Shown here in pieces: positions 1 through 64,000 of a stretch of 64,000 bases of DNA. A model generated the notes under the pieces. The model did not search any database and was not told where the DNA came from. It was given only the letters and a program-made list of their open reading frames with translations. Origin of the DNA: Bacteroidota bacterium (lineage in GTDB: Bacteria; Bacteroidota; Bacteroidia; Flavobacteriales_E; Vicingaceae). The stretch is from the NCBI GenBank assembly GCA_013112545.1, contig JABFGJ010000009.1:1-64000 (forward strand), read 5' to 3'. Each line of letters opens with the position of its first letter. The first letter of the stretch is position 1. The position numbers were made by a program, and so were the translations under genes.

Positions 1-499
1 TTTTTTCCTTCCGAGTTTTTATCGCATTTCCCCATACAAAAGTGTAGCGTCCTGCGAATGATTCTATCTTCGTCCCATCTGTGAATACTTCTTTGAGTGT
101 CAGCAATCCCTCATCTGCTAACAACAACACTACTTGCCTAAAAACATCTTTGAAGGCAGACTTTAATTTTTTACTTCTAAAACGTGCCAAAGTGTTATGG
201 TCAGCAATACTACGGTTCGATAGCCACATGTAGTTGATATTCTCTCGCATCGCTTTTTCAATCTTACGAGAGGAGTAAATGTTATCCATGTAAGCATAAA
301 CCATCACCTTCAATAACATTTTGGGGTGATAACTAGCAGCACCTTCTGAACTGTATGAGTCTATCAAATTTTGTAAGTCTATTTGCTCAATGACTCCGTT
401 TACTATACGAACAGGATGATCGGATGGTATTAATTCTTCAATTGAGGGTGGAAAAAGCCAATTCTGTTGTTGGTTGTAAGTCTTAAAATTGTGTGCCAT
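1..499 (-). CDS. IS1182-family transposase, N-terminal part (runs off left edge)
   Basis: This leftward reading frame starts at the ATG read from 499 and stays open to base 1, so the C-terminal part lies outside the window. The translation begins MAHNFKTYNQQQNWLFPPSI and continues through the helical N-terminal DUF772-like region typical of IS1182 transposases. That region has the stretches SYHPKMLLKVMVYAYMDNIY and ADHNTLARFRSK. Near the cut end it reaches VFTDGTKIES, which looks like the first catalytic Asp of the DDE nuclease domain. About 166 residues are visible of the roughly 450-550 usual for the family. There is no frameshift or stop in the visible part. I could not identify the terminal inverted repeat. 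It should lie between the start codon and the terminator near 561. Family assignment is from pattern memory, not a search. Confidence 0.8.
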   Translation of the reverse strand, partial: MAHNFKTYNQQQNWLFPPSIEELIPSDHPVRIVNGVIEQIDLQNLIDSYSSEGAASYHPKMLLKVMVYAYMDNIYSSRKIEKAMRENINYMWLSNRSIADHNTLARFRSKKLKSAFKDVFRQVVLLLADEGLLTLKEVFTDGTKIESFAGRYTFVWGNAIKTRKEK

Positions 500-560
500 A
501 ACTCTGATATTCAGCCATTAAATTACACAAAAAGAACTAAATATCAAACTTCTGAACATA

Positions 561-596
561 AAAAAACCGCCTCAGTTATGAGACGGCTTCTTTTTT
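561..596 (-). terminator. Rho-independent terminator of the SCO/lipoprotein operon
   Basis: Bases 567-574 (ccgcctca) and 579-586 (tgagacgg) form an 8-bp stem around a 4-base loop, flanked by runs of A on the left and T on the right. Read leftward, the one imperfect pair becomes a G-U wobble and is followed by a run of U, so it works best for leftward transcription. It begins just past the stop codon of the small lipoprotein gene. A near copy lies at 7124-7163. Confidence 0.8.
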
Positions 597-810
597 ATTC
601 TGAATGTCCAAGCCTTTTTTTATTCCTTTTCATTTCTCGTTTGTATCGACGATTCATTTTTTTAGAGGAAGATTTATAATCATCTCGAAGCTCTTGGCTG
701 GGAGTTGTACTTGTTTTCATCCCTTTCTTACTAACTCCTTTAAACCCTTTGTAAGGATTGCAAGCGGCTATAAAGAGGATAAGGAATAAACTCAATAATC
801 TAATCTTCAT
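595..810 (-). CDS. Small lipoprotein of unknown function
   Basis: A 71-residue protein. The N-terminus MKIRLLSLFLILFIAAC is a type II signal peptide with a lipobox ending at Cys17. The mature part is about 55 residues and very basic, with a Lys/Arg-rich tail (KKMNRRYKREMKRNKKR) that would be positively charged outside the inner membrane. It overlaps the end of the upstream SCO-family gene by 11 bases, so it is probably translated from the same mRNA and may be coupled to it. A terminator follows the stop directly. I do not recognise a family. The signal peptide, operon position and terminator argue that it is real. A role tied to the SCO protein (copper or redox chemistry at the envelope) is only an inference from position. 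Confidence 0.7.
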   Translation of the reverse strand: MKIRLLSLFLILFIAACNPYKGFKGVSKKGMKTSTTPSQELRDDYKSSSKKMNRRYKREMKRNKKRLGHSE

Positions 811-1459
811 ACTCTTGATTTAATATAGCAATGTCTTGTATCAAGCGGTCAACATCTGTTTCACTTGTTCCGTCATAATAGCCACGTATGCGTTTTTCTT
901 TGTCAACTAGAATAAAGTTTTCTGTGTGTATAAAGTCATCAACTCCACCATCTCCTTCGGTGGTTGCAGCGAAATAGGCTTTTCTAGCTAATTCATAAAT
1001 TGTTCTTTTATCTCCAGTAAGGAAAATCCATTTGTCTGAAATGGCATCATGTAGTTTGGCATATTCTAGTAAAACTGGAACACTATCAATTTCTGGTTGA
1101 ACGGTGTGTGAAATAATTTTAAAGTCAGCCAAATCTTTATACTTATCTTGAACTCGCATTAACTGTTTACCCATATCAATGCATATTGTTGGACAAGTGG
1201 TAAAAAAGAAATCTGTAACATAAAATTTATCCTCTAAGTTTTTTTCGGAAAAAACATTTCCATTCTGATCGATTAATTCAAAATTGGGTATCCGATGATT
1301 TCGTTTTACATTTCTTAATTCCTTATCTACCAAATCTGGATTTAACTGAGAAGGGGAGTAAACAGGTAAAATCCTGCGCTCTGTTATCATCTGATAAGCT
1401 ATTGCTATTCCAATAACTAATATAACAGCCGGTATAGCGATTGCAAATTTTTTATTCAT
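800..1459 (-). CDS. SCO1/SenC family copper-chaperone-like protein
   Basis: A membrane-anchored thioredoxin-fold protein of the SCO/SenC/PrrC family, which handles copper and thiol chemistry for cytochrome c oxidase Cu(A) maturation. A hydrophobic anchor (FAIAIPAVILVIGIAIAY) is followed by a periplasmic domain. That domain has the CxxxC copper/redox motif in TTCPTIC, and a histidine (FIHTENFILVD) about 110 residues later sits where the third ligand is expected. I chose the ATG at 1459. It overlaps the stop of the upstream gene by 8 bases and puts the anchor right at the N-terminus. A longer start at 1495 would add 12 mostly polar residues. No cytochrome oxidase genes are nearby. The upstream neighbour is another thioredoxin-fold protein, suggesting an envelope redox operon. 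Confidence 0.88.
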   Translation of the reverse strand: MNKKFAIAIPAVILVIGIAIAYQMITERRILPVYSPSQLNPDLVDKELRNVKRNHRIPNFELIDQNGNVFSEKNLEDKFYVTDFFFTTCPTICIDMGKQLMRVQDKYKDLADFKIISHTVQPEIDSVPVLLEYAKLHDAISDKWIFLTGDKRTIYELARKAYFAATTEGDGGVDDFIHTENFILVDKEKRIRGYYDGTSETDVDRLIQDIAILNQEYED

Positions 1460-2870
1460 TTTTCTCTTTTTCGTCTTGTTTGAAAAAGTACTCAAGTAAA
1501 TTTTCTAAGGATGGGATATCCATTTTTTTAGATAAAATCACTTTATTTTCATCTAAAAGGTAGGTCTGTGGTGTGCTATAAACATCCCAGGTATCTCTGA
1601 AATTGCTTCTAAAATCACCCCCGTCTGAGCCATTAATCCAGTTTAAATCATGTTTATTGATAAAATCGATCCAATGTTCATTTTCAAAATCATTTCCAAC
1701 ACCAAAAACTTCAACACCTCTGCTTTTTACTTTATCGTACAATTTCTTCAGCTTTGGAGTAGCTTCTTTGCAATGACCACAGTCGGGCGACCATATATAA
1801 ACAATCGTGTATTTTGCTTCAATATCATATAACTGCAACATTTTTTTCTGTGCGGTATCCCTTACAATTAAGTTAGGTGCTTTCTTTCCAATTAATAGGG
1901 GGTCAAGTGCTTTTACTCTTTCGCTTAGTTTTTTCATTTGCTTGTCTGTCATCCAAGGGGCTTTGCCTTTCATGTAATAGTTTTTACCAAGATGAACAAA
2001 AGCAGCATCCATTCCCATTAACTCTGATTTTTCATATTTAGAAGTGAAATTATTTAAAGTGTATTTAAACATTTCGGGACTGTTTGCCATTTTTGATAAT
2101 AAGAAATCGCATGCTTTAATTATGGTATCCGGAACTTGAACATTGAGTTTATCCATGTAATAGCTAATCTTTTCATAGAATGCAGCTGTTCGAATCAAAC
2201 GATCATCTGTAAAATCAAAACCATCAAAAAAGTGTTCTTTAAAGTATTTAAAGGCAAACAAACTATCTTTAGCTCCATTTTCTAAAAGTGGCGGCTCTGG
2301 AACTTCTGGTGCTTGAAGTGCATTTAAAAATGTTACTGTAAAACTTCCTTTATGCCTTTTACTAAAGTCATTTAAGAAAACTTTCACTTCTTCATCTAGT
2401 TCATCAATACTTTTTGTTGCATTTTTATATGCTTCGCTTCCAGGTTCTGATTTTTCCTTTGTTTCCTTTAGTTCTGATGCTACTTTTTGTTTCGCGTTTA
2501 GGAATTTCAAGTATTCATAAAAGTAGATATTTTCCTGACCTCCCTTCGTTTTCATATCTTGTATAGGAGCGGATTTACTTGTTGTAAAACTTAACTCTTG
2601 ATTATCAACTAAAAAATCAAATATTTTATTTGAGCCAATTAAAATAGAATACATGCCTTCTTCAAGTGTATCTTTTTTTGAAAAGTGTGCGAAACCTTTG
2701 CTGTCAATTGAAGCCGTGTCTTTATAATATTGCCCTTTGCCGTAGAAGTAAGACATAAAAGCTGTTGTATCTTTAAACCCGTCAATTTTTACTTTAATGG
2801 AATATTTTTCTTGAGCAAAGGATAAACTAATCCACAAGACTAATAAACTCAATAGGTATATTTTTTTCAT
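1452..2870 (-). CDS. Periplasmic thioredoxin-fold protein (TlpA/ResA-like with DUF4369-type N-terminus)
   Basis: A 472-residue exported thiol-disulfide protein. A Sec signal peptide (MKKIYLLSLLVL...SFA, cut before Gln20) is followed by a beta-rich DUF4369-like N-terminal domain. A helical middle of about 200 residues resembles DUF5106. The C-terminal thioredoxin domain (about 330-465) has the redox motif CGHC in the context WSPDCGHCKEATPKL and a later cis-Pro region (VYSTPQTYLLD). This architecture is common in Bacteroidota. The gene heads an operon with the SCO protein and the small lipoprotein (8-base overlap to the next start). A -7 promoter element lies just upstream. Likely role: reduction or oxidation of envelope proteins. 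The exact substrate cannot be read from the sequence. Confidence 0.87.
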   Translation of the reverse strand: MKKIYLLSLLVLWISLSFAQEKYSIKVKIDGFKDTTAFMSYFYGKGQYYKDTASIDSKGFAHFSKKDTLEEGMYSILIGSNKIFDFLVDNQELSFTTSKSAPIQDMKTKGGQENIYFYEYLKFLNAKQKVASELKETKEKSEPGSEAYKNATKSIDELDEEVKVFLNDFSKRHKGSFTVTFLNALQAPEVPEPPLLENGAKDSLFAFKYFKEHFFDGFDFTDDRLIRTAAFYEKISYYMDKLNVQVPDTIIKACDFLLSKMANSPEMFKYTLNNFTSKYEKSELMGMDAAFVHLGKNYYMKGKAPWMTDKQMKKLSERVKALDPLLIGKKAPNLIVRDTAQKKMLQLYDIEAKYTIVYIWSPDCGHCKEATPKLKKLYDKVKSRGVEVFGVGNDFENEHWIDFINKHDLNWINGSDGGDFRSNFRDTWDVYSTPQTYLLDENKVILSKKMDIPSLENLLEYFFKQDEKEKNE

Positions 2871-2889
2871 AGTTCTAAATTATCAAACC

Positions 2890-2897
2890 CAAAAGTA
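2890..2897 (-). promoter_or_regulatory. -7 promoter element TACTTTTG
   Basis: Read on the minus strand this is TACTTTTG, matching the Bacteroidota sigma-70-type -7 consensus TAnnTTTG. It is 20 bases before the ATG of the thioredoxin-fold gene. No convincing -33 TTG is at the expected spacing. Confidence 0.5.
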
Positions 2898-3000
2898 CGA
2901 TTAAAGCAAAATTATTGTCTGTTAATGCATGTTAAATAGCCTAGATAAATTCTGCCATCTTTTCTTTTATTAAGTGGATGATAACTCGTATTTTTCAATT

Positions 3001-3804
3001 ATGGAAACTACAACATGGGTTGTCATCATTTCGGTCTTAATTATAACGATGCTTCTAGGCGTCTTTTTTAGTTTTTACTTTTTACAAGAAAAATTAATTT
3101 TTTCTCCTATTAAATTACCCATCGACTATGTATATCCATTTCAATCAGAATTTGAAGAACGATTTTATGAAGTGGAACCTGGAATAAGGCTAAATGCACT
3201 ATTGTTTAAAGTTAAAAATCCAAAAGGCCTAATTTTTTATATACATGGTAATGGTGATAATTTAAGGTATTGGGGTGATTTTGCACATTATTTTACTCAT
3301 TTTGAGTACGATGTATTTATGTATGATTTTAGATCATTTGGCAAAAGCAATGGCTATATAAGGGGAGAGCGAAATTTACAGAAGGATGCAAAGTTTTTAT
3401 ATCATGAATTAATTAAAGAATATGGAGAAGAAAATATGGTGATATATGGCTTTTCTATTGGCACTGGCATTGCTTCAAGATTAGCAAGCAAAAACAATCC
3501 TAGGCTATTAATATTAGAAGCACCTTATTATAATTTTATAGATTTGGTGAAATATCACAAAGCTTATTTACCAGCAGATTTAATTAGCAAATACCACTTT
3601 AGAACAAATAGATATCTGCCATTAGTAAAGTGTCCAATAACTATTTTTCACGGAACAGAAGATCGAAAGGTTCCTTATAGTTCGGGTGAAAAACTTAGAG
3701 ACTTAAACCCTAAATTACATTTTGTGCCAGTTGCTGGAGCTACCCACAGTGATTTGCAATTGATGGATGTTTTTCAGCTAGAAATGCAGAAGATTTTAAA
3801 TTAA
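3001..3804 (+). CDS. Membrane-anchored alpha/beta hydrolase (serine aminopeptidase/YfhR-like)
   Basis: About 267 residues. An N-terminal transmembrane helix ([21 protein letters not shown]) anchors an alpha/beta-hydrolase domain. The oxyanion region is FYIHGNGDN, the nucleophile elbow is GFSIG (Ser within [10 protein letters not shown]), the acid is Asp in HGTEDRKVP and the base is His in GATHSDLQ. The full catalytic triad is therefore visible. The fold resembles the ABHD13/17 and YfhR group of membrane-tethered hydrolases; the substrate is unknown. I prefer the ATG at 3001. An in-frame GTG at 2974 would add nine residues ahead of the anchor. The 3' end overlaps the convergent prfC gene by 4 bases. 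Single-gene transcript between a divergent and a convergent neighbour. Confidence 0.82.
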
Positions 3805-5390
3805 TTCTTGTTTTTAAATTCTGATGTAAAATGAAAAGAAATGTCTGGATAATTATCCTGAGTTATTCTTAACACTCCTTGGGTTTGTGCAAGAAAGACT
3901 AAATTTTCATCTTTATCATGTACGATATAGTTCGATTTTAGTCGGATAAACTCAGCTAGCATTTCTTTATTGCTAGAAGTAAACCAACAAGCTTTATAAA
4001 AATTCATTGGATGAAATGTACAAGATGCATTGTATTCGTGCTTTAGTCGATACTGAATCACTTCAAATTGTAGCTCGCCAACTGTTCCAATGTATTTTTT
4101 ATTTCCCATTCTAGCAGAAAATAGCTGAGCAACACCTTCTTCAGTTAATTGACTTATTCCTTTTTCTAATTGTTTAGATTTTAATGGGTCAGTATTGACA
4201 ACTTCTTTGAAAATTTCAGGTGAAAAGCTTGGAATACCTTTAAAAGTGAAATTATCTCCTTCTGTCATGGTATCTCCAATCTTAAAATTTCCAGTGTCAT
4301 ACAAACCAATAACGTCGCCAGGAAAAGCTTCGTCAATCAAACTTTTGTTTTTAGCCATAAAGCTTGTTGGGTTTGCAAATCGCAGCTTTTTACCCAATCG
4401 AACATGATGAAAAAACTTATTGCGTTCAAATTTTCCGCTACAGACCCTTAAAAAGGCAATACGGTCGCGGTGATTTGGGTCTAAATTAGCATGGATTTTA
4501 AAAACAAATCCTGAAAATTTTTCTCGAGTAGGTTCAATAATTCCAATGTCGGTTTCTCTTCCTTTTGGTTTAGGCGCTATTCCAATAAATTGATCTAGCA
4601 TTTCTTGAATTCCAAAGTTATTGACAGCACTTCCAAAATAGACTGGAGCAATATCTCCATTTAAATAGGCTTCTTCTGAAAGTTCATCATATACGCCTTC
4701 AATCAGCTCAACATCCTCACGCAAACGACCAGCTTCGTTTCCAACTAGCTCATCAAGTTTAGTATCTTCAATGTTGCTGATCGAAATTATATTTTTTGAG
4801 ATTTTTGTTTTATCGGATTGAAATAAGTTGACGTTTTTATGATTTAAATTATATACCCCTTTAAATGTTGCTCCAATACCAATTGGCCAGGTCATTGGTC
4901 TAACCTGTATGCCAAGTTTTTCTTCTAATTCATCTAAAAGACTGAAAGGGTCTTGTCCTTCAAGGTCACATTTATTAATAAAAACGATTACTGGAGTATT
5001 TCGCATGCGACAAACTTCCATCAGTTTTTCTGTCTGAGTTTCAACACCTTTAACACAGTCAATAACTAAAATTACGCTATCAACAGCAGTTAAGGTTCTG
5101 TAAGTATCCTCTGCAAAATCTTTGTGACCTGGGGTGTCTAATAAGTTGATTAATTTGTTTTTATATTCAAACCCCATAACAGAAGTAGCAACAGAAATAC
5201 CTCTTTGCTTTTCAATTTCCATGAAATCAGAAGTTGCCGTTTTTTTAATTTTATTATTTTTAACAGCTCCTGCAGTTTGAATCGCCCCGCCAAACAACAA
5301 AAACTTCTCGGTTAAAGTAGTTTTACCAGCATCTGGGTGACTAATGATTGCAAAAGTTTTACGTTTTTCTATCTCTTCTATTAGGTTCAT
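3801..5390 (-). CDS. prfC: Peptide chain release factor 3
   Basis: A 529-residue translational GTPase, full length for RF3, which recycles RF1/RF2 from the ribosome after termination. The N-terminal G domain shows G1 [11 protein letters not shown]3 DTPGHKDF and G4 INKCD. A long RF3-type insertion follows, then domain II ([20 protein letters not shown]) and the C-terminal domain with [19 protein letters not shown], characteristic of RF3 rather than EF-G. The start at 5390 gives the usual N-terminus [20 protein letters not shown]. Its 3' end overlaps the hydrolase gene tail-to-tail by 4 bases, leaving no room for separate intergenic terminators. Confidence 0.95.
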
Positions 5391-5539
5391 CCTTAAAATT
5401 ACAAGTTTGCAAAATTATGAAATCAATCTTGTATGAAATTGCTAAATGAAAATATATATACTATATGCTTTAAAAATAGTGCGTTATATATTTTTAAAAT
5501 TTTAACTCCCAATTATTCGATAGAACATAAGATTGTAGG

Positions 5540-5547
5540 TACTTTTG
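5540..5547 (+). promoter_or_regulatory. -7 promoter element TACTTTTG, nearly leaderless
   Basis: TACTTTTG matches TAnnTTTG exactly and ends only 9 bases before the helicase ATG at 5557. A start site 5-7 bases downstream of the motif would leave a 5' leader of only a few bases. No clear -33 element was found. Confidence 0.5.
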
Positions 5548-5556
5548 CAACATCTT

Positions 5557-7095
5557 ATGGAAGAATTCCCAAGCATAGATTTAGCCGAAATAGAAGAAGG
5601 AGAAGATGGAAAGGATTTGTATCCCTTTCAATTAGACGCTATTCAACAAATTTCTGATAAACTAAAAGAACTAAAAGATAATCACAATATTTTATTTCAG
5701 TTGCCTACTGGCGGTGGAAAAACTGTGATATTTTCTGAAATTGCAAGAAGGTATATTAAAGCTACAGAGAAGAAAGTTTTAATACTAACGCATCGTATTG
5801 AGCTGTGTAAGCAAACGTCCAATATGTTGAGTGACTTTGGAGTTCACAACAAAGTTATAGACAGCAAAGTAAAAACTTTGCCAGATCAAAGTGAATACAC
5901 TTGTTTTGTAGCTATGGTTGAAACATTAAACAACCGATTACAAGATGAAAAAATAAACATTGATAACATTGGTTTAGTAATAGTAGATGAAGCGCATTAC
6001 AACAGCTTCAGAAAATTATTTAAATATTTTGAAGATGTTAATATACTTGGAGTAACAGCAACACCTTTAAGTTCAAGTATCAAGTTGCCAATGAACGAAA
6101 ATTATGAAGAATTGGTTGTTGGCGAGTCCATTTCATCATTGATTAAAAAGGGCTTTTTATCAAAAGCAATCACGTATAGTTATAATGTCCGTTTAGACAG
6201 TCTAAAAATTGGTATAAATGGTGATTATACTGTGAAGTCTTCTGAGCAATTGTATGGAAACCATATGATGCAGGAAAAACTTTTACGAGCTTATGAAGAA
6301 AAATCAGTTGGCAAAAAGACCTTAATTTTTAATAATGGTATTTCGACAAGCTTTGGTGTATATGATACATTTAGAGCAGCTGGTTACGAAATACAACACC
6401 TCGATCATAATACAGGAGAGCAAGAACGCAGAGACATATTAAAGTGGTTTAAAGATACGCCTGATGCTGTGATAACTTCTGTTGGAATTTTAACTACAGG
6501 GTTTGATGAACCAACAGTTGAAACAATAATACTAAATAGAGCTACACGTTCTTTGAGCCTTTATCACCAAATGATTGGTAGAGGTTCGAGAGTATTGCCA
6601 AACAAAAAGGAATTTACGGTTATAGATTTAGGAAATAATTTACACCGTTTCGGATTATGGGACTCACCAGTTGACTGGTATCACATATTTCAATCTCCTC
6701 ATCAATATTATGATGATTTAAAATCAGACGATGTTATAGAAAGGCAATTCATTTATACGATGCCTGATGATATTAGGGCTATGTTTTCTAAATCGGAGCA
6801 TGTGAGTTTTAATATCAAAGAAGAATACGAAAAATCCATGTCGATTAATGAGCATTCAAAATATGTTATTCAACGTTCAATAGATCAGCATGTAAAGATA
6901 TGTATAGAAAACGCAAAAGATGTATTTGATGCGATAGATTTGGCTAAAATTTTACAGGCGGACATTCAAGATCGTATTAGGCATTATTCTTATTGCACTA
7001 TAAAAACAACAAAAAACTATTTGGTTTGGTTAGAAGAAGATTATACTAGAAGGCTTCATAGTCAGATTCGAAAAGCCTTTACAGATAGAGACTAA
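5557..7095 (+). CDS. Superfamily II DEAD/DEAH-box helicase (SSL2/ResIII-like)
   Basis: About 512 residues. The two RecA-like helicase lobes carry a Q-motif-like start (LYPFQLDAIQQI), Walker A (LPTGGGKTVIF), DEAH box (VIVDEAHYNS), motif III (GVTATPL) and motif VI (QMIGRGSRVLP). The layout matches the COG1061 group, which includes XPB-like and type III restriction helicases. The C-terminal ~120 residues are unassigned and may set the target. There is no methyltransferase, nuclease or specificity gene next to it, so a restriction role is not supported; a stand-alone repair or RNA role is as likely. The ATG at 5557 is preferred over the in-frame TTG at 5545, because that TTG lies inside the -7 promoter element. 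Confidence 0.85.
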   Translation: MEEFPSIDLAEIEEGEDGKDLYPFQLDAIQQISDKLKELKDNHNILFQLPTGGGKTVIFSEIARRYIKATEKKVLILTHRIELCKQTSNMLSDFGVHNKVIDSKVKTLPDQSEYTCFVAMVETLNNRLQDEKINIDNIGLVIVDEAHYNSFRKLFKYFEDVNILGVTATPLSSSIKLPMNENYEELVVGESISSLIKKGFLSKAITYSYNVRLDSLKIGINGDYTVKSSEQLYGNHMMQEKLLRAYEEKSVGKKTLIFNNGISTSFGVYDTFRAAGYEIQHLDHNTGEQERRDILKWFKDTPDAVITSVGILTTGFDEPTVETIILNRATRSLSLYHQMIGRGSRVLPNKKEFTVIDLGNNLHRFGLWDSPVDWYHIFQSPHQYYDDLKSDDVIERQFIYTMPDDIRAMFSKSEHVSFNIKEEYEKSMSINEHSKYVIQRSIDQHVKICIENAKDVFDAIDLAKILQADIQDRIRHYSYCTIKTTKNYLVWLEEDYTRRLHSQIRKAFTDRD

Positions 7096-7123
7096 AACAT
7101 ATTGTTAAGACTTTTATAAATTA

Positions 7124-7163
7124 GAAAACCGCCTCACTTTTACAATGAGACGGCTTCTTTTTT
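7124..7163 (-). terminator. Rho-independent terminator of pckA
   Basis: Bases 7129-7136 and 7146-7153 form the same ccgcctca/tgagacgg stem as the terminator at 561-596, with a different 9-base loop. Leftward reading gives a G-U wobble and a terminal U-run, about 20 bases after the pckA stop. Oriented for pckA, it may also stop the convergent helicase transcript. Confidence 0.8.
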
Positions 7164-7184
7164 AATTGTAATGAAAATTTGACT

Positions 7185-8798
7185 TTATGCGGATACAGCA
7201 ACTCTTGGAGCAGCAGCCATAATTTCTTCGTTTGCATTTTCTTCGAATTTCTTGAAATTATTAACAAATGCTTCAGCTAATTTATTAGCTTTTTTATCAT
7301 AAGATTCTTTATCAGTCCAAGTATTTTTTGGGCTTAATATCTCTAAAGGAACATTAGGACAAATAGTTGGCATTGCTAGACCAAATATTTCATGATTAAC
7401 ATACTCTACATGCTCCAATTGGCCTGTAAGTGCTGCAGTAATCATTTCTCTAGTGTAGCTTAATTTTATTCTTGAACCTACACCATACTCTCCACCAGAC
7501 CATCCAGTATTGATTAGCCAAACATTTACATTGTTTTTAGCTATTTTATCACCTAGCATTTCTGCATATTTTGTAGGATGAAGTGGCATAAACGGCGCAC
7601 CAAAACACGCTGAAAAAGCTGTTTGAGGTTCAGTAATACCTGCTTCAGTACCAGCTACTTTTGCCGTGTATCCAGAAATAAAGTGATACATAGCCTGACC
7701 TGGAGTTAACTTTGAAATAGGAGGTAAGACACCGTAAGCATCGCAAGTTAAAAAGAATATATTCTTTGGATTATTTCCAATTGAACCTTCTTGAATATTA
7801 TCGATGTGATAAATGGGATAACTAACTCTTGTATTTTCAGTTTTGTCGCTGTTTTCAAAATCAACTTCACTAGTATCAGCTTTAAAGTTGATATTTTCAA
7901 GAAGGGCTCCAAATTTAATGGCATCATAAATTTGAGGTTCTTTTTCTTGGCTTAAGTCAATACATTTAGCATAACATCCACCTTCAAAATTAAATACAGA
8001 ATCATCGTCCCAGCCATGTTCATCATCGCCAATTAATCTTCTATTTGGGTCAGAGGATAAGGTTGTTTTTCCAGTTCCAGATAATCCAAAGAAAACGGCT
8101 GTGTCGCCATCATGTCCAACATTAGCAGAACAGTGCATAGAAAGTACGTTCTTTTGGAAAGGAAGAATAAAGTTTAATGCAGAAAAAATTCCTTTTTTAA
8201 TTTCGCCTGTATAACCAGTACCACCAATAATAAGGATTTTCTTTTCGAAGTTCATAATTGCAAAATTATGTTGACGAGTTCCATCAATTTCAGGAGTAGC
8301 CATAAACTCAGGAGCACAAATGATAGTCCATTCTGCAGTGAAGTTTTCGATTTGTTGGTTGGTAGGCCTTAAAAACATATTGTATGCAAATAAGCTGGAG
8401 TATGCATGCTCTGAAACTACGCGAATGTTCATTTTGTATTTTTCAGATGAGCAAGCATAAGCGTCTCTTACGTAAACTTCTTTTCCAGAAAGGTAAGCTG
8501 TTATTCTGTTGTAAAGACGATCGAACTTATCCGAGTCAAATTTGATGTTAATATTTCCCCACCATACCGAATCTCTAGTGATGTCATCTTCAACGATGAA
8601 CCTATCCTTCGGAGACCTTCCGGTAAATTCACCTGTATCAACTGCTAAAGCACCGGTGTTAGCAAGAACACCTTCGCCTCTTGTAATAGCGTCTTCAACT
8701 AATTGCGATGGAGTTAAATTCCAATAGGCAGCAGCCACGTTACCTAATCCTAATTCAGAAATAGAAGCGTTTTTAGCTTTTCTTCCGTACTCGTTCAT
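7185..8798 (-). CDS. pckA: Phosphoenolpyruvate carboxykinase (ATP)
   Basis: A 537-residue cytosolic enzyme converting oxaloacetate and ATP to phosphoenolpyruvate, CO2 and ADP, the entry step of gluconeogenesis. Diagnostic features are the substrate-side motif GRSPKDRFIV, the kinase-1a P-loop GLSGTGKTTLS near residue 240, the metal-binding LIGDDEHGW and NTGWSGGEYGVG in the C-terminal half. Length and N-terminus are normal for the ATP-type family. It is a single gene with its own -7 promoter element, a leader of about 65 bases and its own terminator. Confidence 0.97.
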   Translation of the reverse strand: MNEYGRKAKNASISELGLGNVAAAYWNLTPSQLVEDAITRGEGVLANTGALAVDTGEFTGRSPKDRFIVEDDITRDSVWWGNINIKFDSDKFDRLYNRITAYLSGKEVYVRDAYACSSEKYKMNIRVVSEHAYSSLFAYNMFLRPTNQQIENFTAEWTIICAPEFMATPEIDGTRQHNFAIMNFEKKILIIGGTGYTGEIKKGIFSALNFILPFQKNVLSMHCSANVGHDGDTAVFFGLSGTGKTTLSSDPNRRLIGDDEHGWDDDSVFNFEGGCYAKCIDLSQEKEPQIYDAIKFGALLENINFKADTSEVDFENSDKTENTRVSYPIYHIDNIQEGSIGNNPKNIFFLTCDAYGVLPPISKLTPGQAMYHFISGYTAKVAGTEAGITEPQTAFSACFGAPFMPLHPTKYAEMLGDKIAKNNVNVWLINTGWSGGEYGVGSRIKLSYTREMITAALTGQLEHVEYVNHEIFGLAMPTICPNVPLEILSPKNTWTDKESYDKKANKLAEAFVNNFKKFEENANEEIMAAAPRVAVSA

Positions 8799-9196
8799 AA
8801 AGTTATTTTTTGATTTATAATTACGAAAATTGTTTAGAAATGTCTTCGTTATTTAAAGTTTTGACACTGCAAAGGTAATTGTGATTTTGAGATTATAGAA
8901 TTTAAATGTTAGGTTTTTTTTAACAAAAAGGAAACTAAATTATTAAAATATATACTTTTCTAAACTTCCAAATATACTTTCTATTAATGAATTTCTTTAC
9001 AAAGTGTTTTTAACAATACAAGTTTAATTGTATAGGTAGTTTTTGAGGTATCTAATCTAGCATTCTTAAAAATATTGTTATGATGCCTTCAAACTTTCTT
9101 TTTTAATCAATTTAAGAAATAAAAATAATTTTTTATTTCTTAATCTAACATTTAAATTTAATGTAAATCTTAAGTTTGTTGAATAAAAAATTTGTT
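8799..9196. other. Intergenic region with pckA promoter
   Basis: About 400 bases of very AT-rich DNA between divergent pckA and galE. It holds the pckA promoter element at 8870-8877. I see no gene, RNA or repeat in the rest. The galE promoter was not identified. Confidence 0.5.
8870..8877 (-). promoter_or_regulatory. -7 promoter element TACCTTTG of pckA
   Basis: Minus-strand TACCTTTG fits TAnnTTTG and lies 71 bases before the pckA ATG, implying a leader of about 65 bases. No -33 TTG at good spacing. Confidence 0.5.
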
Positions 9197-10225
9197 TTGA
9201 AAATTTTAGTAACAGGTGGAGCAGGATATATTGGTTCACATACGATTATTGAATTATTAGAATTAACTGATTTTGAGGTTGTTTCGATTGATAATTATAT
9301 AAACTCTTCTGCAAAAACTTATGAAAGGATAAACGAGGTTGTTAAAAGGAAGTTTGATTTTTATGAGGTTGACTTAAAAAACTTAGTTGACTTAAAAGCG
9401 ATCTTTAAAAAGCATAAATTTGATGGTATAATTCACTTTGCAGCACTTAAATCTGCACCTGAGTCTATTGATAAATCTTTAGAATATTACTTCAATAATA
9501 TTTATAGCCTAATGAACCTATTGGAATGTCAAAAAGTTTTTGGTGTTCCACATCTAATTTTTTCGTCATCATGTACAGTATATGGAAATGTAAATGAACT
9601 TCCTGTAAATGAACTTACTCCAGTTGGCCACTCAGAATCCCCATATGGCAGTACAAAAAAAATTGGTGAAGAGATTATTGAAAATGTGGTTAATAACTTA
9701 GTTAATTCCAGTGCGATTTCGTTAAGATACTTTAATCCGGTTGGCGCTCATATTTCCGGTTTGATTGGAGAGGACTCTCCCAGTCCTTCAAAAAACTTAT
9801 TTCCACTTATTACTCAAGCAGCAATTGATAAGAATAAAGTATTAAGTGTTTTTGGTTCTGATTATAATACTAGGGACGGGACATGTATTAGAGATTTCAT
9901 ACATGTAAGTGATATTGCAGTTGCACATGTTTTAGCTTTAAAATATCTTCATAGTAAGAAAAACACATTATTACATGAGGTTTTTAATTTGGGTAGTGGA
10001 GTTGGCTATACTATTTTAGAGGTAATAAAAGAATTTGAAAAAGCTACTAAAATTAAAATAAAATATAAGTTAACTGATAGGAGAGAAGGGGATGTCATTT
10101 CAATTTATTCTGATAATAAAAAAGCAATTAAAAAATTAGGTTGGAAGATTAATTATGATTTAAATTCAATGTTAAAAAGCGCTTGGAATTGGGAACAATT
10201 TCTGAATAAAAATACTGAGTATTAA
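9197..10225 (+). CDS. galE: UDP-glucose 4-epimerase (NAD-dependent extended SDR)
   Basis: About 342 residues, interconverting UDP-glucose and UDP-galactose (or the N-acetyl forms) to supply galactose-type donors for the adjacent polysaccharide locus. The N-terminus KILVTGGAGYIGSHT is the NAD-binding Rossmann motif GxxGxxG. The catalytic YxxxK is YGSTK near residue 148, preceded by SSSCTVYG, and RYFNPVGAH and GTCIRDFIHV are GalE-typical. I chose the TTG at 9197 because it gives the family's usual M-K-I-L-V-T-G-G start. An in-frame TTG at 9176 would add seven residues. The gene ends 3 bases before the convergent glycosyltransferase gene. Confidence 0.92.
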   Translation: MKILVTGGAGYIGSHTIIELLELTDFEVVSIDNYINSSAKTYERINEVVKRKFDFYEVDLKNLVDLKAIFKKHKFDGIIHFAALKSAPESIDKSLEYYFNNIYSLMNLLECQKVFGVPHLIFSSSCTVYGNVNELPVNELTPVGHSESPYGSTKKIGEEIIENVVNNLVNSSAISLRYFNPVGAHISGLIGEDSPSPSKNLFPLITQAAIDKNKVLSVFGSDYNTRDGTCIRDFIHVSDIAVAHVLALKYLHSKKNTLLHEVFNLGSGVGYTILEVIKEFEKATKIKIKYKLTDRREGDVISIYSDNKKAIKKLGWKINYDLNSMLKSAWNWEQFLNKNTEY

Positions 10226-10228
10226 TAT

Positions 10229-11377
10229 TTATTGTTGTAAAACTAAATTGTATATATTGTTATGAAATTCTATGGGGTTATTTAAATTACAAATTAACTC
10301 TACTTTTTCTCTAGAAAAGTTCCCCATTTCTATAATCTTTGAAGTATTATTAAACAGATGTAAAACCTTTTCAAGAAGGCTATCAACGTCATTTAATTTA
10401 AAATTAAGTCCTTCTATATTATTATTTATAATTTCTTTTAATTCAGGGATGTCTGATGTTATAACAGGAAGCTTGTAGGCCATTTTCTCTAACAATGAAA
10501 TGGGTAAACCTTCTTTAGATGATGGAAAAATACCAATAGAAGAGATATTAAGGAAATCTCTTACATTAGAAACTGATCCAGTAAAAACTATAGATTCATC
10601 CATTTTAGCATAGGTTTCAATTTTACCATTTGTTTCATCAGGACCTATTATAAATAATTTTCCCTTTAACGGATGGTTTAATTTTTTCCATGCTTCAATT
10701 AAAGTAATATGTCCTTTTGAGTAGTTAATTCTAGATATATAGATGCAATTTAATTTTTCTTTTACTATTTCAGATGTTCTTACATAATCTTTTATATTTA
10801 TACTATTCTCAAGAGTTTTTAAGATTAATTTCTTATTATTTAATTTATACTTAAGAATATAATTACTTACTACATTAGATACTGCTATTAAATTGTAATA
10901 CTTATAAAGCCTTTTATATGCCAACGATAGAAGCGCTCTTTGGTATATTTTATAGTCTCCCTGGGTAATTCTAGCAGAGTGATCTGTAAAAATAAGTTTA
11001 ATGTTGGGTTGTTTTTTATAAGCTAAAATGCCAATAGCTAGTTGACGAGGAAGTGTATGGAAGTGAAGGATATTTAAATTAAGTTCAATAATCTTTTCTC
11101 TTATTTCTATTGATTTTTTAAAAGTTTTTCTCAAGAAGAATGAGTTTTTGAGGTATGTAAACAACGTGTAAGAAGTCTCAAATTTATAATTAAAAAGATG
11201 AAGAGTTACATTATTGTTCAATGGAATATTGTTTAACATTGTTAAACTATCAGATAGAATTAACAAGTGAATCTCATATTTCAAATAATCTAATGAATTG
11301 CAAAGTGAAATAACAACCTGAGAAACCCCTCCAACAGTTAAATCATTAACAACATATCCTATCTTTATTTTGCTCAT
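10229..11377 (-). CDS. Glycosyltransferase family 4
   Basis: A 382-residue GT-B fold glycosyltransferase, last gene of the leftward polysaccharide operon. The N-terminal acceptor domain opens GYVVNDLTVGGVSQVVISL, the usual glycine-rich loop of GT4 enzymes. The donor domain contains YISRINYSKGHITLIEAWKK and the E-x7-E nucleotide-sugar motif in SSKEGLPISLLEKMA. It probably adds a hexose to a lipid-linked oligosaccharide at the cytoplasmic face of the inner membrane. The donor and acceptor sugars cannot be inferred. It follows the flippase gene with a 19-base gap. Confidence 0.88.
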   Translation of the reverse strand: MSKIKIGYVVNDLTVGGVSQVVISLCNSLDYLKYEIHLLILSDSLTMLNNIPLNNNVTLHLFNYKFETSYTLFTYLKNSFFLRKTFKKSIEIREKIIELNLNILHFHTLPRQLAIGILAYKKQPNIKLIFTDHSARITQGDYKIYQRALLSLAYKRLYKYYNLIAVSNVVSNYILKYKLNNKKLILKTLENSINIKDYVRTSEIVKEKLNCIYISRINYSKGHITLIEAWKKLNHPLKGKLFIIGPDETNGKIETYAKMDESIVFTGSVSNVRDFLNISSIGIFPSSKEGLPISLLEKMAYKLPVITSDIPELKEIINNNIEGLNFKLNDVDSLLEKVLHLFNNTSKIIEMGNFSREKVELICNLNNPIEFHNNIYNLVLQQ

Positions 11378-11396
11378 AAATCATTAATTTTTTCTT

Positions 11397-12860
11397 TTAA
11401 TCAAAAAATATTCTCTTTCTATACTTGATTGTAATCCAAATTCTTTTTATTTCATATTTCATAAGCAAAGGATAAGTTATAATTAATGATAAAAAAGGGA
11501 TTAAAAAGAGTAAGTAATTATTTATAATTCCTTTTTTATCAAGGAGACTACAAATAAATGCACTTGTAGTAAGTATGAAAGTTAAAATATAAAACTTATA
11601 AAGTGAAAAAGGGAGAGCCATTGTTTTTCTAGATAAATGGTTCATTAATATGAATTCGATTAATTTGACTAGATAAACTGCAAGTGCTATCCCTACAATA
11701 CCAAAAAATTGGTACCCAAAATATCCAAATAATATAACGCCTGCTAAAACAGTTATTTCATTAAATAGAAAAAGCTTTGTTTTCTTTTTAATATAAAGGG
11801 AGTTTACAACAATTGAAGAAAATACTCTCCAAATAAATGCAACTGACAAAATAGGAAGAAAAGTGGTTACCTTATGATACTCTTCTGGAATAATCAACTC
11901 TAATACAGGATAGATAAGTGCTAAAATAATAGTGATTAAGAGCATTACAGAGGTAATAATTAGGTAAACTAAGCCTTGAATTTCTTCCTTTTTCTCTACT
12001 ATTTTTTCGTTTAAATATCGGTATAGTGTTGGATTTAATGCATTGTTAATTGAGTTTAACCAAATCTCTAAAACAGATACAAAAACTAGAGCAAGACTGT
12101 AAATACCAAGATTTTCCATAGTGTCTAGCCTCTCAATCATTATTTTATCGATACCATAGCCTAAGGCACCAATTACTGAGTTAACAAACAGAGGTAAGCT
12201 AAAGACTAAAAGCGCTTTGGAAATTTTTAAATCAAGAGAAATTCCATATTTTTTTATGAAGTAGAATAAAAAAAATATAATGATTATACCATAGCCAATC
12301 ACCCTACCATATGTCGCTCCTAAGGCTTCCATTTTTAGAAAGATAACACCTATTATGGAGCCTATTGTAAATAGGATTAAGGCACCTACATTTAAAATTG
12401 CATATTGTTTTAACTTCTCTTGATTCCGGTAGAAGTAACAAAATATTTCATAGAAAATTAAAAATGCTCCTTGAAATAGAGCCAAGATGTAAAATGTTCT
12501 AAAAGAATAATCGCTATCCTCTTTTTGAATAAAGGATAGAATAAATTCATCAAACAATAAACCAATAGAAATAAAAATTAGTTGAATGATTAAAATTAAT
12601 CCAATTGTTGAGCTAATTAGTTTTTTTAATTTTTCTTCATCCTTATATACATCCCAATATTGAAACAAAAAACCTTTTCCTACGCCTAACCCAATAATAT
12701 GACTAAAAATACTAGAGTACAAAAGGAATAAACTTAATATACCATATTGTTCATTACTCATATATTTTAAATATATTGGAGTAAAAACAAAAGCAAATGC
12801 TAAAGGCAGAAATCCTAAAATAGTATAGGTTATGGAGTTTTTGAGAATATCTTTAGACAA
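11397..12860 (-). CDS. Wzx-like oligosaccharide flippase
   Basis: A 487-residue integral membrane protein, with roughly 12-14 hydrophobic segments along the whole length, of the polysaccharide transport family (MOP superfamily). The N-terminus (SITYTILGFLPLAFAFVFTPIYL and later MSNEQYGILSLFLLYSSIF) is the typical start of O-antigen flippases. It would move undecaprenyl-linked repeat units across the inner membrane. It sits between a methyltransferase and a GT4 gene in the same operon. No symbol is assigned beyond the Wzx-like class because these proteins diverge strongly. Confidence 0.88.
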   Translation of the reverse strand: MSKDILKNSITYTILGFLPLAFAFVFTPIYLKYMSNEQYGILSLFLLYSSIFSHIIGLGVGKGFLFQYWDVYKDEEKLKKLISSTIGLILIIQLIFISIGLLFDEFILSFIQKEDSDYSFRTFYILALFQGAFLIFYEIFCYFYRNQEKLKQYAILNVGALILFTIGSIIGVIFLKMEALGATYGRVIGYGIIIIFFLFYFIKKYGISLDLKISKALLVFSLPLFVNSVIGALGYGIDKIMIERLDTMENLGIYSLALVFVSVLEIWLNSINNALNPTLYRYLNEKIVEKKEEIQGLVYLIITSVMLLITIILALIYPVLELIIPEEYHKVTTFLPILSVAFIWRVFSSIVVNSLYIKKKTKLFLFNEITVLAGVILFGYFGYQFFGIVGIALAVYLVKLIEFILMNHLSRKTMALPFSLYKFYILTFILTTSAFICSLLDKKGIINNYLLFLIPFLSLIITYPLLMKYEIKRIWITIKYRKRIFFD

Positions 12861-12938
12861 ATTTTATTTAATAATTTTGTAAATCTATTAATTTAGAGAA
12901 TAGAGATTTACTATTAAACTATTTAGTTAGAATAGATT

Positions 12939-13679
12939 CTAATCTTCTTGTTTTCTAAATTGATTAATTACTTTATCACCCAAAATAGATTTTAACAAAA
13001 GTTTAATCCCTAAGCCAATTGTTGGATTATTAATTTTGTATGAGTCTGTAGCTCTTATCGCTAATAATTCAGGATGAACGATGTCTCTTGGGAATGAAAT
13101 AAGTTCTGTATTAAATTTAAGGTCTCCTATTGGTGCAAATAATACTATATTTTGTTTATACCAAGAAAATACCTTTTCATTGTTCCACAGTATGGGTCTT
13201 AAACAATCATGCAACTCATATCCATGCTCAATAAATAACCCTTCCCAATATGATAATGGTTGTTCATTAATATGGTTTTGTCCACCTTGGTTTGGAATAG
13301 CAGCTGAGAATACAACTCGATTTGAAGAACTAACTAAGTTTGATACAAAAGTTTTAGCAGATGCTTCTGAAAGATGTTCTGCAACTTCTAGGGATATTGC
13401 AAGATCAAACTTATTCTCAAGTTTAATAGGTTTTTCTAAATCTACTTCGATAAACTCTTTTTTAGAAATATACTTATAAAGCAACTCTTTGTTTACCCAC
13501 TTCCCGTCTAATCCTAGAACGTTTGTAACACCTGCCTTTTTGAAAACATTAAGGAAAGTGCCAATCCCACAGCCAAAATCAACTATAGAGCTTGGGTTTA
13601 ATATTTTAATAATTTCAGGTACAATTTCTGATGGACTTTCGAGATTATGCATCGTCTCGTTATGTTTGTATTTGCTCAT
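12939..13679 (-). CDS. Class I SAM-dependent methyltransferase
   Basis: About 246 residues. Motif I (IVDFGCGIGTFLNVFKKAG) is near the N-terminus, followed by the acidic motif II (VLGLDGKWV) and DLAISLEVAEHL. This is the Methyltransf_11/23 arrangement seen in polysaccharide loci, where such enzymes methylate sugars. The ATG at 13679 is preferred; a TTG at 13697 would extend six residues. The gene start overlaps the upstream membrane protein gene by 20 bases, so the two are co-transcribed. The acceptor is unknown. Confidence 0.85.
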   Translation of the reverse strand: MSKYKHNETMHNLESPSEIVPEIIKILNPSSIVDFGCGIGTFLNVFKKAGVTNVLGLDGKWVNKELLYKYISKKEFIEVDLEKPIKLENKFDLAISLEVAEHLSEASAKTFVSNLVSSSNRVVFSAAIPNQGGQNHINEQPLSYWEGLFIEHGYELHDCLRPILWNNEKVFSWYKQNIVLFAPIGDLKFNTELISFPRDIVHPELLAIRATDSYKINNPTIGLGIKLLLKSILGDKVINQFRKQED

Positions 13680-15012
13680 GGGGTATTTTTTTATCAAGAT
13701 ATCCTACTTTAAATAATATTGCTAAAAACGAAGTGTAAAACGGTAATCCTGGGATTTTATATCTTGATAAAGCACCAAAATTATAGGATGTAATTCCTAC
13801 TGCAATACCAAAAATTATTGCGAAAAGCAAAAATACCTTTATTTCATCATTCCTATATAGGTTTTTGAAAAAGTTAATTAACCCAACTTTAAAAAAAACA
13901 TAAATGGTAACAATTAAGAGTATAAATGATTGTATTGCTTCGAATACTGTTGCAAAATTCCTTACATCAGTAAATATAAATGGTCTAAAATAAGTAACGA
14001 AAAAAGCTTCAGGTGCTTTTGTTAAAATCCCGATTGGAGTGTATTCCACCTCACCTAAACTATATCCAGATTGATCTCTTGTTTCTGCTAAAAAAGTATG
14101 CCAGTTGTGAAACCCTTCTGCAACACTTTTTACATTATCTAAAGAGTACTTCCCGGCCCCTTCAGATACAGTTTTTAAAAAGTAGAAACCACCTATGAAG
14201 AAGATTATAAGTATTAAAGGAGTAATTATAATTTTTAAAAAAATATTTTTAATTCTATTTCTATACTTAGATTGTAACCATATTAACATTATAGGAACAA
14301 ATGTATAGAGAATGTAAGGTTTAAGTATAAAGCAAAGAAAAAATGATAGAATAATTAAAAAGAAAGAGTATATCAACTTATACCCAATAGAAATGTTGTA
14401 AAATCCATAAAAGATAAGTCCTACTGCTGCTAATGTTAAAGGGTCTTTTAATATACCTGAACCCCAAATTCCAATAGTTGGGTAAAATAATACTCCTACT
14501 GCGAAATATTTGTAAATCGATGGATATAATTTACAAAGTGTTTCATATAATTTCCACACCCCGTACGAACATAGCATAGAATATAAAATATTAGATGCTA
14601 AATAATTGTTCCCAGTAATGAAGTTGAAAATGCTAATTATTTTACTCATAAAAAACACATCATTAGCTCTAAAAAAATAATGAGCTATAAAATTACTATC
14701 ATACAATAGATTAGATATCTGATTATAGTCACTAAAATAAATATTAAATATATTCTCAGGATTATTGATGAGCTGGCCAAGTATAAATTTTGCACCTGCA
14801 AAATATAAGAATGTGTCACCTCCCTTATAAATGTAGGAGTGTAATAAAACAAACAAAATTGTACAAAGAAATTTGAAATAAATAAAAGGTAAAAAGTATT
14901 TTTTACCAATAAAATTCATCTTTGTCATAGCTCTATTTACCAAAGCTAAGATAATGCTTAAGTAAATAATACTTATTAATAAATCAAAAAATGTTATACC
15001 TACAAGAAACAC
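13660..15012 (-). CDS. Polytopic membrane protein, candidate Wzy-like polysaccharide polymerase
   Basis: A 450-residue protein with about 10-12 hydrophobic segments and few long loops, starting with GTG at 15012 (no nearby ATG). One larger extracytoplasmic loop (about residues 270-330, around GFHNWHTFLAETRDQSGYS) is followed by a conserved-looking YFRPFIFTDVRN segment. Aromatic-rich RPF segments of this kind occur in membrane proteins of exopolysaccharide loci. The locus has a Wzx-like flippase but no other polymerase candidate, so this gene is the best one for Wzy. That is an inference from topology and position; sequence identity among Wzy proteins is too low to settle it by eye. Confidence 0.6.
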   Translation of the reverse strand: MFLVGITFFDLLISIIYLSIILALVNRAMTKMNFIGKKYFLPFIYFKFLCTILFVLLHSYIYKGGDTFLYFAGAKFILGQLINNPENIFNIYFSDYNQISNLLYDSNFIAHYFFRANDVFFMSKIISIFNFITGNNYLASNILYSMLCSYGVWKLYETLCKLYPSIYKYFAVGVLFYPTIGIWGSGILKDPLTLAAVGLIFYGFYNISIGYKLIYSFFLIILSFFLCFILKPYILYTFVPIMLIWLQSKYRNRIKNIFLKIIITPLILIIFFIGGFYFLKTVSEGAGKYSLDNVKSVAEGFHNWHTFLAETRDQSGYSLGEVEYTPIGILTKAPEAFFVTYFRPFIFTDVRNFATVFEAIQSFILLIVTIYVFFKVGLINFFKNLYRNDEIKVFLLFAIIFGIAVGITSYNFGALSRYKIPGLPFYTSFLAILFKVGYLDKKIPHEQIQT

Positions 15013-15053
15013 AAGGTCAAAAGTAATTTTTTAAACGTGGATATAAATATTAA

Positions 15054-16061
15054 TTATTTAATAACTTTTTTCATCAAGTATTTAATTCCTTCCTTCTTAA
15101 AAATAAAAGGAAGTATCACTAGACATATTTTATACATAATTGGTTTGCCTTTAGTAACTTTTAAAGCTTGTAAACAAATATCAATTGAATGATGAATTAT
15201 GTATTGTTTTAACTCTGTAGTCATTATAATTTGTTGGTATTTGAATATTTCATTAAAAAGAGATAAACTATCTTTTAAACTTTTAAAATGAAACGCTTCA
15301 GATGGCCTATTATTAACTAGTTCAATTAATTGATGCTTTACTTCTTTATTTAGTAGCTTTTCAATATATAATTTAGATACCTTATTGTGGGCTTTTACTT
15401 GATTTAAGTTGTTTTGGTTAGAAACGCTGTTAGGGTTAATTCTATATAAATATAATACAAAAGGCAAGTTTGCTATTTCAATGTTTTTTGAATTTAATCT
15501 TAGCCATAATTCAAAATCTTCAGAATATTTAAAATCTAGGTCATATTTATTGTTTTTTAAAACACTAGAACGAGCTAATATGGATCCATGGATTAAAGGT
15601 TGTGTGAAATAACTGCTAAATTTTAATGTAGAAGGATTAAAATATATGGTGTTATTATGACGACTTAATCTCTTGCCATGTTGATCAATTATCTGTGCTT
15701 TTGTCCCTAATACAGAGATGTGATGATTGTTTTTTAGATACGAAACTTGCTCTTTAAATCTATGTTTAATACTTATGTCATCAGCGTCCATTCGGGCAAT
15801 AAATTCACCATTAGCGAGCTCAATTCCTTTATTTAGTGATTTTATTAGTCCGATGTTATTTTCATTTTTATAAATTATAATCCGTGAATCTTTTTTAATC
15901 CAAGTTGAATAAATTGCTTCACTATTATCTTCGCTACCATCATCGATTATTAGAATTTCTATATTTAAATAAGTTTGATTTACTATAGACTCAATAGCAT
16001 CATTTAGATACTTTTCAGCATTGAAGCAAGGTAGAATCACTGAAACTAGAGGCTCCTCCAT
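15054..16061 (-). CDS. Glycosyltransferase family 2
   Basis: A 335-residue GT-A fold glycosyltransferase. The start VSVILPCFNAEKYLNDAIES, the segment EILIIDDGSEDNS and the metal-binding ARMDADDIS (DxD motif) are classic GT2 signatures. The C-terminal ~110 residues are helical and basic, likely membrane-peripheral. It probably extends the polysaccharide repeat unit using a UDP- or TDP-sugar. It is separated by 3 bases from the upstream acyltransferase gene, within the leftward operon. Confidence 0.92.
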   Translation of the reverse strand: MEEPLVSVILPCFNAEKYLNDAIESIVNQTYLNIEILIIDDGSEDNSEAIYSTWIKKDSRIIIYKNENNIGLIKSLNKGIELANGEFIARMDADDISIKHRFKEQVSYLKNNHHISVLGTKAQIIDQHGKRLSRHNNTIYFNPSTLKFSSYFTQPLIHGSILARSSVLKNNKYDLDFKYSEDFELWLRLNSKNIEIANLPFVLYLYRINPNSVSNQNNLNQVKAHNKVSKLYIEKLLNKEVKHQLIELVNNRPSEAFHFKSLKDSLSLFNEIFKYQQIIMTTELKQYIIHHSIDICLQALKVTKGKPIMYKICLVILPFIFKKEGIKYLMKKVIK

Positions 16062-16064
16062 AAC

Positions 16065-17156
16065 TTATTTGGAAATTGTAGTTAGTACTCTATTTCTAAT
16101 TTTCATAAATGGTTCCTCTATATAATAAGTCGTAATAACAGCAATTAAAAAGGTGGTTAATAGATACAGTATAAAAATTATTTTTGAATCGGGGAAGTAG
16201 TATAGAAAATAATACACCAAGATATAATGCCATAGATACCAATTGTATGAAAAATAAGAACATAATTTAACCCAAGAAGGTAATGCTATTTTTAAATGTA
16301 GTATTTGGGTCAATATTATAAACACTCCCAATGGAATCATACCATGATAAAGTACTTCTATGATTGCATTTGGTGTAGAAATATAAATTTTAAATGCTCC
16401 CAATATTAAGCCAGAGATAAAGAAGCTACAACCTAAAATGATTACTTTTTTTGATTTTGTGTTTAATTCATTGCTCTTGTTAATAAAGGAATGATTTGTT
16501 AACTCTAATAATGCTAGTAAAACACCCAATGCTAAGGCATCTATTCTATTATGTGTTCCTGCATATGTTTCTATATCTAATTGAAAACCAATAAACCTAA
16601 AGATGTATCCCGAAAGGATCAGTAGAATTAAAACTGTTTTTAATTTGGATTGATTGTTTTTAAAAAAAAGTGAAATTAAAACTAAAGTAATTGGGAGTAG
16701 GACATAAAAATGCTCTTCAACACACAATGACCATGCATGAAATAGCACATTACTACCAGAATAATTCTGAGTAAATGTAAAGTAATAGATTAGTTCATTA
16801 AAGCTAAACTTCTTTAAAGGTATTGGAAAGGCATAATTATAAAGAATAAAAGAAACTATAATAGCAAAGTAGAAAGAAGGTATTATTTTAAAAAAACGCT
16901 TTATGTAAAATACTTGAAAATTTTGTTTTTTTCCACTTAGATAATTTTTTAGTGGAGCTCTACCAACTAAATAGCCCGAAAGAACAAAGAATAAATCAAC
17001 ACCTAATGCACCTTGATTTATAACATAATTTAACGGTGGAATTGAGTAATATGAAAAAAAGTGAACTTCAACTACCATTAAAATTGCGATAGCTCTTAAT
17101 AGATCTAGAACAGGATTTCTTTCCAGCTTAAGTATGTTAAGAAGGTATTTTTTCAT
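16065..17156 (-). CDS. Acyltransferase family 3 (OafA/YrhL-like)
   Basis: A 363-residue integral membrane acyltransferase with about ten hydrophobic segments. The family signature LDLLRAIAILMVVEVHFF near the N-terminus includes the conserved His. GALGVDLFFVLSGYLVG and the later SLCVEEHFYVLLP are further typical elements. Such enzymes put O-acetyl or other acyl groups on surface polysaccharides. Its start overlaps the end of the upstream GT4 gene by 20 bases. A second member of the family lies at 20460 on the other strand. Confidence 0.92.
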   Translation of the reverse strand: MKKYLLNILKLERNPVLDLLRAIAILMVVEVHFFSYYSIPPLNYVINQGALGVDLFFVLSGYLVGRAPLKNYLSGKKQNFQVFYIKRFFKIIPSFYFAIIVSFILYNYAFPIPLKKFSFNELIYYFTFTQNYSGSNVLFHAWSLCVEEHFYVLLPITLVLISLFFKNNQSKLKTVLILLILSGYIFRFIGFQLDIETYAGTHNRIDALALGVLLALLELTNHSFINKSNELNTKSKKVIILGCSFFISGLILGAFKIYISTPNAIIEVLYHGMIPLGVFIILTQILHLKIALPSWVKLCSYFSYNWYLWHYILVYYFLYYFPDSKIIFILYLLTTFLIAVITTYYIEEPFMKIRNRVLTTISK

Positions 17157-18276
17157 TTATAAGAGTTTCATACATTTTAATTGTGGGTTGGTTAGAACTG
17201 AATTTGTCTAAAATAGTGTTTCGTAACCTCCCTCCAATAGTATCAACTAGATCTAGTTGATTGTAAATTAACCGAATTACTTTTTCAGCATCATTTTCTG
17301 GCTTAGAAATATCCATAAAATAGCCATTTGTTCCATTTATAATATATTCATCGAAATCACCAACACCTTTACAAACACATACAGCTTTTTTCATAAGTCC
17401 AATTTCTTTTATGACATTATTACTTGCTTCTGTTAAAGAGGGGTGAATAATTAAGTCTGAAGCTTCCATATATTCTAAGAAATCTTTTCTAAAACCAAGC
17501 AAGTGAATTTTTTTATCTAAATTATTTTGCTTGATATACTCATTTAGGTTTTCTTTTTCTGGACCTTCATCAAGTATCAAAAGTTGAATATCAAACTCTT
17601 CAGTTAAAAGTTTCTTTATAATTGGCAAAATTAGGATATGTCTTTTAAAAGGAATAAGTCTTGCTATCATTATAATTCGCAATCTTGCAGGATACTCTTT
17701 TTTAATTTTTATTACTTTTTTACTGTCAACTTTACCGTATTTTGAAAAATCGTATAAATATGGGATAACTTTAACTTTTTTAATATCAATTTTCTCATAT
17801 TTCTTTATTCCATTATATACACCTCTTGACGGTACAACTATTTCTTTTGCAAATAAGTTAATTATTTTATCAAAAAATACTTCATTCTTATTTACTTTTA
17901 GTGGTATTCCAAAATCTCCTTTATTGAATTTGAAGTGATGTCTGAAAACAATCAACCGTGCTTTTATAAACGGCTGAGCTAAAACAGCAATAAAGTTAAC
18001 ATGTTGAAGATTTGAGAAAATGATATCTATTTTATTATTCTTTACAAATTGGATTAAAAAAAAATATTGACTTAAGTAATACCTTAATGATGAACTCGTA
18101 TTTACAGTGTTGGTAAACGTTTTAATATTTATTAACTCTAAATTTTTATGAATTTCTCCATTTTCGCAAGTAGTTAAAAAAAAGACTGTATGTCCTAGTT
18201 TTTTTATCTCTTGAAGTGTTGTTTCAATAACTACAGATCTTTTATTTGATGGATAATAGAATAAAATATTTTTCAT
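17137..18276 (-). CDS. Glycosyltransferase family 4
   Basis: A 379-residue GT-B glycosyltransferase. The N-terminal domain opens with MKNILFYYPSNKRSVVIETT. The donor-binding half has IMIARLIPFKRHILILPIIK and the E-x7-E motif in HPSLTEASNNVIKEIG. It belongs to the leftward polysaccharide operon, with a 3-base gap after the upstream GT4 gene and a 20-base overlap with the downstream acyltransferase. Sugar specificity is unknown. Confidence 0.88.
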   Translation of the reverse strand: MKNILFYYPSNKRSVVIETTLQEIKKLGHTVFFLTTCENGEIHKNLELINIKTFTNTVNTSSSLRYYLSQYFFLIQFVKNNKIDIIFSNLQHVNFIAVLAQPFIKARLIVFRHHFKFNKGDFGIPLKVNKNEVFFDKIINLFAKEIVVPSRGVYNGIKKYEKIDIKKVKVIPYLYDFSKYGKVDSKKVIKIKKEYPARLRIIMIARLIPFKRHILILPIIKKLLTEEFDIQLLILDEGPEKENLNEYIKQNNLDKKIHLLGFRKDFLEYMEASDLIIHPSLTEASNNVIKEIGLMKKAVCVCKGVGDFDEYIINGTNGYFMDISKPENDAEKVIRLIYNQLDLVDTIGGRLRNTILDKFSSNQPTIKMYETLINEKIPS

Positions 18277-18279
18277 TTC

Positions 18280-19371
18280 TTATATTTTCAAATCTTTAAT
18301 CACGTTCTCAAATGTTTTAATAAACTGGTTTTTTGCTTTTTCTTCTGTAAAATCTTGTACTATTCGCTTAGCATTAATTGATAGATTAGTTTTTTCTTCG
18401 TTATTAAGTGAAAAGTAGTTTAATACTGCTTTACTAATACTTTCAGAGTCTAAAGGAACTATAAAGTCCTTATTCAGTTTTCTAACAACTTGTTTTGCTC
18501 CTGTTTGTTCTGAAACTATTGCGGGAACACCAGCACACATGGCTTCAATTATTGATATACCCCAAGCTTCCCCTCTTGCACAATGAAGGTATAAACTTGC
18601 ATTTCTTAAGTAAAGGTCAATATCTTCAGATGGGCCGACAAACTTAATTTTATTAGATATTAAAGTATCATATTTGTCTAATAGATTTGAGATGAGTTGT
18701 TTTGGAATGTCACCTACAACAGTGAATGTTAAAGATTGGTTTGTAATGCAACAATTTGAAAAAGCTTCTATCATTAAGTCTAACCCTTTATAATTAATTC
18801 GCCACTCAACTGAAGCATTGCCAATAAAGAGAATATTATTTGACTCAAAATTTGGCACGATTTTACTGAGGTTTGCTATCCTATTATGCGGAACACCATT
18901 AAAGATGTTATACACCTTTTTATGATGATTAATAGGTAAAAGTTTAATTGCGAGTTCGTACTGAAACTCTCCGATGCAAATTATTGCATCACAATTCATC
19001 CAGAATTTCAGCATTAACTTTTGAGTTAATACTGGATATCTTTTTATAAATGTATAATAAAGGGATTCGTCACTCATTAAGGCAACCAATCTTTGAGTTT
19101 TAGAAATAAGATTAAGTTGTTTTTGAATTAACTGTGGGATTCTAACGCATTCAGTAAAGTAAATATCCCAATGTTTTCTTTTTGGGAAGAAAAAAGCATT
19201 TAAAACCCAACTTAAATAACGCCTTATTTTTGATACATTTAAATCTTGCCAACGTAAAACTTTATCTTCATGAAAAAATATACATCCAATAGAATTGGCA
19301 TACATAGCATGAGTTGGGTGGCCCTTAGGCCTACCATGAATAAAAGCAATATTTAATCTATGTTTTATCAA
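18280..19371 (-). CDS. Glycosyltransferase family 4, first gene of the leftward operon
   Basis: About 363 residues. It begins with TTG at 19371; no in-frame ATG lies near, and the N-terminal strand NIAFIHGRPKG would be lost by any later start. The donor domain shows ILFIGNASVEWRINYKGLDL and the E-x7-E motif within RGEAWGISIIEAMCAG, typical of GT4. As the promoter-proximal gene it follows a -7 element at 19429-19436. Other GT4 genes at 10229 and 17137 share the fold but not obvious close identity, so they likely add different residues. Confidence 0.85.
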   Translation of the reverse strand: MIKHRLNIAFIHGRPKGHPTHAMYANSIGCIFFHEDKVLRWQDLNVSKIRRYLSWVLNAFFFPKRKHWDIYFTECVRIPQLIQKQLNLISKTQRLVALMSDESLYYTFIKRYPVLTQKLMLKFWMNCDAIICIGEFQYELAIKLLPINHHKKVYNIFNGVPHNRIANLSKIVPNFESNNILFIGNASVEWRINYKGLDLMIEAFSNCCITNQSLTFTVVGDIPKQLISNLLDKYDTLISNKIKFVGPSEDIDLYLRNASLYLHCARGEAWGISIIEAMCAGVPAIVSEQTGAKQVVRKLNKDFIVPLDSESISKAVLNYFSLNNEEKTNLSINAKRIVQDFTEEKAKNQFIKTFENVIKDLKI

Positions 19372-19428
19372 ACAAGCTAAATGAAATGGAAATAGAATAT
19401 AGTATAAAAAATCCTATAGTATAAACCG

Positions 19429-19436
19429 CAAACATA
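19429..19436 (-). promoter_or_regulatory. -7 promoter element TATGTTTG of the polysaccharide operon
   Basis: Minus-strand TATGTTTG matches TAnnTTTG, 57 bases before the TTG start of the first glycosyltransferase gene. It lies in the 182-base divergent region between the two arms of the locus and probably drives all eight leftward genes. Confidence 0.5.
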
Positions 19437-19553
19437 CTTCGATTTTTTTATTCTTTTTTAAAAAACAAGGAGTACTATTTTTTATAAAATACAATTGATT
19501 TGCTTATAGTTTTTCAATTTCAAATTATTAATTTTACATTCAATTAATTATCT

Positions 19554-20444
19554 ATGAATTGTTTGTTTTGTAATTCCACTAGAATTAATGAGTCCTATTT
19601 ACCTTCAACTATCTATAACAATAAAAAGTTTGATTATTTAAGGTGTTCTAATTGCTCTTTAATCTATTTGAATCCGGTTCCTTCTGATGAGGATTTGATA
19701 AAGATGTACCCTCCATCTTATCAAAATGGTGTGGATAGGTCTATTCTTAATAATCCAAATCAGAAATTAATTGGCTTAAGGTATAGTTATGCTAAACATT
19801 TTGATTTATTAAGGTCAATTAATTTTAAAGGAAAAATGCTTGACTTTGGATGTGGGAATGCTCACTTTATTATTAATAGCAATCATCATGGTTTTAATTG
19901 TGATGGGGCTGAATTTAACCCGAGACATGTAAGTGTCTTAAATAATGAAATTAGTGAAAGTGATTTTTTTTCAGTCGATGAATTTTTTCAATCTGAATTA
20001 AAGTATGATTTAATTAGGCTTAGCAATGTTTTTGAACATTTTACTAACCCAATTAATATGTTAAATCAAATTAAAAGTAAATTAAAAGAAGGAGGCTATC
20101 TTTTAATAGAAGGGCCAATTGAAACGAATTTTAATTTTGCATTAGTATTTAGAAAAATTTATTTTAACCTTAGAAAGAAACTACAACCAAGCTGGATAGT
20201 TGCGCATACACCAACTCATATTATTTTTACGAATCACAAGAATCAATTAGATGTATTTAATTGCTTGGGTTTAAGTACAATACATTACGAACTAGCTGAA
20301 GCTGAATGGCCTTTTCCTCAATCATTTTCAAAAGCTGAAGGTTTGATTTCTAAACTAAATGTTGTTATTGCTAGAACAAGTATGATTTTGAAAAAGCTAA
20401 ATAAAAATTGGGGAAATACTTTTATTTATTTAGGTCAAAATTAA
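19554..20444 (+). CDS. SAM-dependent methyltransferase with N-terminal zinc ribbon
   Basis: A 296-residue protein. Residues 1-45 hold two CxxC pairs (NCLFCNS and RCSNCSL) forming a zinc ribbon. A class I methyltransferase core follows, with motif I MLDFGCGNAHF, and RLSNVFEHFTNP after it. The zinc ribbon plus Methyltransf_23 layout recurs in polysaccharide and nucleotide-sugar loci, where related enzymes methylate deoxysugars. It starts the rightward arm and lies 15 bases before an acyltransferase gene. Confidence 0.85.
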   Translation: MNCLFCNSTRINESYLPSTIYNNKKFDYLRCSNCSLIYLNPVPSDEDLIKMYPPSYQNGVDRSILNNPNQKLIGLRYSYAKHFDLLRSINFKGKMLDFGCGNAHFIINSNHHGFNCDGAEFNPRHVSVLNNEISESDFFSVDEFFQSELKYDLIRLSNVFEHFTNPINMLNQIKSKLKEGGYLLIEGPIETNFNFALVFRKIYFNLRKKLQPSWIVAHTPTHIIFTNHKNQLDVFNCLGLSTIHYELAEAEWPFPQSFSKAEGLISKLNVVIARTSMILKKLNKNWGNTFIYLGQN

Positions 20445-20459
20445 TTTTCATGATTATTA

Positions 20460-21578
20460 ATGAATAATAAACCAGTTTATTTAAAAGGGCTGAATGGAAT
20501 TCGCGCAATTGCTGCAATTGCAGTAGTATTTTCTCATAGTACACTTCGATTAGATTTATTTGGGTTAAATGCGCATATTCTAGGCACTCAAATTAATGGT
20601 GAACCGAGATCATTTGATTTAGCTGGATATGGGGTAAGCATGTTCTTCACATTAAGTGGCTTTTTGATTACTTATCTGCTGCTTCTTGAAAAAGAGAAAA
20701 GACCAATTTCTATCCGGAAATTCTATTATCGAAGAATTCTTAGAATATGGCCACTTTACTATGCTTATATGCTTATTTGTTTCTTATGCTATTTCTTTTT
20801 TAATATTAATACTAATTATAGTTCTACCTATTATTACTTGTTTTATGCGGCCAATATTCCATTTATTCTTGGTAAGGAATTATTCTTACTAGGTCACTTT
20901 TGGTCTTTAGCTGTTGAAGAGCAATTTTATTTGTTTTGGCCATGGCTTAATAGATTGAATGTTAAATTACTGAAGAAAATTATTTTAGTTTTAATTTTTT
21001 TGCTAGTTGGGCTAAAATTGATATTTCATTTTATTTTTCAAAGTACTTTGGTTGAGGTAGCAATACATGTAACAAGATTTCATTGCATGCTAATTGGCTG
21101 TTATGCTTCTATTCTGTACTACGAAAAAAATCGAATCTTCTTAAAAATTGCAACTCACAAGGCAATCCAATTGCTTGCATGGGTAGCGATATCTTTAGTA
21201 GCAGTTAATATGTTTCACATTGCATCTATTATTGATAATGAAATAATTACATTCATTACTGTCATAATAATCCTTGGTCAAATTACTAGTAAAGGACTAA
21301 TAAATTTGGAAAATAAATTATTTAACTTTTTGGGTAAAATATCATATGGTATATATGTGATACATCCAATCATTATTTTTCTGTGTTCAAAAATCTTAAT
21401 AGTAAAAACAGGATTTGTAGCTTTTGATTATATAGTAGTATATTCTGTAATAATTGGCCTAACAATTCTATTTTCATATTTGTCCTTTACATATTTTGAA
21501 ACTTTTTTTCTACAAATAAAGAAAAAGAAATATACAGTAATTTATAGTACATCAGATGTTCATGAAACAAAAAGCTAA
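20460..21578 (+). CDS. Acyltransferase family 3 (OafA/YrhL-like)
   Basis: A 372-residue polytopic membrane acyltransferase. The signature LNGIRAIAAIAVVFSHSTLR includes the conserved catalytic-region His, GYGVSMFFTLSGFLITYLLL and HFWSLAVEEQFYLFWP follow, and about ten hydrophobic segments are visible. Likely O-acylates a surface glycan. It is the second family-3 acyltransferase of the locus, pairing with the zinc-ribbon methyltransferase upstream. Confidence 0.92.
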   Translation: MNNKPVYLKGLNGIRAIAAIAVVFSHSTLRLDLFGLNAHILGTQINGEPRSFDLAGYGVSMFFTLSGFLITYLLLLEKEKRPISIRKFYYRRILRIWPLYYAYMLICFLCYFFFNINTNYSSTYYYLFYAANIPFILGKELFLLGHFWSLAVEEQFYLFWPWLNRLNVKLLKKIILVLIFLLVGLKLIFHFIFQSTLVEVAIHVTRFHCMLIGCYASILYYEKNRIFLKIATHKAIQLLAWVAISLVAVNMFHIASIIDNEIITFITVIIILGQITSKGLINLENKLFNFLGKISYGIYVIHPIIIFLCSKILIVKTGFVAFDYIVVYSVIIGLTILFSYLSFTYFETFFLQIKKKKYTVIYSTSDVHETKS

Positions 21579-21684
21579 TTTAATATTAAACGAAACTATT
21601 GCTAAATAGAAAGTGAAATTGAAAATGTATATAGGTTACATATAAATAATGTGTTTTGCTTGTTAATTTCACTCTGAAATGCAC

Positions 21685-21715
21685 TTGTATTAGAATGTTT
21701 AAAGGTATATTTTCG
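21685..21715 (+). promoter_or_regulatory. Candidate promoter (TTG, 20-base spacer, TATTTTCG)
   Basis: TTG at 21685-21687 and TATTTTCG at 21708-21715 sit at near-ideal -33/-7 spacing. The -7 has one departure from TAnnTTTG (T to C). It is 34 bases before the start codon of the LtaS-GDPD fusion. Confidence 0.45.
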
Positions 21716-21749
21716 CAGACAACATACAACTAAAAAATATTGAGACTTC

Positions 21750-23999
21750 ATGGTTGATTTATTAGATAACTTCTTTCATTTATTTGGGGGAAAGTTTGAG
21801 TATTTTCAGATAACGTTATTAATCGTTTTTTTATTAGTTATTAATTTATTATTTTCTAAGACCAAATGGATTAGATTATTATTATCATTTTTTTCTTCTC
21901 TTTATTTAACACTACAAGTAACATCACTCTACTTCGTAAAGAAATTTATTGGCTATAGTTTCTTTGTGCATATAAATACTCGAGATATTACTACAATGGC
22001 TAGTATCTACTTATGGCAAATTATTTTGATTAGTTTTCTGTTAGTACTTATTTGGTTTGTTTTTTATAAATCAATACAACTTTATCACACATTTAAAAAA
22101 AATATACTAATATCTACAAGAACAAGCTATCAAATTTTTATTGGTTTATTATTGTTAGTTTATACTTTATTTGAAATGAGTTCTAAAGGTGGAGTATTTC
22201 AAAGAAATTATGAACTGATTTCCATGCTAAAGGTGTCTAAGTCAAGTTTTCAAGATAATTTAAAAAATCTTGGGATTTTAGAATACACAAGCCCGGATGA
22301 GCTGATATCATTCCAAGGAAAAAATGTAATAATAATTTCTTTAGAATCATTTGAAAAAGGGTTTTTGAGTAAAAAAAATGCTCATTTAACTCCATACCTT
22401 CAGCAATTAAAATCAGAATGGAATTACTACAACATGGATGAGAATGTAGGGGCAGGGTGGACTAGTGGATCTTTGTATGCATATATGACTGGTTTTCCAG
22501 CTTTTTTCGGTGCAGAATCAAACAATATTTTCCAAGGGTCTTATTATTCAGAGGTAACTAGTTTAGTCGAAGTTTTTAATAAAGCTAACTATGAAACTAC
22601 TTTTATAACATCTGATGCTCAATTTTCTGGAACAGAGGATATGCTAAATGCTTTTAATATTGATTTAGTTATAGATAAAACTATTTTAAAAGAAAGGGTA
22701 AGAGATAAAGATTTGTTTGAAGTTTCAAAAGATATTGTATCTGAAAAGTCTAATCTAGACAAAAAATTTGCCTTATTTATTTCAACATTAGATACCCATT
22801 TTCCCGATGGTATTTATGATGAAAGAATGGAAGAGTTTGTATCTAAAAGAGAGTCAAGTTATGAATTCATGATATCTGCAGTTGATTATATGATAGGTGA
22901 ATTTATTGCTGATTTGGATAAAAAAAACCTACTAGAAAACACAGTAATTTATATTTTTCCTGACCACCTTAAAATGGGAGATCCAAGTTTTTTTGATGGA
23001 ACAGGCCCTCGAGGACTATATTTATTAACAAATGCAAAGAAAAAAGATACAAAATTAGCTGATACTGTTTTATTAAATCAGATTGACCTTCCTAAGGTTA
23101 TTTTAGATGGAGCTGAGATAAAAAATAATGCAAAATTTTTCTCAAGCTCTATTAAAGGTAGTAAAAACGATTTTATTGAAAAGAACCTAAATTTATTAAC
23201 AGCTTTAAATATCTCAGGTTTTCATCGATTAGAATCTTCAGAGTTTAATGTTCCGGAAAAAGGTGACTTTGTTGACGAATATAAAAGGGATACGAATAGA
23301 TTTATAGCTCATGCTGGAGGAATGATTGATGGTTACACATATACTAATTCATTAGAGGCTTTGAATTTAAATTATGATAAAGGGTTTAGGTTTTTCGAAT
23401 TAGATATTATTCAAACTTCAGATGGTGAGTTTGTTGCAATGCACGATTGGGATACTTGGGCAGAATTTACAGACTACAATGGGGAACTTCCTGTAAATGT
23501 GAGTTTAAATGAGTTTAAAAAACATAAACTTTTAGGGAGATATACACCAATTGGAATGGCTGAAATTAATTTATGGTTTCAATCACACCCTAATTGTACT
23601 TTAATTACAGATAAAGTAGATATGCCAAAGGAGTTTGCAGCAAAGTTTGTGGATAAAAATCGATTAATAATGGAACTTTTTACAGAGCAAGCTGTTTATG
23701 AAGCTATTAACGCAGGAATCTATGCAGCTATGCCGACCCAAGGATTAGTTGAGTCATTTGGTGAAAGGAAAATAGAGTGGTTATTAGAGAATGGAATTAA
23801 ATACATTGCTATTTCTAGAAGATATATTAGAACTCATAAAACATTTCTAGAAGATATCAAGAAGAACAATATTAAAGTATATGCTTTTCATTTAAATTTT
23901 GATGCTGGAATTGATGAAAATTATGTGGTAAATTATGAAATGGATTATATTTACGGAATTTATGCAGATAAATGGAGTTTTAACATAAAAACCCCTTAA
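21750..23999 (+). CDS. LtaS-like phosphoglycerol transferase/sulfatase-fold protein fused to a GDPD domain
   Basis: A 749-residue membrane protein with two enzyme domains. Residues 1-155 hold about four or five hydrophobic segments. Residues ~188-430 are an alkaline-phosphatase/sulfatase fold of the LtaS type. It starts GKNVIIISLESFE (metal-binding Glu), has GAGWTSGSLYAYMTGFP carrying the probable nucleophile Thr, then DTHFPDG and IFPDHLKMG for metal binding. Residues ~516-749 form a glycerophosphodiester phosphodiesterase barrel: HAGG, FELDIIQTSDGEFVAMHD (E-x-D and H-D pairs) and LITDKVD. LtaS moves glycerol phosphate from phosphatidylglycerol to a polymer and GDPD cleaves glycerophosphodiesters, so one polypeptide may make and trim phosphoglycerol decorations on the envelope glycan. 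GDPD position 2 is Ala in HAGG rather than the usual Arg of HRG. Domain boundaries are estimates. Confidence 0.85.
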   Translation: MVDLLDNFFHLFGGKFEYFQITLLIVFLLVINLLFSKTKWIRLLLSFFSSLYLTLQVTSLYFVKKFIGYSFFVHINTRDITTMASIYLWQIILISFLLVLIWFVFYKSIQLYHTFKKNILISTRTSYQIFIGLLLLVYTLFEMSSKGGVFQRNYELISMLKVSKSSFQDNLKNLGILEYTSPDELISFQGKNVIIISLESFEKGFLSKKNAHLTPYLQQLKSEWNYYNMDENVGAGWTSGSLYAYMTGFPAFFGAESNNIFQGSYYSEVTSLVEVFNKANYETTFITSDAQFSGTEDMLNAFNIDLVIDKTILKERVRDKDLFEVSKDIVSEKSNLDKKFALFISTLDTHFPDGIYDERMEEFVSKRESSYEFMISAVDYMIGEFIADLDKKNLLENTVIYIFPDHLKMGDPSFFDGTGPRGLYLLTNAKKKDTKLADTVLLNQIDLPKVILDGAEIKNNAKFFSSSIKGSKNDFIEKNLNLLTALNISGFHRLESSEFNVPEKGDFVDEYKRDTNRFIAHAGGMIDGYTYTNSLEALNLNYDKGFRFFELDIIQTSDGEFVAMHDWDTWAEFTDYNGELPVNVSLNEFKKHKLLGRYTPIGMAEINLWFQSHPNCTLITDKVDMPKEFAAKFVDKNRLIMELFTEQAVYEAINAGIYAAMPTQGLVESFGERKIEWLLENGIKYIAISRRYIRTHKTFLEDIKKNNIKVYAFHLNFDAGIDENYVVNYEMDYIYGIYADKWSFNIKTP

Positions 24000-24074
24000 A
24001 TCTAATTAAATATTTAAAATCACTTCATTAAATAATAATTTAAAAAAATAGCCTTGTTATTATTAAATTTGAGA

Positions 24075-27000
24075 ATGGTGATTTTGTTAAAATTTATATT
24101 GAAAAACTGCTTTAAGCATCAATTTATATGGTTTTTTATTCCACTAATTTTTATTTGCAACTTAAATTCATATAGTCAAACTTCGATAAATAGTATTATT
24201 CCCATTAATGGAAATATTGTGTTTGAACATGAAATTGAATTCAAATGGAATAAAAGTTTCTTTGAAAGCAATAATTCATATTATATTTTAAAGATAGCAA
24301 ATGATTCTGCTCTAAGCAATATAGTTTATACTAGTGTTAACTTATCGAGTAGATTTGTTACATATAGACTTACAACTCCATCAAAGTATTACTGGCAAGT
24401 TGAACACTATGAGTCAGGAATTTTAACAGATAAGTCAGGGATGTTTATGTTTAACTATATAGATATACATAAACTTAATAATCTTTCATTATTCTTAGAC
24501 CCAGATTCTGGTGTAACAATAAATGGAAATAATCAGATTCAAAAATGGTTAAACTTAGCTGATACTTCAAATAGTGCTATTCAATTAACTTTAAACCAGC
24601 AACCTATACTAATTGTAGATACTAGTTTAGAAGATAGGAAAATTATTAAGTTTGATGGGACTGATGATTTATTACAATTAAACTCTAGTTTATTACTTAG
24701 TGATGTATTTACTATTGCTAATTGGGGAGGAAGTGAGAGTGTTTTTCCTAGCTATAATGGGCTAATTACGGGTCAAACTAGTAACTGGGTCTTTGCAGGA
24801 TTAGGTACAGGATCTACAAACTTGGATGTAACAACTTCTTTTAATAATTATCTAATTAATAATATTCTTTCAATAAATTTTGCGCCTTTACAAAAGTTTA
24901 AACTTTTAAATGCTCAAAGAAATAGTGCTTCTCCTTTAAATTTGTCCAATATGAATCTGGGTCGAAATAGAACTTCTTTAAGCCGATATTGGAATGGAAG
25001 TATGGGAGATATTATTGGCTTTAATACCAAATTGAATGATTCTTTAAGAAATATTGTTAATCAATATTATTGTCAGAAGTATAGTAAACCTTTATCACTA
25101 GAAGAGGACATTTTGGTAACAAATAGGTTTTGTGATACCTTATATAGAGCTGATAGTATATATTTAAACTATTTATGGAGTAATGGAGACACGACAAGTT
25201 ACTCTTTACTAACTCCTGGAAACTCATATCAATTAACAGTTACAAATGAATTTGGATGTGTATTTACAGATGAAATATCTGTAAATATTAATGTGTTCAA
25301 GCCTAAAAGTCAAACTCTTTGTATGGGTGATACAATAGTGTGGGATTTAAAACTGCCAAACTCAAAATTCAATTTTTTGTGGTCAGATGGTAGCACTGAT
25401 TCATCTTTAGTAATAAATGATTATGGAAATTATTTTGTTTCTATTACTGATTCAAATGGATGTTTATATAAATCAGACACACTTAAAATAAATTATGACT
25501 CTTCACTTAAGAGATATACTTTAGGGGCTGATACAACATTATGTAAAGGGAACACAATTAGTTTATTAGAAGATTCATCTATTATTAATTCCTATTTATG
25601 GTCAACTGGAAATACTAATAATTCTCAAAGAATTGATACTTCAGGGATATATACTCTTAGGATAGGTAATGGTCAATGCTTTAAAAATGACACAATTAAT
25701 ATTACAATTAAAGGAGAAGCACCTTTAGTGGGGTTTACTACTACTAATACTTGTTTTTTAGACTCTGTACATTTCTTTGATACGACCACTGTAGTTGGAG
25801 GAATTAATCTTAAAAGTTGGACATGGAATTTCGGGGATGGGACCACATCTAATATTCAGAATCCAATACACTTTTACGACTCTAGTGGTTTATATATAGT
25901 CGAATATAAGGTAATGAATGATTCTAACTGCTTTAGTACCGTATTAATACCTTTAGAAATACATCCAAAACCTGAAGCAAGTTTCACTTATACGAATAAT
26001 TGCGAGTCTGATTCAACTTCATTTACTGATAGTTCAATTATTTCCTCAGGTGCGATAACTAAATATTTATGGAATTTTGGAGATAATACTACTTTAAAAG
26101 ATACTTCAAATAGTTCGAACCCCAAGTATAAATACGCTCAAGTAGGCAGTTACTCAGTGCAGTTGACCATTGCTTCAAATTATGGTTGTTTAGACACAAC
26201 TATTAAGCTAATAAATATAAAGGATAGTCCACACCCAAGCTTTACTTATTTAAATACCTATAAGGATGATAGTGTTAAGTTTATTAATAATACTACAATA
26301 AACTCTGGAACTATTACAAATTACAATTGGGATTTTGGAAATTCCCTATATTCTACAAAAGTAAATCCGAAAACACTTTATTCACAAATTGGCAAATATG
26401 AAATTGCCTTACATGCAACTTCTAATTTAGGTTGTACCAACAAATTTATAGATTCAATTGAAATTACACTCCGTCCACCTCCAATACCAGAGTTTAATAC
26501 AGTACTCCCTAAATTAAATCAAGTATTAGAAAAGAAAGTTGATTTTTTATGGAATATGAAAGATAGTTCTACTTCGTACAGATTTCAATTAGCTAAAGAC
26601 TCTGCTTTTCTGAACATTATTACGGATGTAAATTTTTTAATCAAACCGACATTTAGTCAAAAAGTTAGTCAAGGTTCATATTTCTGGAGAGTCTTTGCAA
26701 ACAAAAAATCAATAATAGTAGATACAACCAATACTGGCTATTTTCACTTTATTGATATTAAAAATGTCGATAGTTTGAGTTTGTGGTTAGTTGCTGATAC
26801 AGGGGTGGTTGATACTAATGGGTATGTTATTAATTGGAAAGACTTAAGTAATTCTAATATAATTCTTAATACGCCCAATTCTTCAAATCAAACACAAGTT
26901 TTAACAAATGGTTTAAATGGATATAATCTTGTCAACTTTGATACGGGTAAAGATTTTTTTCAAAATATTTTAAATATCAATAAGCAAAATTATTTTATCT

Positions 27001-30000
27001 CCGCCGTTTATAATTTCCAAGAAAATACTAGTCGCCCATCTAGATTAATATCAGGTCAAAATAATTGGAACTTAGGACCATATTATAATCATAGGGTTTA
27101 TAATAGCTCTGGTTTTGTGAATATTGGCTTGCCGATAATAAAAGACCAATTTGTTGTCAATACAGCCCACTCAATTAATGATACCTTGTTTCAATTAGTT
27201 AATGATTCACTTCTTGGTTATTCAAATGTGGGTAGTATTCCTGGCATTTTAAGTCTAGGCGCAAATCATCCTATCAGTTATTTTAATGGATCGATTGCAG
27301 AAATCATAATGGTGAATGGGTCCATTAATAAAGATGAAGGTAATAGAATTCAAAATTACCTTATGGATAAATATTCACCTCCCGTTAATTTGGGATCTGA
27401 TAGGTATGTCTGTAGTTATCCACAAACCCTATCTGCTTATAAGGATTCATATTTAGCTTATATGTGGAATACAGGGTCAACAGATAGTGTAATTACTATT
27501 GATTCTTCAGGTAAGTATTTAGTGACTGTTACTGATATGTTTAATCGAAGAACTGTAGATTCAATGTTTTTTATTCTAGATACTTTTAATTTTAAAGTTG
27601 ATTTAATATCTGAAGATAGCACTTTATGTCTTGATAATGAAATAGAAATTATGGCTGGAAGAGATAACCTTTCATATTCTTGGAACACAAATGAAAACAC
27701 ACCGAGTATTATTGTAGATTCAAATTTTTATTATAAAGTGACGGTTACCAATTGCTTAGGTATTTTAAGCACAGATAGCATAAGGATCAGAATAAATAAC
27801 CCTAAATTTAGTTTGGGAAATGACACAACAGTTTGCTTTAATATACCACTTAAAGTTCAAGCGGATAGTGCATTTAACAATGTTAGTTATTTGTGGTCAG
27901 ATGGAACAAGTAATGACTTTATTACAATTAATTTATCCAATCAATATGCATTAACCGTTACTGATCAATACAATTGTAGTTACTCTGATACTATTAAGAT
28001 TAATGTTGATTCAAGTCTATATGGCTTAACTTTAGGTCCTGACACATCTTTGTGTGTTGGCAACGAGATAGCATTATTAAACCCAAATTCATCAATAAAT
28101 ACTTATGCATGGTCAAACAATGCAATAACACCCAGTACTTTAATAGACAGTTCAGGTAATTATAAAGTTACTGTCAGCAGCTCTCGTTGCACAGTTAGTG
28201 ATTCAATTAATATTCTAATAAAAGGTTTTGCACCTGAGGTGAATTTTTCGTTTACAAATACTTGTATTGGAAATTCCATCTTTTTAACTGATTCTACTAT
28301 AGCGCCAATTGGTGATACTTTAAAGAAGTGGAGTTGGGAGTTAGGAGATAATACTATACTTAATTCGCAGAATATTTCACACTTATATACTCAAGATGGA
28401 AATTATACTGTCATATTAAAAGTAACAACAGATAAAGGTTGTACAGACACAATTTCTAAAGTGATTACTATTTATCCAAGACCTAAAGCAAAATTTAAAA
28501 TAGTTGAAAATGTGCTTTGTGCTAAATCACTTGTAAATTTTACAGACCAAAGCACAATTAGCAGTGGTAGCTTTAAAAATTACTCATGGAATTTTGGAGA
28601 CACAAATAGTTTGCAAAATACTTCAACAATAAAAAACCCATCTCATATTTATGACACCTTAGGACATTATCCAATACGTTTAATAGCCGAATCCAATTTT
28701 GGGTGCATTGACTCCATTACAAAGATAAAATACATAAACCCTACACCTAATATTCAATTCGACATAGATGGTACTTGTCTAGGTGATTCTACAAATTTTT
28801 ATGATAAAACAATCCTTCCAAAAGGGCAGATTAATAGTTATTTATGGGCTTTTAATTGGTTACCAACTCCATCGGGAAATCAAACAAGCTTTGATAAAAA
28901 TCCAAGTCTCTATATTCCTTTAGCAAATGAGGTGAAAGTTACTCTACGTGTTATTACAGATAGCACTTGCCAGGCAACCATAAGAGATACTTTCCAAATA
29001 CATCATAAACCTATAGCAAATTTTAATAGTTTAGAAAACTGTTTTAATCTTCCATTTCAGATCCAAAATTCGAGTTCGATAATAGGAGATTCTATAGTAA
29101 GCTATCAATATGTATTTGATAATAAGGACACTTCTTATCTAGAAAATCCAATTTTTTCTAAAAACGCGATTGGAACTTTTGACCTAGAACTAAAAATAAA
29201 ATCTAGCAATGAATGTTATGATAGCATTACGAAGCCGATTCGTGTCCATGAATTACCTATTCCTAACTTCAAAATTTTAAATAATAACACTGGAGTACCA
29301 TTTAAAATTGAAGTTTTAAATACAAGTTCAAAAGCTTCGAAATACACATGGTTATTTAGAAACGGAGCTGTTTCACATGATGCAATACCAAACTATGTAT
29401 ATTTAGATACCGGTGTTTATAACCTACAATTAAAAGCAGAAAGTGCGTATGGTTGTGTGGATAGCCTAATAAAGCAGATATATGTGTTGCCTTATTTTCT
29501 TGATGCAGCAATTAGTAATGTGTTTTTGACTGAAGATAATAAAGGCTATTTAAATATTGGCGTACAATATTTAAACTCAGGAAACAATACGATTAACCAA
29601 ATAGAGTTTATTGCAGATGTTAATTCAAATGCGAAATTCAGTGAATCGTTTAATGAAATAGTATTTTCAGGAAATCAATCAGCGGTTCAGTTTTCTAACT
29701 CATACATTCAAGCAAATTCTAATAAAGTAAATTATGTATGTATTAAAATTGGCTCTGTTAACAATATATTAGATGATGACTTTACTAATAATGAATTATG
29801 TAAACAAGCATTTAATGAAAACTTATATTTAACCGTTTTCCCAAACCCAACATCAAGTTTATTATATTTTAACTACGTTTTGCCAAATGATGGAAGTTTA
29901 ACACTTAATCTCTATGATCAAATGGGACGCAAAGTTGTGAATCAAATAGACAAAAACCAAACTACTGGTGTTTACAAATTGGCAATAGATATGAGCTCTT

Positions 30001-30074
30001 TGAAGCCTGGCATTTATCATTATGATTTTATTTTTAATGGAACTAGAAGGAGTGGAGAGATTATTAAGAATTAG
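24075..30074 (+). CDS. Giant T9SS-secreted adhesin-like protein with duplicated Fn3/LamG/Ig/PKD architecture
   Basis: About 1999 residues. The N-terminal signal peptide ends near SYSQ. Module set one: a fibronectin-like domain (about 35-125), a LamG-like concanavalin-fold domain (about 135-340), three Ig-like WSxG repeats (about 345-550) and three PKD domains (about 551-797, e.g. WNFGDGTTSN). Module set two repeats the order: Fn3-like (about 800), LamG-like (about 900), four Ig-like (from about 1103) and five PKD-like domains (about 1388-1800). A CARDB-like domain (about 1805-1910) follows. The end (from about 1916, VFPNPTSSLLYFNY) is a type A T9SS sorting domain, so export to the cell surface is expected. 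No catalytic motif is seen. I chose ATG 24075; a TTG at 24054 adds seven residues. It may bind the glycan made by neighbouring genes, by position only. Confidence 0.88.
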   Translation: MVILLKFILKNCFKHQFIWFFIPLIFICNLNSYSQTSINSIIPINGNIVFEHEIEFKWNKSFFESNNSYYILKIANDSALSNIVYTSVNLSSRFVTYRLTTPSKYYWQVEHYESGILTDKSGMFMFNYIDIHKLNNLSLFLDPDSGVTINGNNQIQKWLNLADTSNSAIQLTLNQQPILIVDTSLEDRKIIKFDGTDDLLQLNSSLLLSDVFTIANWGGSESVFPSYNGLITGQTSNWVFAGLGTGSTNLDVTTSFNNYLINNILSINFAPLQKFKLLNAQRNSASPLNLSNMNLGRNRTSLSRYWNGSMGDIIGFNTKLNDSLRNIVNQYYCQKYSKPLSLEEDILVTNRFCDTLYRADSIYLNYLWSNGDTTSYSLLTPGNSYQLTVTNEFGCVFTDEISVNINVFKPKSQTLCMGDTIVWDLKLPNSKFNFLWSDGSTDSSLVINDYGNYFVSITDSNGCLYKSDTLKINYDSSLKRYTLGADTTLCKGNTISLLEDSSIINSYLWSTGNTNNSQRIDTSGIYTLRIGNGQCFKNDTINITIKGEAPLVGFTTTNTCFLDSVHFFDTTTVVGGINLKSWTWNFGDGTTSNIQNPIHFYDSSGLYIVEYKVMNDSNCFSTVLIPLEIHPKPEASFTYTNNCESDSTSFTDSSIISSGAITKYLWNFGDNTTLKDTSNSSNPKYKYAQVGSYSVQLTIASNYGCLDTTIKLINIKDSPHPSFTYLNTYKDDSVKFINNTTINSGTITNYNWDFGNSLYSTKVNPKTLYSQIGKYEIALHATSNLGCTNKFIDSIEITLRPPPIPEFNTVLPKLNQVLEKKVDFLWNMKDSSTSYRFQLAKDSAFLNIITDVNFLIKPTFSQKVSQGSYFWRVFANKKSIIVDTTNTGYFHFIDIKNVDSLSLWLVADTGVVDTNGYVINWKDLSNSNIILNTPNSSNQTQVLTNGLNGYNLVNFDTGKDFFQNILNINKQNYFISAVYNFQENTSRPSRLISGQNNWNLGPYYNHRVYNSSGFVNIGLPIIKDQFVVNTAHSINDTLFQLVNDSLLGYSNVGSIPGILSLGANHPISYFNGSIAEIIMVNGSINKDEGNRIQNYLMDKYSPPVNLGSDRYVCSYPQTLSAYKDSYLAYMWNTGSTDSVITIDSSGKYLVTVTDMFNRRTVDSMFFILDTFNFKVDLISEDSTLCLDNEIEIMAGRDNLSYSWNTNENTPSIIVDSNFYYKVTVTNCLGILSTDSIRIRINNPKFSLGNDTTVCFNIPLKVQADSAFNNVSYLWSDGTSNDFITINLSNQYALTVTDQYNCSYSDTIKINVDSSLYGLTLGPDTSLCVGNEIALLNPNSSINTYAWSNNAITPSTLIDSSGNYKVTVSSSRCTVSDSINILIKGFAPEVNFSFTNTCIGNSIFLTDSTIAPIGDTLKKWSWELGDNTILNSQNISHLYTQDGNYTVILKVTTDKGCTDTISKVITIYPRPKAKFKIVENVLCAKSLVNFTDQSTISSGSFKNYSWNFGDTNSLQNTSTIKNPSHIYDTLGHYPIRLIAESNFGCIDSITKIKYINPTPNIQFDIDGTCLGDSTNFYDKTILPKGQINSYLWAFNWLPTPSGNQTSFDKNPSLYIPLANEVKVTLRVITDSTCQATIRDTFQIHHKPIANFNSLENCFNLPFQIQNSSSIIGDSIVSYQYVFDNKDTSYLENPIFSKNAIGTFDLELKIKSSNECYDSITKPIRVHELPIPNFKILNNNTGVPFKIEVLNTSSKASKYTWLFRNGAVSHDAIPNYVYLDTGVYNLQLKAESAYGCVDSLIKQIYVLPYFLDAAISNVFLTEDNKGYLNIGVQYLNSGNNTINQIEFIADVNSNAKFSESFNEIVFSGNQSAVQFSNSYIQANSNKVNYVCIKIGSVNNILDDDFTNNELCKQAFNENLYLTVFPNPTSSLLYFNYVLPNDGSLTLNLYDQMGRKVVNQIDKNQTTGVYKLAIDMSSLKPGIYHYDFIFNGTRRSGEIIKN

Positions 30075-30166
30075 ATTTACAATTCTTGAAGTTTATAAAT
30101 TGCATTTTAATACTTCCTATAAGATTGGTTATCAATGATTAATATTAAAAGTGTTCGCAGTATAAT

Positions 30167-31306
30167 CTAATTGTCTTGAAGTAATTCTTTTGCAATAACA
30201 GAGCAGACTTTCTTTTGTTTTGTTATATTTAATTCATAGAAAAAAGGTAGTCTAAGTAGATGGTCATTAAAAAAATCAGACTGAATTAACTTATTTTCAA
30301 TATGACTTTTTAAGTAAAAGGAGCTTTTGTGAAGTGGAAAATAATGAAATACAGCTTGTATTTTCTCTTTTTCCAAAGCATAAATAATAGCAGTTCTTTG
30401 ATTCAATGAAGTGCATATTATATAGAACATGTGAGCATTATTAAATGCGTATATAGGAATAATAGGCAATTTTAATTTATAGCTTTTTAGCAGGTCATAA
30501 TATCTGTTCCAAATCTCTTTTCGTTGATTTTGAATTTTATTAAAATTTTCAAATTGAGCCCATAAAAAAGCAGCTGTAATTTCAGAAGGTAAAAAAGAAG
30601 AGCCTAAATCAACCCATTCATATTTATCAACCTCGCCTCTATAATAAGCAGAACGATTTGTACCTTTTTCCCAGATTATTTTAGCTCGTTCAATAAATTT
30701 TTCCTCATTAATAGCGAGTAAGCCACCTTCTCCAGAAATAATATTTTTAGTTTCATGAAAAGAGAAAGCAGCTAAATGTCCAATGCTTCCTAAAGCTTTT
30801 TTTGTTCCATCCGAAAATGTAAAATAACTACCAATGGCTTGCGCTGCATCCTCCACAACAAATAAATTATACTTAGCAGCAAGACTCATAATTTTTTCCA
30901 TATCACACGCCACACCAGCATAATGTACTGGTACAATAGCAACTGTTTTATCAGTAATTAATTCTTCAATTGCAGTTTCATCTATGCCCGGGTGATCTTT
31001 TCTGCTGTCGCAAAGAATAATATTAGCCCCCCTAAGTGTAAAAGCATTAGCTGTAGAAACAAAGGTGTAGGAAGGCATAATTACTTCATCGCCAGGCTTA
31101 ATGTTGATTAATAATGCGCACATTTCTAAGGCGCTGGTACATGATTTTGTGAGCAATACCTTTTTTATTGAGAACTTCTTTTCAAAAAAAGATTGACACT
31201 TTTTTGTAAATGAACCGTTCCCAGAAATATGCCCAGACTTTACAGCTTCTTCGATGTATTTGGTTTCATTTCCTGTAAAATAGGGTTTGTTAAATGGTAT
31301 TCTCAT
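30167..31306 (-). CDS. rffA: dTDP-4-amino-4,6-dideoxygalactose transaminase (RffA/WecE-like)
   Basis: A 379-residue PLP enzyme of the DegT/DnrJ/EryC1 family. The start IPFNKPYFTGNETKYIEEAV and the segment SGHISGNGSFTKKCQ match the RffA/WecE subgroup, which aminates dTDP-4-keto-6-deoxyglucose to dTDP-fucosamine. The PLP lysine is in FHETKNI near residue 183, after EDAAQAIGS, and GEGGLLAIN follows. Length equals that of the E. coli enzyme. It lies alone on the minus strand at the end of the polysaccharide locus; no rmlA/rmlB or N-acetyltransferase (RffC) is in the window, so the pathway must be completed elsewhere. Confidence 0.9.
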   Translation of the reverse strand: MRIPFNKPYFTGNETKYIEEAVKSGHISGNGSFTKKCQSFFEKKFSIKKVLLTKSCTSALEMCALLINIKPGDEVIMPSYTFVSTANAFTLRGANIILCDSRKDHPGIDETAIEELITDKTVAIVPVHYAGVACDMEKIMSLAAKYNLFVVEDAAQAIGSYFTFSDGTKKALGSIGHLAAFSFHETKNIISGEGGLLAINEEKFIERAKIIWEKGTNRSAYYRGEVDKYEWVDLGSSFLPSEITAAFLWAQFENFNKIQNQRKEIWNRYYDLLKSYKLKLPIIPIYAFNNAHMFYIICTSLNQRTAIIYALEKEKIQAVFHYFPLHKSSFYLKSHIENKLIQSDFFNDHLLRLPFFYELNITKQKKVCSVIAKELLQDN

Positions 31307-31390
31307 TTTTAAGAATAATTGGAATAAATTTTAGGCTAAAATAAGTCTATATTGTTAATATTACTTTCAATTAATTATAAAAATCAACTT

Positions 31391-31975
31391 TTGAAAATCA
31401 TATTCGCATCACAAAACAAACATAAAGTAGAAGAAATTCAAGCACAATTGACCTCAAACATTCAAGTTAAAAGTTTATTAGACTTGAATTATGTGGATGA
31501 ACTTGAAGAAACTCAAGAAACCTTACAAGGAAATGCACTGCAAAAGGTTCGATTTGTTCATCAGAAATTTAGAGCAAATACCTTTGCTGATGATACTGGT
31601 TTGGAAGTAGAGGCATTAAATGGAGAACCAGGTGTTTATTCGGCTAGGTATGCTGGAGAAGCTAAATCTTTTGATGCAAATATGGATAAACTGCTATTGA
31701 ATTTAAAGGACAAGGAAAACCGCAAGGCGCAATTTAGAACTGTTATCGCTTTAATTTGGAATGGAAAAGAGCATATTTTTGAAGGAATATGCGAAGGAGA
31801 AATTACTTTAGCTAAATCTGGTACTAAAGGGTTTGGTTATGATCCTATTTTTAAACCAATTGGCTTTGATAAAACTTTTGCTGAGATGGATTTAGCTGAA
31901 AAGGCTAGAATAAGTCATAGAGGTAAAGCTGTTGCCAAACTAATTGAATTTTTAAACAGAAATAATACCGATTAA
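31391..31975 (+). CDS. rdgB: XTP/dITP diphosphatase (RdgB/HAM1)
   Basis: About 194 residues, a house-cleaning enzyme that hydrolyses dITP, XTP and related non-canonical purine nucleotides to monophosphates. Motifs: substrate-binding SQNKHKVEEIQ at the N-terminus, FADDTGLEVEAL with the catalytic acids, GVYSARYAGE and KGFGYDPIF. I chose the TTG at 31391, which gives the family start M-K-I-I-F-A-S-Q-N; an upstream in-frame TTG at 31352 would add 13 atypical residues. Length fits the family. Confidence 0.93.
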   Translation: MKIIFASQNKHKVEEIQAQLTSNIQVKSLLDLNYVDELEETQETLQGNALQKVRFVHQKFRANTFADDTGLEVEALNGEPGVYSARYAGEAKSFDANMDKLLLNLKDKENRKAQFRTVIALIWNGKEHIFEGICEGEITLAKSGTKGFGYDPIFKPIGFDKTFAEMDLAEKARISHRGKAVAKLIEFLNRNNTD

Positions 31976-32167
31976 ATCTAAAATGAGCAAAACTTGTTAT
32001 TATTTACATGATTTATAAGTAGCTCTATATTTGTTGTTTACTACGTCTGAACTGGTTTTTTTGCTTCTTGTTCTAGTTCATTTGAACGTTTATGTTAGTT
32101 TAACTAAAATTTCACTTTTTTAGCCTTATAGATTTAGTTAAATTAGCCAACCGAAAAAATAGATTAT

Positions 32168-32602
32168 ATGAAAGCAAAAATGAGCACCGCAAAAGGTGAT
32201 ATGACAATTGAATTTTATGAAAAGGACGCACCTAAAACAGTTGCTAACTTTGTGAAGTTATCAAAAGAAGGATATTATGATGGTTTAACTTTTCACCGAG
32301 TAATTCCAGATTTTGTTGTCCAAGGTGGTTGCCCAAATGGAACTGGCACAGGTGGTCCTGGTTATTCCATCGACTGTGAATTAGACGGCGACAATCAATT
32401 TCACGATAGAGGTGTTTTATCTATGGCACATGCTGGAAGAAATACAGGTGGTTCTCAGTTCTTTATCTGTCACAGCCGTTCAAATACTGCACATTTAGAT
32501 AGAAATCACACTTGTTTTGGTAAAGTGGTTGAAGGTGTTAATGTTATTGATGACATTAAAGTAGGAGACAAAATTAACAAGATAGAAATATTAGAAGATT
32601 AG
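32168..32602 (+). CDS. Peptidyl-prolyl cis-trans isomerase, cyclophilin type
   Basis: A 144-residue cytosolic cyclophilin lacking a signal peptide. The active-site motif FHRVIPDFVVQGG contains the catalytic Arg, and AGRNTGGSQFFIC and DRNHTCFGKVVEG complete the binding groove. The size is that of the minimal PpiB-type domain. It lies 3 bases before the DUF3127 gene, so the two are probably co-transcribed. Function: proline isomerisation in folding. Confidence 0.94.
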   Translation: MKAKMSTAKGDMTIEFYEKDAPKTVANFVKLSKEGYYDGLTFHRVIPDFVVQGGCPNGTGTGGPGYSIDCELDGDNQFHDRGVLSMAHAGRNTGGSQFFICHSRSNTAHLDRNHTCFGKVVEGVNVIDDIKVGDKINKIEILED

Positions 32603-32605
32603 ATT

Positions 32606-32995
32606 ATGAGTTTAGAAATTAACGGAAGAATATCAAAAGTATTAAGCATTGAGTCTGGCCAAAGTAAGGCTGGTAAAGAATGGAAAAAACAAAGTTTTAT
32701 TATTGATACTGGCGCACAGTTTAATCCCGAGATATGCTTTAGTTTATTTGGAGAAGATAAAATTAATTTGTTGAGAAATTTTGGCCCAGGTCAAGAGGTT
32801 AAAGTGAGTTTTAATGTTTCTTCTAGGGAATTTAATGGTAAGTATTACCATAATATAGATGCATGGAAAATTGATGGAATTGGAGGAGCAACTTCTTCAG
32901 GAAACACACCTCCACCGCCAAGTGAAGAACCACCAATGACAGGAAATTCAGCTGATTTAAGCTCAAATGAAGAAGACGATGATTTGCCATTTTAA
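32606..32995 (+). CDS. DUF3127 protein with SSB-like acidic C-terminal tip
   Basis: A 129-residue protein. Residues 1-92 form the DUF3127 domain, predicted to be a small OB-like beta barrel (EINGRISKVLSIESGQSK, KQSFIIDTG, VKVSFNVSSREFNGKYYHNI). A Gly/Pro-rich linker of about 25 residues follows, then the acidic tip SSNEEDDDLPF. The arrangement of OB fold, disordered linker and terminal DDDLPF copies that of bacterial single-stranded DNA-binding protein (tip DDDIPF), which docks repair and replication partners. A nucleic-acid role is therefore inferred. The gene sits between cyclophilin and a membrane hydrolase, 3-base gaps on both sides. Confidence 0.85.
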   Translation: MSLEINGRISKVLSIESGQSKAGKEWKKQSFIIDTGAQFNPEICFSLFGEDKINLLRNFGPGQEVKVSFNVSSREFNGKYYHNIDAWKIDGIGGATSSGNTPPPPSEEPPMTGNSADLSSNEEDDDLPF

Positions 32996-32998
32996 TTA

Positions 32999-34018
32999 GT
33001 GGATTCTTTAACTCAGATTATTTTAGGTGGAGCCGTAGGTGAAGCTGTTTTAGGAAAGAAAGTTGGAAATAAAGCCGTACTGTGGGGAGCCATAGGCGGC
33101 ACAATTCCTGACTTGGATACCATTCCAGGTCAGTTTTTAGATACTGTCGATAAACTCGATATTCATCGAGGTTTTTCACATTCTATTGTTTTTGCAATTC
33201 TTATCGCTCCCATCTTAGGCTGGCTTATCCACAAGATTTATTATAAAAAAAAGGAAGCCAGTGTTTGGGACTGGACTCAGTTGATGTTTTGGGCTGTTTT
33301 CACTCATCCCTTATTAGACATTTTCACAACTTGGGGCACACAGCTTTTTTGGCCTTTAGATTGGCGAATCGCTATTCAATCTATTTTTGTTATTGACCCC
33401 ATATATACAGTTCCTTTTCTTTTATTATTGTTAACTGTCCTTTTCCTTAAACGTAATAATCCAATACGGACTAAACTAAATCGTTTAGGATTGATTTTAA
33501 GCTCAACTTATCTACTTATTACAGTATGTATTAAATTGTATATCAATACTATATTTGAGAATTCGTTAAATGCTCAAAAGGTTGAATATTTACAATTTGA
33601 CTCAAGACCGACTGCTTTCAACACCATTTTATGGACATCAAATGTGGAAACTAAAGATGCTTTTTTAATCGGCTATTATTCGCTTTTAGATGAAACAAAA
33701 AAAGTTGATTTCTATAGCTTTGAAAAAAACGAGCACTTATTAAAAGCATATCGGAACAACCCAGATGTGGAGCGGCTAATCTTTTTAACAAAAGGTTATT
33801 ATACCCTTCAAAAAGTTGAGAATGGAATTGTAATGAATGACTTGCGTTTTGGCTTAACTGAGGGTTTTAATCAAGGGAAAGGAGATTTTGTATTTTCATA
33901 TCACATTTATGAAACTCAAGAAGGTGTAAAAATAGATCAAAACCCAAATTCTTTTAAAGGGATGAAAGGGGTTTTATCTAAATTGGCAAAACGGGTAGGA
34001 GGGACTAAGTCTTTTTAA
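32999..34018 (+). CDS. Membrane-bound metal-dependent hydrolase (YdjM/DUF457 family)
   Basis: A 339-residue protein starting with GTG. The N-terminal half carries the family motifs MDSLTQIILGGAVGEA, GTIPDLDTIPG, DIHRGFSHSIVF and THPLLDIFTTWGT. Their Asp and His residues would bind metal at the membrane face. Four or so transmembrane segments follow. The C-terminal ~150 residues form a soluble domain of unknown fold. The substrate is unknown for the family; YdjM is SOS-regulated in E. coli. It is the third gene of the cyclophilin/DUF3127 transcript and overlaps the convergent TPR gene by 14 bases. Confidence 0.83.
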   Translation: MDSLTQIILGGAVGEAVLGKKVGNKAVLWGAIGGTIPDLDTIPGQFLDTVDKLDIHRGFSHSIVFAILIAPILGWLIHKIYYKKKEASVWDWTQLMFWAVFTHPLLDIFTTWGTQLFWPLDWRIAIQSIFVIDPIYTVPFLLLLLTVLFLKRNNPIRTKLNRLGLILSSTYLLITVCIKLYINTIFENSLNAQKVEYLQFDSRPTAFNTILWTSNVETKDAFLIGYYSLLDETKKVDFYSFEKNEHLLKAYRNNPDVERLIFLTKGYYTLQKVENGIVMNDLRFGLTEGFNQGKGDFVFSYHIYETQEGVKIDQNPNSFKGMKGVLSKLAKRVGGTKSF

Positions 34019-34601
34019 AACCTGACTTAACAAACCGAATAAAGGAATTAAAACCTTCTTTGCTTGTTATTTGCTTAAGTTCACTAAACAAGGTTTTGTT
34101 TTTATTTTCAGCATCTATTTCTTCCTGAATATTTCTCGCTTTTATCGTCTCTCCTTCAATATTTAAGTTTGCTCTTCCCATTTCTGGGTTTTTCGCAATT
34201 AGGTCATCGGCTTTAGAAAAATTAGTTTTTGCATTTTGCTGATAGCCTAATTGCTCTTGAAGCAATCCCAAATTATTATGAGCAATAGCATCATCAGGGT
34301 CTAATTCTATGGCTTTTTCATAATCTGTAATGGCCAATTCAGTTTTTCCATAATGGCCTAATATATAAGCTCTACTTGCATAACGGTAGCTTTTTAAAGG
34401 TTCGAGTTCTACAGCCATGTTCATATCAGACATTGCTTCTTGTTTTTTCTTTAAATGAAAATAAATAACACCGCGCTCGCTATAATAAGACGCATTATTG
34501 GGTGAATCCACAATTAATTTGTCAAGTATAACTAAGGCTTTTTGGTATTCACCGCTTTTGAGTAGTGCAATTCCTTCTTCAAATAATTTTTTATTTTCCA
34601 T
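34005..34601 (-). CDS. Tetratricopeptide repeat protein
   Basis: About 198 residues, cytosolic. At least three TPR motifs are visible between residues 1 and 130 (EEGIALLKSGEYQKALVILD, SERGVIYFHLKKKQEAMSD, ALTDYEK-like AITDYEKAIELDPDDAIAHN). A non-repeat C-terminal helical region follows. The ATG at 34601 is chosen because it begins with MENKKLFEEG; a GTG at 34616 in frame overlaps the promoter motif. No partner can be named. The 3' end overlaps the membrane hydrolase gene on the other strand. Confidence 0.83.
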   Translation of the reverse strand: MENKKLFEEGIALLKSGEYQKALVILDKLIVDSPNNASYYSERGVIYFHLKKKQEAMSDMNMAVELEPLKSYRYASRAYILGHYGKTELAITDYEKAIELDPDDAIAHNNLGLLQEQLGYQQNAKTNFSKADDLIAKNPEMGRANLNIEGETIKARNIQEEIDAENKNKTLFSELKQITSKEGFNSFIRFVKSGFKKT

Positions 34602-34615
34602 GCATTTTAATAACA

Positions 34616-34623
34616 CAAAAATA
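34616..34623 (-). promoter_or_regulatory. -7 promoter element TATTTTTG of the TPR gene
   Basis: Minus-strand TATTTTTG fits TAnnTTTG and ends 14 bases before the ATG at 34601, predicting a leader of less than about 10 bases. Confidence 0.45.
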
Positions 34624-34656
34624 AGCGCATTGTTTTAGATTAACGAACTTAGCCAC

Positions 34657-35310
34657 ATGAATACAGCATTACTTTTTGGAGCAACAGGATTAGTTGGAAA
34701 ACAGGTTTTAGCTCAATTAACCGCTAATGAATATTATGACAAAATTGTCGTGTTTAATCGGAAAACTCAACATTATTCTTCACCCAAAGTTGAGGAGATT
34801 ATCAGTGATTTAAAAGATCTTGAATTAATTAAAGAAAAGATAAAGGGCGAGGTTGTTTTTATATGTGTCGGCACAACCATTAAAAAAGCTGGAACTAAAG
34901 CAAATTTTGAAGCTGTAGATTTAGAATTACCCATTAGTATTGCCATGGCTGCTAAAGAAAATAATGTGTCATGCTTAGTTGCTATCTCTTCCTTAGGTGC
35001 AAATGTACATTCAAGTAATTTCTACTTAAAAACCAAAGGAGATACGGAACAAAGTTTAAGCGAAATAGGAGTGAAGCATACTTATTTTGTTCGTCCTTCT
35101 ATGCTTTTTGGCAAAAGAGAAGAGTTTAGATTAGCTGAATACCTTGGTAAGATCGCTTTGAAAGCATTTGGTTTGTTTTTATTTGGTAGCCTTAAAAAAT
35201 ACAAAGGAATTGAAGATTGGCAAGTTGCCAAAGCCATGATATTGATGGCTAAAAATAAACCTAAACAAAACGTTTTTGAATCTGATGAATTAATTAATAT
35301 CATCAATTAA
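34657..35310 (+). CDS. NAD(P)-binding atypical SDR protein (TIP30-like)
   Basis: A 217-residue Rossmann-fold protein. The N-terminal cofactor loop is LFGATGLVGKQVL (GxxGxxG). SSLGANVHSSNFYLKTKGDTE contains the Ser and the YxxxK pair of short-chain dehydrogenases, and RPSMLFGKREEFR follows. The closest familiar group is the COG0702/HTATIP2-like oxidoreductases. The substrate is unknown. It is divergently transcribed from the TPR gene and is the only gene in its transcript. Confidence 0.82.
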   Translation: MNTALLFGATGLVGKQVLAQLTANEYYDKIVVFNRKTQHYSSPKVEEIISDLKDLELIKEKIKGEVVFICVGTTIKKAGTKANFEAVDLELPISIAMAAKENNVSCLVAISSLGANVHSSNFYLKTKGDTEQSLSEIGVKHTYFVRPSMLFGKREEFRLAEYLGKIALKAFGLFLFGSLKKYKGIEDWQVAKAMILMAKNKPKQNVFESDELINIIN

Positions 35311-35685
35311 TACCTGTTTAAATCATATATAGAATTTAAAATTTCAATTTAAAATAAATCGAATTAAACACCTTTTCCTTATTAAAATTTTAAGATCACC
35401 TTGATAATTTATTTATGAGGAATAAATTGCAATAAAAATCATCCTTTTCTATATGATAATGCGATTTTTTAACCTTACCAATGCTCAATTCAACGAAAAA
35501 AAATAATTCGCAAAAACTATTTAGCTTATTAAAAATATATTGGTCGAACAATAACGATATTTTATGGCTAAAAAAATATCATTCAAAGATAATGTTGTGT
35601 TTGTAAAGCTCTTATACCTTAGACTAGGGCTTTGGTGATACTTTTTTTGCTACTTTAGACATATATCAGACATAAAAAAAACAGA
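35311..35685. other. Intergenic region without identified features
   Basis: About 375 bases of AT-rich DNA ahead of the sensor kinase gene. I see no open frame or RNA. A short AT-only inverted repeat at 35556-35580 is too weak to interpret. A TACTTTAG near 35650 resembles a -7 element with one mismatch. Confidence 0.4.
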
Positions 35686-37752
35686 ATGAAAAAATATCTC
35701 CTGAAGCATCTCCTATTTTTATTTATTACATCGATTTTTTTTAGTTCAAATGCCAACCAAAACATAAAAAACGACAACAATACTGAATACAAAAAAGCCA
35801 ACATTCTTGTAGATTCTTTGATTTTTTATTACGATACAGACTCAGCTAAATATGAGTTTTTTGCTGAGCAGTTTAATCAAACTGAATTTAAAAGTTTAGT
35901 TGATTCTAATTTCAGACAATTATTTTTTGATCGAACTGACTTTTTAAGAAGAAAATATAAGTATAAGGAAGCTATTCCAATTTTAGAACATGCAATATCT
36001 ATAGCTAGGGAGAAAAAAGATACCCTATCAATGGCAACCTTTTATAAAATGCAATCTACTCTCTATTATTATTTAGATAACATAGATTCTACAAGTGCCC
36101 AACTTAATAAGGCTTATGACTTATTTAAATATTTAAAAAACGATGCGGAGTTAGGCGCTATTGACATTCGAAAAGCTAGAATTGAATACGACCTAGGCCA
36201 TTATGATAAAGCTTTAGAGTATTCATTTATTGCCTTAGAACTGAATAAGTCAGCAGGGGATCAACAAAAAATGGGTATATCTTATCTTCAATTGGGAGAC
36301 ACCTATTTATACTTATCAAATTATAGAGATTCTAAAAAGTATTTTGAACTGGCAAGCCTAGTTTTTAAAAAAGTAGAATATGACTATGGCTATTATGAAG
36401 CAATTGCTAATTATGGTTTGGTTGAAATCAAAGAAAAGCAATATAGAAAAGGAATAAGCAAGCAGTTTGAAGCTTTGAAATACTGGAATGATAAAAACTT
36501 TGAAATTGACGCTGGCTATACCTATAGTTTTTTAGTTGAAGCATATTTAGGGTTGCAACAATTAGATAGCAGTATTTATTATAACGAATTAGCCAAAAAA
36601 GAATTTCATAAATCAAATTATAATAGTGGGCTTTGCGTTGCTTATTTATTTGATGCAAAAATTTATTTCGAAAAAAAGCAATATCAAAAAGCATTAGATA
36701 GTGCTTTGGTTTGCTATAAGTTAGCTAGTGAAAATTCGTATAATGTTACTTTAGAATTAATAAATTACGAATTGTATCGTATTTATAAAGTATTAAAAAA
36801 TGAAAGCAAAAGTTATGAGCATATTGAGGCTTATGTATTATTAAAAGACAGTTTTAACTTTAATCCCTATGCGCTAAAAAGCGATGCAATGAAGTATCAA
36901 CTTAAAGCTGAAGAAGCACAATTAAAACAGCAAATTGCTGAAGAACGCGCCTTAATAGAGGTTGAGAAAGGAGAAAAAACAAAACAACAATTGGTAAATG
37001 CAATAATTATTTCGATTATTATATTATTATCTTTTTTTATTTCAATTTATTACTTAACCAAGAATAGAAAATTAAATAAAAACCTATCCATCCAACGAGA
37101 GTTAATATCAGAGGAGTTAAAAGTGAAAGAGTCTTTATTGAGTGAAATTCACCATAGAGTAAAAAACAACCTACAAGTAATTAACAGTATGCTTAATTTA
37201 CAGACTCAATACATCACCGATGATTTATTGAAGAAAACAATTGATGATTGTAGGGGTAGGATAACTTCTATGTCTTTAATACATGAAAGTCTTTATAGAA
37301 AAAAAGATTATAAAGAAGCATTATTTAGCAGCTATATTGAAGAACTCTTACCTCGACTAATAAATACTTACGAAACTGATGTTAGCAGAGTTCAATTGGT
37401 CATGGACATTGAACCCATTAAACTATCGCTAGACGATTCTATACCTTGTGGATTAATTATTAATGAAATAGTTTCCAACTCATTAAAACACGGCTTTCCT
37501 TATGGAAAAGAAGGGGAAATAAAAATAGAATTAAAGCAAAAAGAAAACAAGGTTCTACTAACTATTTCCGACAATGGGATAGGTTTGGAAGATGGCAAAA
37601 CATTTAATAGCTACGAATCATTTGGATTTCTTTTAATTGAGGTATTAGCAAGTCAACTTGAAGCAGAACTAACTATAAACTCTCAAAACGGCTTTTCTTA
37701 CCATTTGGAATGGGAAAATAAGGCTGAATCTGATGTATCAGAGCATGCATAG
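35686..37752 (+). CDS. TPR sensor histidine kinase (HisKA_2 family)
   Basis: A 688-residue membrane kinase. A signal peptide (to about residue 25) is followed by a periplasmic TPR array (about 85-390), a coiled coil rich in Glu and Gln (about 405-435) and one transmembrane helix (NAIIISIIILLSFFISIYYL, about 438-460). The cytoplasmic HisKA_2 phosphoacceptor is SEIHHRVKNNLQVINSMLNL, and the HATPase_c domain has INEIVSNSLKHGFP (N box) and ISDNGIGLEDG (G1 box). The periplasmic TPR would sense a protein or envelope ligand. No response regulator is adjacent, so it is an orphan. The 3' end overlaps the MepB-like gene by 15 bases. Confidence 0.92.
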   Translation: MKKYLLKHLLFLFITSIFFSSNANQNIKNDNNTEYKKANILVDSLIFYYDTDSAKYEFFAEQFNQTEFKSLVDSNFRQLFFDRTDFLRRKYKYKEAIPILEHAISIAREKKDTLSMATFYKMQSTLYYYLDNIDSTSAQLNKAYDLFKYLKNDAELGAIDIRKARIEYDLGHYDKALEYSFIALELNKSAGDQQKMGISYLQLGDTYLYLSNYRDSKKYFELASLVFKKVEYDYGYYEAIANYGLVEIKEKQYRKGISKQFEALKYWNDKNFEIDAGYTYSFLVEAYLGLQQLDSSIYYNELAKKEFHKSNYNSGLCVAYLFDAKIYFEKKQYQKALDSALVCYKLASENSYNVTLELINYELYRIYKVLKNESKSYEHIEAYVLLKDSFNFNPYALKSDAMKYQLKAEEAQLKQQIAEERALIEVEKGEKTKQQLVNAIIISIIILLSFFISIYYLTKNRKLNKNLSIQRELISEELKVKESLLSEIHHRVKNNLQVINSMLNLQTQYITDDLLKKTIDDCRGRITSMSLIHESLYRKKDYKEALFSSYIEELLPRLINTYETDVSRVQLVMDIEPIKLSLDDSIPCGLIINEIVSNSLKHGFPYGKEGEIKIELKQKENKVLLTISDNGIGLEDGKTFNSYESFGFLLIEVLASQLEAELTINSQNGFSYHLEWENKAESDVSEHA

Positions 37753-38223
37753 ATTCTTTGCTTTTTCAAAATCTAAATCTCTTAAATTGACAAAATAAGC
37801 CAATTGCCAATTTTGTGTTTCGATTGCTTGTTTGCTAGTAGGAATATCCCAAGGAGGGTAAACCCGAAATCCTCTTTTGCCTATTTTATTAGTGGTAGAA
37901 ACAATGTTTCTGTCAATTAAAACCGCTTTTGGAAAAATAAACAAGCCCAATTTATTTTCCTTTTTGATTTGAATAAAGAAGAAGTCAAATTCATCTGTTT
38001 GATGAAAAGGGCATGTAAAACCAACATTATTCCTTCGCCAACACGTTACGAATTGTCCGTTTTTCTTGGGTGTTTGTTTTGCAGTTCTATGAATCACAAT
38101 GGAATCATTCAAACTAAACTGTAAAGCATCATATTCTTGGCTTTCATTTTCAATTGAAATAGCCGTAATTTCAATTTCTAATGGTCTGAGTAATAATAAT
38201 TCAAATTCTTTTAAAGTGTTCAA
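37738..38223 (-). CDS. MepB family protein
   Basis: A 161-residue cytosolic protein resembling the MepB family, named from the Staphylococcus aureus mepRAB locus. Recognisable elements are NDSIVIHRTAKQTPKKNGQF, VTCWRRN and FIQIKKENKLGLFIFPKAVL, and the C-terminal GFRVYPPWDIPTSKQA. The biochemical role is not established; a DNA-binding or nuclease-like fold has been suggested for relatives, which I cannot test here. No drug efflux pump or MarR regulator is adjacent, so the mep context is absent. Convergent with the sensor kinase gene. Confidence 0.82.
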   Translation of the reverse strand: MNTLKEFELLLLRPLEIEITAISIENESQEYDALQFSLNDSIVIHRTAKQTPKKNGQFVTCWRRNNVGFTCPFHQTDEFDFFFIQIKKENKLGLFIFPKAVLIDRNIVSTTNKIGKRGFRVYPPWDIPTSKQAIETQNWQLAYFVNLRDLDFEKAKNLCML

Positions 38224-38302
38224 TTATAGTGCAATAAGTGTGATATTGAAAAGAAAGGACTAATTGGAAAGGTGAACTTGGCAGAGTTCAAATTAAATAC
38301 CC

Positions 38303-39520
38303 TTATTTCCCTTGCTTCTTCTTATTATACCGAGGCTTAAAACTCTTTTTAAATTGAGGCTTTTGGCTTGAAGGTTTGTAAGCAGGGCCTTCACCAATGT
38401 CATCAGGATTTGCAAGTTTATTGATGTCTTTTTTAATCAATTGCTCAATTTTTAAAAAATCCCGTTGATCTTTATCGTTGATAAAAGTTAAAGCAATTCC
38501 ACTAGATTTTGCTCTTGCTGTTCGTCCAACTCGGTGTACATAATCTTCAGGATCATTTGGCACATCAAAATTGATAACCAAATCTATAGAGTCAATGTCT
38601 ATTCCTCTAGAAATGATATCGGTTGCCACTAAAATTCGCAAACGCTTATTTCTAAATCTTCGCAATACTTCTTCTCGACCTCCTTGATCTAAATCGGAGG
38701 AAATACCATCGGCATCCATTCCCATTTTCTTTAAATCACGGACAATGTCTTTTACCGTTGCTTTTCGAGAAGTAAATACAATGATGCTATTTAGCTCATC
38801 TTTTCCTTTTAAAAGCGACTTTAATAAATTGTTTTTTTGCGCATCATAAACACAATAAGCGGCTTGTATAATTCCTTCTGCAGTTTGTGAAATTGCAATA
38901 TTCACTTCAGTGGGATTAATCATGATTTTTTTTGCCAAACTCCTAATTTTTGGAGGCATGGTTGCTGAAAACATGATGTTTTGTCGTTTTTTGGGTAAAT
39001 ATTCTGCTATTTTATTAATGTCGTCGCTAAATCCCATGTCCAACATTCGATCGGCTTCATCTAAAATAAAATGTTCTAGGTGCTCTAATTTGGCATACTT
39101 TAAATTCAAATGAGAAAGCAATCTACCAGGTGTTGCAACTATCACGTCTGCACCTTCGATTAAGGCTGTTTTTTCAGCTTCAAAAGAAGTGCCTGAACCT
39201 CCACCATAAACGGCTATACAAGAAGTTCCGGTAAAATATGAGAAACCTTCCATTTGTTGGTCAATTTGCATGGCCAATTCTCTCGTGGGTGCTATTATTA
39301 AAGTGTTTAATTTTCCTGGACCATTTTTTAATATGCGATCTAAGATCGGTAGGAGATAAGCAGCGGTTTTTCCTGTTCCAGTTTGCGCAACCGCTATAAT
39401 GTCTTTTCTTGCTTGGATAGCAGGTATGGATTGTTCTTGAACAGGTGTAGGTTCTTTAAAACCCATTGCGTCAAGCCCTTCCATGATTTCTTGGCCAAAG
39501 CCAAAATCGTTAAATGTCAT
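38303..39520 (-). CDS. DEAD-box RNA helicase (RhlE-like)
   Basis: A 405-residue ATP-dependent RNA helicase with all motifs: Q motif (GFKEPTPVQEQSIPA), I (AQTGTGKTAAY), Ia (PTRELAMQ), Ib (VATPGR), II (DEAD), III (SAT), IV (IIVFTSRK), V (ATDIISRGIDI) and VI (HRVGRTAR). The C-terminal ~40 residues are basic and low complexity (KPQFKKSFKPRYNKKK), typical of RhlE-group enzymes that act in ribosome biogenesis, RNA decay or cold growth. It is a single-gene unit. Confidence 0.94.
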   Translation of the reverse strand: MTFNDFGFGQEIMEGLDAMGFKEPTPVQEQSIPAIQARKDIIAVAQTGTGKTAAYLLPILDRILKNGPGKLNTLIIAPTRELAMQIDQQMEGFSYFTGTSCIAVYGGGSGTSFEAEKTALIEGADVIVATPGRLLSHLNLKYAKLEHLEHFILDEADRMLDMGFSDDINKIAEYLPKKRQNIMFSATMPPKIRSLAKKIMINPTEVNIAISQTAEGIIQAAYCVYDAQKNNLLKSLLKGKDELNSIIVFTSRKATVKDIVRDLKKMGMDADGISSDLDQGGREEVLRRFRNKRLRILVATDIISRGIDIDSIDLVINFDVPNDPEDYVHRVGRTARAKSSGIALTFINDKDQRDFLKIEQLIKKDINKLANPDDIGEGPAYKPSSQKPQFKKSFKPRYNKKKQGK

Positions 39521-39633
39521 GTATTTTGTTAAATTGAATATATTCTAAGCGAGTAAAGTTAAACATGAAATTAGAACTAGCTTAATTGTGAATTATTAAT
39601 CTTAAAACTTCCATTTATAATTTGTTGTTAGCT

Positions 39634-39641
39634 TACCTTTG
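39634..39641 (+). promoter_or_regulatory. -7 promoter element TACCTTTG
   Basis: TACCTTTG fits TAnnTTTG, 14 bases before the thioesterase ATG at 39656. It probably drives the thioesterase, S1/P1 nuclease and DUF3817 genes, which are 3-5 bases apart. Confidence 0.5.
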
Positions 39642-39655
39642 CCAAAATTTATATC

Positions 39656-40045
39656 ATGAATTTTCATACCAGAAAATGGGTAAAACCCGAAGATTTAAAT
39701 CCAAACAACAACTTGTTTGGAGGTAGGTTGTTACAATGGATAGACGAAGAAGCGGCTTTATATACGACTATACAATTGGATAATAAAAAAATTGCAACCA
39801 AGTTTATGTCAGAAATAAATTTTGTGAGTTCAGCCAAACAAGGTGATATCGTAGAATTGGGATTAGAAGTTGTTCAGTTTGGTAGAACATCCATTACCTT
39901 GCGATGCGTTGCTCGAAATAAAATGACTCGAAAAAACATTTTAACCATCGAAAACATCACCATGGTCAATTTGGGCGAAGACGGAAAACCAAAACCTCAT
40001 GGAAAGACAAAAGAACATTACATATCAGATACATTAACAGATTAA
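39656..40045 (+). CDS. Acyl-CoA thioesterase (hotdog fold, YciA/BACH-like)
   Basis: A 129-residue single hotdog-domain protein. The segment NPNNNLFGGRLLQWIDEEAA gives the family pattern with the catalytic Asp, and the FVSSAKQGDIVELGLEV and RTSITLRCVARN strands complete the fold. It would hydrolyse acyl-CoA to free fatty acid and CoA. It is first in a three-gene transcript with S1/P1 nuclease and DUF3817, which look functionally unrelated. Confidence 0.9.
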   Translation: MNFHTRKWVKPEDLNPNNNLFGGRLLQWIDEEAALYTTIQLDNKKIATKFMSEINFVSSAKQGDIVELGLEVVQFGRTSITLRCVARNKMTRKNILTIENITMVNLGEDGKPKPHGKTKEHYISDTLTD

Positions 40046-40048
40046 ATT

Positions 40049-40816
40049 ATGAAAAGAATAGGATTTTTAAGTGCATTGATTTTTAGTTCAGTTATAGCAT
40101 TCGCTTGGGGGCAAACAGGACATCGAGTTGTAGGAAAAATAGCTGAAAACCATTTAAGTAAAAAAGCTAAAGAAGCTTTGTTTTGTTTAATGGAAAATGA
40201 AAGTTTAGTAGAAGCATCAACATGGATGGACAATATTAAAAGCGACTCAGCTTATGATCACACACATCAATGGCATTATGTGACTATCCCCAATGGAAAA
40301 GATTACCACACTTGCGACATTGACAAAGGTGGAGATGCCTACGAAACTATAAACCGCATGATTGCTGTTTTAAAAAACAAGGAAACTTCTAAGCAAGAAA
40401 AAGTGGAGGCAGTTAGAATGTTAACGCACTTAGTAGGCGATATTCACCAACCGCTTCATGTTGGAAATGGAGAAGATAAAGGCGGAAACTCGGTCAAGGT
40501 TAAATGGTTTTACAAAAACTCTAATCTTCACCGCATTTGGGATAGTGAAATGCTGGATAGTAAGCAGTTTTCATATTCAGAATTAGCTGAATTAATAGAC
40601 CACCCTTCTGAATCTACTTTGGTTCAATTACAAAAAGATAATATGGATGTGTGGGTTAAAGAAGCCATGGACTTAAGGCCGCAGATATACGATATAGAAG
40701 GACAAGAAAACCTGTCTTACGAATACATGTATAAGAACTGGGCAACCGTAAAAGACCAATTGTTAAAAGCAGGGATTAGACTTGCAGGTATATTAAATGA
40801 AGCTTTAGACTGTTAA
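40049..40816 (+). CDS. S1/P1-type zinc nuclease, secreted
   Basis: A 255-residue exported nuclease. Signal peptide cleavage after SVIAFA exposes the mature N-terminal Trp (WGQTGHRVVGKIAE), which in this family coordinates zinc through its amino group. Further zinc ligands are seen in DHTHQWHYV, LTHLVGDIHQPLHVG and LHRIWDSEML. The three-zinc active site is thus intact. The enzyme degrades single-stranded DNA or RNA, probably for phosphate or nucleoside scavenging in the periplasm or outside. Length is typical. Confidence 0.93.
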   Translation: MKRIGFLSALIFSSVIAFAWGQTGHRVVGKIAENHLSKKAKEALFCLMENESLVEASTWMDNIKSDSAYDHTHQWHYVTIPNGKDYHTCDIDKGGDAYETINRMIAVLKNKETSKQEKVEAVRMLTHLVGDIHQPLHVGNGEDKGGNSVKVKWFYKNSNLHRIWDSEMLDSKQFSYSELAELIDHPSESTLVQLQKDNMDVWVKEAMDLRPQIYDIEGQENLSYEYMYKNWATVKDQLLKAGIRLAGILNEALDC

Positions 40817-40821
40817 GGAAT

Positions 40822-41127
40822 ATGGAAGGATTCAAAAAACAAGCTAATTTATTTGCAAAAATTAGCTTCTGGGAAGGGATATCATTTGTTGTATTACTAC
40901 TTATTGCCATGCCTTTGAAGTATATGTTTGATATGCCTCAAATGGTTAAAGTTGTCGGCATGTTACACGGTGTTTTGTTTGTCGCTTATGTATTTCAGCT
41001 ATTATACCTTGCTACATTTAAAGTTTTGTCCATTAAAACAATAGCACTTTATTTTTTAGGGTCATTTGTGCCCTTAATGGCTTTTTGGGTAGAAAAGCAG
41101 GTGAAGAGTGAACTGGAGGCAGCGTAA
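40822..41127 (+). CDS. DUF3817 membrane protein
   Basis: A 101-residue protein with three hydrophobic segments, matching DUF3817. The recognisable core is FWEGISFVVLLLIAMPLKYM and VGMLHGVLFVAYVFQL, and it ends with a short charged tail. The function is unknown. It lies 5 bases after the nuclease gene and is likely co-transcribed. Confidence 0.85.
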   Translation: MEGFKKQANLFAKISFWEGISFVVLLLIAMPLKYMFDMPQMVKVVGMLHGVLFVAYVFQLLYLATFKVLSIKTIALYFLGSFVPLMAFWVEKQVKSELEAA

Positions 41128-41203
41128 GGTTTGAATCCAAATTTTCTGTTATATAAATGGTAAATCTGAAAAACTTACTAAAACAAGGATTCTTTAATGA
41201 CTT

Positions 41204-41722
41204 TCATTTCAACTTCATCCACAGTTGAGCCATAATGGTTTTGGCATCCTTAAACGGATAGTTTAAAAATTGCTCAAGTGCCAAATGGATGATTTCTATT
41301 TCTTCGTTTTCAGTCGCCAAGCCTCCACCTGACTCAACTTGCTCGCTTACTTCAGCATAATATAAATTCATTATTTCGGTTACTGGCCCTGGTGTCGTGT
41401 AGAATTCGAACAGATGTGTCAGTTGATCGATTTTGTAACCTGTTTCTTCCAAAACTTCACGGTGAACGGTGCGTATTAAATCTTGATCTTTCCCTTCAAC
41501 TTTTCCAGCTACTATCTCTAATAATTCCTTTTCGGGTCCAACTCTAAATTGCTTAACCAATACAACTTCATTTTTAAGAGTGTTGAAAATCAAGACACCA
41601 ACTGAGTCTGGGGTGATAAATTGTTCTCTGTCAACTTCTCGGTTTGTTAGCTTACTTTTTAAAATTAAGCGGTCTAATTGATAATAACCTTTATATATGT
41701 TTTCTCTTTTTTTGATTTCCAT
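41204..41722 (-). CDS. nudK: Nudix hydrolase, NudK-like (GDP-mannose/ADP-sugar pyrophosphatase)
   Basis: A 172-residue Nudix enzyme. The catalytic helix is REVLEETGY, preceded by AGKVEGKDQDLIRTVH. The first half of the Nudix box departs from the GX5E spacing by one residue, with Gln where Glu is expected. The rest resembles E. coli NudK closely: VVLVKQFRVG, FEFYTTPGPVTEIMNLYYAE, a GGG stretch then EEIEI, and DAKTIMAQLW. Family enzymes hydrolyse GDP-mannose or ADP-ribose. It is divergent from the acyltransferase gene at 41765. The symbol is given on overall resemblance. Confidence 0.78.
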   Translation of the reverse strand: MEIKKRENIYKGYYQLDRLILKSKLTNREVDREQFITPDSVGVLIFNTLKNEVVLVKQFRVGPEKELLEIVAGKVEGKDQDLIRTVHREVLEETGYKIDQLTHLFEFYTTPGPVTEIMNLYYAEVSEQVESGGGLATENEEIEIIHLALEQFLNYPFKDAKTIMAQLWMKLK

Positions 41723-41764
41723 GGATATAGTAATTTAGCAGCCTATAAATGATAGCACAAAGCA

Positions 41765-42895
41765 ATGAATTTTGACGATATAAGACCCTATACTGACCAA
41801 GAAGTTAATGAGAAAATACAACGTTTAGTTGAAGAGCCTCAATTTCAGCAAGTCATGGAACAAATAAATCCGGAAGTCCCTTTTAAAATATTAAAAATGG
41901 GAATGCTTCGGATAAACACGATCAAAGATTTCCAGACAAAAATCATTGTCCCTATGCTTGAAAAACTCATTAATCAATCGACAGATGGATTAAGTGGCAT
42001 AGGCTTAGAAAATTTAGAAAAAGACAAACGCTATTTATTTGTTTCTACCCATAGAGACATTGCCTTGGATTCTGCTTTAATGGACTATGTATTATTAAAA
42101 AATGGATTTGAAACGGTTGAAATTGCAATTGGTGACAATCTAATGACTATTCCTTGGGTTGTTGACTTAGTTAAATTGAATAAAACTTTTATAGTAAAAC
42201 GCTCCTTGTCGAAAGAGAAAAAAGCAGCAGGCTCATTAGAGCTATCATCCTATATTCACCACGCACTTAAAGAGAAGAAAGAATCCATTTGGATTGCTCA
42301 AAAAGCGGGTAGAAGTAAGGACGGAAACGACAGAACAAACCCGAGCATTATTAAAATGTTTAGTTTGGCCGGCCAACCAGAAAAAATAATAGAAAACCTA
42401 AAGTCTTTAAATATTTGCCCTGTTTCTATTTCTTATGAATTTAATCCTTGCGATATTTTAACCATGCCCGAATTGATGGCGCTAGCCAATGGTGAAAAAT
42501 ATGAAAAAGCTCCTATGGAAGATTTAATGCAAATGGCTGAAGGAATAACCGGTAAAAAAGGAAAAGTAGTTGTCAGTTTTGGAAAACCCATCAATAGTGA
42601 AATTGAAAAACTAAAAGAATTTAAAAACTCAAATGATTTTTTTGCCAAAGTGGCTAAACTGATAGACAACCAAATTCACAATACCTATAGTTTGACGGAG
42701 TCTAATTACATAGCACATGATTTAATTAACCAAACTAACCGCTTTGCAAATGAGTATTCAGAAGTTAGTAAAGCTAATTTTGAAAGCTACATGAGCAGCC
42801 GACTAGAAAAAGTAGAAGGAGATGCGAATTTTATTAAAGAAGTGTTCTTGAAAATGTACGCTTATCCGGTTAAGAATAAATTGGAGAGTATATAA
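41765..42895 (+). CDS. PlsC-like glycerolipid acyltransferase
   Basis: A 376-residue cytosolic or peripheral protein. The motif VSTHRDIALDSALMDYVL resembles the HX4-5D active site of PlsC/PlsB acyltransferases. WIAQKAGRSKDGNDRT stands in the place of the EGTRS phosphate-binding motif, and LNICPVSISYEFNPCD fits motif IV. It probably makes phosphatidic acid or another acyl-lipid. It lacks obvious transmembrane helices and is longer than PlsC (about 240 residues), so the exact acceptor is uncertain. Confidence 0.75.
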   Translation: MNFDDIRPYTDQEVNEKIQRLVEEPQFQQVMEQINPEVPFKILKMGMLRINTIKDFQTKIIVPMLEKLINQSTDGLSGIGLENLEKDKRYLFVSTHRDIALDSALMDYVLLKNGFETVEIAIGDNLMTIPWVVDLVKLNKTFIVKRSLSKEKKAAGSLELSSYIHHALKEKKESIWIAQKAGRSKDGNDRTNPSIIKMFSLAGQPEKIIENLKSLNICPVSISYEFNPCDILTMPELMALANGEKYEKAPMEDLMQMAEGITGKKGKVVVSFGKPINSEIEKLKEFKNSNDFFAKVAKLIDNQIHNTYSLTESNYIAHDLINQTNRFANEYSEVSKANFESYMSSRLEKVEGDANFIKEVFLKMYAYPVKNKLESI

Positions 42896-42909
42896 ATTTA
42901 ATCTTTACC

Positions 42910-43686
42910 CTAATCTTCAACATCCTTATTCACGCCCATCCCAAATAGTGCGAAATCGTATTTTACTGGGTCATTTGCATCGTATTTTCTAAGATTGTTG
43001 GTCAACTCTTCCACGGCTTGCCAATCGTTTTGTTTGCGCTCCAAAAGCCCCAGTTTTCTTCCAACAGCCCCAGTATGGACATCTAATGGAATCATTAGTT
43101 CTGCTGCTTTATAGTTATTCCAGATTCCAAAATCAACTCCTTGGGCATTGTTTCTTACCATCCACCTTAAATACATATTAATTCGCTTTGCACTTGATTT
43201 TTTAATTGGATTAGAAATGTGTTTTTCTGTTCTAACTAAGTGATCAGTTTCAAAGAATAATTGCTTAAATAATGCAAGGTTTTCTTGAATTCCCAATTTA
43301 GGTTTTGAACGAAAAGCAGCTTCTAATCCTCCATGATTTTTGTATATGTGCTGCAAGGCATGAAAAAATCCAACTAAATCATCTGAATTAAAAGTGCGAT
43401 GTACAAAATGGGGCAGAGACTTTAAATCCGAGGCGTTATGGTTTAAAATAAAATCATGAGGTTCATGATCCATAAAAGTTAAAATTTTTTTTGCATTACG
43501 TATAATCGTAACTCGTTGGCCCCAAGCTAAAGTAGCGGCAAAAAAACCAGCAATCTCGATATCTTCTTTTTTAGAGAACAAATGCGGAATTTGTATGGGA
43601 TCGTCATTTATAAATTCCAACGACTCATATTGAGCTGCTTTTTCGTCTAATAATTTTTGAAGTTCAGAGGATTGCTTAATTTTCAT
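42910..43686 (-). CDS. TIGR02757 (DUF2400) family protein
   Basis: About 258 residues. The family is recognised by AGFFAATLAWGQRVTIIRNA, LPHFVHRTFNSDDLVGFFHA, KRINMYLRWMVRNN, GVDFGIW and PLDVHTGAVGRKLGL. These sequences resemble helix-hairpin-helix DNA glycosylase folds of the HhH-GPD group, although the activity is untested. I chose the ATG at 43686; the longest frame to 43743 would overlap the divergent small gene and has an unlikely N-terminus. Confidence 0.88.
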   Translation of the reverse strand: MKIKQSSELQKLLDEKAAQYESLEFINDDPIQIPHLFSKKEDIEIAGFFAATLAWGQRVTIIRNAKKILTFMDHEPHDFILNHNASDLKSLPHFVHRTFNSDDLVGFFHALQHIYKNHGGLEAAFRSKPKLGIQENLALFKQLFFETDHLVRTEKHISNPIKKSSAKRINMYLRWMVRNNAQGVDFGIWNNYKAAELMIPLDVHTGAVGRKLGLLERKQNDWQAVEELTNNLRKYDANDPVKYDFALFGMGVNKDVED

Positions 43687-43696
43687 AAAAAAATAA

Positions 43697-43945
43697 TTGG
43701 ATAAGGAGAAATTTAGACGATTAAAATTAAGTGCGAAGTACAAGCTGATTCAAAAAGAAGGCAAACACATCGCAAATAGAACACACGGTAGTTTTCTTTG
43801 TTTTCTATATCAACTGAATGGTTTTTATGTGGAAGCTTGGAAACCTATAGGAATCAACCTTATTCAGTGGATCGAAGTAGTTAATTCAGATGAGATTGTA
43901 GATAGTTATCTAGAAGATATCAACATCAAGGATTTAGATGTTTAA
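43697..43945 (+). CDS. Small conserved-looking hypothetical protein
   Basis: An 82-residue protein from a TTG start (43697), preceded by no clear ribosome binding site. It is rich in aromatic residues (SFLCFLYQLNGFYVEAWKPI, then GINLIQWIEVV) with a charged N-terminus and acidic C-terminus. It has no signal peptide. It is divergent from the TIGR02757 gene, and its 3' end overlaps the SUI1 gene by 4 bases. I do not recognise a family. Codon use and the absence of a better frame support a real gene. Confidence 0.6.
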   Translation: MDKEKFRRLKLSAKYKLIQKEGKHIANRTHGSFLCFLYQLNGFYVEAWKPIGINLIQWIEVVNSDEIVDSYLEDINIKDLDV

Positions 43946-44280
43946 CCGCCAACTCGTTTAGTCTTATAACCTTTATTAGTCAACAACTCCATTACTTTAT
44001 CTCTTTTTTCGCCTTGTATAATAATTTCGCCATCTTTTACGCTACCACCAACTCCACAAGCAGATTTTAATGCTTTTCCTAATTCATTTAAATCGTCTGC
44101 AGCTCCAATAAAACCTTTGACAACTGTAGCAATTTTGCCGCCTCTATTTTTACGATCTAAAAACACCTGCAAGGTTTGTTGTTGAGCAGGCAAGGTTTTT
44201 TGCTCTTCGTTTTCATCTTCAAATTCAAAATTTGGATTGGTTGAATAAACCATTCCATTGTTTTTGCCTTTTTTTCCCAT
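43942..44280 (-). CDS. SUI1/YciH family translation initiation factor-like protein
   Basis: A 112-residue protein. A disordered N-terminus (about 35 residues, charged) precedes a SUI1 domain of the eIF1/YciH type: LQVFLDRKNRGGKIATVVKG, LGKALKSACGVGGSVKDG and EIIIQGEKRDKVMELL. In eukaryotes eIF1 checks start-codon choice; the bacterial homologue probably binds the small ribosomal subunit, but its role is not firmly known. Tail-to-tail overlap of 4 bases with the small hypothetical gene. Confidence 0.9.
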   Translation of the reverse strand: MGKKGKNNGMVYSTNPNFEFEDENEEQKTLPAQQQTLQVFLDRKNRGGKIATVVKGFIGAADDLNELGKALKSACGVGGSVKDGEIIIQGEKRDKVMELLTNKGYKTKRVGG

Positions 44281-44489
44281 AATTCTTTTAAAAAGTTAAA
44301 GTTACCAAAGTGAAATTTATATGAACAAATAGGGTAAATCTTTTTTTAAAAACGATTATTCAACACCTTTACATTCATACCTGTTAAAGAAATTAACATC
44401 AGCGTAACCTGTGGGACAAATATTGGATTGAAAACATTTTAAAGTTAACAAAACTCAAAAGATTATTTCATAGATCATAATATTTGGAT

Positions 44490-44497
44490 TACATTTG
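44490..44497 (+). promoter_or_regulatory. -7 promoter element TACATTTG ahead of the B12 riboswitch
   Basis: TACATTTG fits TAnnTTTG. A start 5-7 bases downstream (about 44503) would place the 5' end of the mRNA exactly at the beginning of the cobalamin aptamer, which supports both calls. Confidence 0.55.
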
Positions 44498-44499
44498 CT

Positions 44500-44674
44500 T
44501 CGTTATTGGTTTCAAACCTGAAAGGGTTCGAATTAAAAAGGGAATCCGATGTAAATTCGGAACTGTACCCGCAGCTGTAAGCTTCAATAACCTTTTGCCA
44601 TTCAAGGGCCACTGTTCATTTTATGAATGGGAAGGCGGCAAAGGGGAAGCAAGTCAGAAGACCTGCCTATAACA
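44500..44674 (+). ncRNA. Cobalamin (vitamin B12) riboswitch
   Basis: The conserved aptamer elements are in order: gaaaggg (44520-44525), gggaatccgatgtaaattcgg (44540 onward), ctgtacccgcagctgtaagc (to about 44582) and the B12-box stretch gaagc-aagtcagaagacctgcc (44645-44667). A variable arm (about 44590-44640) pairs ccttttgcca with ggcggcaaagg. Cobalamin riboswitches lower expression of B12 uptake genes when adenosylcobalamin or a related form binds. The downstream operon encodes BtuB/F/C/D-like proteins, as expected. Confidence 0.95.
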
Positions 44675-44743
44675 AGAATACTTTCGGGATAAAAGTGAAG
44701 TGCGAGATTCTATTCTAGACAGATTCAACCCCTTTATAGCTTC

Positions 44744-44786
44744 CCGGTTTAATTAATTTATTGTTTAACAATGCAATTAAACCCGA
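44744..44786 (+). promoter_or_regulatory. Leader hairpin, possible riboswitch expression platform
   Basis: The arms ggtttaatt (about 44747-44755) and aattaaacc (about 44774-44782) can form a 9-bp stem 75 bases after the aptamer. No T-run follows, so it does not look like an intrinsic terminator; it may be a switchable stem or a translation-control element 55 bases before the first start codon. Confidence 0.35.
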
Positions 44787-44838
44787 GCAAAACGACATGC
44801 AAATGTCTCTCTGATTTACTTGCAAAAAATAATTTCTA

Positions 44839-46107
44839 ATGAAGAAAAATTATTTTTTGGGAGCCTTACTTTTTGTAACCTCCATGGGATATTCCCAGAA
44901 AACTATTATCGTAAATGGTGGCAAATATGGAAACCAAAATGAAAATGTAAATGTCATGGTTTACGATGCAAATACGAATACGCATCGAGTCATTGACACC
45001 ATTCACAGTCAATCGGTACAAGAAATTATCTTTGAAGGCACTACAGCTTATGTGGCAGCTCAAGATTCCATCGTTTCTTATGATTTAAAAACTGAAAAGC
45101 GCATAGCTGCCACAAGTTTTAATGGTTTAAGCACGAAATCCTTGGCCATTTTAGGAACAGATTTATTGGTTGGTAATTATTATGGAAAAACAACTGATAA
45201 CCTATACCTATATGATAAGCAAACCTTAGTGTTAAGAGATTCGATAACAGCATTAAGCAAAACAGTTTCGAGTATATTAACCTTTGGAAATAAAGCTTAT
45301 ATACCACAAAACGTACAAACTGCTAACTATACAGACACATTAGCTTATATCGTGGTTATAGATATCCCGAATAGAACCATAATTGATACAATCTCAATTT
45401 CAGGATATTCTGGAGATTTTGGGGAATTGATTTTAAACCCCAATCATTTAGGGTTCATTTCTATTAATTCTCAATCAAATACCATTTCAAAATTTAGTTT
45501 CAACAACCTGAACGCTGGAATTAACACAAGTTTCACCAATGATTTAAGTGTTACTAATCGTTCTTTATATACTGTATATAATGATACTTTGTTTTTGAGA
45601 ATGGATAATGGCATAGGAGCTTTAAATATAAATTCACTTGCTTTAATTGACGCTAAAATTGTGGATACAGTAATTACAGGTTTTACGTATGATACCCTGA
45701 ATTCAAAATTCTATGTCACTCAAACTGATTTCTTTAGTTATCAAGCTGCCAAAGAATATGGCCGAAATGGTATAAAAGTAAAAGAGTTTACAGTTGGTTT
45801 TTCACCAGAAGTTATTCGTATGTATTATGGGCAAAGTGTAGGCATAGAACAGCTAACATCTAAAGAATTTTCCATAACTGTTTATCCTAACCCAACAGCA
45901 GATTATATCAATCTAGATTTTTCAACTCTAAATACCAATCAAGTCGAAGCGGTTTTAATTACTCAGAATGGTCAAGAAGTATTTAGAAAAAGGCTTAGCA
46001 TAAATTCAAACAGAATTGACCTATCAAATTGCAACTCAGGTTTTTACTTCTTGATTATAAAGACAGACAAATCGGTTTACACAACTAAAATAGTAAAGTA
46101 CGATTGA
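44839..46107 (+). CDS. T9SS-sorted beta-propeller-like protein, first gene of the B12 operon
   Basis: A 422-residue secreted protein. The signal peptide is MKKNYFLGALLFVTSMGYSQ. Residues ~20-330 contain repeated four-strand blades with YncE/DUF5074-like strings (DSIVSYDLKTEKRIAATSFN, NLYLYDKQTLVLRDSI, AYIVVIDIPNRTIIDTI). The end (ITVYPNPTADYINLDF, then GFYFLIIKTDKS) is a T9SS type A sorting domain, predicting attachment at the cell surface. It is directly under the cobalamin riboswitch. Its blade pattern is like that of the BtuG lipoprotein later in the operon, suggesting a second surface corrinoid-binding propeller; binding itself is inference. The next gene starts inside its stop codon (TTGA overlap). 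Confidence 0.85.
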   Translation: MKKNYFLGALLFVTSMGYSQKTIIVNGGKYGNQNENVNVMVYDANTNTHRVIDTIHSQSVQEIIFEGTTAYVAAQDSIVSYDLKTEKRIAATSFNGLSTKSLAILGTDLLVGNYYGKTTDNLYLYDKQTLVLRDSITALSKTVSSILTFGNKAYIPQNVQTANYTDTLAYIVVIDIPNRTIIDTISISGYSGDFGELILNPNHLGFISINSQSNTISKFSFNNLNAGINTSFTNDLSVTNRSLYTVYNDTLFLRMDNGIGALNINSLALIDAKIVDTVITGFTYDTLNSKFYVTQTDFFSYQAAKEYGRNGIKVKEFTVGFSPEVIRMYYGQSVGIEQLTSKEFSITVYPNPTADYINLDFSTLNTNQVEAVLITQNGQEVFRKRLSINSNRIDLSNCNSGFYFLIIKTDKSVYTTKIVKYD

Positions 46108-47069
46108 AAGCGATTTTAAATATTCTATTGGTATTAATTTCCTTGAGTTCCTTGGCTCAAGGAAGTTTTTCACCAGCTGTAGGCGAGGTTGGTTGCACAG
46201 CCATTCACAAAGATTCGAGCATTATAAAAGCTTGGGCAAAACAATGCACAATTCAAAGAGGATATCTCAACATTTTAGATAAAACACTCGCTAACACATC
46301 TGTTGGCGACAGTACAAAGGCTTTGGGTATTGCCGATAACTTAGTTGTTAGTTTGGGCGATAGCGGTGTAGCTACAGTTACTTTTGAAGGAAAAATATTC
46401 AATGGGCCAGGATTTGATTTTGCAGTTTATGAAAATGGACATGACAACTATTTTTTAGAGTTGGCCTTTGTTGAAGTAAGTTCAGATGGAATTAATTATA
46501 CTCGTTTTCCTGCTCAATCTGAAACTGATACAAGCGCACAAGTAAAATCTTTTGATTCTTTAGACGCTCGAAACATACATAACCTAGCTGGCAAATATCG
46601 TTTGTATTATGGAGTACCATTCGATTTAGAAGACCTGAAAGGAACTCCCAATTTGGATTTAGATCAAATTACACACATACGAATTGTAGATGTTGTCGGC
46701 ACTATGAATCCCAATTTTGCAAGTAGAGATCATATAGGCAGAAAAGTGAACGACCCATTTCCAACTGCTTTTCCATCAGGTGGATTTGATTTAGATGCAG
46801 TAGCAGCAATATATATAAAGCCGACATCAATTGAGGAATTCACTAAACAAACTTTGCTGGTATTTCCTAATCCCAGCCAAGGTGTTTTCTACTTTTCCGA
46901 TAGTTTAAATGGGAGTGTAGCTAAGGTCTTTTCAATGGATGGAAAATTGGTTTTTAAAGGGGCGGTTATAAACAGTGAGTTGGACTTGTCATTTTTAAAA
47001 ACAGGCTATTATCAAATCTTAATTCTAAATCAAGATAAGGTATCCATAGCTAAAGTAAAAATCGAATGA
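46104..47069 (+). CDS. T9SS-sorted surface protein of the B12 operon
   Basis: A 321-residue secreted protein starting with TTG that overlaps the previous stop by 4 bases. The signal peptide ends near SLAQ. The main domain (about 20-235) has a jelly-roll-like pattern: LGDSGVATVTFEGKIFNGPG, FDFAVYENGHDNYFLELAFV, EVSSDGINYTRFP and a C-terminal DLDAVAAIYIKP. It resembles proteins annotated as 'cell surface protein' beside BtuB-type receptors. A T9SS sorting domain closes it (LVFPNPSQGVFYF, then LKTGYYQILIL). It may be an accessory corrinoid-binding surface protein comparable in role to Bacteroides BtuH, which I cannot confirm from sequence alone. Confidence 0.8.
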   Translation: MKAILNILLVLISLSSLAQGSFSPAVGEVGCTAIHKDSSIIKAWAKQCTIQRGYLNILDKTLANTSVGDSTKALGIADNLVVSLGDSGVATVTFEGKIFNGPGFDFAVYENGHDNYFLELAFVEVSSDGINYTRFPAQSETDTSAQVKSFDSLDARNIHNLAGKYRLYYGVPFDLEDLKGTPNLDLDQITHIRIVDVVGTMNPNFASRDHIGRKVNDPFPTAFPSGGFDLDAVAAIYIKPTSIEEFTKQTLLVFPNPSQGVFYFSDSLNGSVAKVFSMDGKLVFKGAVINSELDLSFLKTGYYQILILNQDKVSIAKVKIE

Positions 47070-48958
47070 AAAAATGGTATATCATCGGTTTAATTGGGTT
47101 TTGGGGCAATGTATTTTCCCAAAATCAACTGATGGATACTGTTACGATACCTGTAGTTTCTATTGAAGCAAAACGCATTGAATTAGAAAACGAACTTAAA
47201 ATTGACAGCAGTTTTAAAAATGACGCACTAAACCAAACTCTAGCTGATTTAATTTCTAAAACAACTCCAGTATTTGTAAAATCTTATGGAATTGGGAGTC
47301 AAGCCACAGTTTCATTAAGAGGAAGTGCAGCAGCACATACAGCCGTTATTTGGAATGGAATCAGTCTGAATTCTAGCATGAATGGCCTAGTTGATTTGGC
47401 ACTTTTTCCCTCTTTCTTTTTTGAAGAAGCCTCATTGAATTTAGGAAGCTCTAGTTTGGCTACTTCAAGTGGTGGAATAGGAGGGGCTATCCATTTTGAC
47501 AATCGTGCTAAGTCGAATGAAATATTAGTTCTCGATCAACAAATAGGCTCTTTTGGATTAAAACAAAGCAAAATTGGATTTAATATAAAACATAAAAATT
47601 TTAGTTCTAAAACAAAACTATTCTACAAAACAGCTGACAATAATTTTACATATCGAGACATAGCAAAAGAAGGTTTTCCAAATAAAAAGTTGGAAAATGC
47701 TAGCATACATCAAAAAGGATTTAAGCAAGATTTTTATTGGCGAAACAATGATAAATCAAAGTATAGCTTGCAGTTTTGGTATTTCAATTCCGATAGAGAG
47801 CTACCTTCTATTTATACTGTAAATAATGTGGTAGAAAATCAAGTTGATCAGTCGTTTAAAGGTTTGCTTGTAGCTACTTATTATTATGGTAAATCAATAT
47901 TAAATATTAAAACTGCACTTATTAAAGATGAATTGAATTACCAAAACGAAGCAGCTAATTTTGCTACCTATTCTAATAGTTTTAGTTCCAAATCAATCAT
48001 AGAATTAAGCCGAGATTTCAAACGCAAAATAAATGTTAAGCTGAGCAGCAACATCGACTTTAATCAAGCAGAACATAGCGCTTATCAAAGCAAGTTATAT
48101 CAGAACCGAATTTCTGTTTATGCTCATATAGCAAAAAAAATCAATAAAAAATTAACCGTTCAATTGGCAAGCAGACAAGAGTGGGTTTTAGAGAAAACGA
48201 ATTATTTTTTACCAAGTATTGCATTGGATTATAAAATCATAAACGCTAATTTAAACCTATTTGCAAGCTATGGTCAAAATTTAAAGTATCCTTCTTTAAA
48301 TGATTTGTATTGGACACCTGGCGGCAACCCAGAACTGAAGCCAGAACAAAGTGAAAGTAAAGAGTTTGGAGTTCGCTTTGATAAAAAAGTTTTGGATCAA
48401 TCAATACATGCTAAAAGCAGTATAAGTGTTTATCATGCTACGATTGATGATTATATTTTGTGGAGGCCTAGTGCTTTTGGTTATTGGATGGCATTTAATT
48501 TAAATACAGTTGAAAGTCAGGGCTTAGAATATCAATTAACACTTAAAAGTTTGAAAACCAAATGGGCTAAATCACTCTTTTTCAATTATACCTATTCTAA
48601 ATCAGCAACAACTGAAAAAGTTCATGAATTTGATAAATCCGTTGGAAAACAATTGATTTACATACCAGAGCATAGCTTTAATTTGAATTTAAAAAGTAAT
48701 TATCAGAATTATTATTTATCATGTAATTGGCAATTCATTGGCGCAAGGTATATCAGCTCAGACAACAAGATTTTTCTTCCAAGTTATGGACTTATAGATT
48801 TAAATATTGGGAAAACACTATTGTTTAAGTCTAATGCGATAGATGTTGGCTTTTCGGTACTTAATGTCATGGATATAGAGTATCAAGCAATTCAGTGGAG
48901 GCCAATGCCCGGAAGAAATTACTTAGTTCAATTAAAATATAAACTAAATGCGAAATAA
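47066..48958 (+). CDS. btuB: BtuB-like TonB-dependent outer membrane receptor
   Basis: A 630-residue outer membrane receptor starting at an ATGA overlap with the upstream gene. A signal peptide (to SQ, about residue 19) is followed by the plug domain (about 40-150) with LADLISKTTPVFVKSYGIGS, VSLRGSAAAHTAVIWNGI and SSGGIGGAIHFDN. A beta-barrel runs to the C-terminus, with SYGQNLKYPSLNDLYWTPGG and GNPELKPEQSESKEFGVRF near the end of the barrel. The size is close to E. coli BtuB. Position under a cobalamin riboswitch makes corrinoids the likely ligand. It overlaps the next gene by 11 bases. Confidence 0.9.
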   Translation: MKKWYIIGLIGFWGNVFSQNQLMDTVTIPVVSIEAKRIELENELKIDSSFKNDALNQTLADLISKTTPVFVKSYGIGSQATVSLRGSAAAHTAVIWNGISLNSSMNGLVDLALFPSFFFEEASLNLGSSSLATSSGGIGGAIHFDNRAKSNEILVLDQQIGSFGLKQSKIGFNIKHKNFSSKTKLFYKTADNNFTYRDIAKEGFPNKKLENASIHQKGFKQDFYWRNNDKSKYSLQFWYFNSDRELPSIYTVNNVVENQVDQSFKGLLVATYYYGKSILNIKTALIKDELNYQNEAANFATYSNSFSSKSIIELSRDFKRKINVKLSSNIDFNQAEHSAYQSKLYQNRISVYAHIAKKINKKLTVQLASRQEWVLEKTNYFLPSIALDYKIINANLNLFASYGQNLKYPSLNDLYWTPGGNPELKPEQSESKEFGVRFDKKVLDQSIHAKSSISVYHATIDDYILWRPSAFGYWMAFNLNTVESQGLEYQLTLKSLKTKWAKSLFFNYTYSKSATTEKVHEFDKSVGKQLIYIPEHSFNLNLKSNYQNYYLSCNWQFIGARYISSDNKIFLPSYGLIDLNIGKTLLFKSNAIDVGFSVLNVMDIEYQAIQWRPMPGRNYLVQLKYKLNAK

Positions 48959-49970
48959 AACCTGGTACATACTGTGGCTAATAGTAGTGTCTTCATGTGT
49001 TGGTACAGAGCCTCCCATTGAGCAAATTGTTAATCATTATGATGTAATCGTTTTAAACGAAGGTAATTTTAGATCGGGAAATGCCAGTGTAAACCTCTAT
49101 AATTCTAGTTCTGGAGAAGTTTTAGAAAATGTTTTTCAAAATAATAATCAGGGGCGACCGCTTGGTGATGTAGCTCAATCTATGATTCAGCACGATGGGA
49201 AGGGCTATATAGTGGTAAATAATTCCAATAAAATAGAAGTAATTGATTTAAATAATTTTAAGTCAGTTGGAAGCATTACTGGTTTAAACTCACCACGTTA
49301 TATTTTACCAGTAGGCAGAAACAAAGCTTATGTTTCTGATTTGTATCAAGATGAAATTTACGTTATTGATTTAGTTTCATTAGCGATTCTTAAAAAAATA
49401 CCTTCAGCAGGTTGGATAGAAGAAATGACCATGAGTAGTGGAAAGGCATTTGTATGTCATGTAGATAGTAATCAGGTTTGGGTGTTTGATGTGCAAAAAG
49501 ATACTGTAATTCAAAAAATTAATACGGGTATAGAACCTAATAGTATAGTTACAGATTTGAATGGTAATGTCTGGGTAGCTTGTTCTGGTGGATTTGGAGT
49601 CGGCAAGCCTACACTAATTCAAATAAACCCGATTAACTATCAAAAGATGAAGGTATTTGAAATAGATGATTTGAATAAAAGCATGAGTTCTTTAGCTTTA
49701 AATCCGTTTATGAATGAAGTTTTCTTTCTTTCAACCGATGTGTTTAAACTTTCAATAGATGATACAGTATTGACTTCAACTCCATTTATTAGAGCCAATA
49801 ATCGAATATTTCGCTCACTTGGAATACACCCCTCTTCTGGAGATATTTATATTTTAGATGCAATTGATTATCAACAGTTAGGAGTGGCTTATCGTTATGA
49901 TTACTTGGGAGTTGAAATGGCGAACTTTAGCGTTGGTTTAATTCCTGGTTACATTCATTTTAACTTATGA
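48948..49970 (+). CDS. BtuG-like surface lipoprotein (YncE/DUF5074 beta-propeller)
   Basis: A 340-residue lipoprotein. The signal peptide ends in the lipobox VVSSC (Cys17). The propeller has repeated blades: VIVLNEGNFRSGNASVNLYN, YIVVNNSNKIEVIDLNNF, AYVSDLYQDEIYVIDLVSL, GKAFVCHVDSNQVWVFDVQ and WVACSGGFG. The N-terminal NEGNF and the NNSNK string are characteristic of DUF5074 proteins that cap BtuB in Bacteroides (BtuG), where they bind B12 with high affinity. Here it directly follows BtuB, overlapping it by 11 bases, which strengthens the BtuG reading. It overlaps the DUF71 gene by 4 bases. Confidence 0.85.
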   Translation: MRNKTWYILWLIVVSSCVGTEPPIEQIVNHYDVIVLNEGNFRSGNASVNLYNSSSGEVLENVFQNNNQGRPLGDVAQSMIQHDGKGYIVVNNSNKIEVIDLNNFKSVGSITGLNSPRYILPVGRNKAYVSDLYQDEIYVIDLVSLAILKKIPSAGWIEEMTMSSGKAFVCHVDSNQVWVFDVQKDTVIQKINTGIEPNSIVTDLNGNVWVACSGGFGVGKPTLIQINPINYQKMKVFEIDDLNKSMSSLALNPFMNEVFFLSTDVFKLSIDDTVLTSTPFIRANNRIFRSLGIHPSSGDIYILDAIDYQQLGVAYRYDYLGVEMANFSVGLIPGYIHFNL

Positions 49971-50656
49971 AAATAAAAGTAGCAATGATGTGGAGTGGAG
50001 GCAAAGATTCTGCTTTTGCCTTGCATCGTGTTTTGCAAGATAAAAAATATGAAGTCTGTTGTTTGCTTTCTACCTTTTCAAAAGAAACAAATCGGCTACT
50101 AATGCATGGCGTAGCTGAGGAAATCATAGATGAACAAGCCAAATCTATTGGTTTGCCCTTGATTAAAGTGTTTGTTGAAAATTCTCAAGTTGAAGGGTAT
50201 GAAAAAGCGATGGAAATCGAATTGCATAAATTGCAAAAACTAGGCATAAATACCATGGTTTTTGGAGATTTATTTTTAGAAGATTTAAGACAGTACAGAG
50301 AGAAAAATCTTGAGAAAATAGGAGCAAAGGCTTATTTTCCTTTGTGGGGAATGGACACTAAATCTTTAATTAATGAGTTTATAGCTATTGGGTTTAAAAC
50401 GATATGTTGTTGTGTTAATTTAAATGTGCTTTCAGAAGAATTTTTAGGCAAAATAATTGACAATAATTGGGTATCAAGTTTGCCTAAAGAAGTTGACCCT
50501 TGTGGAGAAAATGGAGAATATCATAGTTGCTGCATAGATGGTCCAATTTTTAAAAGCGCATTAAGTGTTGAAAATAAAGAAGTTGTAATTAAAGCATACC
50601 CATTAAATGAAATAGAACTTAAATACTCATTTGTTGATATACAATTACATAATTAG
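49967..50656 (+). CDS. DUF71/COG2102 PP-loop ATPase, B12-linked group
   Basis: A 229-residue cytosolic protein of the adenine nucleotide alpha-hydrolase fold. The PP-loop is MWSGGKDSAFALHR near the N-terminus; other DUF71 marks are LLSTFSKETNRLLMHG, VFGDLFLEDLRQYREK, PLWGMDT and DPCGENGEYH. In archaea and eukaryotes the family includes diphthine-ammonia ligase (Dph6). Comparative genomics has proposed a separate bacterial branch for B12 salvage; this gene, embedded in a riboswitch-led B12 operon, fits that branch. It may amidate or hydrolyse a corrinoid side chain, which is inference. The protein is Cys-rich (ICCCVN, HSCCIDGP). Confidence 0.85.
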   Translation: MKIKVAMMWSGGKDSAFALHRVLQDKKYEVCCLLSTFSKETNRLLMHGVAEEIIDEQAKSIGLPLIKVFVENSQVEGYEKAMEIELHKLQKLGINTMVFGDLFLEDLRQYREKNLEKIGAKAYFPLWGMDTKSLINEFIAIGFKTICCCVNLNVLSEEFLGKIIDNNWVSSLPKEVDPCGENGEYHSCCIDGPIFKSALSVENKEVVIKAYPLNEIELKYSFVDIQLHN

Positions 50657-50716
50657 GTTCTTATTTATAATGGTTTTACGATATTTGCTTTACTTGAGAA
50701 ATAATAGATTTTAGGC

Positions 50717-53700
50717 TTGAAGTATAATTCCCTATATAGAATTTTTGTTGTTTTATTTTTAGTGATTTGTAGTGCTTATGTAAATGCACAAAATACTGCT
50801 ATGATCATGGAAATGATTGTTACCGATGATGGTAAGAAAATGAGCGGTGCTGAAATTCAGGTTTTTCGCGATGGCCGTTTTGTAGAAAAGGTGTTGACCG
50901 ATGGAAAAGGAAGAGCAGACATTCCAATGGATAAAGGAGGTGTTTATACGATTTCCATTTCTGGAAATGGAATGGTTACCAAAAAAATTGAAGTAAATAC
51001 CAAAAACACTCCTGGTGATTTAACAGAGCCCATTATTTATCCAGCAGAAGTTGATATTTTCCCAAAATTAGAAGGATTAAATTACAATATATTAAATCAA
51101 CCAATTGGAAAAATTGCCTTTAATTCTGAATATGGAGATTTCAGCGCAGATGAAGGTCATACCAAACAAATGCAATCGGAATTAAAAAAATTGACCGAAA
51201 ACTACATTGCTAAAAAGGCTCAAGAAGCTAGCAATGAAAAGGAAAAACAAAAACAATACGACGAAGCAATAAAAATTGCAGATAAAGCCTTTGCAGCAGA
51301 AGAGTGGGAAAAAGCTGAAGCAGAATATAAAAAAGCAGCAGCCATTTTACCAGTAGAGACTTATCCATCTTTTCAATTAGCTGAATTAAAAACTAAATTA
51401 ATCGCTATTCGAAAAGGAAATGAACGTTATGACCAAGCAATGCAGGCTGCAAAACAAGCGGAATCTGCAAAAGATATAGCAACTGCAATAGCCGAATACA
51501 AAAGAGCATCTGGTTATAAACCTAATGAAGAAGCACCAAAATCAAAAATTACAGAACTTCAAAACTTTTTGGCTAATGAAGCTAAAGCTGAGCAAAATTA
51601 TCTTGCAGCTATAGAAAAAGGAGATAATGCTTTAAAAGCAAGTGACTTAGTAACGGCAAAATCTTCTTTTGAAGAAGCTACTAAAATAAAACCATCTGAG
51701 TCATATCCTAAAAACAAACTAGCTGAAATCAATGATATACTTGCAAAAAAACTGCAAAAAGAAACAGACTACAACAATGCAATTAAAGCAGGCGATGACG
51801 CTTTAACTGCTAAAGAATACGAGAAAGCAAAAGCATCTTATCAAAAAGCATTAGGAGTAAAGCCAACTGAAAAATACCCGACTGACCAAATCGCTAAAGT
51901 AGATGGACTTTTAGCCGAATCGGCTAAAAAAGAGCAAGATTATTTAGCTGCAGTTGAATTGGGCGATAATGCTTTAAAAGCTAATAAATACGATGAAGCA
52001 AAAGCAGCTTTTGCCAATGCGAGCAAAATAAAACCTTCAGAAGAATACCCTAAAAACAAAATCAAAGAAATTGATCAGTTTTTAGCAGAAAATGCAGCTA
52101 AAGAGAAAGGATATCAAGAAAAGATTGCTGCAGCCGACAAAGCACTAGCAGCCAAAGATTATGAAACGGCAAAAAGCACCTATGCAGCGGCAGGACAAAT
52201 AAAGCCAACTGAAGTTTACCCAAAAGACAAAATAAAAGAGATTGATGGAATTTTAGCAGCGAATGCAGAAAAGGAAAAATCATACAATGATGCCATTGCT
52301 AAGGGCGACCAAGCTTTAGCAGCTAAAAACTATGAAGCAGCTAAAACTTCATATAATGCAGCATTAGCAATTAAGCCTGATGAAAAATATCCTAAAGATA
52401 AAATCTCTGAAATTGAAACAATAGTTGTTGGTCAACAGAAAATAGAAGAGGAGTATCAAGCAGCTATTAAAAACGGAGATGCTGCATTAGCAGGAAACAA
52501 ACTAGAGGATGCAAAAAAAGCCTATTTGTCAGCATCTAGCATTAAACCAACTGAAACATACCCTCAAGATAAGTTAAAAGAAATTGATGGTATTATAGCA
52601 GCAAATGCCGAAAAAGAATCAGCCTATATAGCTGCTATTACTGAGGGTGATGCCGCATTAAAAGCCAATGAGTTTTCTAAATCAAAAACTGCATATACTA
52701 AAGCATTAAGTTTAAAGCCAGAAGAAGCATATCCGAAAGCTCAATTAAAAATAGTAGATGAGAAAAAGGCTGCACTTGAAGCAGAAAAAGCAGCTGCTGA
52801 AAAATTAGAGGCAGATTATCAAGCTGCAATTCAATCAGGAGATCAAGCACTAGCTAATAAAGATTTCTCAGCCGCTAAAACATCATTTGAAAAAGCAAAA
52901 TCGTTAAAATCTGAAGAGCAATATCCACAAGATAAACTGAAAGAAATAGCTGGAATTCTTGCTGCTAATGCCGAAAAAGATGCGAATTATCAAAAAGCAA
53001 TAACAGAAGGAGATAAATTATTTGCCTCACAAGATTATCAAGCAGCTAAGTCAGCATATGAAAACGCTTTAAGTGTAAAACCAGAAGAATCATATCCGAA
53101 AGAAAAGTTAGGTGATATAGAGTTGAAGCTAGCAGAAATTGCTAAAAAAGAGGCTGACGCAGCAAAACTAGAAACCGATTATCAAGCAGCAATTAAATTA
53201 GGAGATGAGAAAATTGCTGCAAATGATTTAGCAGCTGCTACTACAGCATTTAACAATGCAAAGAAATTAAAACCATCAGAACAATATCCAGTTGATCAAT
53301 TGGCCGAAATCCAAAAACTTCAGGAAAAACTAGCTGCAGAAGAGGCAGAAAAAGCTCGATTAGAAGCATTGCAGAAAGAATATGATGCAGCTATAGCAAA
53401 AGCAGATCAGTTGATGAAAGTAAAAGATTTGAATGGTGCAAGAACCTCTTATCAAGCTGCATTGGCTTTAAAACCAACAGAGAATTATCCAAAAACTAAA
53501 ATTGAAGAGATAAACAGCATTTTGGATGATGTTGCAAAACAAGATCAAGCTTATCAAACAGCAATTGCAAGTGGAGATAAATTATTTACAGAAGAAAAAT
53601 TTGAAGATGCAAAATCAAAATATGCTGAAGCATCTAGTATTAAGCCGGAAGAAAATTATCCTAAAGAAAAAATTTCAGCAATTGATACAAAATTAGCCGA

Positions 53701-56614
53701 ATTGGCCGCTAAACAAGAAGAAATTAGGCTGAAAAATGAGCAAGCCGCTGAATTAGATGCAAAATTTCAAGCAGCTGTTAAAGAGGGTGATGCAGCTTTT
53801 AAGGCCAATGAATTTGACAAAGCTGAAGCATCATATACTAAGGCATTAAGTTTTAAACCTGCAGAAACTTATCCTCAATCACAATTAGCTGCAATAGATC
53901 AGAAAAGGCTTGACTTAGCTAGTAAAGCAGAGCAGGAAGCAGCAGCTGCTGCAAAAGCTGAGTTGGACGCAAAATACAATGCAATTGTAAAAGAAGCTGA
54001 TGATTTTTTTAAAGCAAATGATTTTGAAAACGCTAGTGCAAAATACAATGCTGCTTTAGGGCTAAAGTCAAGTGAAGAATATCCTAAATCTCAATTAGCA
54101 GCCATAGACGCTAAGAAAAAAGACTTAGCTAATAAAGCAGAGCAAGAAGCTGCTGCTGCCGCAAAGGCTGAGTTGGATGCTAAGTATCAAGGTGCATTAA
54201 CTGAGGCCGACAACGCATTTAATGCTGAAGATTTTGATGCTGCTGAGAAAGGATATATGAAAGCATTGAGTTTTAAACCAAGTGAAACTTATCCTCAATC
54301 ACAATTGGGCTTAATAGATGCAAAAAGAGAAGAAGCGGCAGCTTTAGCTGCAAACGAAGCAAATGCCGCAGCAAAAGCAAAGGCTGCAGCTGAATTGGAT
54401 GCAAAATATCAAGCAGCCATTGCTGAAGGGGACGCTGCTTTCAATTCCAACCAATTTGATGCTTCCGAAAAAGGATATATGAAAGCTTTGAGTTTTAAGC
54501 CAAGCGAAACTTATCCCCAATCTCAACTAGGTTTAATTGATGCAAAAAAGGAAGAAATTGCTTTAAAACTTAAGGCTGAAGAAAATGCTAAAGCTGAAGC
54601 TGCTAGACTTGCCAAGTTGGAACAGAATTATTTAGCTGCCATAGAATTGGGTGATCAGAAACTACAATTAAATGCACTTAATGAGGCAAAAAGTGCATTC
54701 CAAAACGCTCTAAGTTTTAAACCTGAAGAAGCTTACCCTAAAAACAAAATTGCAGAAATTGATGCATTAATAAAGGCTGAGAAAGAATTGAATTCAAAAC
54801 AAGCAGCAGAGCTAAATGCAAAATATCAAGAAGTGATTATTCTTGCAGATCAGGCTTTCTCTTCACGCGCTCTTGATGTAGCTGAAAGTAAATACAAAGA
54901 AGCACAAACCTATAAATTAGACGAACCTTACCCTGCCAAACAATTATTAGCTATAGAGCAATTAAAAGCTGAGAAAAAAGCGAGAGAAGAAGCTAGAAAA
55001 ATAGAGCTTGAAAGAGAAGCTAGAAATGAGGCTTCTTATCAAACAGCTATTGTTGAAGGAGATCAAGCTTTTAATAATGAGGATTACTCTTTAGCAAAAT
55101 CGAAGTATGAATTGGCTTTAGGGTTAAAACCCTCTGAGGCATATCCCAAATCAAAATTGGCTGAAATCCAAAAGATGCTAGATGCACAATCTGCTGCATT
55201 GGCCGAAGAGCAAAGAAAAAAGAAAGAAGCTTCTGAATTAGCCTCTCGATATGGTCAGTTAATTGTTGAAGGAGACAATGCTTTTAGTAAAGGAAGTTTA
55301 TCTGCTGCAAAGTCTAGTTTTTCACAAGCCTTAAGCATTAAACCAGATGAAAGCTATCCGAAAGAGCAACTAAGATTAATAGAAGCAGAGTTAGAAAAAG
55401 ATCGCTTGGCTAGAGAAGAAGAATTGAGAAAATTAGATGAACCAATTCAAATTAAAAAAGGACCAGTTTCCTCTATCAATGGAGATGCTGAAGCAGAAAT
55501 TGATAAGATTTATCAAGAAATGTGGGCAAAAAAGAATAGTGATAAAAACGCAATTGTAGAAGAAGCGAATAAGCAGTATTTAGATATAGCCAGAGAGAAC
55601 AAAGAAAAAGAAGAAAAAAGACGTCAAAATGCTTTAGAGCGAATTGAAGAAATTTCTGTTAGTATGGAATTATCTAAAGAGGAATCGGAAGAATACTACA
55701 TGCAAAATTATGAAACAGTAATCGATAAAGAGAAGGCAATAAAAGAAGTGAACGAAACATGGCAAAGAGAATCGGAGCGTGTAAGAAATAATGTTTTTGA
55801 GGATAAAGCGAGTCAGGCTTCAGGTGAAATAAACTTCAACACCAATCGAAACAAAGAGATAATAGAAGGAAAAAATGAAGCCATAGAACGGATAAGAGAA
55901 AACTTAGCAGAAGAAGAAAAACAAAATTTTTCTGAACAAGATGAGCGAATTTTAATTGCAAAAGAGGAAAGTGAAGAAAAATTGAAAGCCATCATTGAAT
56001 ACAACCAAGGTCGTCAGGAAGCGAATATTGATAAAATGAAAGATTATGCTGGCGATGAATTAAGTGATTGGGAGCAAACAAATAAACGATATGTTTCTGA
56101 ATCTGATTCTAAGCTAGAAGATTCTAAAAATAACATTTACAAGAAAAGAGAAGACGAAAGAGCCTATGCAAAATACTTATCAGAAAATCAAGGCATAGAG
56201 AAATACCAACAAAAGGTAAATGCACAAGAATTAGAAATTTATCAATTTAATCAGCAAAGAAAAGACAACTTTAAAGAAAACCAACAAAAAATTGAAGAGA
56301 AGACTATTGTTTTAAAAGAAGAAACAGAACGATTGAACGAAGTTGCTGAAAATAATAGACAAACGAACTCAAACCAAGAGTTTTATATGGGTGCTGACTT
56401 GCCAAAACAAAGTCGATTGGCAGAAAAGTATCCACAAGGTGTAACCGAGGAAATCATAGAAAATCAAAACAACAGTACCACACTTCGTAGAATAGTTGTG
56501 AAAGGAACTGAAGTTGATATTTATGAAAAGACTCTTTATACTTGGGGCGGTGTTTTTTATACCAAAAATGGGGATAATATTACCAAGGAAGATTGGGATA
56601 CATATAGTAAATAG
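50717..56614 (+). CDS. 1965-residue envelope protein with 22 TPR-like repeats, inside the B12 operon
   Basis: Starts with TTG; the only alternative ATG would lose the signal peptide (YRIFVVLFLVICSAYVNAQ). Residues ~27-110 look like a carboxypeptidase-regulatory-like beta domain. Residues ~179-1575 hold 22 imperfect repeats of 50-70 residues, of the form Y-x2-A-I-x2-G-D-x-A-L...A-K-x2-Y-x2-A-L-x-I-K-P-x-E-x-Y-P-K...I, which read as TPR-like helix pairs. Residues ~1580-1890 are Glu/Lys-rich and likely coiled coil. The last ~75 residues (YPQGVTEEIIENQNNSTTLR and WGGVFYTKNGDNITKEDW) form a compact C-terminal domain seen in other Bacteroidota proteins. No catalytic motif. It lies 60 bases after DUF71 and 8 before btuF. 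Function unknown; an envelope scaffold is a guess. Confidence 0.88.
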   Translation: MKYNSLYRIFVVLFLVICSAYVNAQNTAMIMEMIVTDDGKKMSGAEIQVFRDGRFVEKVLTDGKGRADIPMDKGGVYTISISGNGMVTKKIEVNTKNTPGDLTEPIIYPAEVDIFPKLEGLNYNILNQPIGKIAFNSEYGDFSADEGHTKQMQSELKKLTENYIAKKAQEASNEKEKQKQYDEAIKIADKAFAAEEWEKAEAEYKKAAAILPVETYPSFQLAELKTKLIAIRKGNERYDQAMQAAKQAESAKDIATAIAEYKRASGYKPNEEAPKSKITELQNFLANEAKAEQNYLAAIEKGDNALKASDLVTAKSSFEEATKIKPSESYPKNKLAEINDILAKKLQKETDYNNAIKAGDDALTAKEYEKAKASYQKALGVKPTEKYPTDQIAKVDGLLAESAKKEQDYLAAVELGDNALKANKYDEAKAAFANASKIKPSEEYPKNKIKEIDQFLAENAAKEKGYQEKIAAADKALAAKDYETAKSTYAAAGQIKPTEVYPKDKIKEIDGILAANAEKEKSYNDAIAKGDQALAAKNYEAAKTSYNAALAIKPDEKYPKDKISEIETIVVGQQKIEEEYQAAIKNGDAALAGNKLEDAKKAYLSASSIKPTETYPQDKLKEIDGIIAANAEKESAYIAAITEGDAALKANEFSKSKTAYTKALSLKPEEAYPKAQLKIVDEKKAALEAEKAAAEKLEADYQAAIQSGDQALANKDFSAAKTSFEKAKSLKSEEQYPQDKLKEIAGILAANAEKDANYQKAITEGDKLFASQDYQAAKSAYENALSVKPEESYPKEKLGDIELKLAEIAKKEADAAKLETDYQAAIKLGDEKIAANDLAAATTAFNNAKKLKPSEQYPVDQLAEIQKLQEKLAAEEAEKARLEALQKEYDAAIAKADQLMKVKDLNGARTSYQAALALKPTENYPKTKIEEINSILDDVAKQDQAYQTAIASGDKLFTEEKFEDAKSKYAEASSIKPEENYPKEKISAIDTKLAELAAKQEEIRLKNEQAAELDAKFQAAVKEGDAAFKANEFDKAEASYTKALSFKPAETYPQSQLAAIDQKRLDLASKAEQEAAAAAKAELDAKYNAIVKEADDFFKANDFENASAKYNAALGLKSSEEYPKSQLAAIDAKKKDLANKAEQEAAAAAKAELDAKYQGALTEADNAFNAEDFDAAEKGYMKALSFKPSETYPQSQLGLIDAKREEAAALAANEANAAAKAKAAAELDAKYQAAIAEGDAAFNSNQFDASEKGYMKALSFKPSETYPQSQLGLIDAKKEEIALKLKAEENAKAEAARLAKLEQNYLAAIELGDQKLQLNALNEAKSAFQNALSFKPEEAYPKNKIAEIDALIKAEKELNSKQAAELNAKYQEVIILADQAFSSRALDVAESKYKEAQTYKLDEPYPAKQLLAIEQLKAEKKAREEARKIELEREARNEASYQTAIVEGDQAFNNEDYSLAKSKYELALGLKPSEAYPKSKLAEIQKMLDAQSAALAEEQRKKKEASELASRYGQLIVEGDNAFSKGSLSAAKSSFSQALSIKPDESYPKEQLRLIEAELEKDRLAREEELRKLDEPIQIKKGPVSSINGDAEAEIDKIYQEMWAKKNSDKNAIVEEANKQYLDIARENKEKEEKRRQNALERIEEISVSMELSKEESEEYYMQNYETVIDKEKAIKEVNETWQRESERVRNNVFEDKASQASGEINFNTNRNKEIIEGKNEAIERIRENLAEEEKQNFSEQDERILIAKEESEEKLKAIIEYNQGRQEANIDKMKDYAGDELSDWEQTNKRYVSESDSKLEDSKNNIYKKREDERAYAKYLSENQGIEKYQQKVNAQELEIYQFNQQRKDNFKENQQKIEEKTIVLKEETERLNEVAENNRQTNSNQEFYMGADLPKQSRLAEKYPQGVTEEIIENQNNSTTLRRIVVKGTEVDIYEKTLYTWGGVFYTKNGDNITKEDWDTYSK

Positions 56615-56622
56615 TTCATTCT

Positions 56623-57747
56623 ATGCGAATTATTTATCTTTTTATATTCTCATTCCTTATTTCTTGCCAATCAATTTCTGAGGAAAATAAATCCAAAAAC
56701 AATCTGGTTAAACCTCCTAGTTCTAAGTCGCATTTTTCTATCCAGAAAAAAGGAAATTCATACTTAATTGAAGTTAAAAAACCATTTGTAGGTGCTGATT
56801 TTACAGAGCGATATTTACTTTACCCTAAAGACTCTCTATTATATAAAAAGGATAGTATTATTCATTATATTCCTTATCCTGTTAATTCCTTAGCTGTTAC
56901 TTCTACAACACATGTGGGCTTTTTAAATGCAATTGATGGTTTAAAATACATTAAAGCAGCAAATAACCTAGATTGGGTGTATAACCCAAAGTTTAAACAA
57001 TTGCATGAAGAAGGAAAAATTGCAAGCATCGGCAATCGAGACTTAAACCATGAAAGTATTATACAGCAAGAAGTTGATGTCGTGTTAAGTTATGCAATTG
57101 ACATGAGTAGCTACAATGAAATTAAGCGACTAAGAGCTTTGGGTCAGCAAGTTGTATTAATTTCTGAGTTTATGGAGCAAAACCCCTTAGATAAAGCTGC
57201 ATGGCTAGAAGTATTTGCTTTATTGATAGGAAAACAGCAAGCCGCAGAAGAATATCTTTTAGATTTAAAGAAGAATTATATTTCGTTAAAAGAATCGGCT
57301 CAAAATAAACCTGGAAATACAACATTATTAATGGGCTTTCCTTGGAAAGGAACATGGTATATGAGTGGTGGAATGTCTTTTCAAGCAACTTTGTTTAAAG
57401 ATGCAAATTGCCGCTATTTGTGGGCTAATACCCCAAATGAAAGTGGAATGCCACTCAATATAGAGGAAGTGATTCATAAAGCTCTTGATGCTGATGTGTG
57501 GGTAAATACCAATGCGATGAACTCTTTAGATGAAATCAAAGAGGTTGATGCTCGATTCACTGCTTTTTCAGCCTTTAAAAACAAAGCGATTTATAATTTC
57601 AATAAGCGAATAAATGCCAATGGGGGTAATGATTACTGGGAATCAGGAGTTGTTCATCCAGATTGGATATTACAAGACTTAATTAAAATAATTCATCCAG
57701 ATTTACTCCAAGATCGAGATTTTATATATTATCAAAAGTTGAATTAA
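56623..57747 (+). CDS. btuF: BtuF-like cobalamin ABC transporter substrate-binding lipoprotein
   Basis: A 374-residue periplasmic binding lipoprotein of the PF01497 family. The signal peptide MRIIYLFIFSFLISC ends in a lipobox. The two alpha/beta lobes are joined by a long helix. Features are RIAN-type strands around VGFLNAIDGLKYI, EVDVVLSYAI, LRALGQQVVLISEFMEQNP and, in the C-lobe, MGFPWKGTWYMSGGMS and DADVWVNT. It would deliver cobalamin to BtuC. The stop codon overlaps the btuC start by one base. Longer than E. coli BtuF (266), as is common in Bacteroidota. Ligand assignment rests on the riboswitch and BtuB context. Confidence 0.87.
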   Translation: MRIIYLFIFSFLISCQSISEENKSKNNLVKPPSSKSHFSIQKKGNSYLIEVKKPFVGADFTERYLLYPKDSLLYKKDSIIHYIPYPVNSLAVTSTTHVGFLNAIDGLKYIKAANNLDWVYNPKFKQLHEEGKIASIGNRDLNHESIIQQEVDVVLSYAIDMSSYNEIKRLRALGQQVVLISEFMEQNPLDKAAWLEVFALLIGKQQAAEEYLLDLKKNYISLKESAQNKPGNTTLLMGFPWKGTWYMSGGMSFQATLFKDANCRYLWANTPNESGMPLNIEEVIHKALDADVWVNTNAMNSLDEIKEVDARFTAFSAFKNKAIYNFNKRINANGGNDYWESGVVHPDWILQDLIKIIHPDLLQDRDFIYYQKLN

Positions 57748-58769
57748 TGGGAGGTCGTAAAAAAAATAGCATTTTGTTTTTGATATTGATACTCAGTGTT
57801 CCAACTTTGTTTGCTTTAGACATTCTATTCGGTACTGTTTCAATTCCTTTTGTTGATTTTAAATCTGCTTTTACTGGTGGTGAGCTTAGCCGTGGAACTG
57901 AAATTATAATTTTTCAATCGAGAATTCCAAAGGCTTTTACAGCTATAATTTGCGGTGCAGCTTTATCATTATCAGGTTTACTGATGCAAACCTTATTTCG
58001 TAATCCATTAGCAGGACCATATATCTTAGGAGTTAGTTCTGGTGCTGGATTGGGTGTCGCAATATTCGTTATGGGTGCAGGTGCTATAGGATTTAGTTTA
58101 ACAAATTCTATCACACTTACTTTAGCTTCTATGCTTGGTTCTCTAGGAATTCTTTTAATCCTTTTTTTAGTTTCCACCAAAGTAAAAGATGTAATGACAT
58201 TACTGATCTTGGGAGTGATGATAGGCTCAATTGCAACAGCTTTAATTGGTATAATTCAATATTTTACATCTGATGCACAATTAAAGTCTTTTTTAATTTG
58301 GACTTTAGGTAGTTTAGAAGGAGTTTCTTTTGATCATTTAAAATTGATGATGCTCATTTTATTGCCTTCAAGCATTGTCGCTTTTGGAATCTCTAAAAAC
58401 TTAAATGCGATCTTATTGGGAGATAATTACGCTAAAAGTTTAGGTATTTCTTTAAAAACTAGTCGATTATTAATTATAATCTTGACAGGTGTTTTAGCTG
58501 GAATGGTCACTGCTTTTTGTGGGCCAATTGGTTTTGTAGGCATTATAGTTCCTCACATTTGTCGTTTGCTTTTTCAAACAGCTGAACATAAGATATTAAT
58601 TCCTGGTTCTTTATTATTAGGCGCTTCAATGATGTTGCTTAGCGATTTGTTAGCCCACTTGCCAGGGGATGGATTTAGTCTTCCGATAAATTCGATAACT
58701 TCTATAATCGGAATCCCAATTATTATTTGGATTATTTTCAATAAACGTTCTATCTCAAATAGTTTTTAA
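57747..58769 (+). CDS. btuC: BtuC-like ABC transporter permease (FecCD family)
   Basis: A 340-residue inner membrane permease with about ten transmembrane helices. Family marks are QSRIPKAFTAIICGAALSLS, LMQTLFRNPLAGPYILGVSS and the coupling-helix region FCGPIGFVGIIVPHICRLLF. It forms the translocation path with the BtuD ATPase encoded one base downstream. Length and motifs match BtuC/FecD/FhuB single units. Confidence 0.93.
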   Translation: MGGRKKNSILFLILILSVPTLFALDILFGTVSIPFVDFKSAFTGGELSRGTEIIIFQSRIPKAFTAIICGAALSLSGLLMQTLFRNPLAGPYILGVSSGAGLGVAIFVMGAGAIGFSLTNSITLTLASMLGSLGILLILFLVSTKVKDVMTLLILGVMIGSIATALIGIIQYFTSDAQLKSFLIWTLGSLEGVSFDHLKLMMLILLPSSIVAFGISKNLNAILLGDNYAKSLGISLKTSRLLIIILTGVLAGMVTAFCGPIGFVGIIVPHICRLLFQTAEHKILIPGSLLLGASMMLLSDLLAHLPGDGFSLPINSITSIIGIPIIIWIIFNKRSISNSF

Positions 58770-58770
58770 A

Positions 58771-59490
58771 ATGAATATTATTCAAATAAATAATTTGTTG
58801 ATAAGGTATAGCAATGAAAAAGCAGTCATTTCAAATATGTCTATCGACTTTCACGAAGGCAAAATGATTGCTTTGATTGGTGAGAATGGAGTTGGAAAAT
58901 CTACTTTATTAAAATGTATTGCTGGTCTTATTCCATTTCAAAGTGGTTCCGTTTATATTGAAGGAAAAACAATTGATCAAATAAGTGCTAGTGATTTTGC
59001 TAAAAAAGTAGCAGTTGTATTAACTGAGCCTGTAAACAATGGAATGTTAACTGTTAGTGATTTTATCAGTTATGGTAGGTATCCATATATCAGTTGGCTG
59101 GGAAGATTGCAAACTAAAGATTATGAATTAATTGAAAAGGCTATTGAACGCTGTAATTTATCGAGTTTAAAAGATAAAAAGTTAGTTGAATTAAGTGATG
59201 GCCAAAGACAAAAAGTAATGATTGCTAGAGCAATAGCGCAAGATACTTCAATTTTAATTTTAGATGAACCTACAACTCATTTGGATTATAAAAACACTAA
59301 TTTCATCTTTAAAATGCTGCAAGATTTGAGTAGAGAAGAAAGGAAAACTATACTTTTTTCTACACATCAAATCGAACGAGCACTAAGATTTGCTGATTAT
59401 ATGGTTATTCAAAAAGAGAATGCAATCTCAAGCTATGAAACTCAAGAATTTATAGCAAACAATGTTTTGATGGATGAGTTTAAATCATAG
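58771..59490 (+). CDS. btuD: BtuD-like ABC transporter ATPase
   Basis: A 239-residue ATP-binding protein. Walker A is GENGVGKSTLL, the signature is LSDGQRQKVMIARA, Walker B is ILILDEPTTHLD and the switch His is in FSTHQIE. It powers cobalamin import through BtuC. It is the last gene of the operon, followed immediately by a strong terminator. Confidence 0.93.
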   Translation: MNIIQINNLLIRYSNEKAVISNMSIDFHEGKMIALIGENGVGKSTLLKCIAGLIPFQSGSVYIEGKTIDQISASDFAKKVAVVLTEPVNNGMLTVSDFISYGRYPYISWLGRLQTKDYELIEKAIERCNLSSLKDKKLVELSDGQRQKVMIARAIAQDTSILILDEPTTHLDYKNTNFIFKMLQDLSREERKTILFSTHQIERALRFADYMVIQKENAISSYETQEFIANNVLMDEFKS

Positions 59491-59491
59491 T

Positions 59492-59526
59492 AAAGGGTAG
59501 CCCAATTTATTGAGCTACCCTTTTTT
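59492..59526 (+). terminator. Rho-independent terminator of the B12 operon
   Basis: Bases 59492-59501 (aaagggtagc) pair perfectly with 59514-59523 (gctacccttt) over a 12-base loop, followed by a run of T. It starts one base after the btuD stop and ends next to the stop of the leftward gene at 59527, so it may serve both strands. Confidence 0.88.
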
Positions 59527-60024
59527 CTAATTCATTTGTTTTATATGACTGTTTATCAAGTCAGTCCATTTTTGAATTGCTTGTAATTCTCCATTCAAAT
59601 CCATTGACTCATCGTCATTGTAAAACTCGAATTTTACTTCATTGTTATTTTTTACTTTGGGTAAAAACTTAAGTTCAAGTTTTTCTATAACCTTAACATT
59701 GTGATCTTTATATTTTGCAATTGATGAAACATTATTAATCATGCAACATTTTGTCTGAGATAAGTCTGCATAGAGCTCCTCTACTTTTTCTTTTACATTT
59801 TTATAGAAATAAGCAAAATGATTGTCTTCGTCAATGCCAATAGCTATGTCGCCACAAATTTCAAATTGACTTATTTTGCCATTATGATTGCTTGCAATAT
59901 TGTTCAATGCAGCTAGAAATGCTTTTTCTCTTTTCTTTTTATTCCCTTTTGTCAAAACAATTGGAATCAAACATATACCAATAAACACAGAGGATATGAT
60001 GATTGTTCCTAAATTAAATTCCAT
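59527..60024 (-). CDS. Membrane-anchored hypothetical protein
   Basis: A 165-residue protein with an N-terminal transmembrane helix (GTIIISSVFIGICLIPIVL) and a short basic stretch KGNKKKREK that would keep the C-terminal domain in the cytosol. The soluble part alternates short strands and helices (ISQFEICGDIAIGIDEDNHF, AYFYKNVKEKVEELYADLSQ). I do not recognise a family. It is convergent with btuD and shares the terminator region. Confidence 0.7.
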   Translation of the reverse strand: MEFNLGTIIISSVFIGICLIPIVLTKGNKKKREKAFLAALNNIASNHNGKISQFEICGDIAIGIDEDNHFAYFYKNVKEKVEELYADLSQTKCCMINNVSSIAKYKDHNVKVIEKLELKFLPKVKNNNEVKFEFYNDDESMDLNGELQAIQKWTDLINSHIKQMN

Positions 60025-60122
60025 TTTAAATCTATATTATAATAACATTCGTCTAAAAAAATTAGACAATAATTTGTGCTAAAACATCTCATGAAATGCT
60101 AGCCTGCTTATAAAAATAGATT

Positions 60123-60491
60123 TTACCAGAAATAATGGAAGGGGAAACTGAGACGAGTTATTTTAAAATGAATCAGAAGGTTATCTGATGTTCGATTGTA
60201 TTGAATATACTTTGTATTGCCAAGCAAGTTTGCATTCTTGACTAGAGCCCAAAATCCTTGAAATGGTTTTTTAAGATTCCTTAAAGGAATATTGCTCAGA
60301 TTAACAGTAGTAGTTTCACTAGGCGTTTCAAATAGAAAATTACTTGAAATACTTGAATGATAACTGTCCTGTTGATGTGAATTAGGATATTTAGAAAAAT
60401 CAAGTTGTTCAAAGTCATTTGCAACATGAATTGCAAAACTATATACAGCCATTAAAAGCAGCATGTAAACTATTTTAACATGATTTTTCAC
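60123..60491 (-). CDS. Small exported hypothetical protein, possibly leaderless GTG start
   Basis: A 122-residue protein. A hydrophobic N-terminus (IVYMLLLMAVYSFAIHVA) is probably a signal peptide or anchor. The remainder is Ser/Asn-rich, followed by a segment KPFQGFWALVKNANLL and the ending FPFHYFW, which I associate with a small Bacteroidota family of unknown function. The frame begins with GTG at 60491, four bases after a perfect -7 element; an in-frame ATG at 60464 is the alternative start. Single-gene unit. Confidence 0.6.
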   Translation of the reverse strand: MKNHVKIVYMLLLMAVYSFAIHVANDFEQLDFSKYPNSHQQDSYHSSISSNFLFETPSETTTVNLSNIPLRNLKKPFQGFWALVKNANLLGNTKYIQYNRTSDNLLIHFKITRLSFPFHYFW

Positions 60492-60495
60492 GCTG

Positions 60496-60503
60496 CAAAT
60501 ATA
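60496..60503 (-). promoter_or_regulatory. -7 promoter element TATATTTG
   Basis: Minus-strand TATATTTG matches TAnnTTTG and ends 4 bases before a GTG codon opening the small hypothetical gene, so transcription may begin at or within that start codon. Confidence 0.45.
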
Positions 60504-60546
60504 TTCTCTTTATCAATTCGAAAATGATAATAAATGTTAGTTTTTT

Positions 60547-60873
60547 TTAATTGCTAACAAACTTTAATCCGATAATTGAACTGATTAAAGTAAAAAGGAA
60601 AAAGATGCGCCAAAATGTGGCAGGTTCCTTAAAAATTAGAATTCCAACCAATACAGTTCCAACAGCTCCAATACCTGTCCAAACGGCATATGTAGTTCCT
60701 ATGGGCAATGTTTGAGATACTTTTACAAGTAAAACCATACTTATGGATAGGGCAACAAAAAAGCCGATATACCAATATGTAGCTACAATACCTGTAGCTT
60801 CTTTAGCTTTTCCCAAACAAGCTGCAAACAAAACTTCAAAAAGACCGGCTATGATTAATAAAATCCAATTCAT
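60547..60873 (-). CDS. gdx: SMR family exporter, Gdx/SugE type
   Basis: A 108-residue small multidrug resistance protein with four transmembrane helices. The helix 1 motif IAGLFEVLFAACLGKAKEAT has the essential Glu13. The loop-helix 3 segment PIGTTYAVWTGIGAVGTVLVG and GIL-F-KEP then LIGLKFV-like endings are of the Gdx (guanidinium exporter) subgroup rather than EmrE. It would export guanidinium in exchange for protons. I start at the ATG 60873 (M-N-W), as in relatives. Only about 50 bases separate it from the next gene, with no guanidine riboswitch. Confidence 0.88.
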   Translation of the reverse strand: MNWILLIIAGLFEVLFAACLGKAKEATGIVATYWYIGFFVALSISMVLLVKVSQTLPIGTTYAVWTGIGAVGTVLVGILIFKEPATFWRIFFLFTLISSIIGLKFVSN

Positions 60874-60923
60874 GTCTTGCAATATTATACCAATATTCTT
60901 ATTTGGAAAGAATTATCCAAAAA

Positions 60924-61706
60924 TTAGTATTTTTTAAAAAACAAATTATCCTTAGTTATTGCCAATTTTAAATTCTGTTTTCTTTTATATCTAATAGTGA
61001 ATACGATAGCTGTAAATATCGTTAAGCCTCTAAAAATATTAGGAAGAATTCCACCCAAAGCGGTATCATCCATTTCAAAAATATGCCAAGATAAGTTCAT
61101 TAATGAATGAAGGAAAATTGGAACCCACAAGTTGAAATTCCATTCAACATATAACCATGCAAACAAAACAGCACCCATAAAAGTTATAGCAAAAATTCCA
61201 ATTAGCTCAATACTATCTTGGCTTTGATATAAGTGGCCACTTGCAAAAACAATTGCTCCGATAATTATGGATGAAATGAATCCTAGCTTAGTATATTTAA
61301 AAAGTTGCCCAAACAAAAAACCTCTGAAGAATAACTCTTCAATAAATCCAATAACTATAGACCCCGCTATAAGATTTTGGATGGAAAAAGTTGGATTGAA
61401 TTCAAAAAAAAGATATCCACCAATAAACATTGGCAAAGTAAAAATTAAGGCAATGGCAAAAGATTTTAAAATAGGAGGGTATAAGCCTAAATTGTTAAAT
61501 ATATTGTGTTTATAATTTATTAAATAAGTGCCAATAAAAATGGGTGTTCCAATGATTAAATAGGTCAGAATATAACTTGTTAAACCATTGTGAGTAAACT
61601 GATCTATGCTTTCTTTAATAGGCGCAAAAAAAGTTTTTAAATACAAGTAAATTGAGAAGCAAAGTATTGTTAAAACTATGGATTTTTGAGCTTGATTCAG
61701 TTTCAC
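60924..61706 (-). CDS. CPBP family intramembrane metalloprotease
   Basis: A 260-residue membrane protein with about seven or eight hydrophobic segments. The three CPBP (Abi) motifs are intact: EELFFRGFLFG (EExxxR), IVFASGHLY (FxxxH) and FLHSLMNLSW (HxxxN). Relatives are Rce1/PrsW-like membrane proteases; in bacteria some act in bacteriocin self-immunity. No bacteriocin genes are near, so a specific role is unclear. Confidence 0.9.
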   Translation of the reverse strand: MKLNQAQKSIVLTILCFSIYLYLKTFFAPIKESIDQFTHNGLTSYILTYLIIGTPIFIGTYLINYKHNIFNNLGLYPPILKSFAIALIFTLPMFIGGYLFFEFNPTFSIQNLIAGSIVIGFIEELFFRGFLFGQLFKYTKLGFISSIIIGAIVFASGHLYQSQDSIELIGIFAITFMGAVLFAWLYVEWNFNLWVPIFLHSLMNLSWHIFEMDDTALGGILPNIFRGLTIFTAIVFTIRYKRKQNLKLAITKDNLFFKKY

Positions 61707-61767
61707 TAATTATTATTTGAGTAATGTTTAACTAAAGTATTAAACACTAATAAAAGAGTTTGATATG

Positions 61768-62439
61768 CTATACTTTTCTAAAAACAGCACTTCCAAAAGC
61801 GTCAGGTAAAAGAATCGGACTCTCAGGTTTGTCTTTTAAAAATTCATTTACAGCTCTTGAGCAAGCCCAGTTGGATTCAGGACTACTATAATCATGTATA
61901 AAAATAAATCCACCTGGATTTAGAAGTGGATAAAAGAACTCTAAAGCAGCAAGTGTTGGATCATATTTATCAAAATCGATAACAATGAAAGCAAATTTTT
62001 CATTTGCAACATCAGGTGTAGCTGTTTCAGGAAAGTAACCTTTTTTAATGATGATATTGTTAGAATCTCCTATACGTTGAATTACTTTTTCTTCATGAGT
62101 ATCATGAAATCTAGAGTCATTTTTAGTATCTGAGTCTCTAGGGTCAAAGCCACTAAAAGTATCAAACAGATATAATTTTCTATTAGGCAAAAGTCCGTGA
62201 ATGAATTTACTTAAACGCCCCATATAAACGCCACACTCGGCTAGTTCACCTGCAATGTTCTCTTTTTCTAGTTGTTCAATTGCCAACAAAAAGCAAGCAT
62301 ATCGGATAGGATCATTATTTCGGTGTAAAGCCTTTCTTTGTTTTTTGTTTTTAAATGGCCTGAGTATCCATTCATTAGAAAATTCAATTGTTAAAGGACT
62401 AAGGGCTACTCTTTTAATTTTACGTAAAATTCGACTCAC
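61768..62439 (-). CDS. TylF/MycF-like SAM-dependent O-methyltransferase
   Basis: A 223-residue protein starting with GTG. The N-terminus is basic. The core has GELAECGVYMGRLSKFIHGL (motif I, SAM binding), KLYLFDTFSGFD (motif II), FAFIVIDFDKYDPTLAALEF and FIFIHDYSSPE with the metal-binding Asp. This order matches TylF/MycF macrocin-type methyltransferases, which often methylate sugars in glycan loci. It is 30 kb from the polysaccharide cluster and has no glycosyl neighbours. Confidence 0.85.
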   Translation of the reverse strand: MSRILRKIKRVALSPLTIEFSNEWILRPFKNKKQRKALHRNNDPIRYACFLLAIEQLEKENIAGELAECGVYMGRLSKFIHGLLPNRKLYLFDTFSGFDPRDSDTKNDSRFHDTHEEKVIQRIGDSNNIIIKKGYFPETATPDVANEKFAFIVIDFDKYDPTLAALEFFYPLLNPGGFIFIHDYSSPESNWACSRAVNEFLKDKPESPILLPDAFGSAVFRKV

Positions 62440-62705
62440 AGTGATTTTTTGTTAAATGGGTAATACTTTTTAGGGTATTATTTGTCAGTTGTTTAAACTG
62501 TTGATTAGGTAATCTAAATTAATTATTATAAGCAAATTTAATATTTGCATTTAACTAATTAACTATAAAACTATAAGTTTTGTGTTTTTCTTCAATATAT
62601 TTTAATCAGATGAAAATACAATTTATGTTGTTGGTCTATATTTATAACCTTAAATGTTCTATTTTAAGATTATATAAAAATAAATTTAACAAAATAGAGA
62701 GTTAA

Positions 62706-63716
62706 TTAAGGTATCTCACTCATGAGGTAATCCATTTCGGCTTCTCCAATTCCCAAATGGCTTACCATACGAATTTGTTGATTCCCCATAGCCGCAACCC
62801 AGATTCCTTTAGCTTTTATATCTGCTATGTATTGATCTAATGGAAATTCGTCTTTTAATTTAAAAATAACAATGTTTGTTTCTACAGGAGTAACAGATTC
62901 AACATAAGGTTTTGTTTCTAAAGTTTTTGCAATTTTTATTGCATTTTGATGGTCTATTTCTAATCGTTGAATGTTATGGTCTAAAGCATAAATTCCAGCA
63001 GCAGCTAAATAGCCTGCTTGTCGCATTCCTCCTCCTAAAATTTTACGAATCCGTTTTGCTTGTTTGATAAATTTTTTCGAACCAATTAAAAGGGATCCAA
63101 CAGGGGCACCTAAACCTTTAGAGAGACAAAGGGATATTGAGTCAAAATATTTCCCCATTTCTTGAGTGCTAATTCCTGAGGCAACTAGAGCATTATAAAT
63201 TCTTGCACCGTCCAAGTGTAAGGGCAGGTTTTGCTCTTTACAATACTCAGAAATTCGTTTAATCTCTCGAATATCCCAATAGCAACCGCCGCCTTTATTA
63301 CACGTATTTTCAAGTGCAACAAGCTGACTTGGAGGAAAGTGTATGTCATCTACGTTTATGGAATCTTTTAATTGTTCTAAAGTGAATCTACCTCGATTAG
63401 AATTAATTAATCGAGTTGATAAACCAGAATTAAAAGCTATTCCTCCTCCTTCGTAAAGGTAAATGTGAGCCAAATCACTACAAATGACTTCACCTGGGGC
63501 TTTTGTATGAACTTTTATGGCAATTTGATTTGTCATGGTGCCAGACGGGCAGAATAATGCCGCTTCTTGAGCAAATAATTTTGCAGCCTTCTTTTCTAAT
63601 TTAATTACTGTTGGGTCGTCTCCCAAAACATCATCGCCAACTTCAGCTAATAACATAGCATTTAACATTTCTTTACTTGGTTTGGTGACTGTATCACTTC
63701 TTAAATCAACTATCAT
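62706..63716 (-). CDS. ltaE: Low-specificity L-threonine aldolase
   Basis: A 336-residue PLP enzyme splitting threonine or allo-threonine into glycine and acetaldehyde. The start VDLRSDTVTKPSKEML is diagnostic, as are GDDVLGDDPTV, ALFCPSGTMTNQIA, PLHLDGARIYNA and the PLP lysine in LCLSKGLGAPVGS, then ILGGGMRQAG. Length fits the family. Single gene; 267 bases of AT-rich DNA without identified features separate it from the methyltransferase. Confidence 0.95.
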   Translation of the reverse strand: MIVDLRSDTVTKPSKEMLNAMLLAEVGDDVLGDDPTVIKLEKKAAKLFAQEAALFCPSGTMTNQIAIKVHTKAPGEVICSDLAHIYLYEGGGIAFNSGLSTRLINSNRGRFTLEQLKDSINVDDIHFPPSQLVALENTCNKGGGCYWDIREIKRISEYCKEQNLPLHLDGARIYNALVASGISTQEMGKYFDSISLCLSKGLGAPVGSLLIGSKKFIKQAKRIRKILGGGMRQAGYLAAAGIYALDHNIQRLEIDHQNAIKIAKTLETKPYVESVTPVETNIVIFKLKDEFPLDQYIADIKAKGIWVAAMGNQQIRMVSHLGIGEAEMDYLMSEIP

Positions 63717-63784
63717 GCTTTTATCTGAATTCGTAATTTAGCACTCTTTAAAATATTTTTAATGACTATAAAAATAAGATTCTC

Positions 63785-64000
63785 ATGAGTCTAAGAGTTA
63801 AGTTTCTTTTACTTTTTTTAAGTTGCTCTACATTGCTCTTATCTCAAAATGAGATTGTAAGACAAGATCAAGAAAAATATGAGGATTTAATCCTAAAAAA
63901 ACGTGGTCCAAATTTAGATTATTATGGTCATCTATACTTTGGTTATGGTTTTCTTATTGGAGATTCAGAGAACGATAGTGCTCAAATAAAATCAGGTAAA
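63785..64000 (+). CDS. Secreted protein, N-terminal part (runs off right edge)
   Basis: An open frame from ATG 63785 to the end of the window, 72 residues visible. A signal peptide (SLRVKFLLLFLSCSTLLLSQ) is followed by a charged linker and the aromatic pattern DYYGHLYFGYGFLIGD, which looks like a first beta-strand of an outer membrane barrel. It is divergent from ltaE. The family cannot be settled from the visible part. Confidence 0.65.
   Translation, partial: MSLRVKFLLLFLSCSTLLLSQNEIVRQDQEKYEDLILKKRGPNLDYYGHLYFGYGFLIGDSENDSAQIKSGK

Follow-up and report, generated by a model that had tools for sequence, protein, structure and literature searches.

The question raised by this locus is whether nine genes encoded behind a cobalamin riboswitch serve the import of vitamin B12 as one unit, and what two T9SS-tailed proteins and a giant protein contribute to it. 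The segment 44490-59526 of the window (the whole stretch of DNA analysed, 64,000 nucleotides) is, as read from its gene content, a predicted corrinoid (vitamin B12) scavenging operon, and the riboswitch is the predicted B12 sensor of the genes downstream (Table 1). The match to RF00174 exceeds the cut-off of 31.5 bits, covers the full covariance model (positions 1-189) and is the single copy in the whole genome. The TAnnTTTG box with which it begins (44490-44497) occurs across the window fewer times than expected by chance. Nine plus-strand ORFs follow in tight packing up to the terminator, with intergenic gaps, in operon order, of -4, -4, -11, -4, 60, 8, -1 and 1 nt, the sole real gap being the 60 nt directly 5' of the giant gene. 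The terminator, a 14-bp stem with T6 after it, lies in the interval that separates btuD from a converging gene. Sigma-70-type promoters and terminators inside the operon were discarded as candidates, their counts being equal to chance. BtuB, a lipidated BtuG, BtuF, BtuC and BtuD are encoded together, as is expected of a BtuB-BtuG-BtuFCD uptake system, and the DUF71 protein carries ENGEYH instead of EGGE/DxE, which places it in the DUF71-B12 subgroup; this motif and the clustering with B12 transport genes are as predicted for that subgroup, with no difference seen (PMC3541065). The layout given in the original prediction, with one cobalamin riboswitch, nine packed same-strand genes and a terminator, is corroborated by these data. 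Its gene list (BtuB, BtuG-like, BtuF, BtuC and BtuD, a DUF71 protein, two T9SS proteins and a repeat protein of 1965 residues) was correct in outline by family matches, the length of the last included, while overlooking that P1 is a BtuG-type propeller and that a conserved motif is present in the gap 5' of the giant.

Table 1. Features of the predicted corrinoid operon, in window coordinates
Feature	Coordinates	Strand	Evidence and remarks
Cobalamin riboswitch RF00174	44490..44684	+	114.3 bits; begins with TACATTTG, a match to the Bacteroidota -7 box TAnnTTTG
P1, predicted secreted BtuG-type beta-propeller with T9SS type A C-terminal tail	44839..46107	+	TIGR04183 E=2.6e-13; BtuG profile prob 99.4, E=8e-22
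P2, conserved beta-rich protein without Pfam core domain, T9SS type A tail	46104..47069	+	tail E=2e-6; 22/22 members tailed
BtuB, TonB-dependent receptor	47066..48958	+	TIGR01779 E=6e-29, under that model's cut-off
BtuG, surface lipoprotein propeller	48948..49970	+	lipobox VSSC; E=7e-54 to solved BtuG
DUF71-B12 subgroup ATP pyrophosphatase	49967..50656	+	ENGEYH motif
Conserved element TTACGATATTTG 5' of giant, candidate internal promoter or regulatory site	50676..50687	+	conservation upstream of giants
Giant, TTG start	50717..56614	+	signal peptide, regulatory-like N-domain, 22 TPR-like repeats, acidic helical stretch, C-domain
BtuF, lipoprotein corrinoid-binding protein	56623..57747	+	lipobox LISC
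BtuC, permease	57747..58769	+	family match
BtuD, ATPase	58771..59490	+	family match
Intrinsic terminator, probably bidirectional	59492..59526	.	stem and T run

The riboswitch was searched for in 60 related genomes, the regions were fetched and their ORFs were labelled by similarity to the window proteins. The full order riboswitch-P1-P2-BtuB-BtuG-DUF71-giant-BtuF-BtuC-BtuD is shared by six further family genomes (G014, G021, G007, G011, G009 and G019), and all the operon genes are present in G002, its BtuF coming from a separate BtuF search. A partial order is seen in G026, G033 and G036, where the contigs end, in G005, where it is split across two contigs, and in G001 and G018, which have the rear part. 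Allowing for contig ends, the full order is present in about ten genomes of the family. The same gene order was to be sought in relatives, its absence having been named beforehand as evidence against the proposal; the association is kept. Most such operons (L051-L057) encode a leaderless BtuF-like protein of ~267 aa between BtuG and DUF71, of which there is none in the window operon. Contigs C10 and C15 of G021 (L052, L053) each carry the riboswitch operon in nearly identical form, perhaps through a duplication introduced by the assembly. In riboswitch operons of other genera (L071, L072, L074, L086, L087, L089), a protein of 1150-1450 aa lies right after BtuG (or DUF71), and the L071 copy resembles a subtilase with PKD-like repeats and a T9SS-type end.

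The giant has a mass of 219 kDa, a pI of 5.0 and a signal peptide recognised by eye. Its N-domain is weakly similar to CarboxypepD_reg (E=8e-5, below the cut-off), its TPR-like units, of 57-74 aa each, span residues 181-1570, and the acidic helical stretch is followed by a conserved C-terminal domain of ~70 residues. This C-domain was modelled with four strands and one helix at moderate confidence (pLDDT 80.7), and its assignment to a known fold was discarded, no Foldseek match at E<=0.001 being obtained with that model. Neither a T9SS tail nor a lipobox was recognised in the protein, a full-length paralogue was not found in its own genome, and a DNA-level tandem repeat scan found no long-period array. 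Three short secreted proteins of the same genome (L130, L131 and L132, 156-186 aa) resemble the giant N-domain alone. PorE of the T9SS is a periplasmic protein with TPR repeats and a carboxypeptidase-regulatory-like domain. In these respects the giant is comparable, with a weaker regulatory-like domain and a predicted periplasmic location. Unlike PorE, it has no lipobox, no propeller and no OmpA-type peptidoglycan-binding domain by Pfam, and it possesses 22 repeats and a different C-domain, the TPR repeats and the weak regulatory domain being all that it shares with the set of PorE features.

We infer a role of the giant in B12 import, and the more specific proposal of a periplasmic scaffold serving that import is possible, on balance doubtful. 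That the giant is a general envelope protein, which travels beside BtuFCD in this family under its own promoter and takes no part in B12 import, comes near to an even chance. The C-domain is present in 146 of 295 Bacteroidia genomes, in up to 8 copies and mostly away from riboswitch and B12 genes, and the giant protein type is therefore not B12-specific. This reading is also in line with the tandem small giant versions that stand alone in G266 and with genus g4, in which the giant is located beside triosephosphate isomerase without a BtuF neighbour; giants in the latter setting form a separate group in the tree of N- and C-domains. Against it stands the adjacency of giant and BtuF on the same strand, found in 28 of 37 family genomes and 13 of 16 genera when counted from coordinate tables, in which split contigs may hide more; the chance per genome is well under 1%, and shared descent explains part of the pattern. 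In the same tree, the 13 giants from riboswitch operons or from a DUF71-giant-BtuFCD setting form one group (100/99), a clade that includes most of the riboswitch-operon giants. Giants or short relatives are also found within the riboswitch operons of G008, G040 and L141, which they entered separately, and this too counts against a general envelope protein. The proximity of riboswitch and giant in G154 and G056 was discarded as operon membership, minus-strand genes lying in between. In L141, a Crocinitomicaceae riboswitch operon, three small giant relatives lie in tandem after BtuG (13940-17553), and those of 415 and 580 aa consist of the N-domain, few repeats and the C-domain. In some genera (L117-L125), one or two extra genes separate the giant from BtuF, encoding a secreted protein of ~330 aa and a lipoprotein-like protein of ~309 aa. 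The original prediction had counted the giant as part of an extended corrinoid capture system; corrinoid capture by the giant, or a place for it at the cell surface, finds no support in its plain signal peptide or in a C-domain from a broad family mostly unlinked to B12.

The conserved element in the gap before the giant bears on the same alternative. The motif CGATATTTG is found exactly upstream of 27 of the 32 giants in the set, and with one mismatch upstream of three more, whether the giant belongs to a riboswitch operon or lies elsewhere, including places distant from any riboswitch. Its occurrence outside B12 loci is consistent with a general envelope protein. It is also consistent with separate control within the operon, since a motif that precedes nearly all giants, whatever their context, speaks against control of the giant by the riboswitch alone. 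The 60 bases upstream of giants showed no other conserved box. In a set of 35 genes of the giant family, drawn almost entirely from elsewhere in the class, 12 match the motif at 8 or 9 of its 9 bases, a level reached by 4.3% of random segments. In its own genome the site is rare, with the giant and one RND-like gene as the only genes downstream of an intergenic site, and a genome-wide regulon was discarded, there being 8 exact sites of TNCGATATTTG and 10 of the reversed control. TAnnTTTG is absent from the gap before the giant; the motif differs from this Bacteroidota -7 box by one base, and therefore a promoter and the site of a specific regulator are both possible. The giant thus appears to have its own control site. 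This candidate site weakens the idea of a single nine-gene unit and remains compatible with read-through from the riboswitch. The claim that all nine genes form one riboswitch-controlled unit is accordingly not sustained, the more so as giants are located in other loci in several genera. The element was observed in L051-L061, L090 and L111-L126, with variants in other families.

The first T9SS-tailed protein, P1, has a signal peptide recognised by eye and a TIGR04183 match above the cut-off. The P1 and BtuG families align over ~280 columns, and it follows that the operon encodes two predicted BtuG-type propellers, one lipidated and one T9SS-tailed. The P-R-Y and N-N-S stretches, invariant in BtuG, are not kept in P1 in the profile alignment, and the ligand of P1 is uncertain because several BtuG-invariant residues are thus missing. 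In sister genera, the slot of P1 is held by a DUF4465 protein with a T9SS tail, both features being carried by 17/17 aligned members, and the profile of these proteins matches solved B12-binding DUF4465 proteins at E ~1e-35. DUF4465 is described as a B12-binding family (BtuJ), with a Fluviicola taffensis protein among the binders; the available portions of this survey present DUF4465 proteins as lipoproteins or periplasmic and make no mention of T9SS sorting (PMC13398666). The window operon has no DUF4465/BtuJ protein.

P2 likewise combines a signal peptide, seen by eye, with a T9SS type A tail above the cut-off, on a strongly conserved core outside any Pfam family. For its model (pLDDT 87.8), structure comparison found no solved counterpart of the core, only the tail having a convincing one. 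A DUF4465 domain was not detected in P2, its similarity to DUF4465 proteins being confined to the T9SS tail, and no match to solved BtuH or BtuJ was found. The interpretation of P2 as a DUF4465 or BtuH relative was discarded, there being neither a sequence match beyond the tail nor a fold match. Genome contigs were scanned with patterns from the core and hits confirmed with the whole protein, a procedure in which some bias toward tailed relatives is possible, and the best 80 of at least 514 relatives were kept. BtuB or BtuG is encoded within a few genes of P2 at 61 of 78 loci of this best-80 set. The P2 core was not found in four genomes of family f33 that were tested, and not reliably in a fifth.

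We propose that P1 and P2 would bind B12. It is somewhat unlikely that they are instead non-binding T9SS surface proteins of the B12 regulon, such as anchors, spacers or release factors. The residues lost from P1 and the lack of a known B12-binding fold in P2 are what such proteins would display, and BtuL, from such an operon in B. thetaiotaomicron, influences vesicle release without binding B12 (PMC12751083). Conversely, P1 matches the BtuG fold along its length and shares its slot with a B12-binding family, and a single protein of 554-568 aa unites DUF4465, P2 and a T9SS tail at two loci (L163 and L177).

At the sequence level there is good support for a T9SS route of corrinoid-capture proteins, and the existence of T9SS-routed corrinoid helpers is considered very probable. 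P1 and P2 both have the form of T9SS type A cargo, with a signal peptide and a C-terminal TIGR04183/PF18962 match above the cut-off, and SprA is encoded in the same genome. In the P2-found loci (best 80 of at least 514), the T9SS tail is present in 15/15 P1, 76/76 P2 and 37/39 DUF4465 proteins, as opposed to 0/57 BtuG. A crude pattern recognises a lipobox in 48 of these BtuG proteins, and the two tail-less DUF4465 proteins look like lipoproteins. Routing is therefore protein-specific, BtuG serving as an internal contrast, and the proposal that surface helpers are exported through T9SS rather than lipidated is upheld. That this is just an ordinary Bacteroidota Btu operon, with T9SS tails as the usual secretion habit of the group, is improbable: every transport part does belong to a known family and such tails are very common (genomes such as G033 and G290 have 66 to 118 P2-profile matches, mostly to the tail), but this contrast with BtuG speaks against it, as does the finding of no description of T9SS-sorted Btu proteins, P2 or the giant in the literature searched, which was the open-access part, subscription literature being outside its scope.

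On the favoured interpretation, of a scavenging operon with T9SS-exported helpers, P1 and P2 would cross the outer membrane through T9SS, sit on the surface and hand corrinoid to BtuB-BtuG, replacing the lipidated helpers of gut Bacteroides. BtuG would act as a lid on BtuB, the corrinoid would pass onward via BtuF and then BtuCD, and the DUF71-B12 protein would work in cobamide salvage. The giant may form a long rod of repeats in the periplasm and, as a scaffold beside BtuF, organise the envelope stage of import, under its own control site plus read-through from the riboswitch. A scavenging habit fits the genome content: B12-binding-domain proteins are encoded, and no CobJ/CbiH match exceeds the curated cut-off. 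We regard this explanation as a whole as probable. Of the extended T9SS-dependent corrinoid capture first envisaged, the T9SS helpers and the conserved association stand, and the single unit and the part of the giant are not supported. It may further be speculated, with a rather low likelihood, that many T9SS-bearing Bacteroidota export a corrinoid-capture layer (a BtuG-type propeller or DUF4465, together with P2) via T9SS, and that one family couples this layer to a giant periplasmic rod with its own regulator, guiding corrinoid between BtuB and BtuF.

Cobamide operon 2 of B. thetaiotaomicron, BtuJ2-BtuH2-BtuL-BtuG2-BtuB2-BtuFCD-BtuX, has in common with the window operon a riboswitch, BtuB with a BtuG lid, BtuFCD and extra surface proteins (PMC12751083, PMC10404256). 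Its helpers are lipoproteins, whereas P1 and P2 are T9SS-tailed, and the window operon adds DUF71 and the giant. The locus thus suggests that other Bacteroidota have a T9SS-exported counterpart to the lipid-anchored B12 capture of gut Bacteroides, drawing on two or more protein families of the B12 system and on P2 as an undescribed one. This would add a new class to T9SS cargo and supply new candidates for B12 binding. Whether scarce cofactors have dedicated scaffolds in the periplasm is a question to which the giant and its motif offer a lead. Elsewhere in the window (24054-30074), a protein of 2006 aa, unrelated to the operon, has PKD domains and a T9SS tail.
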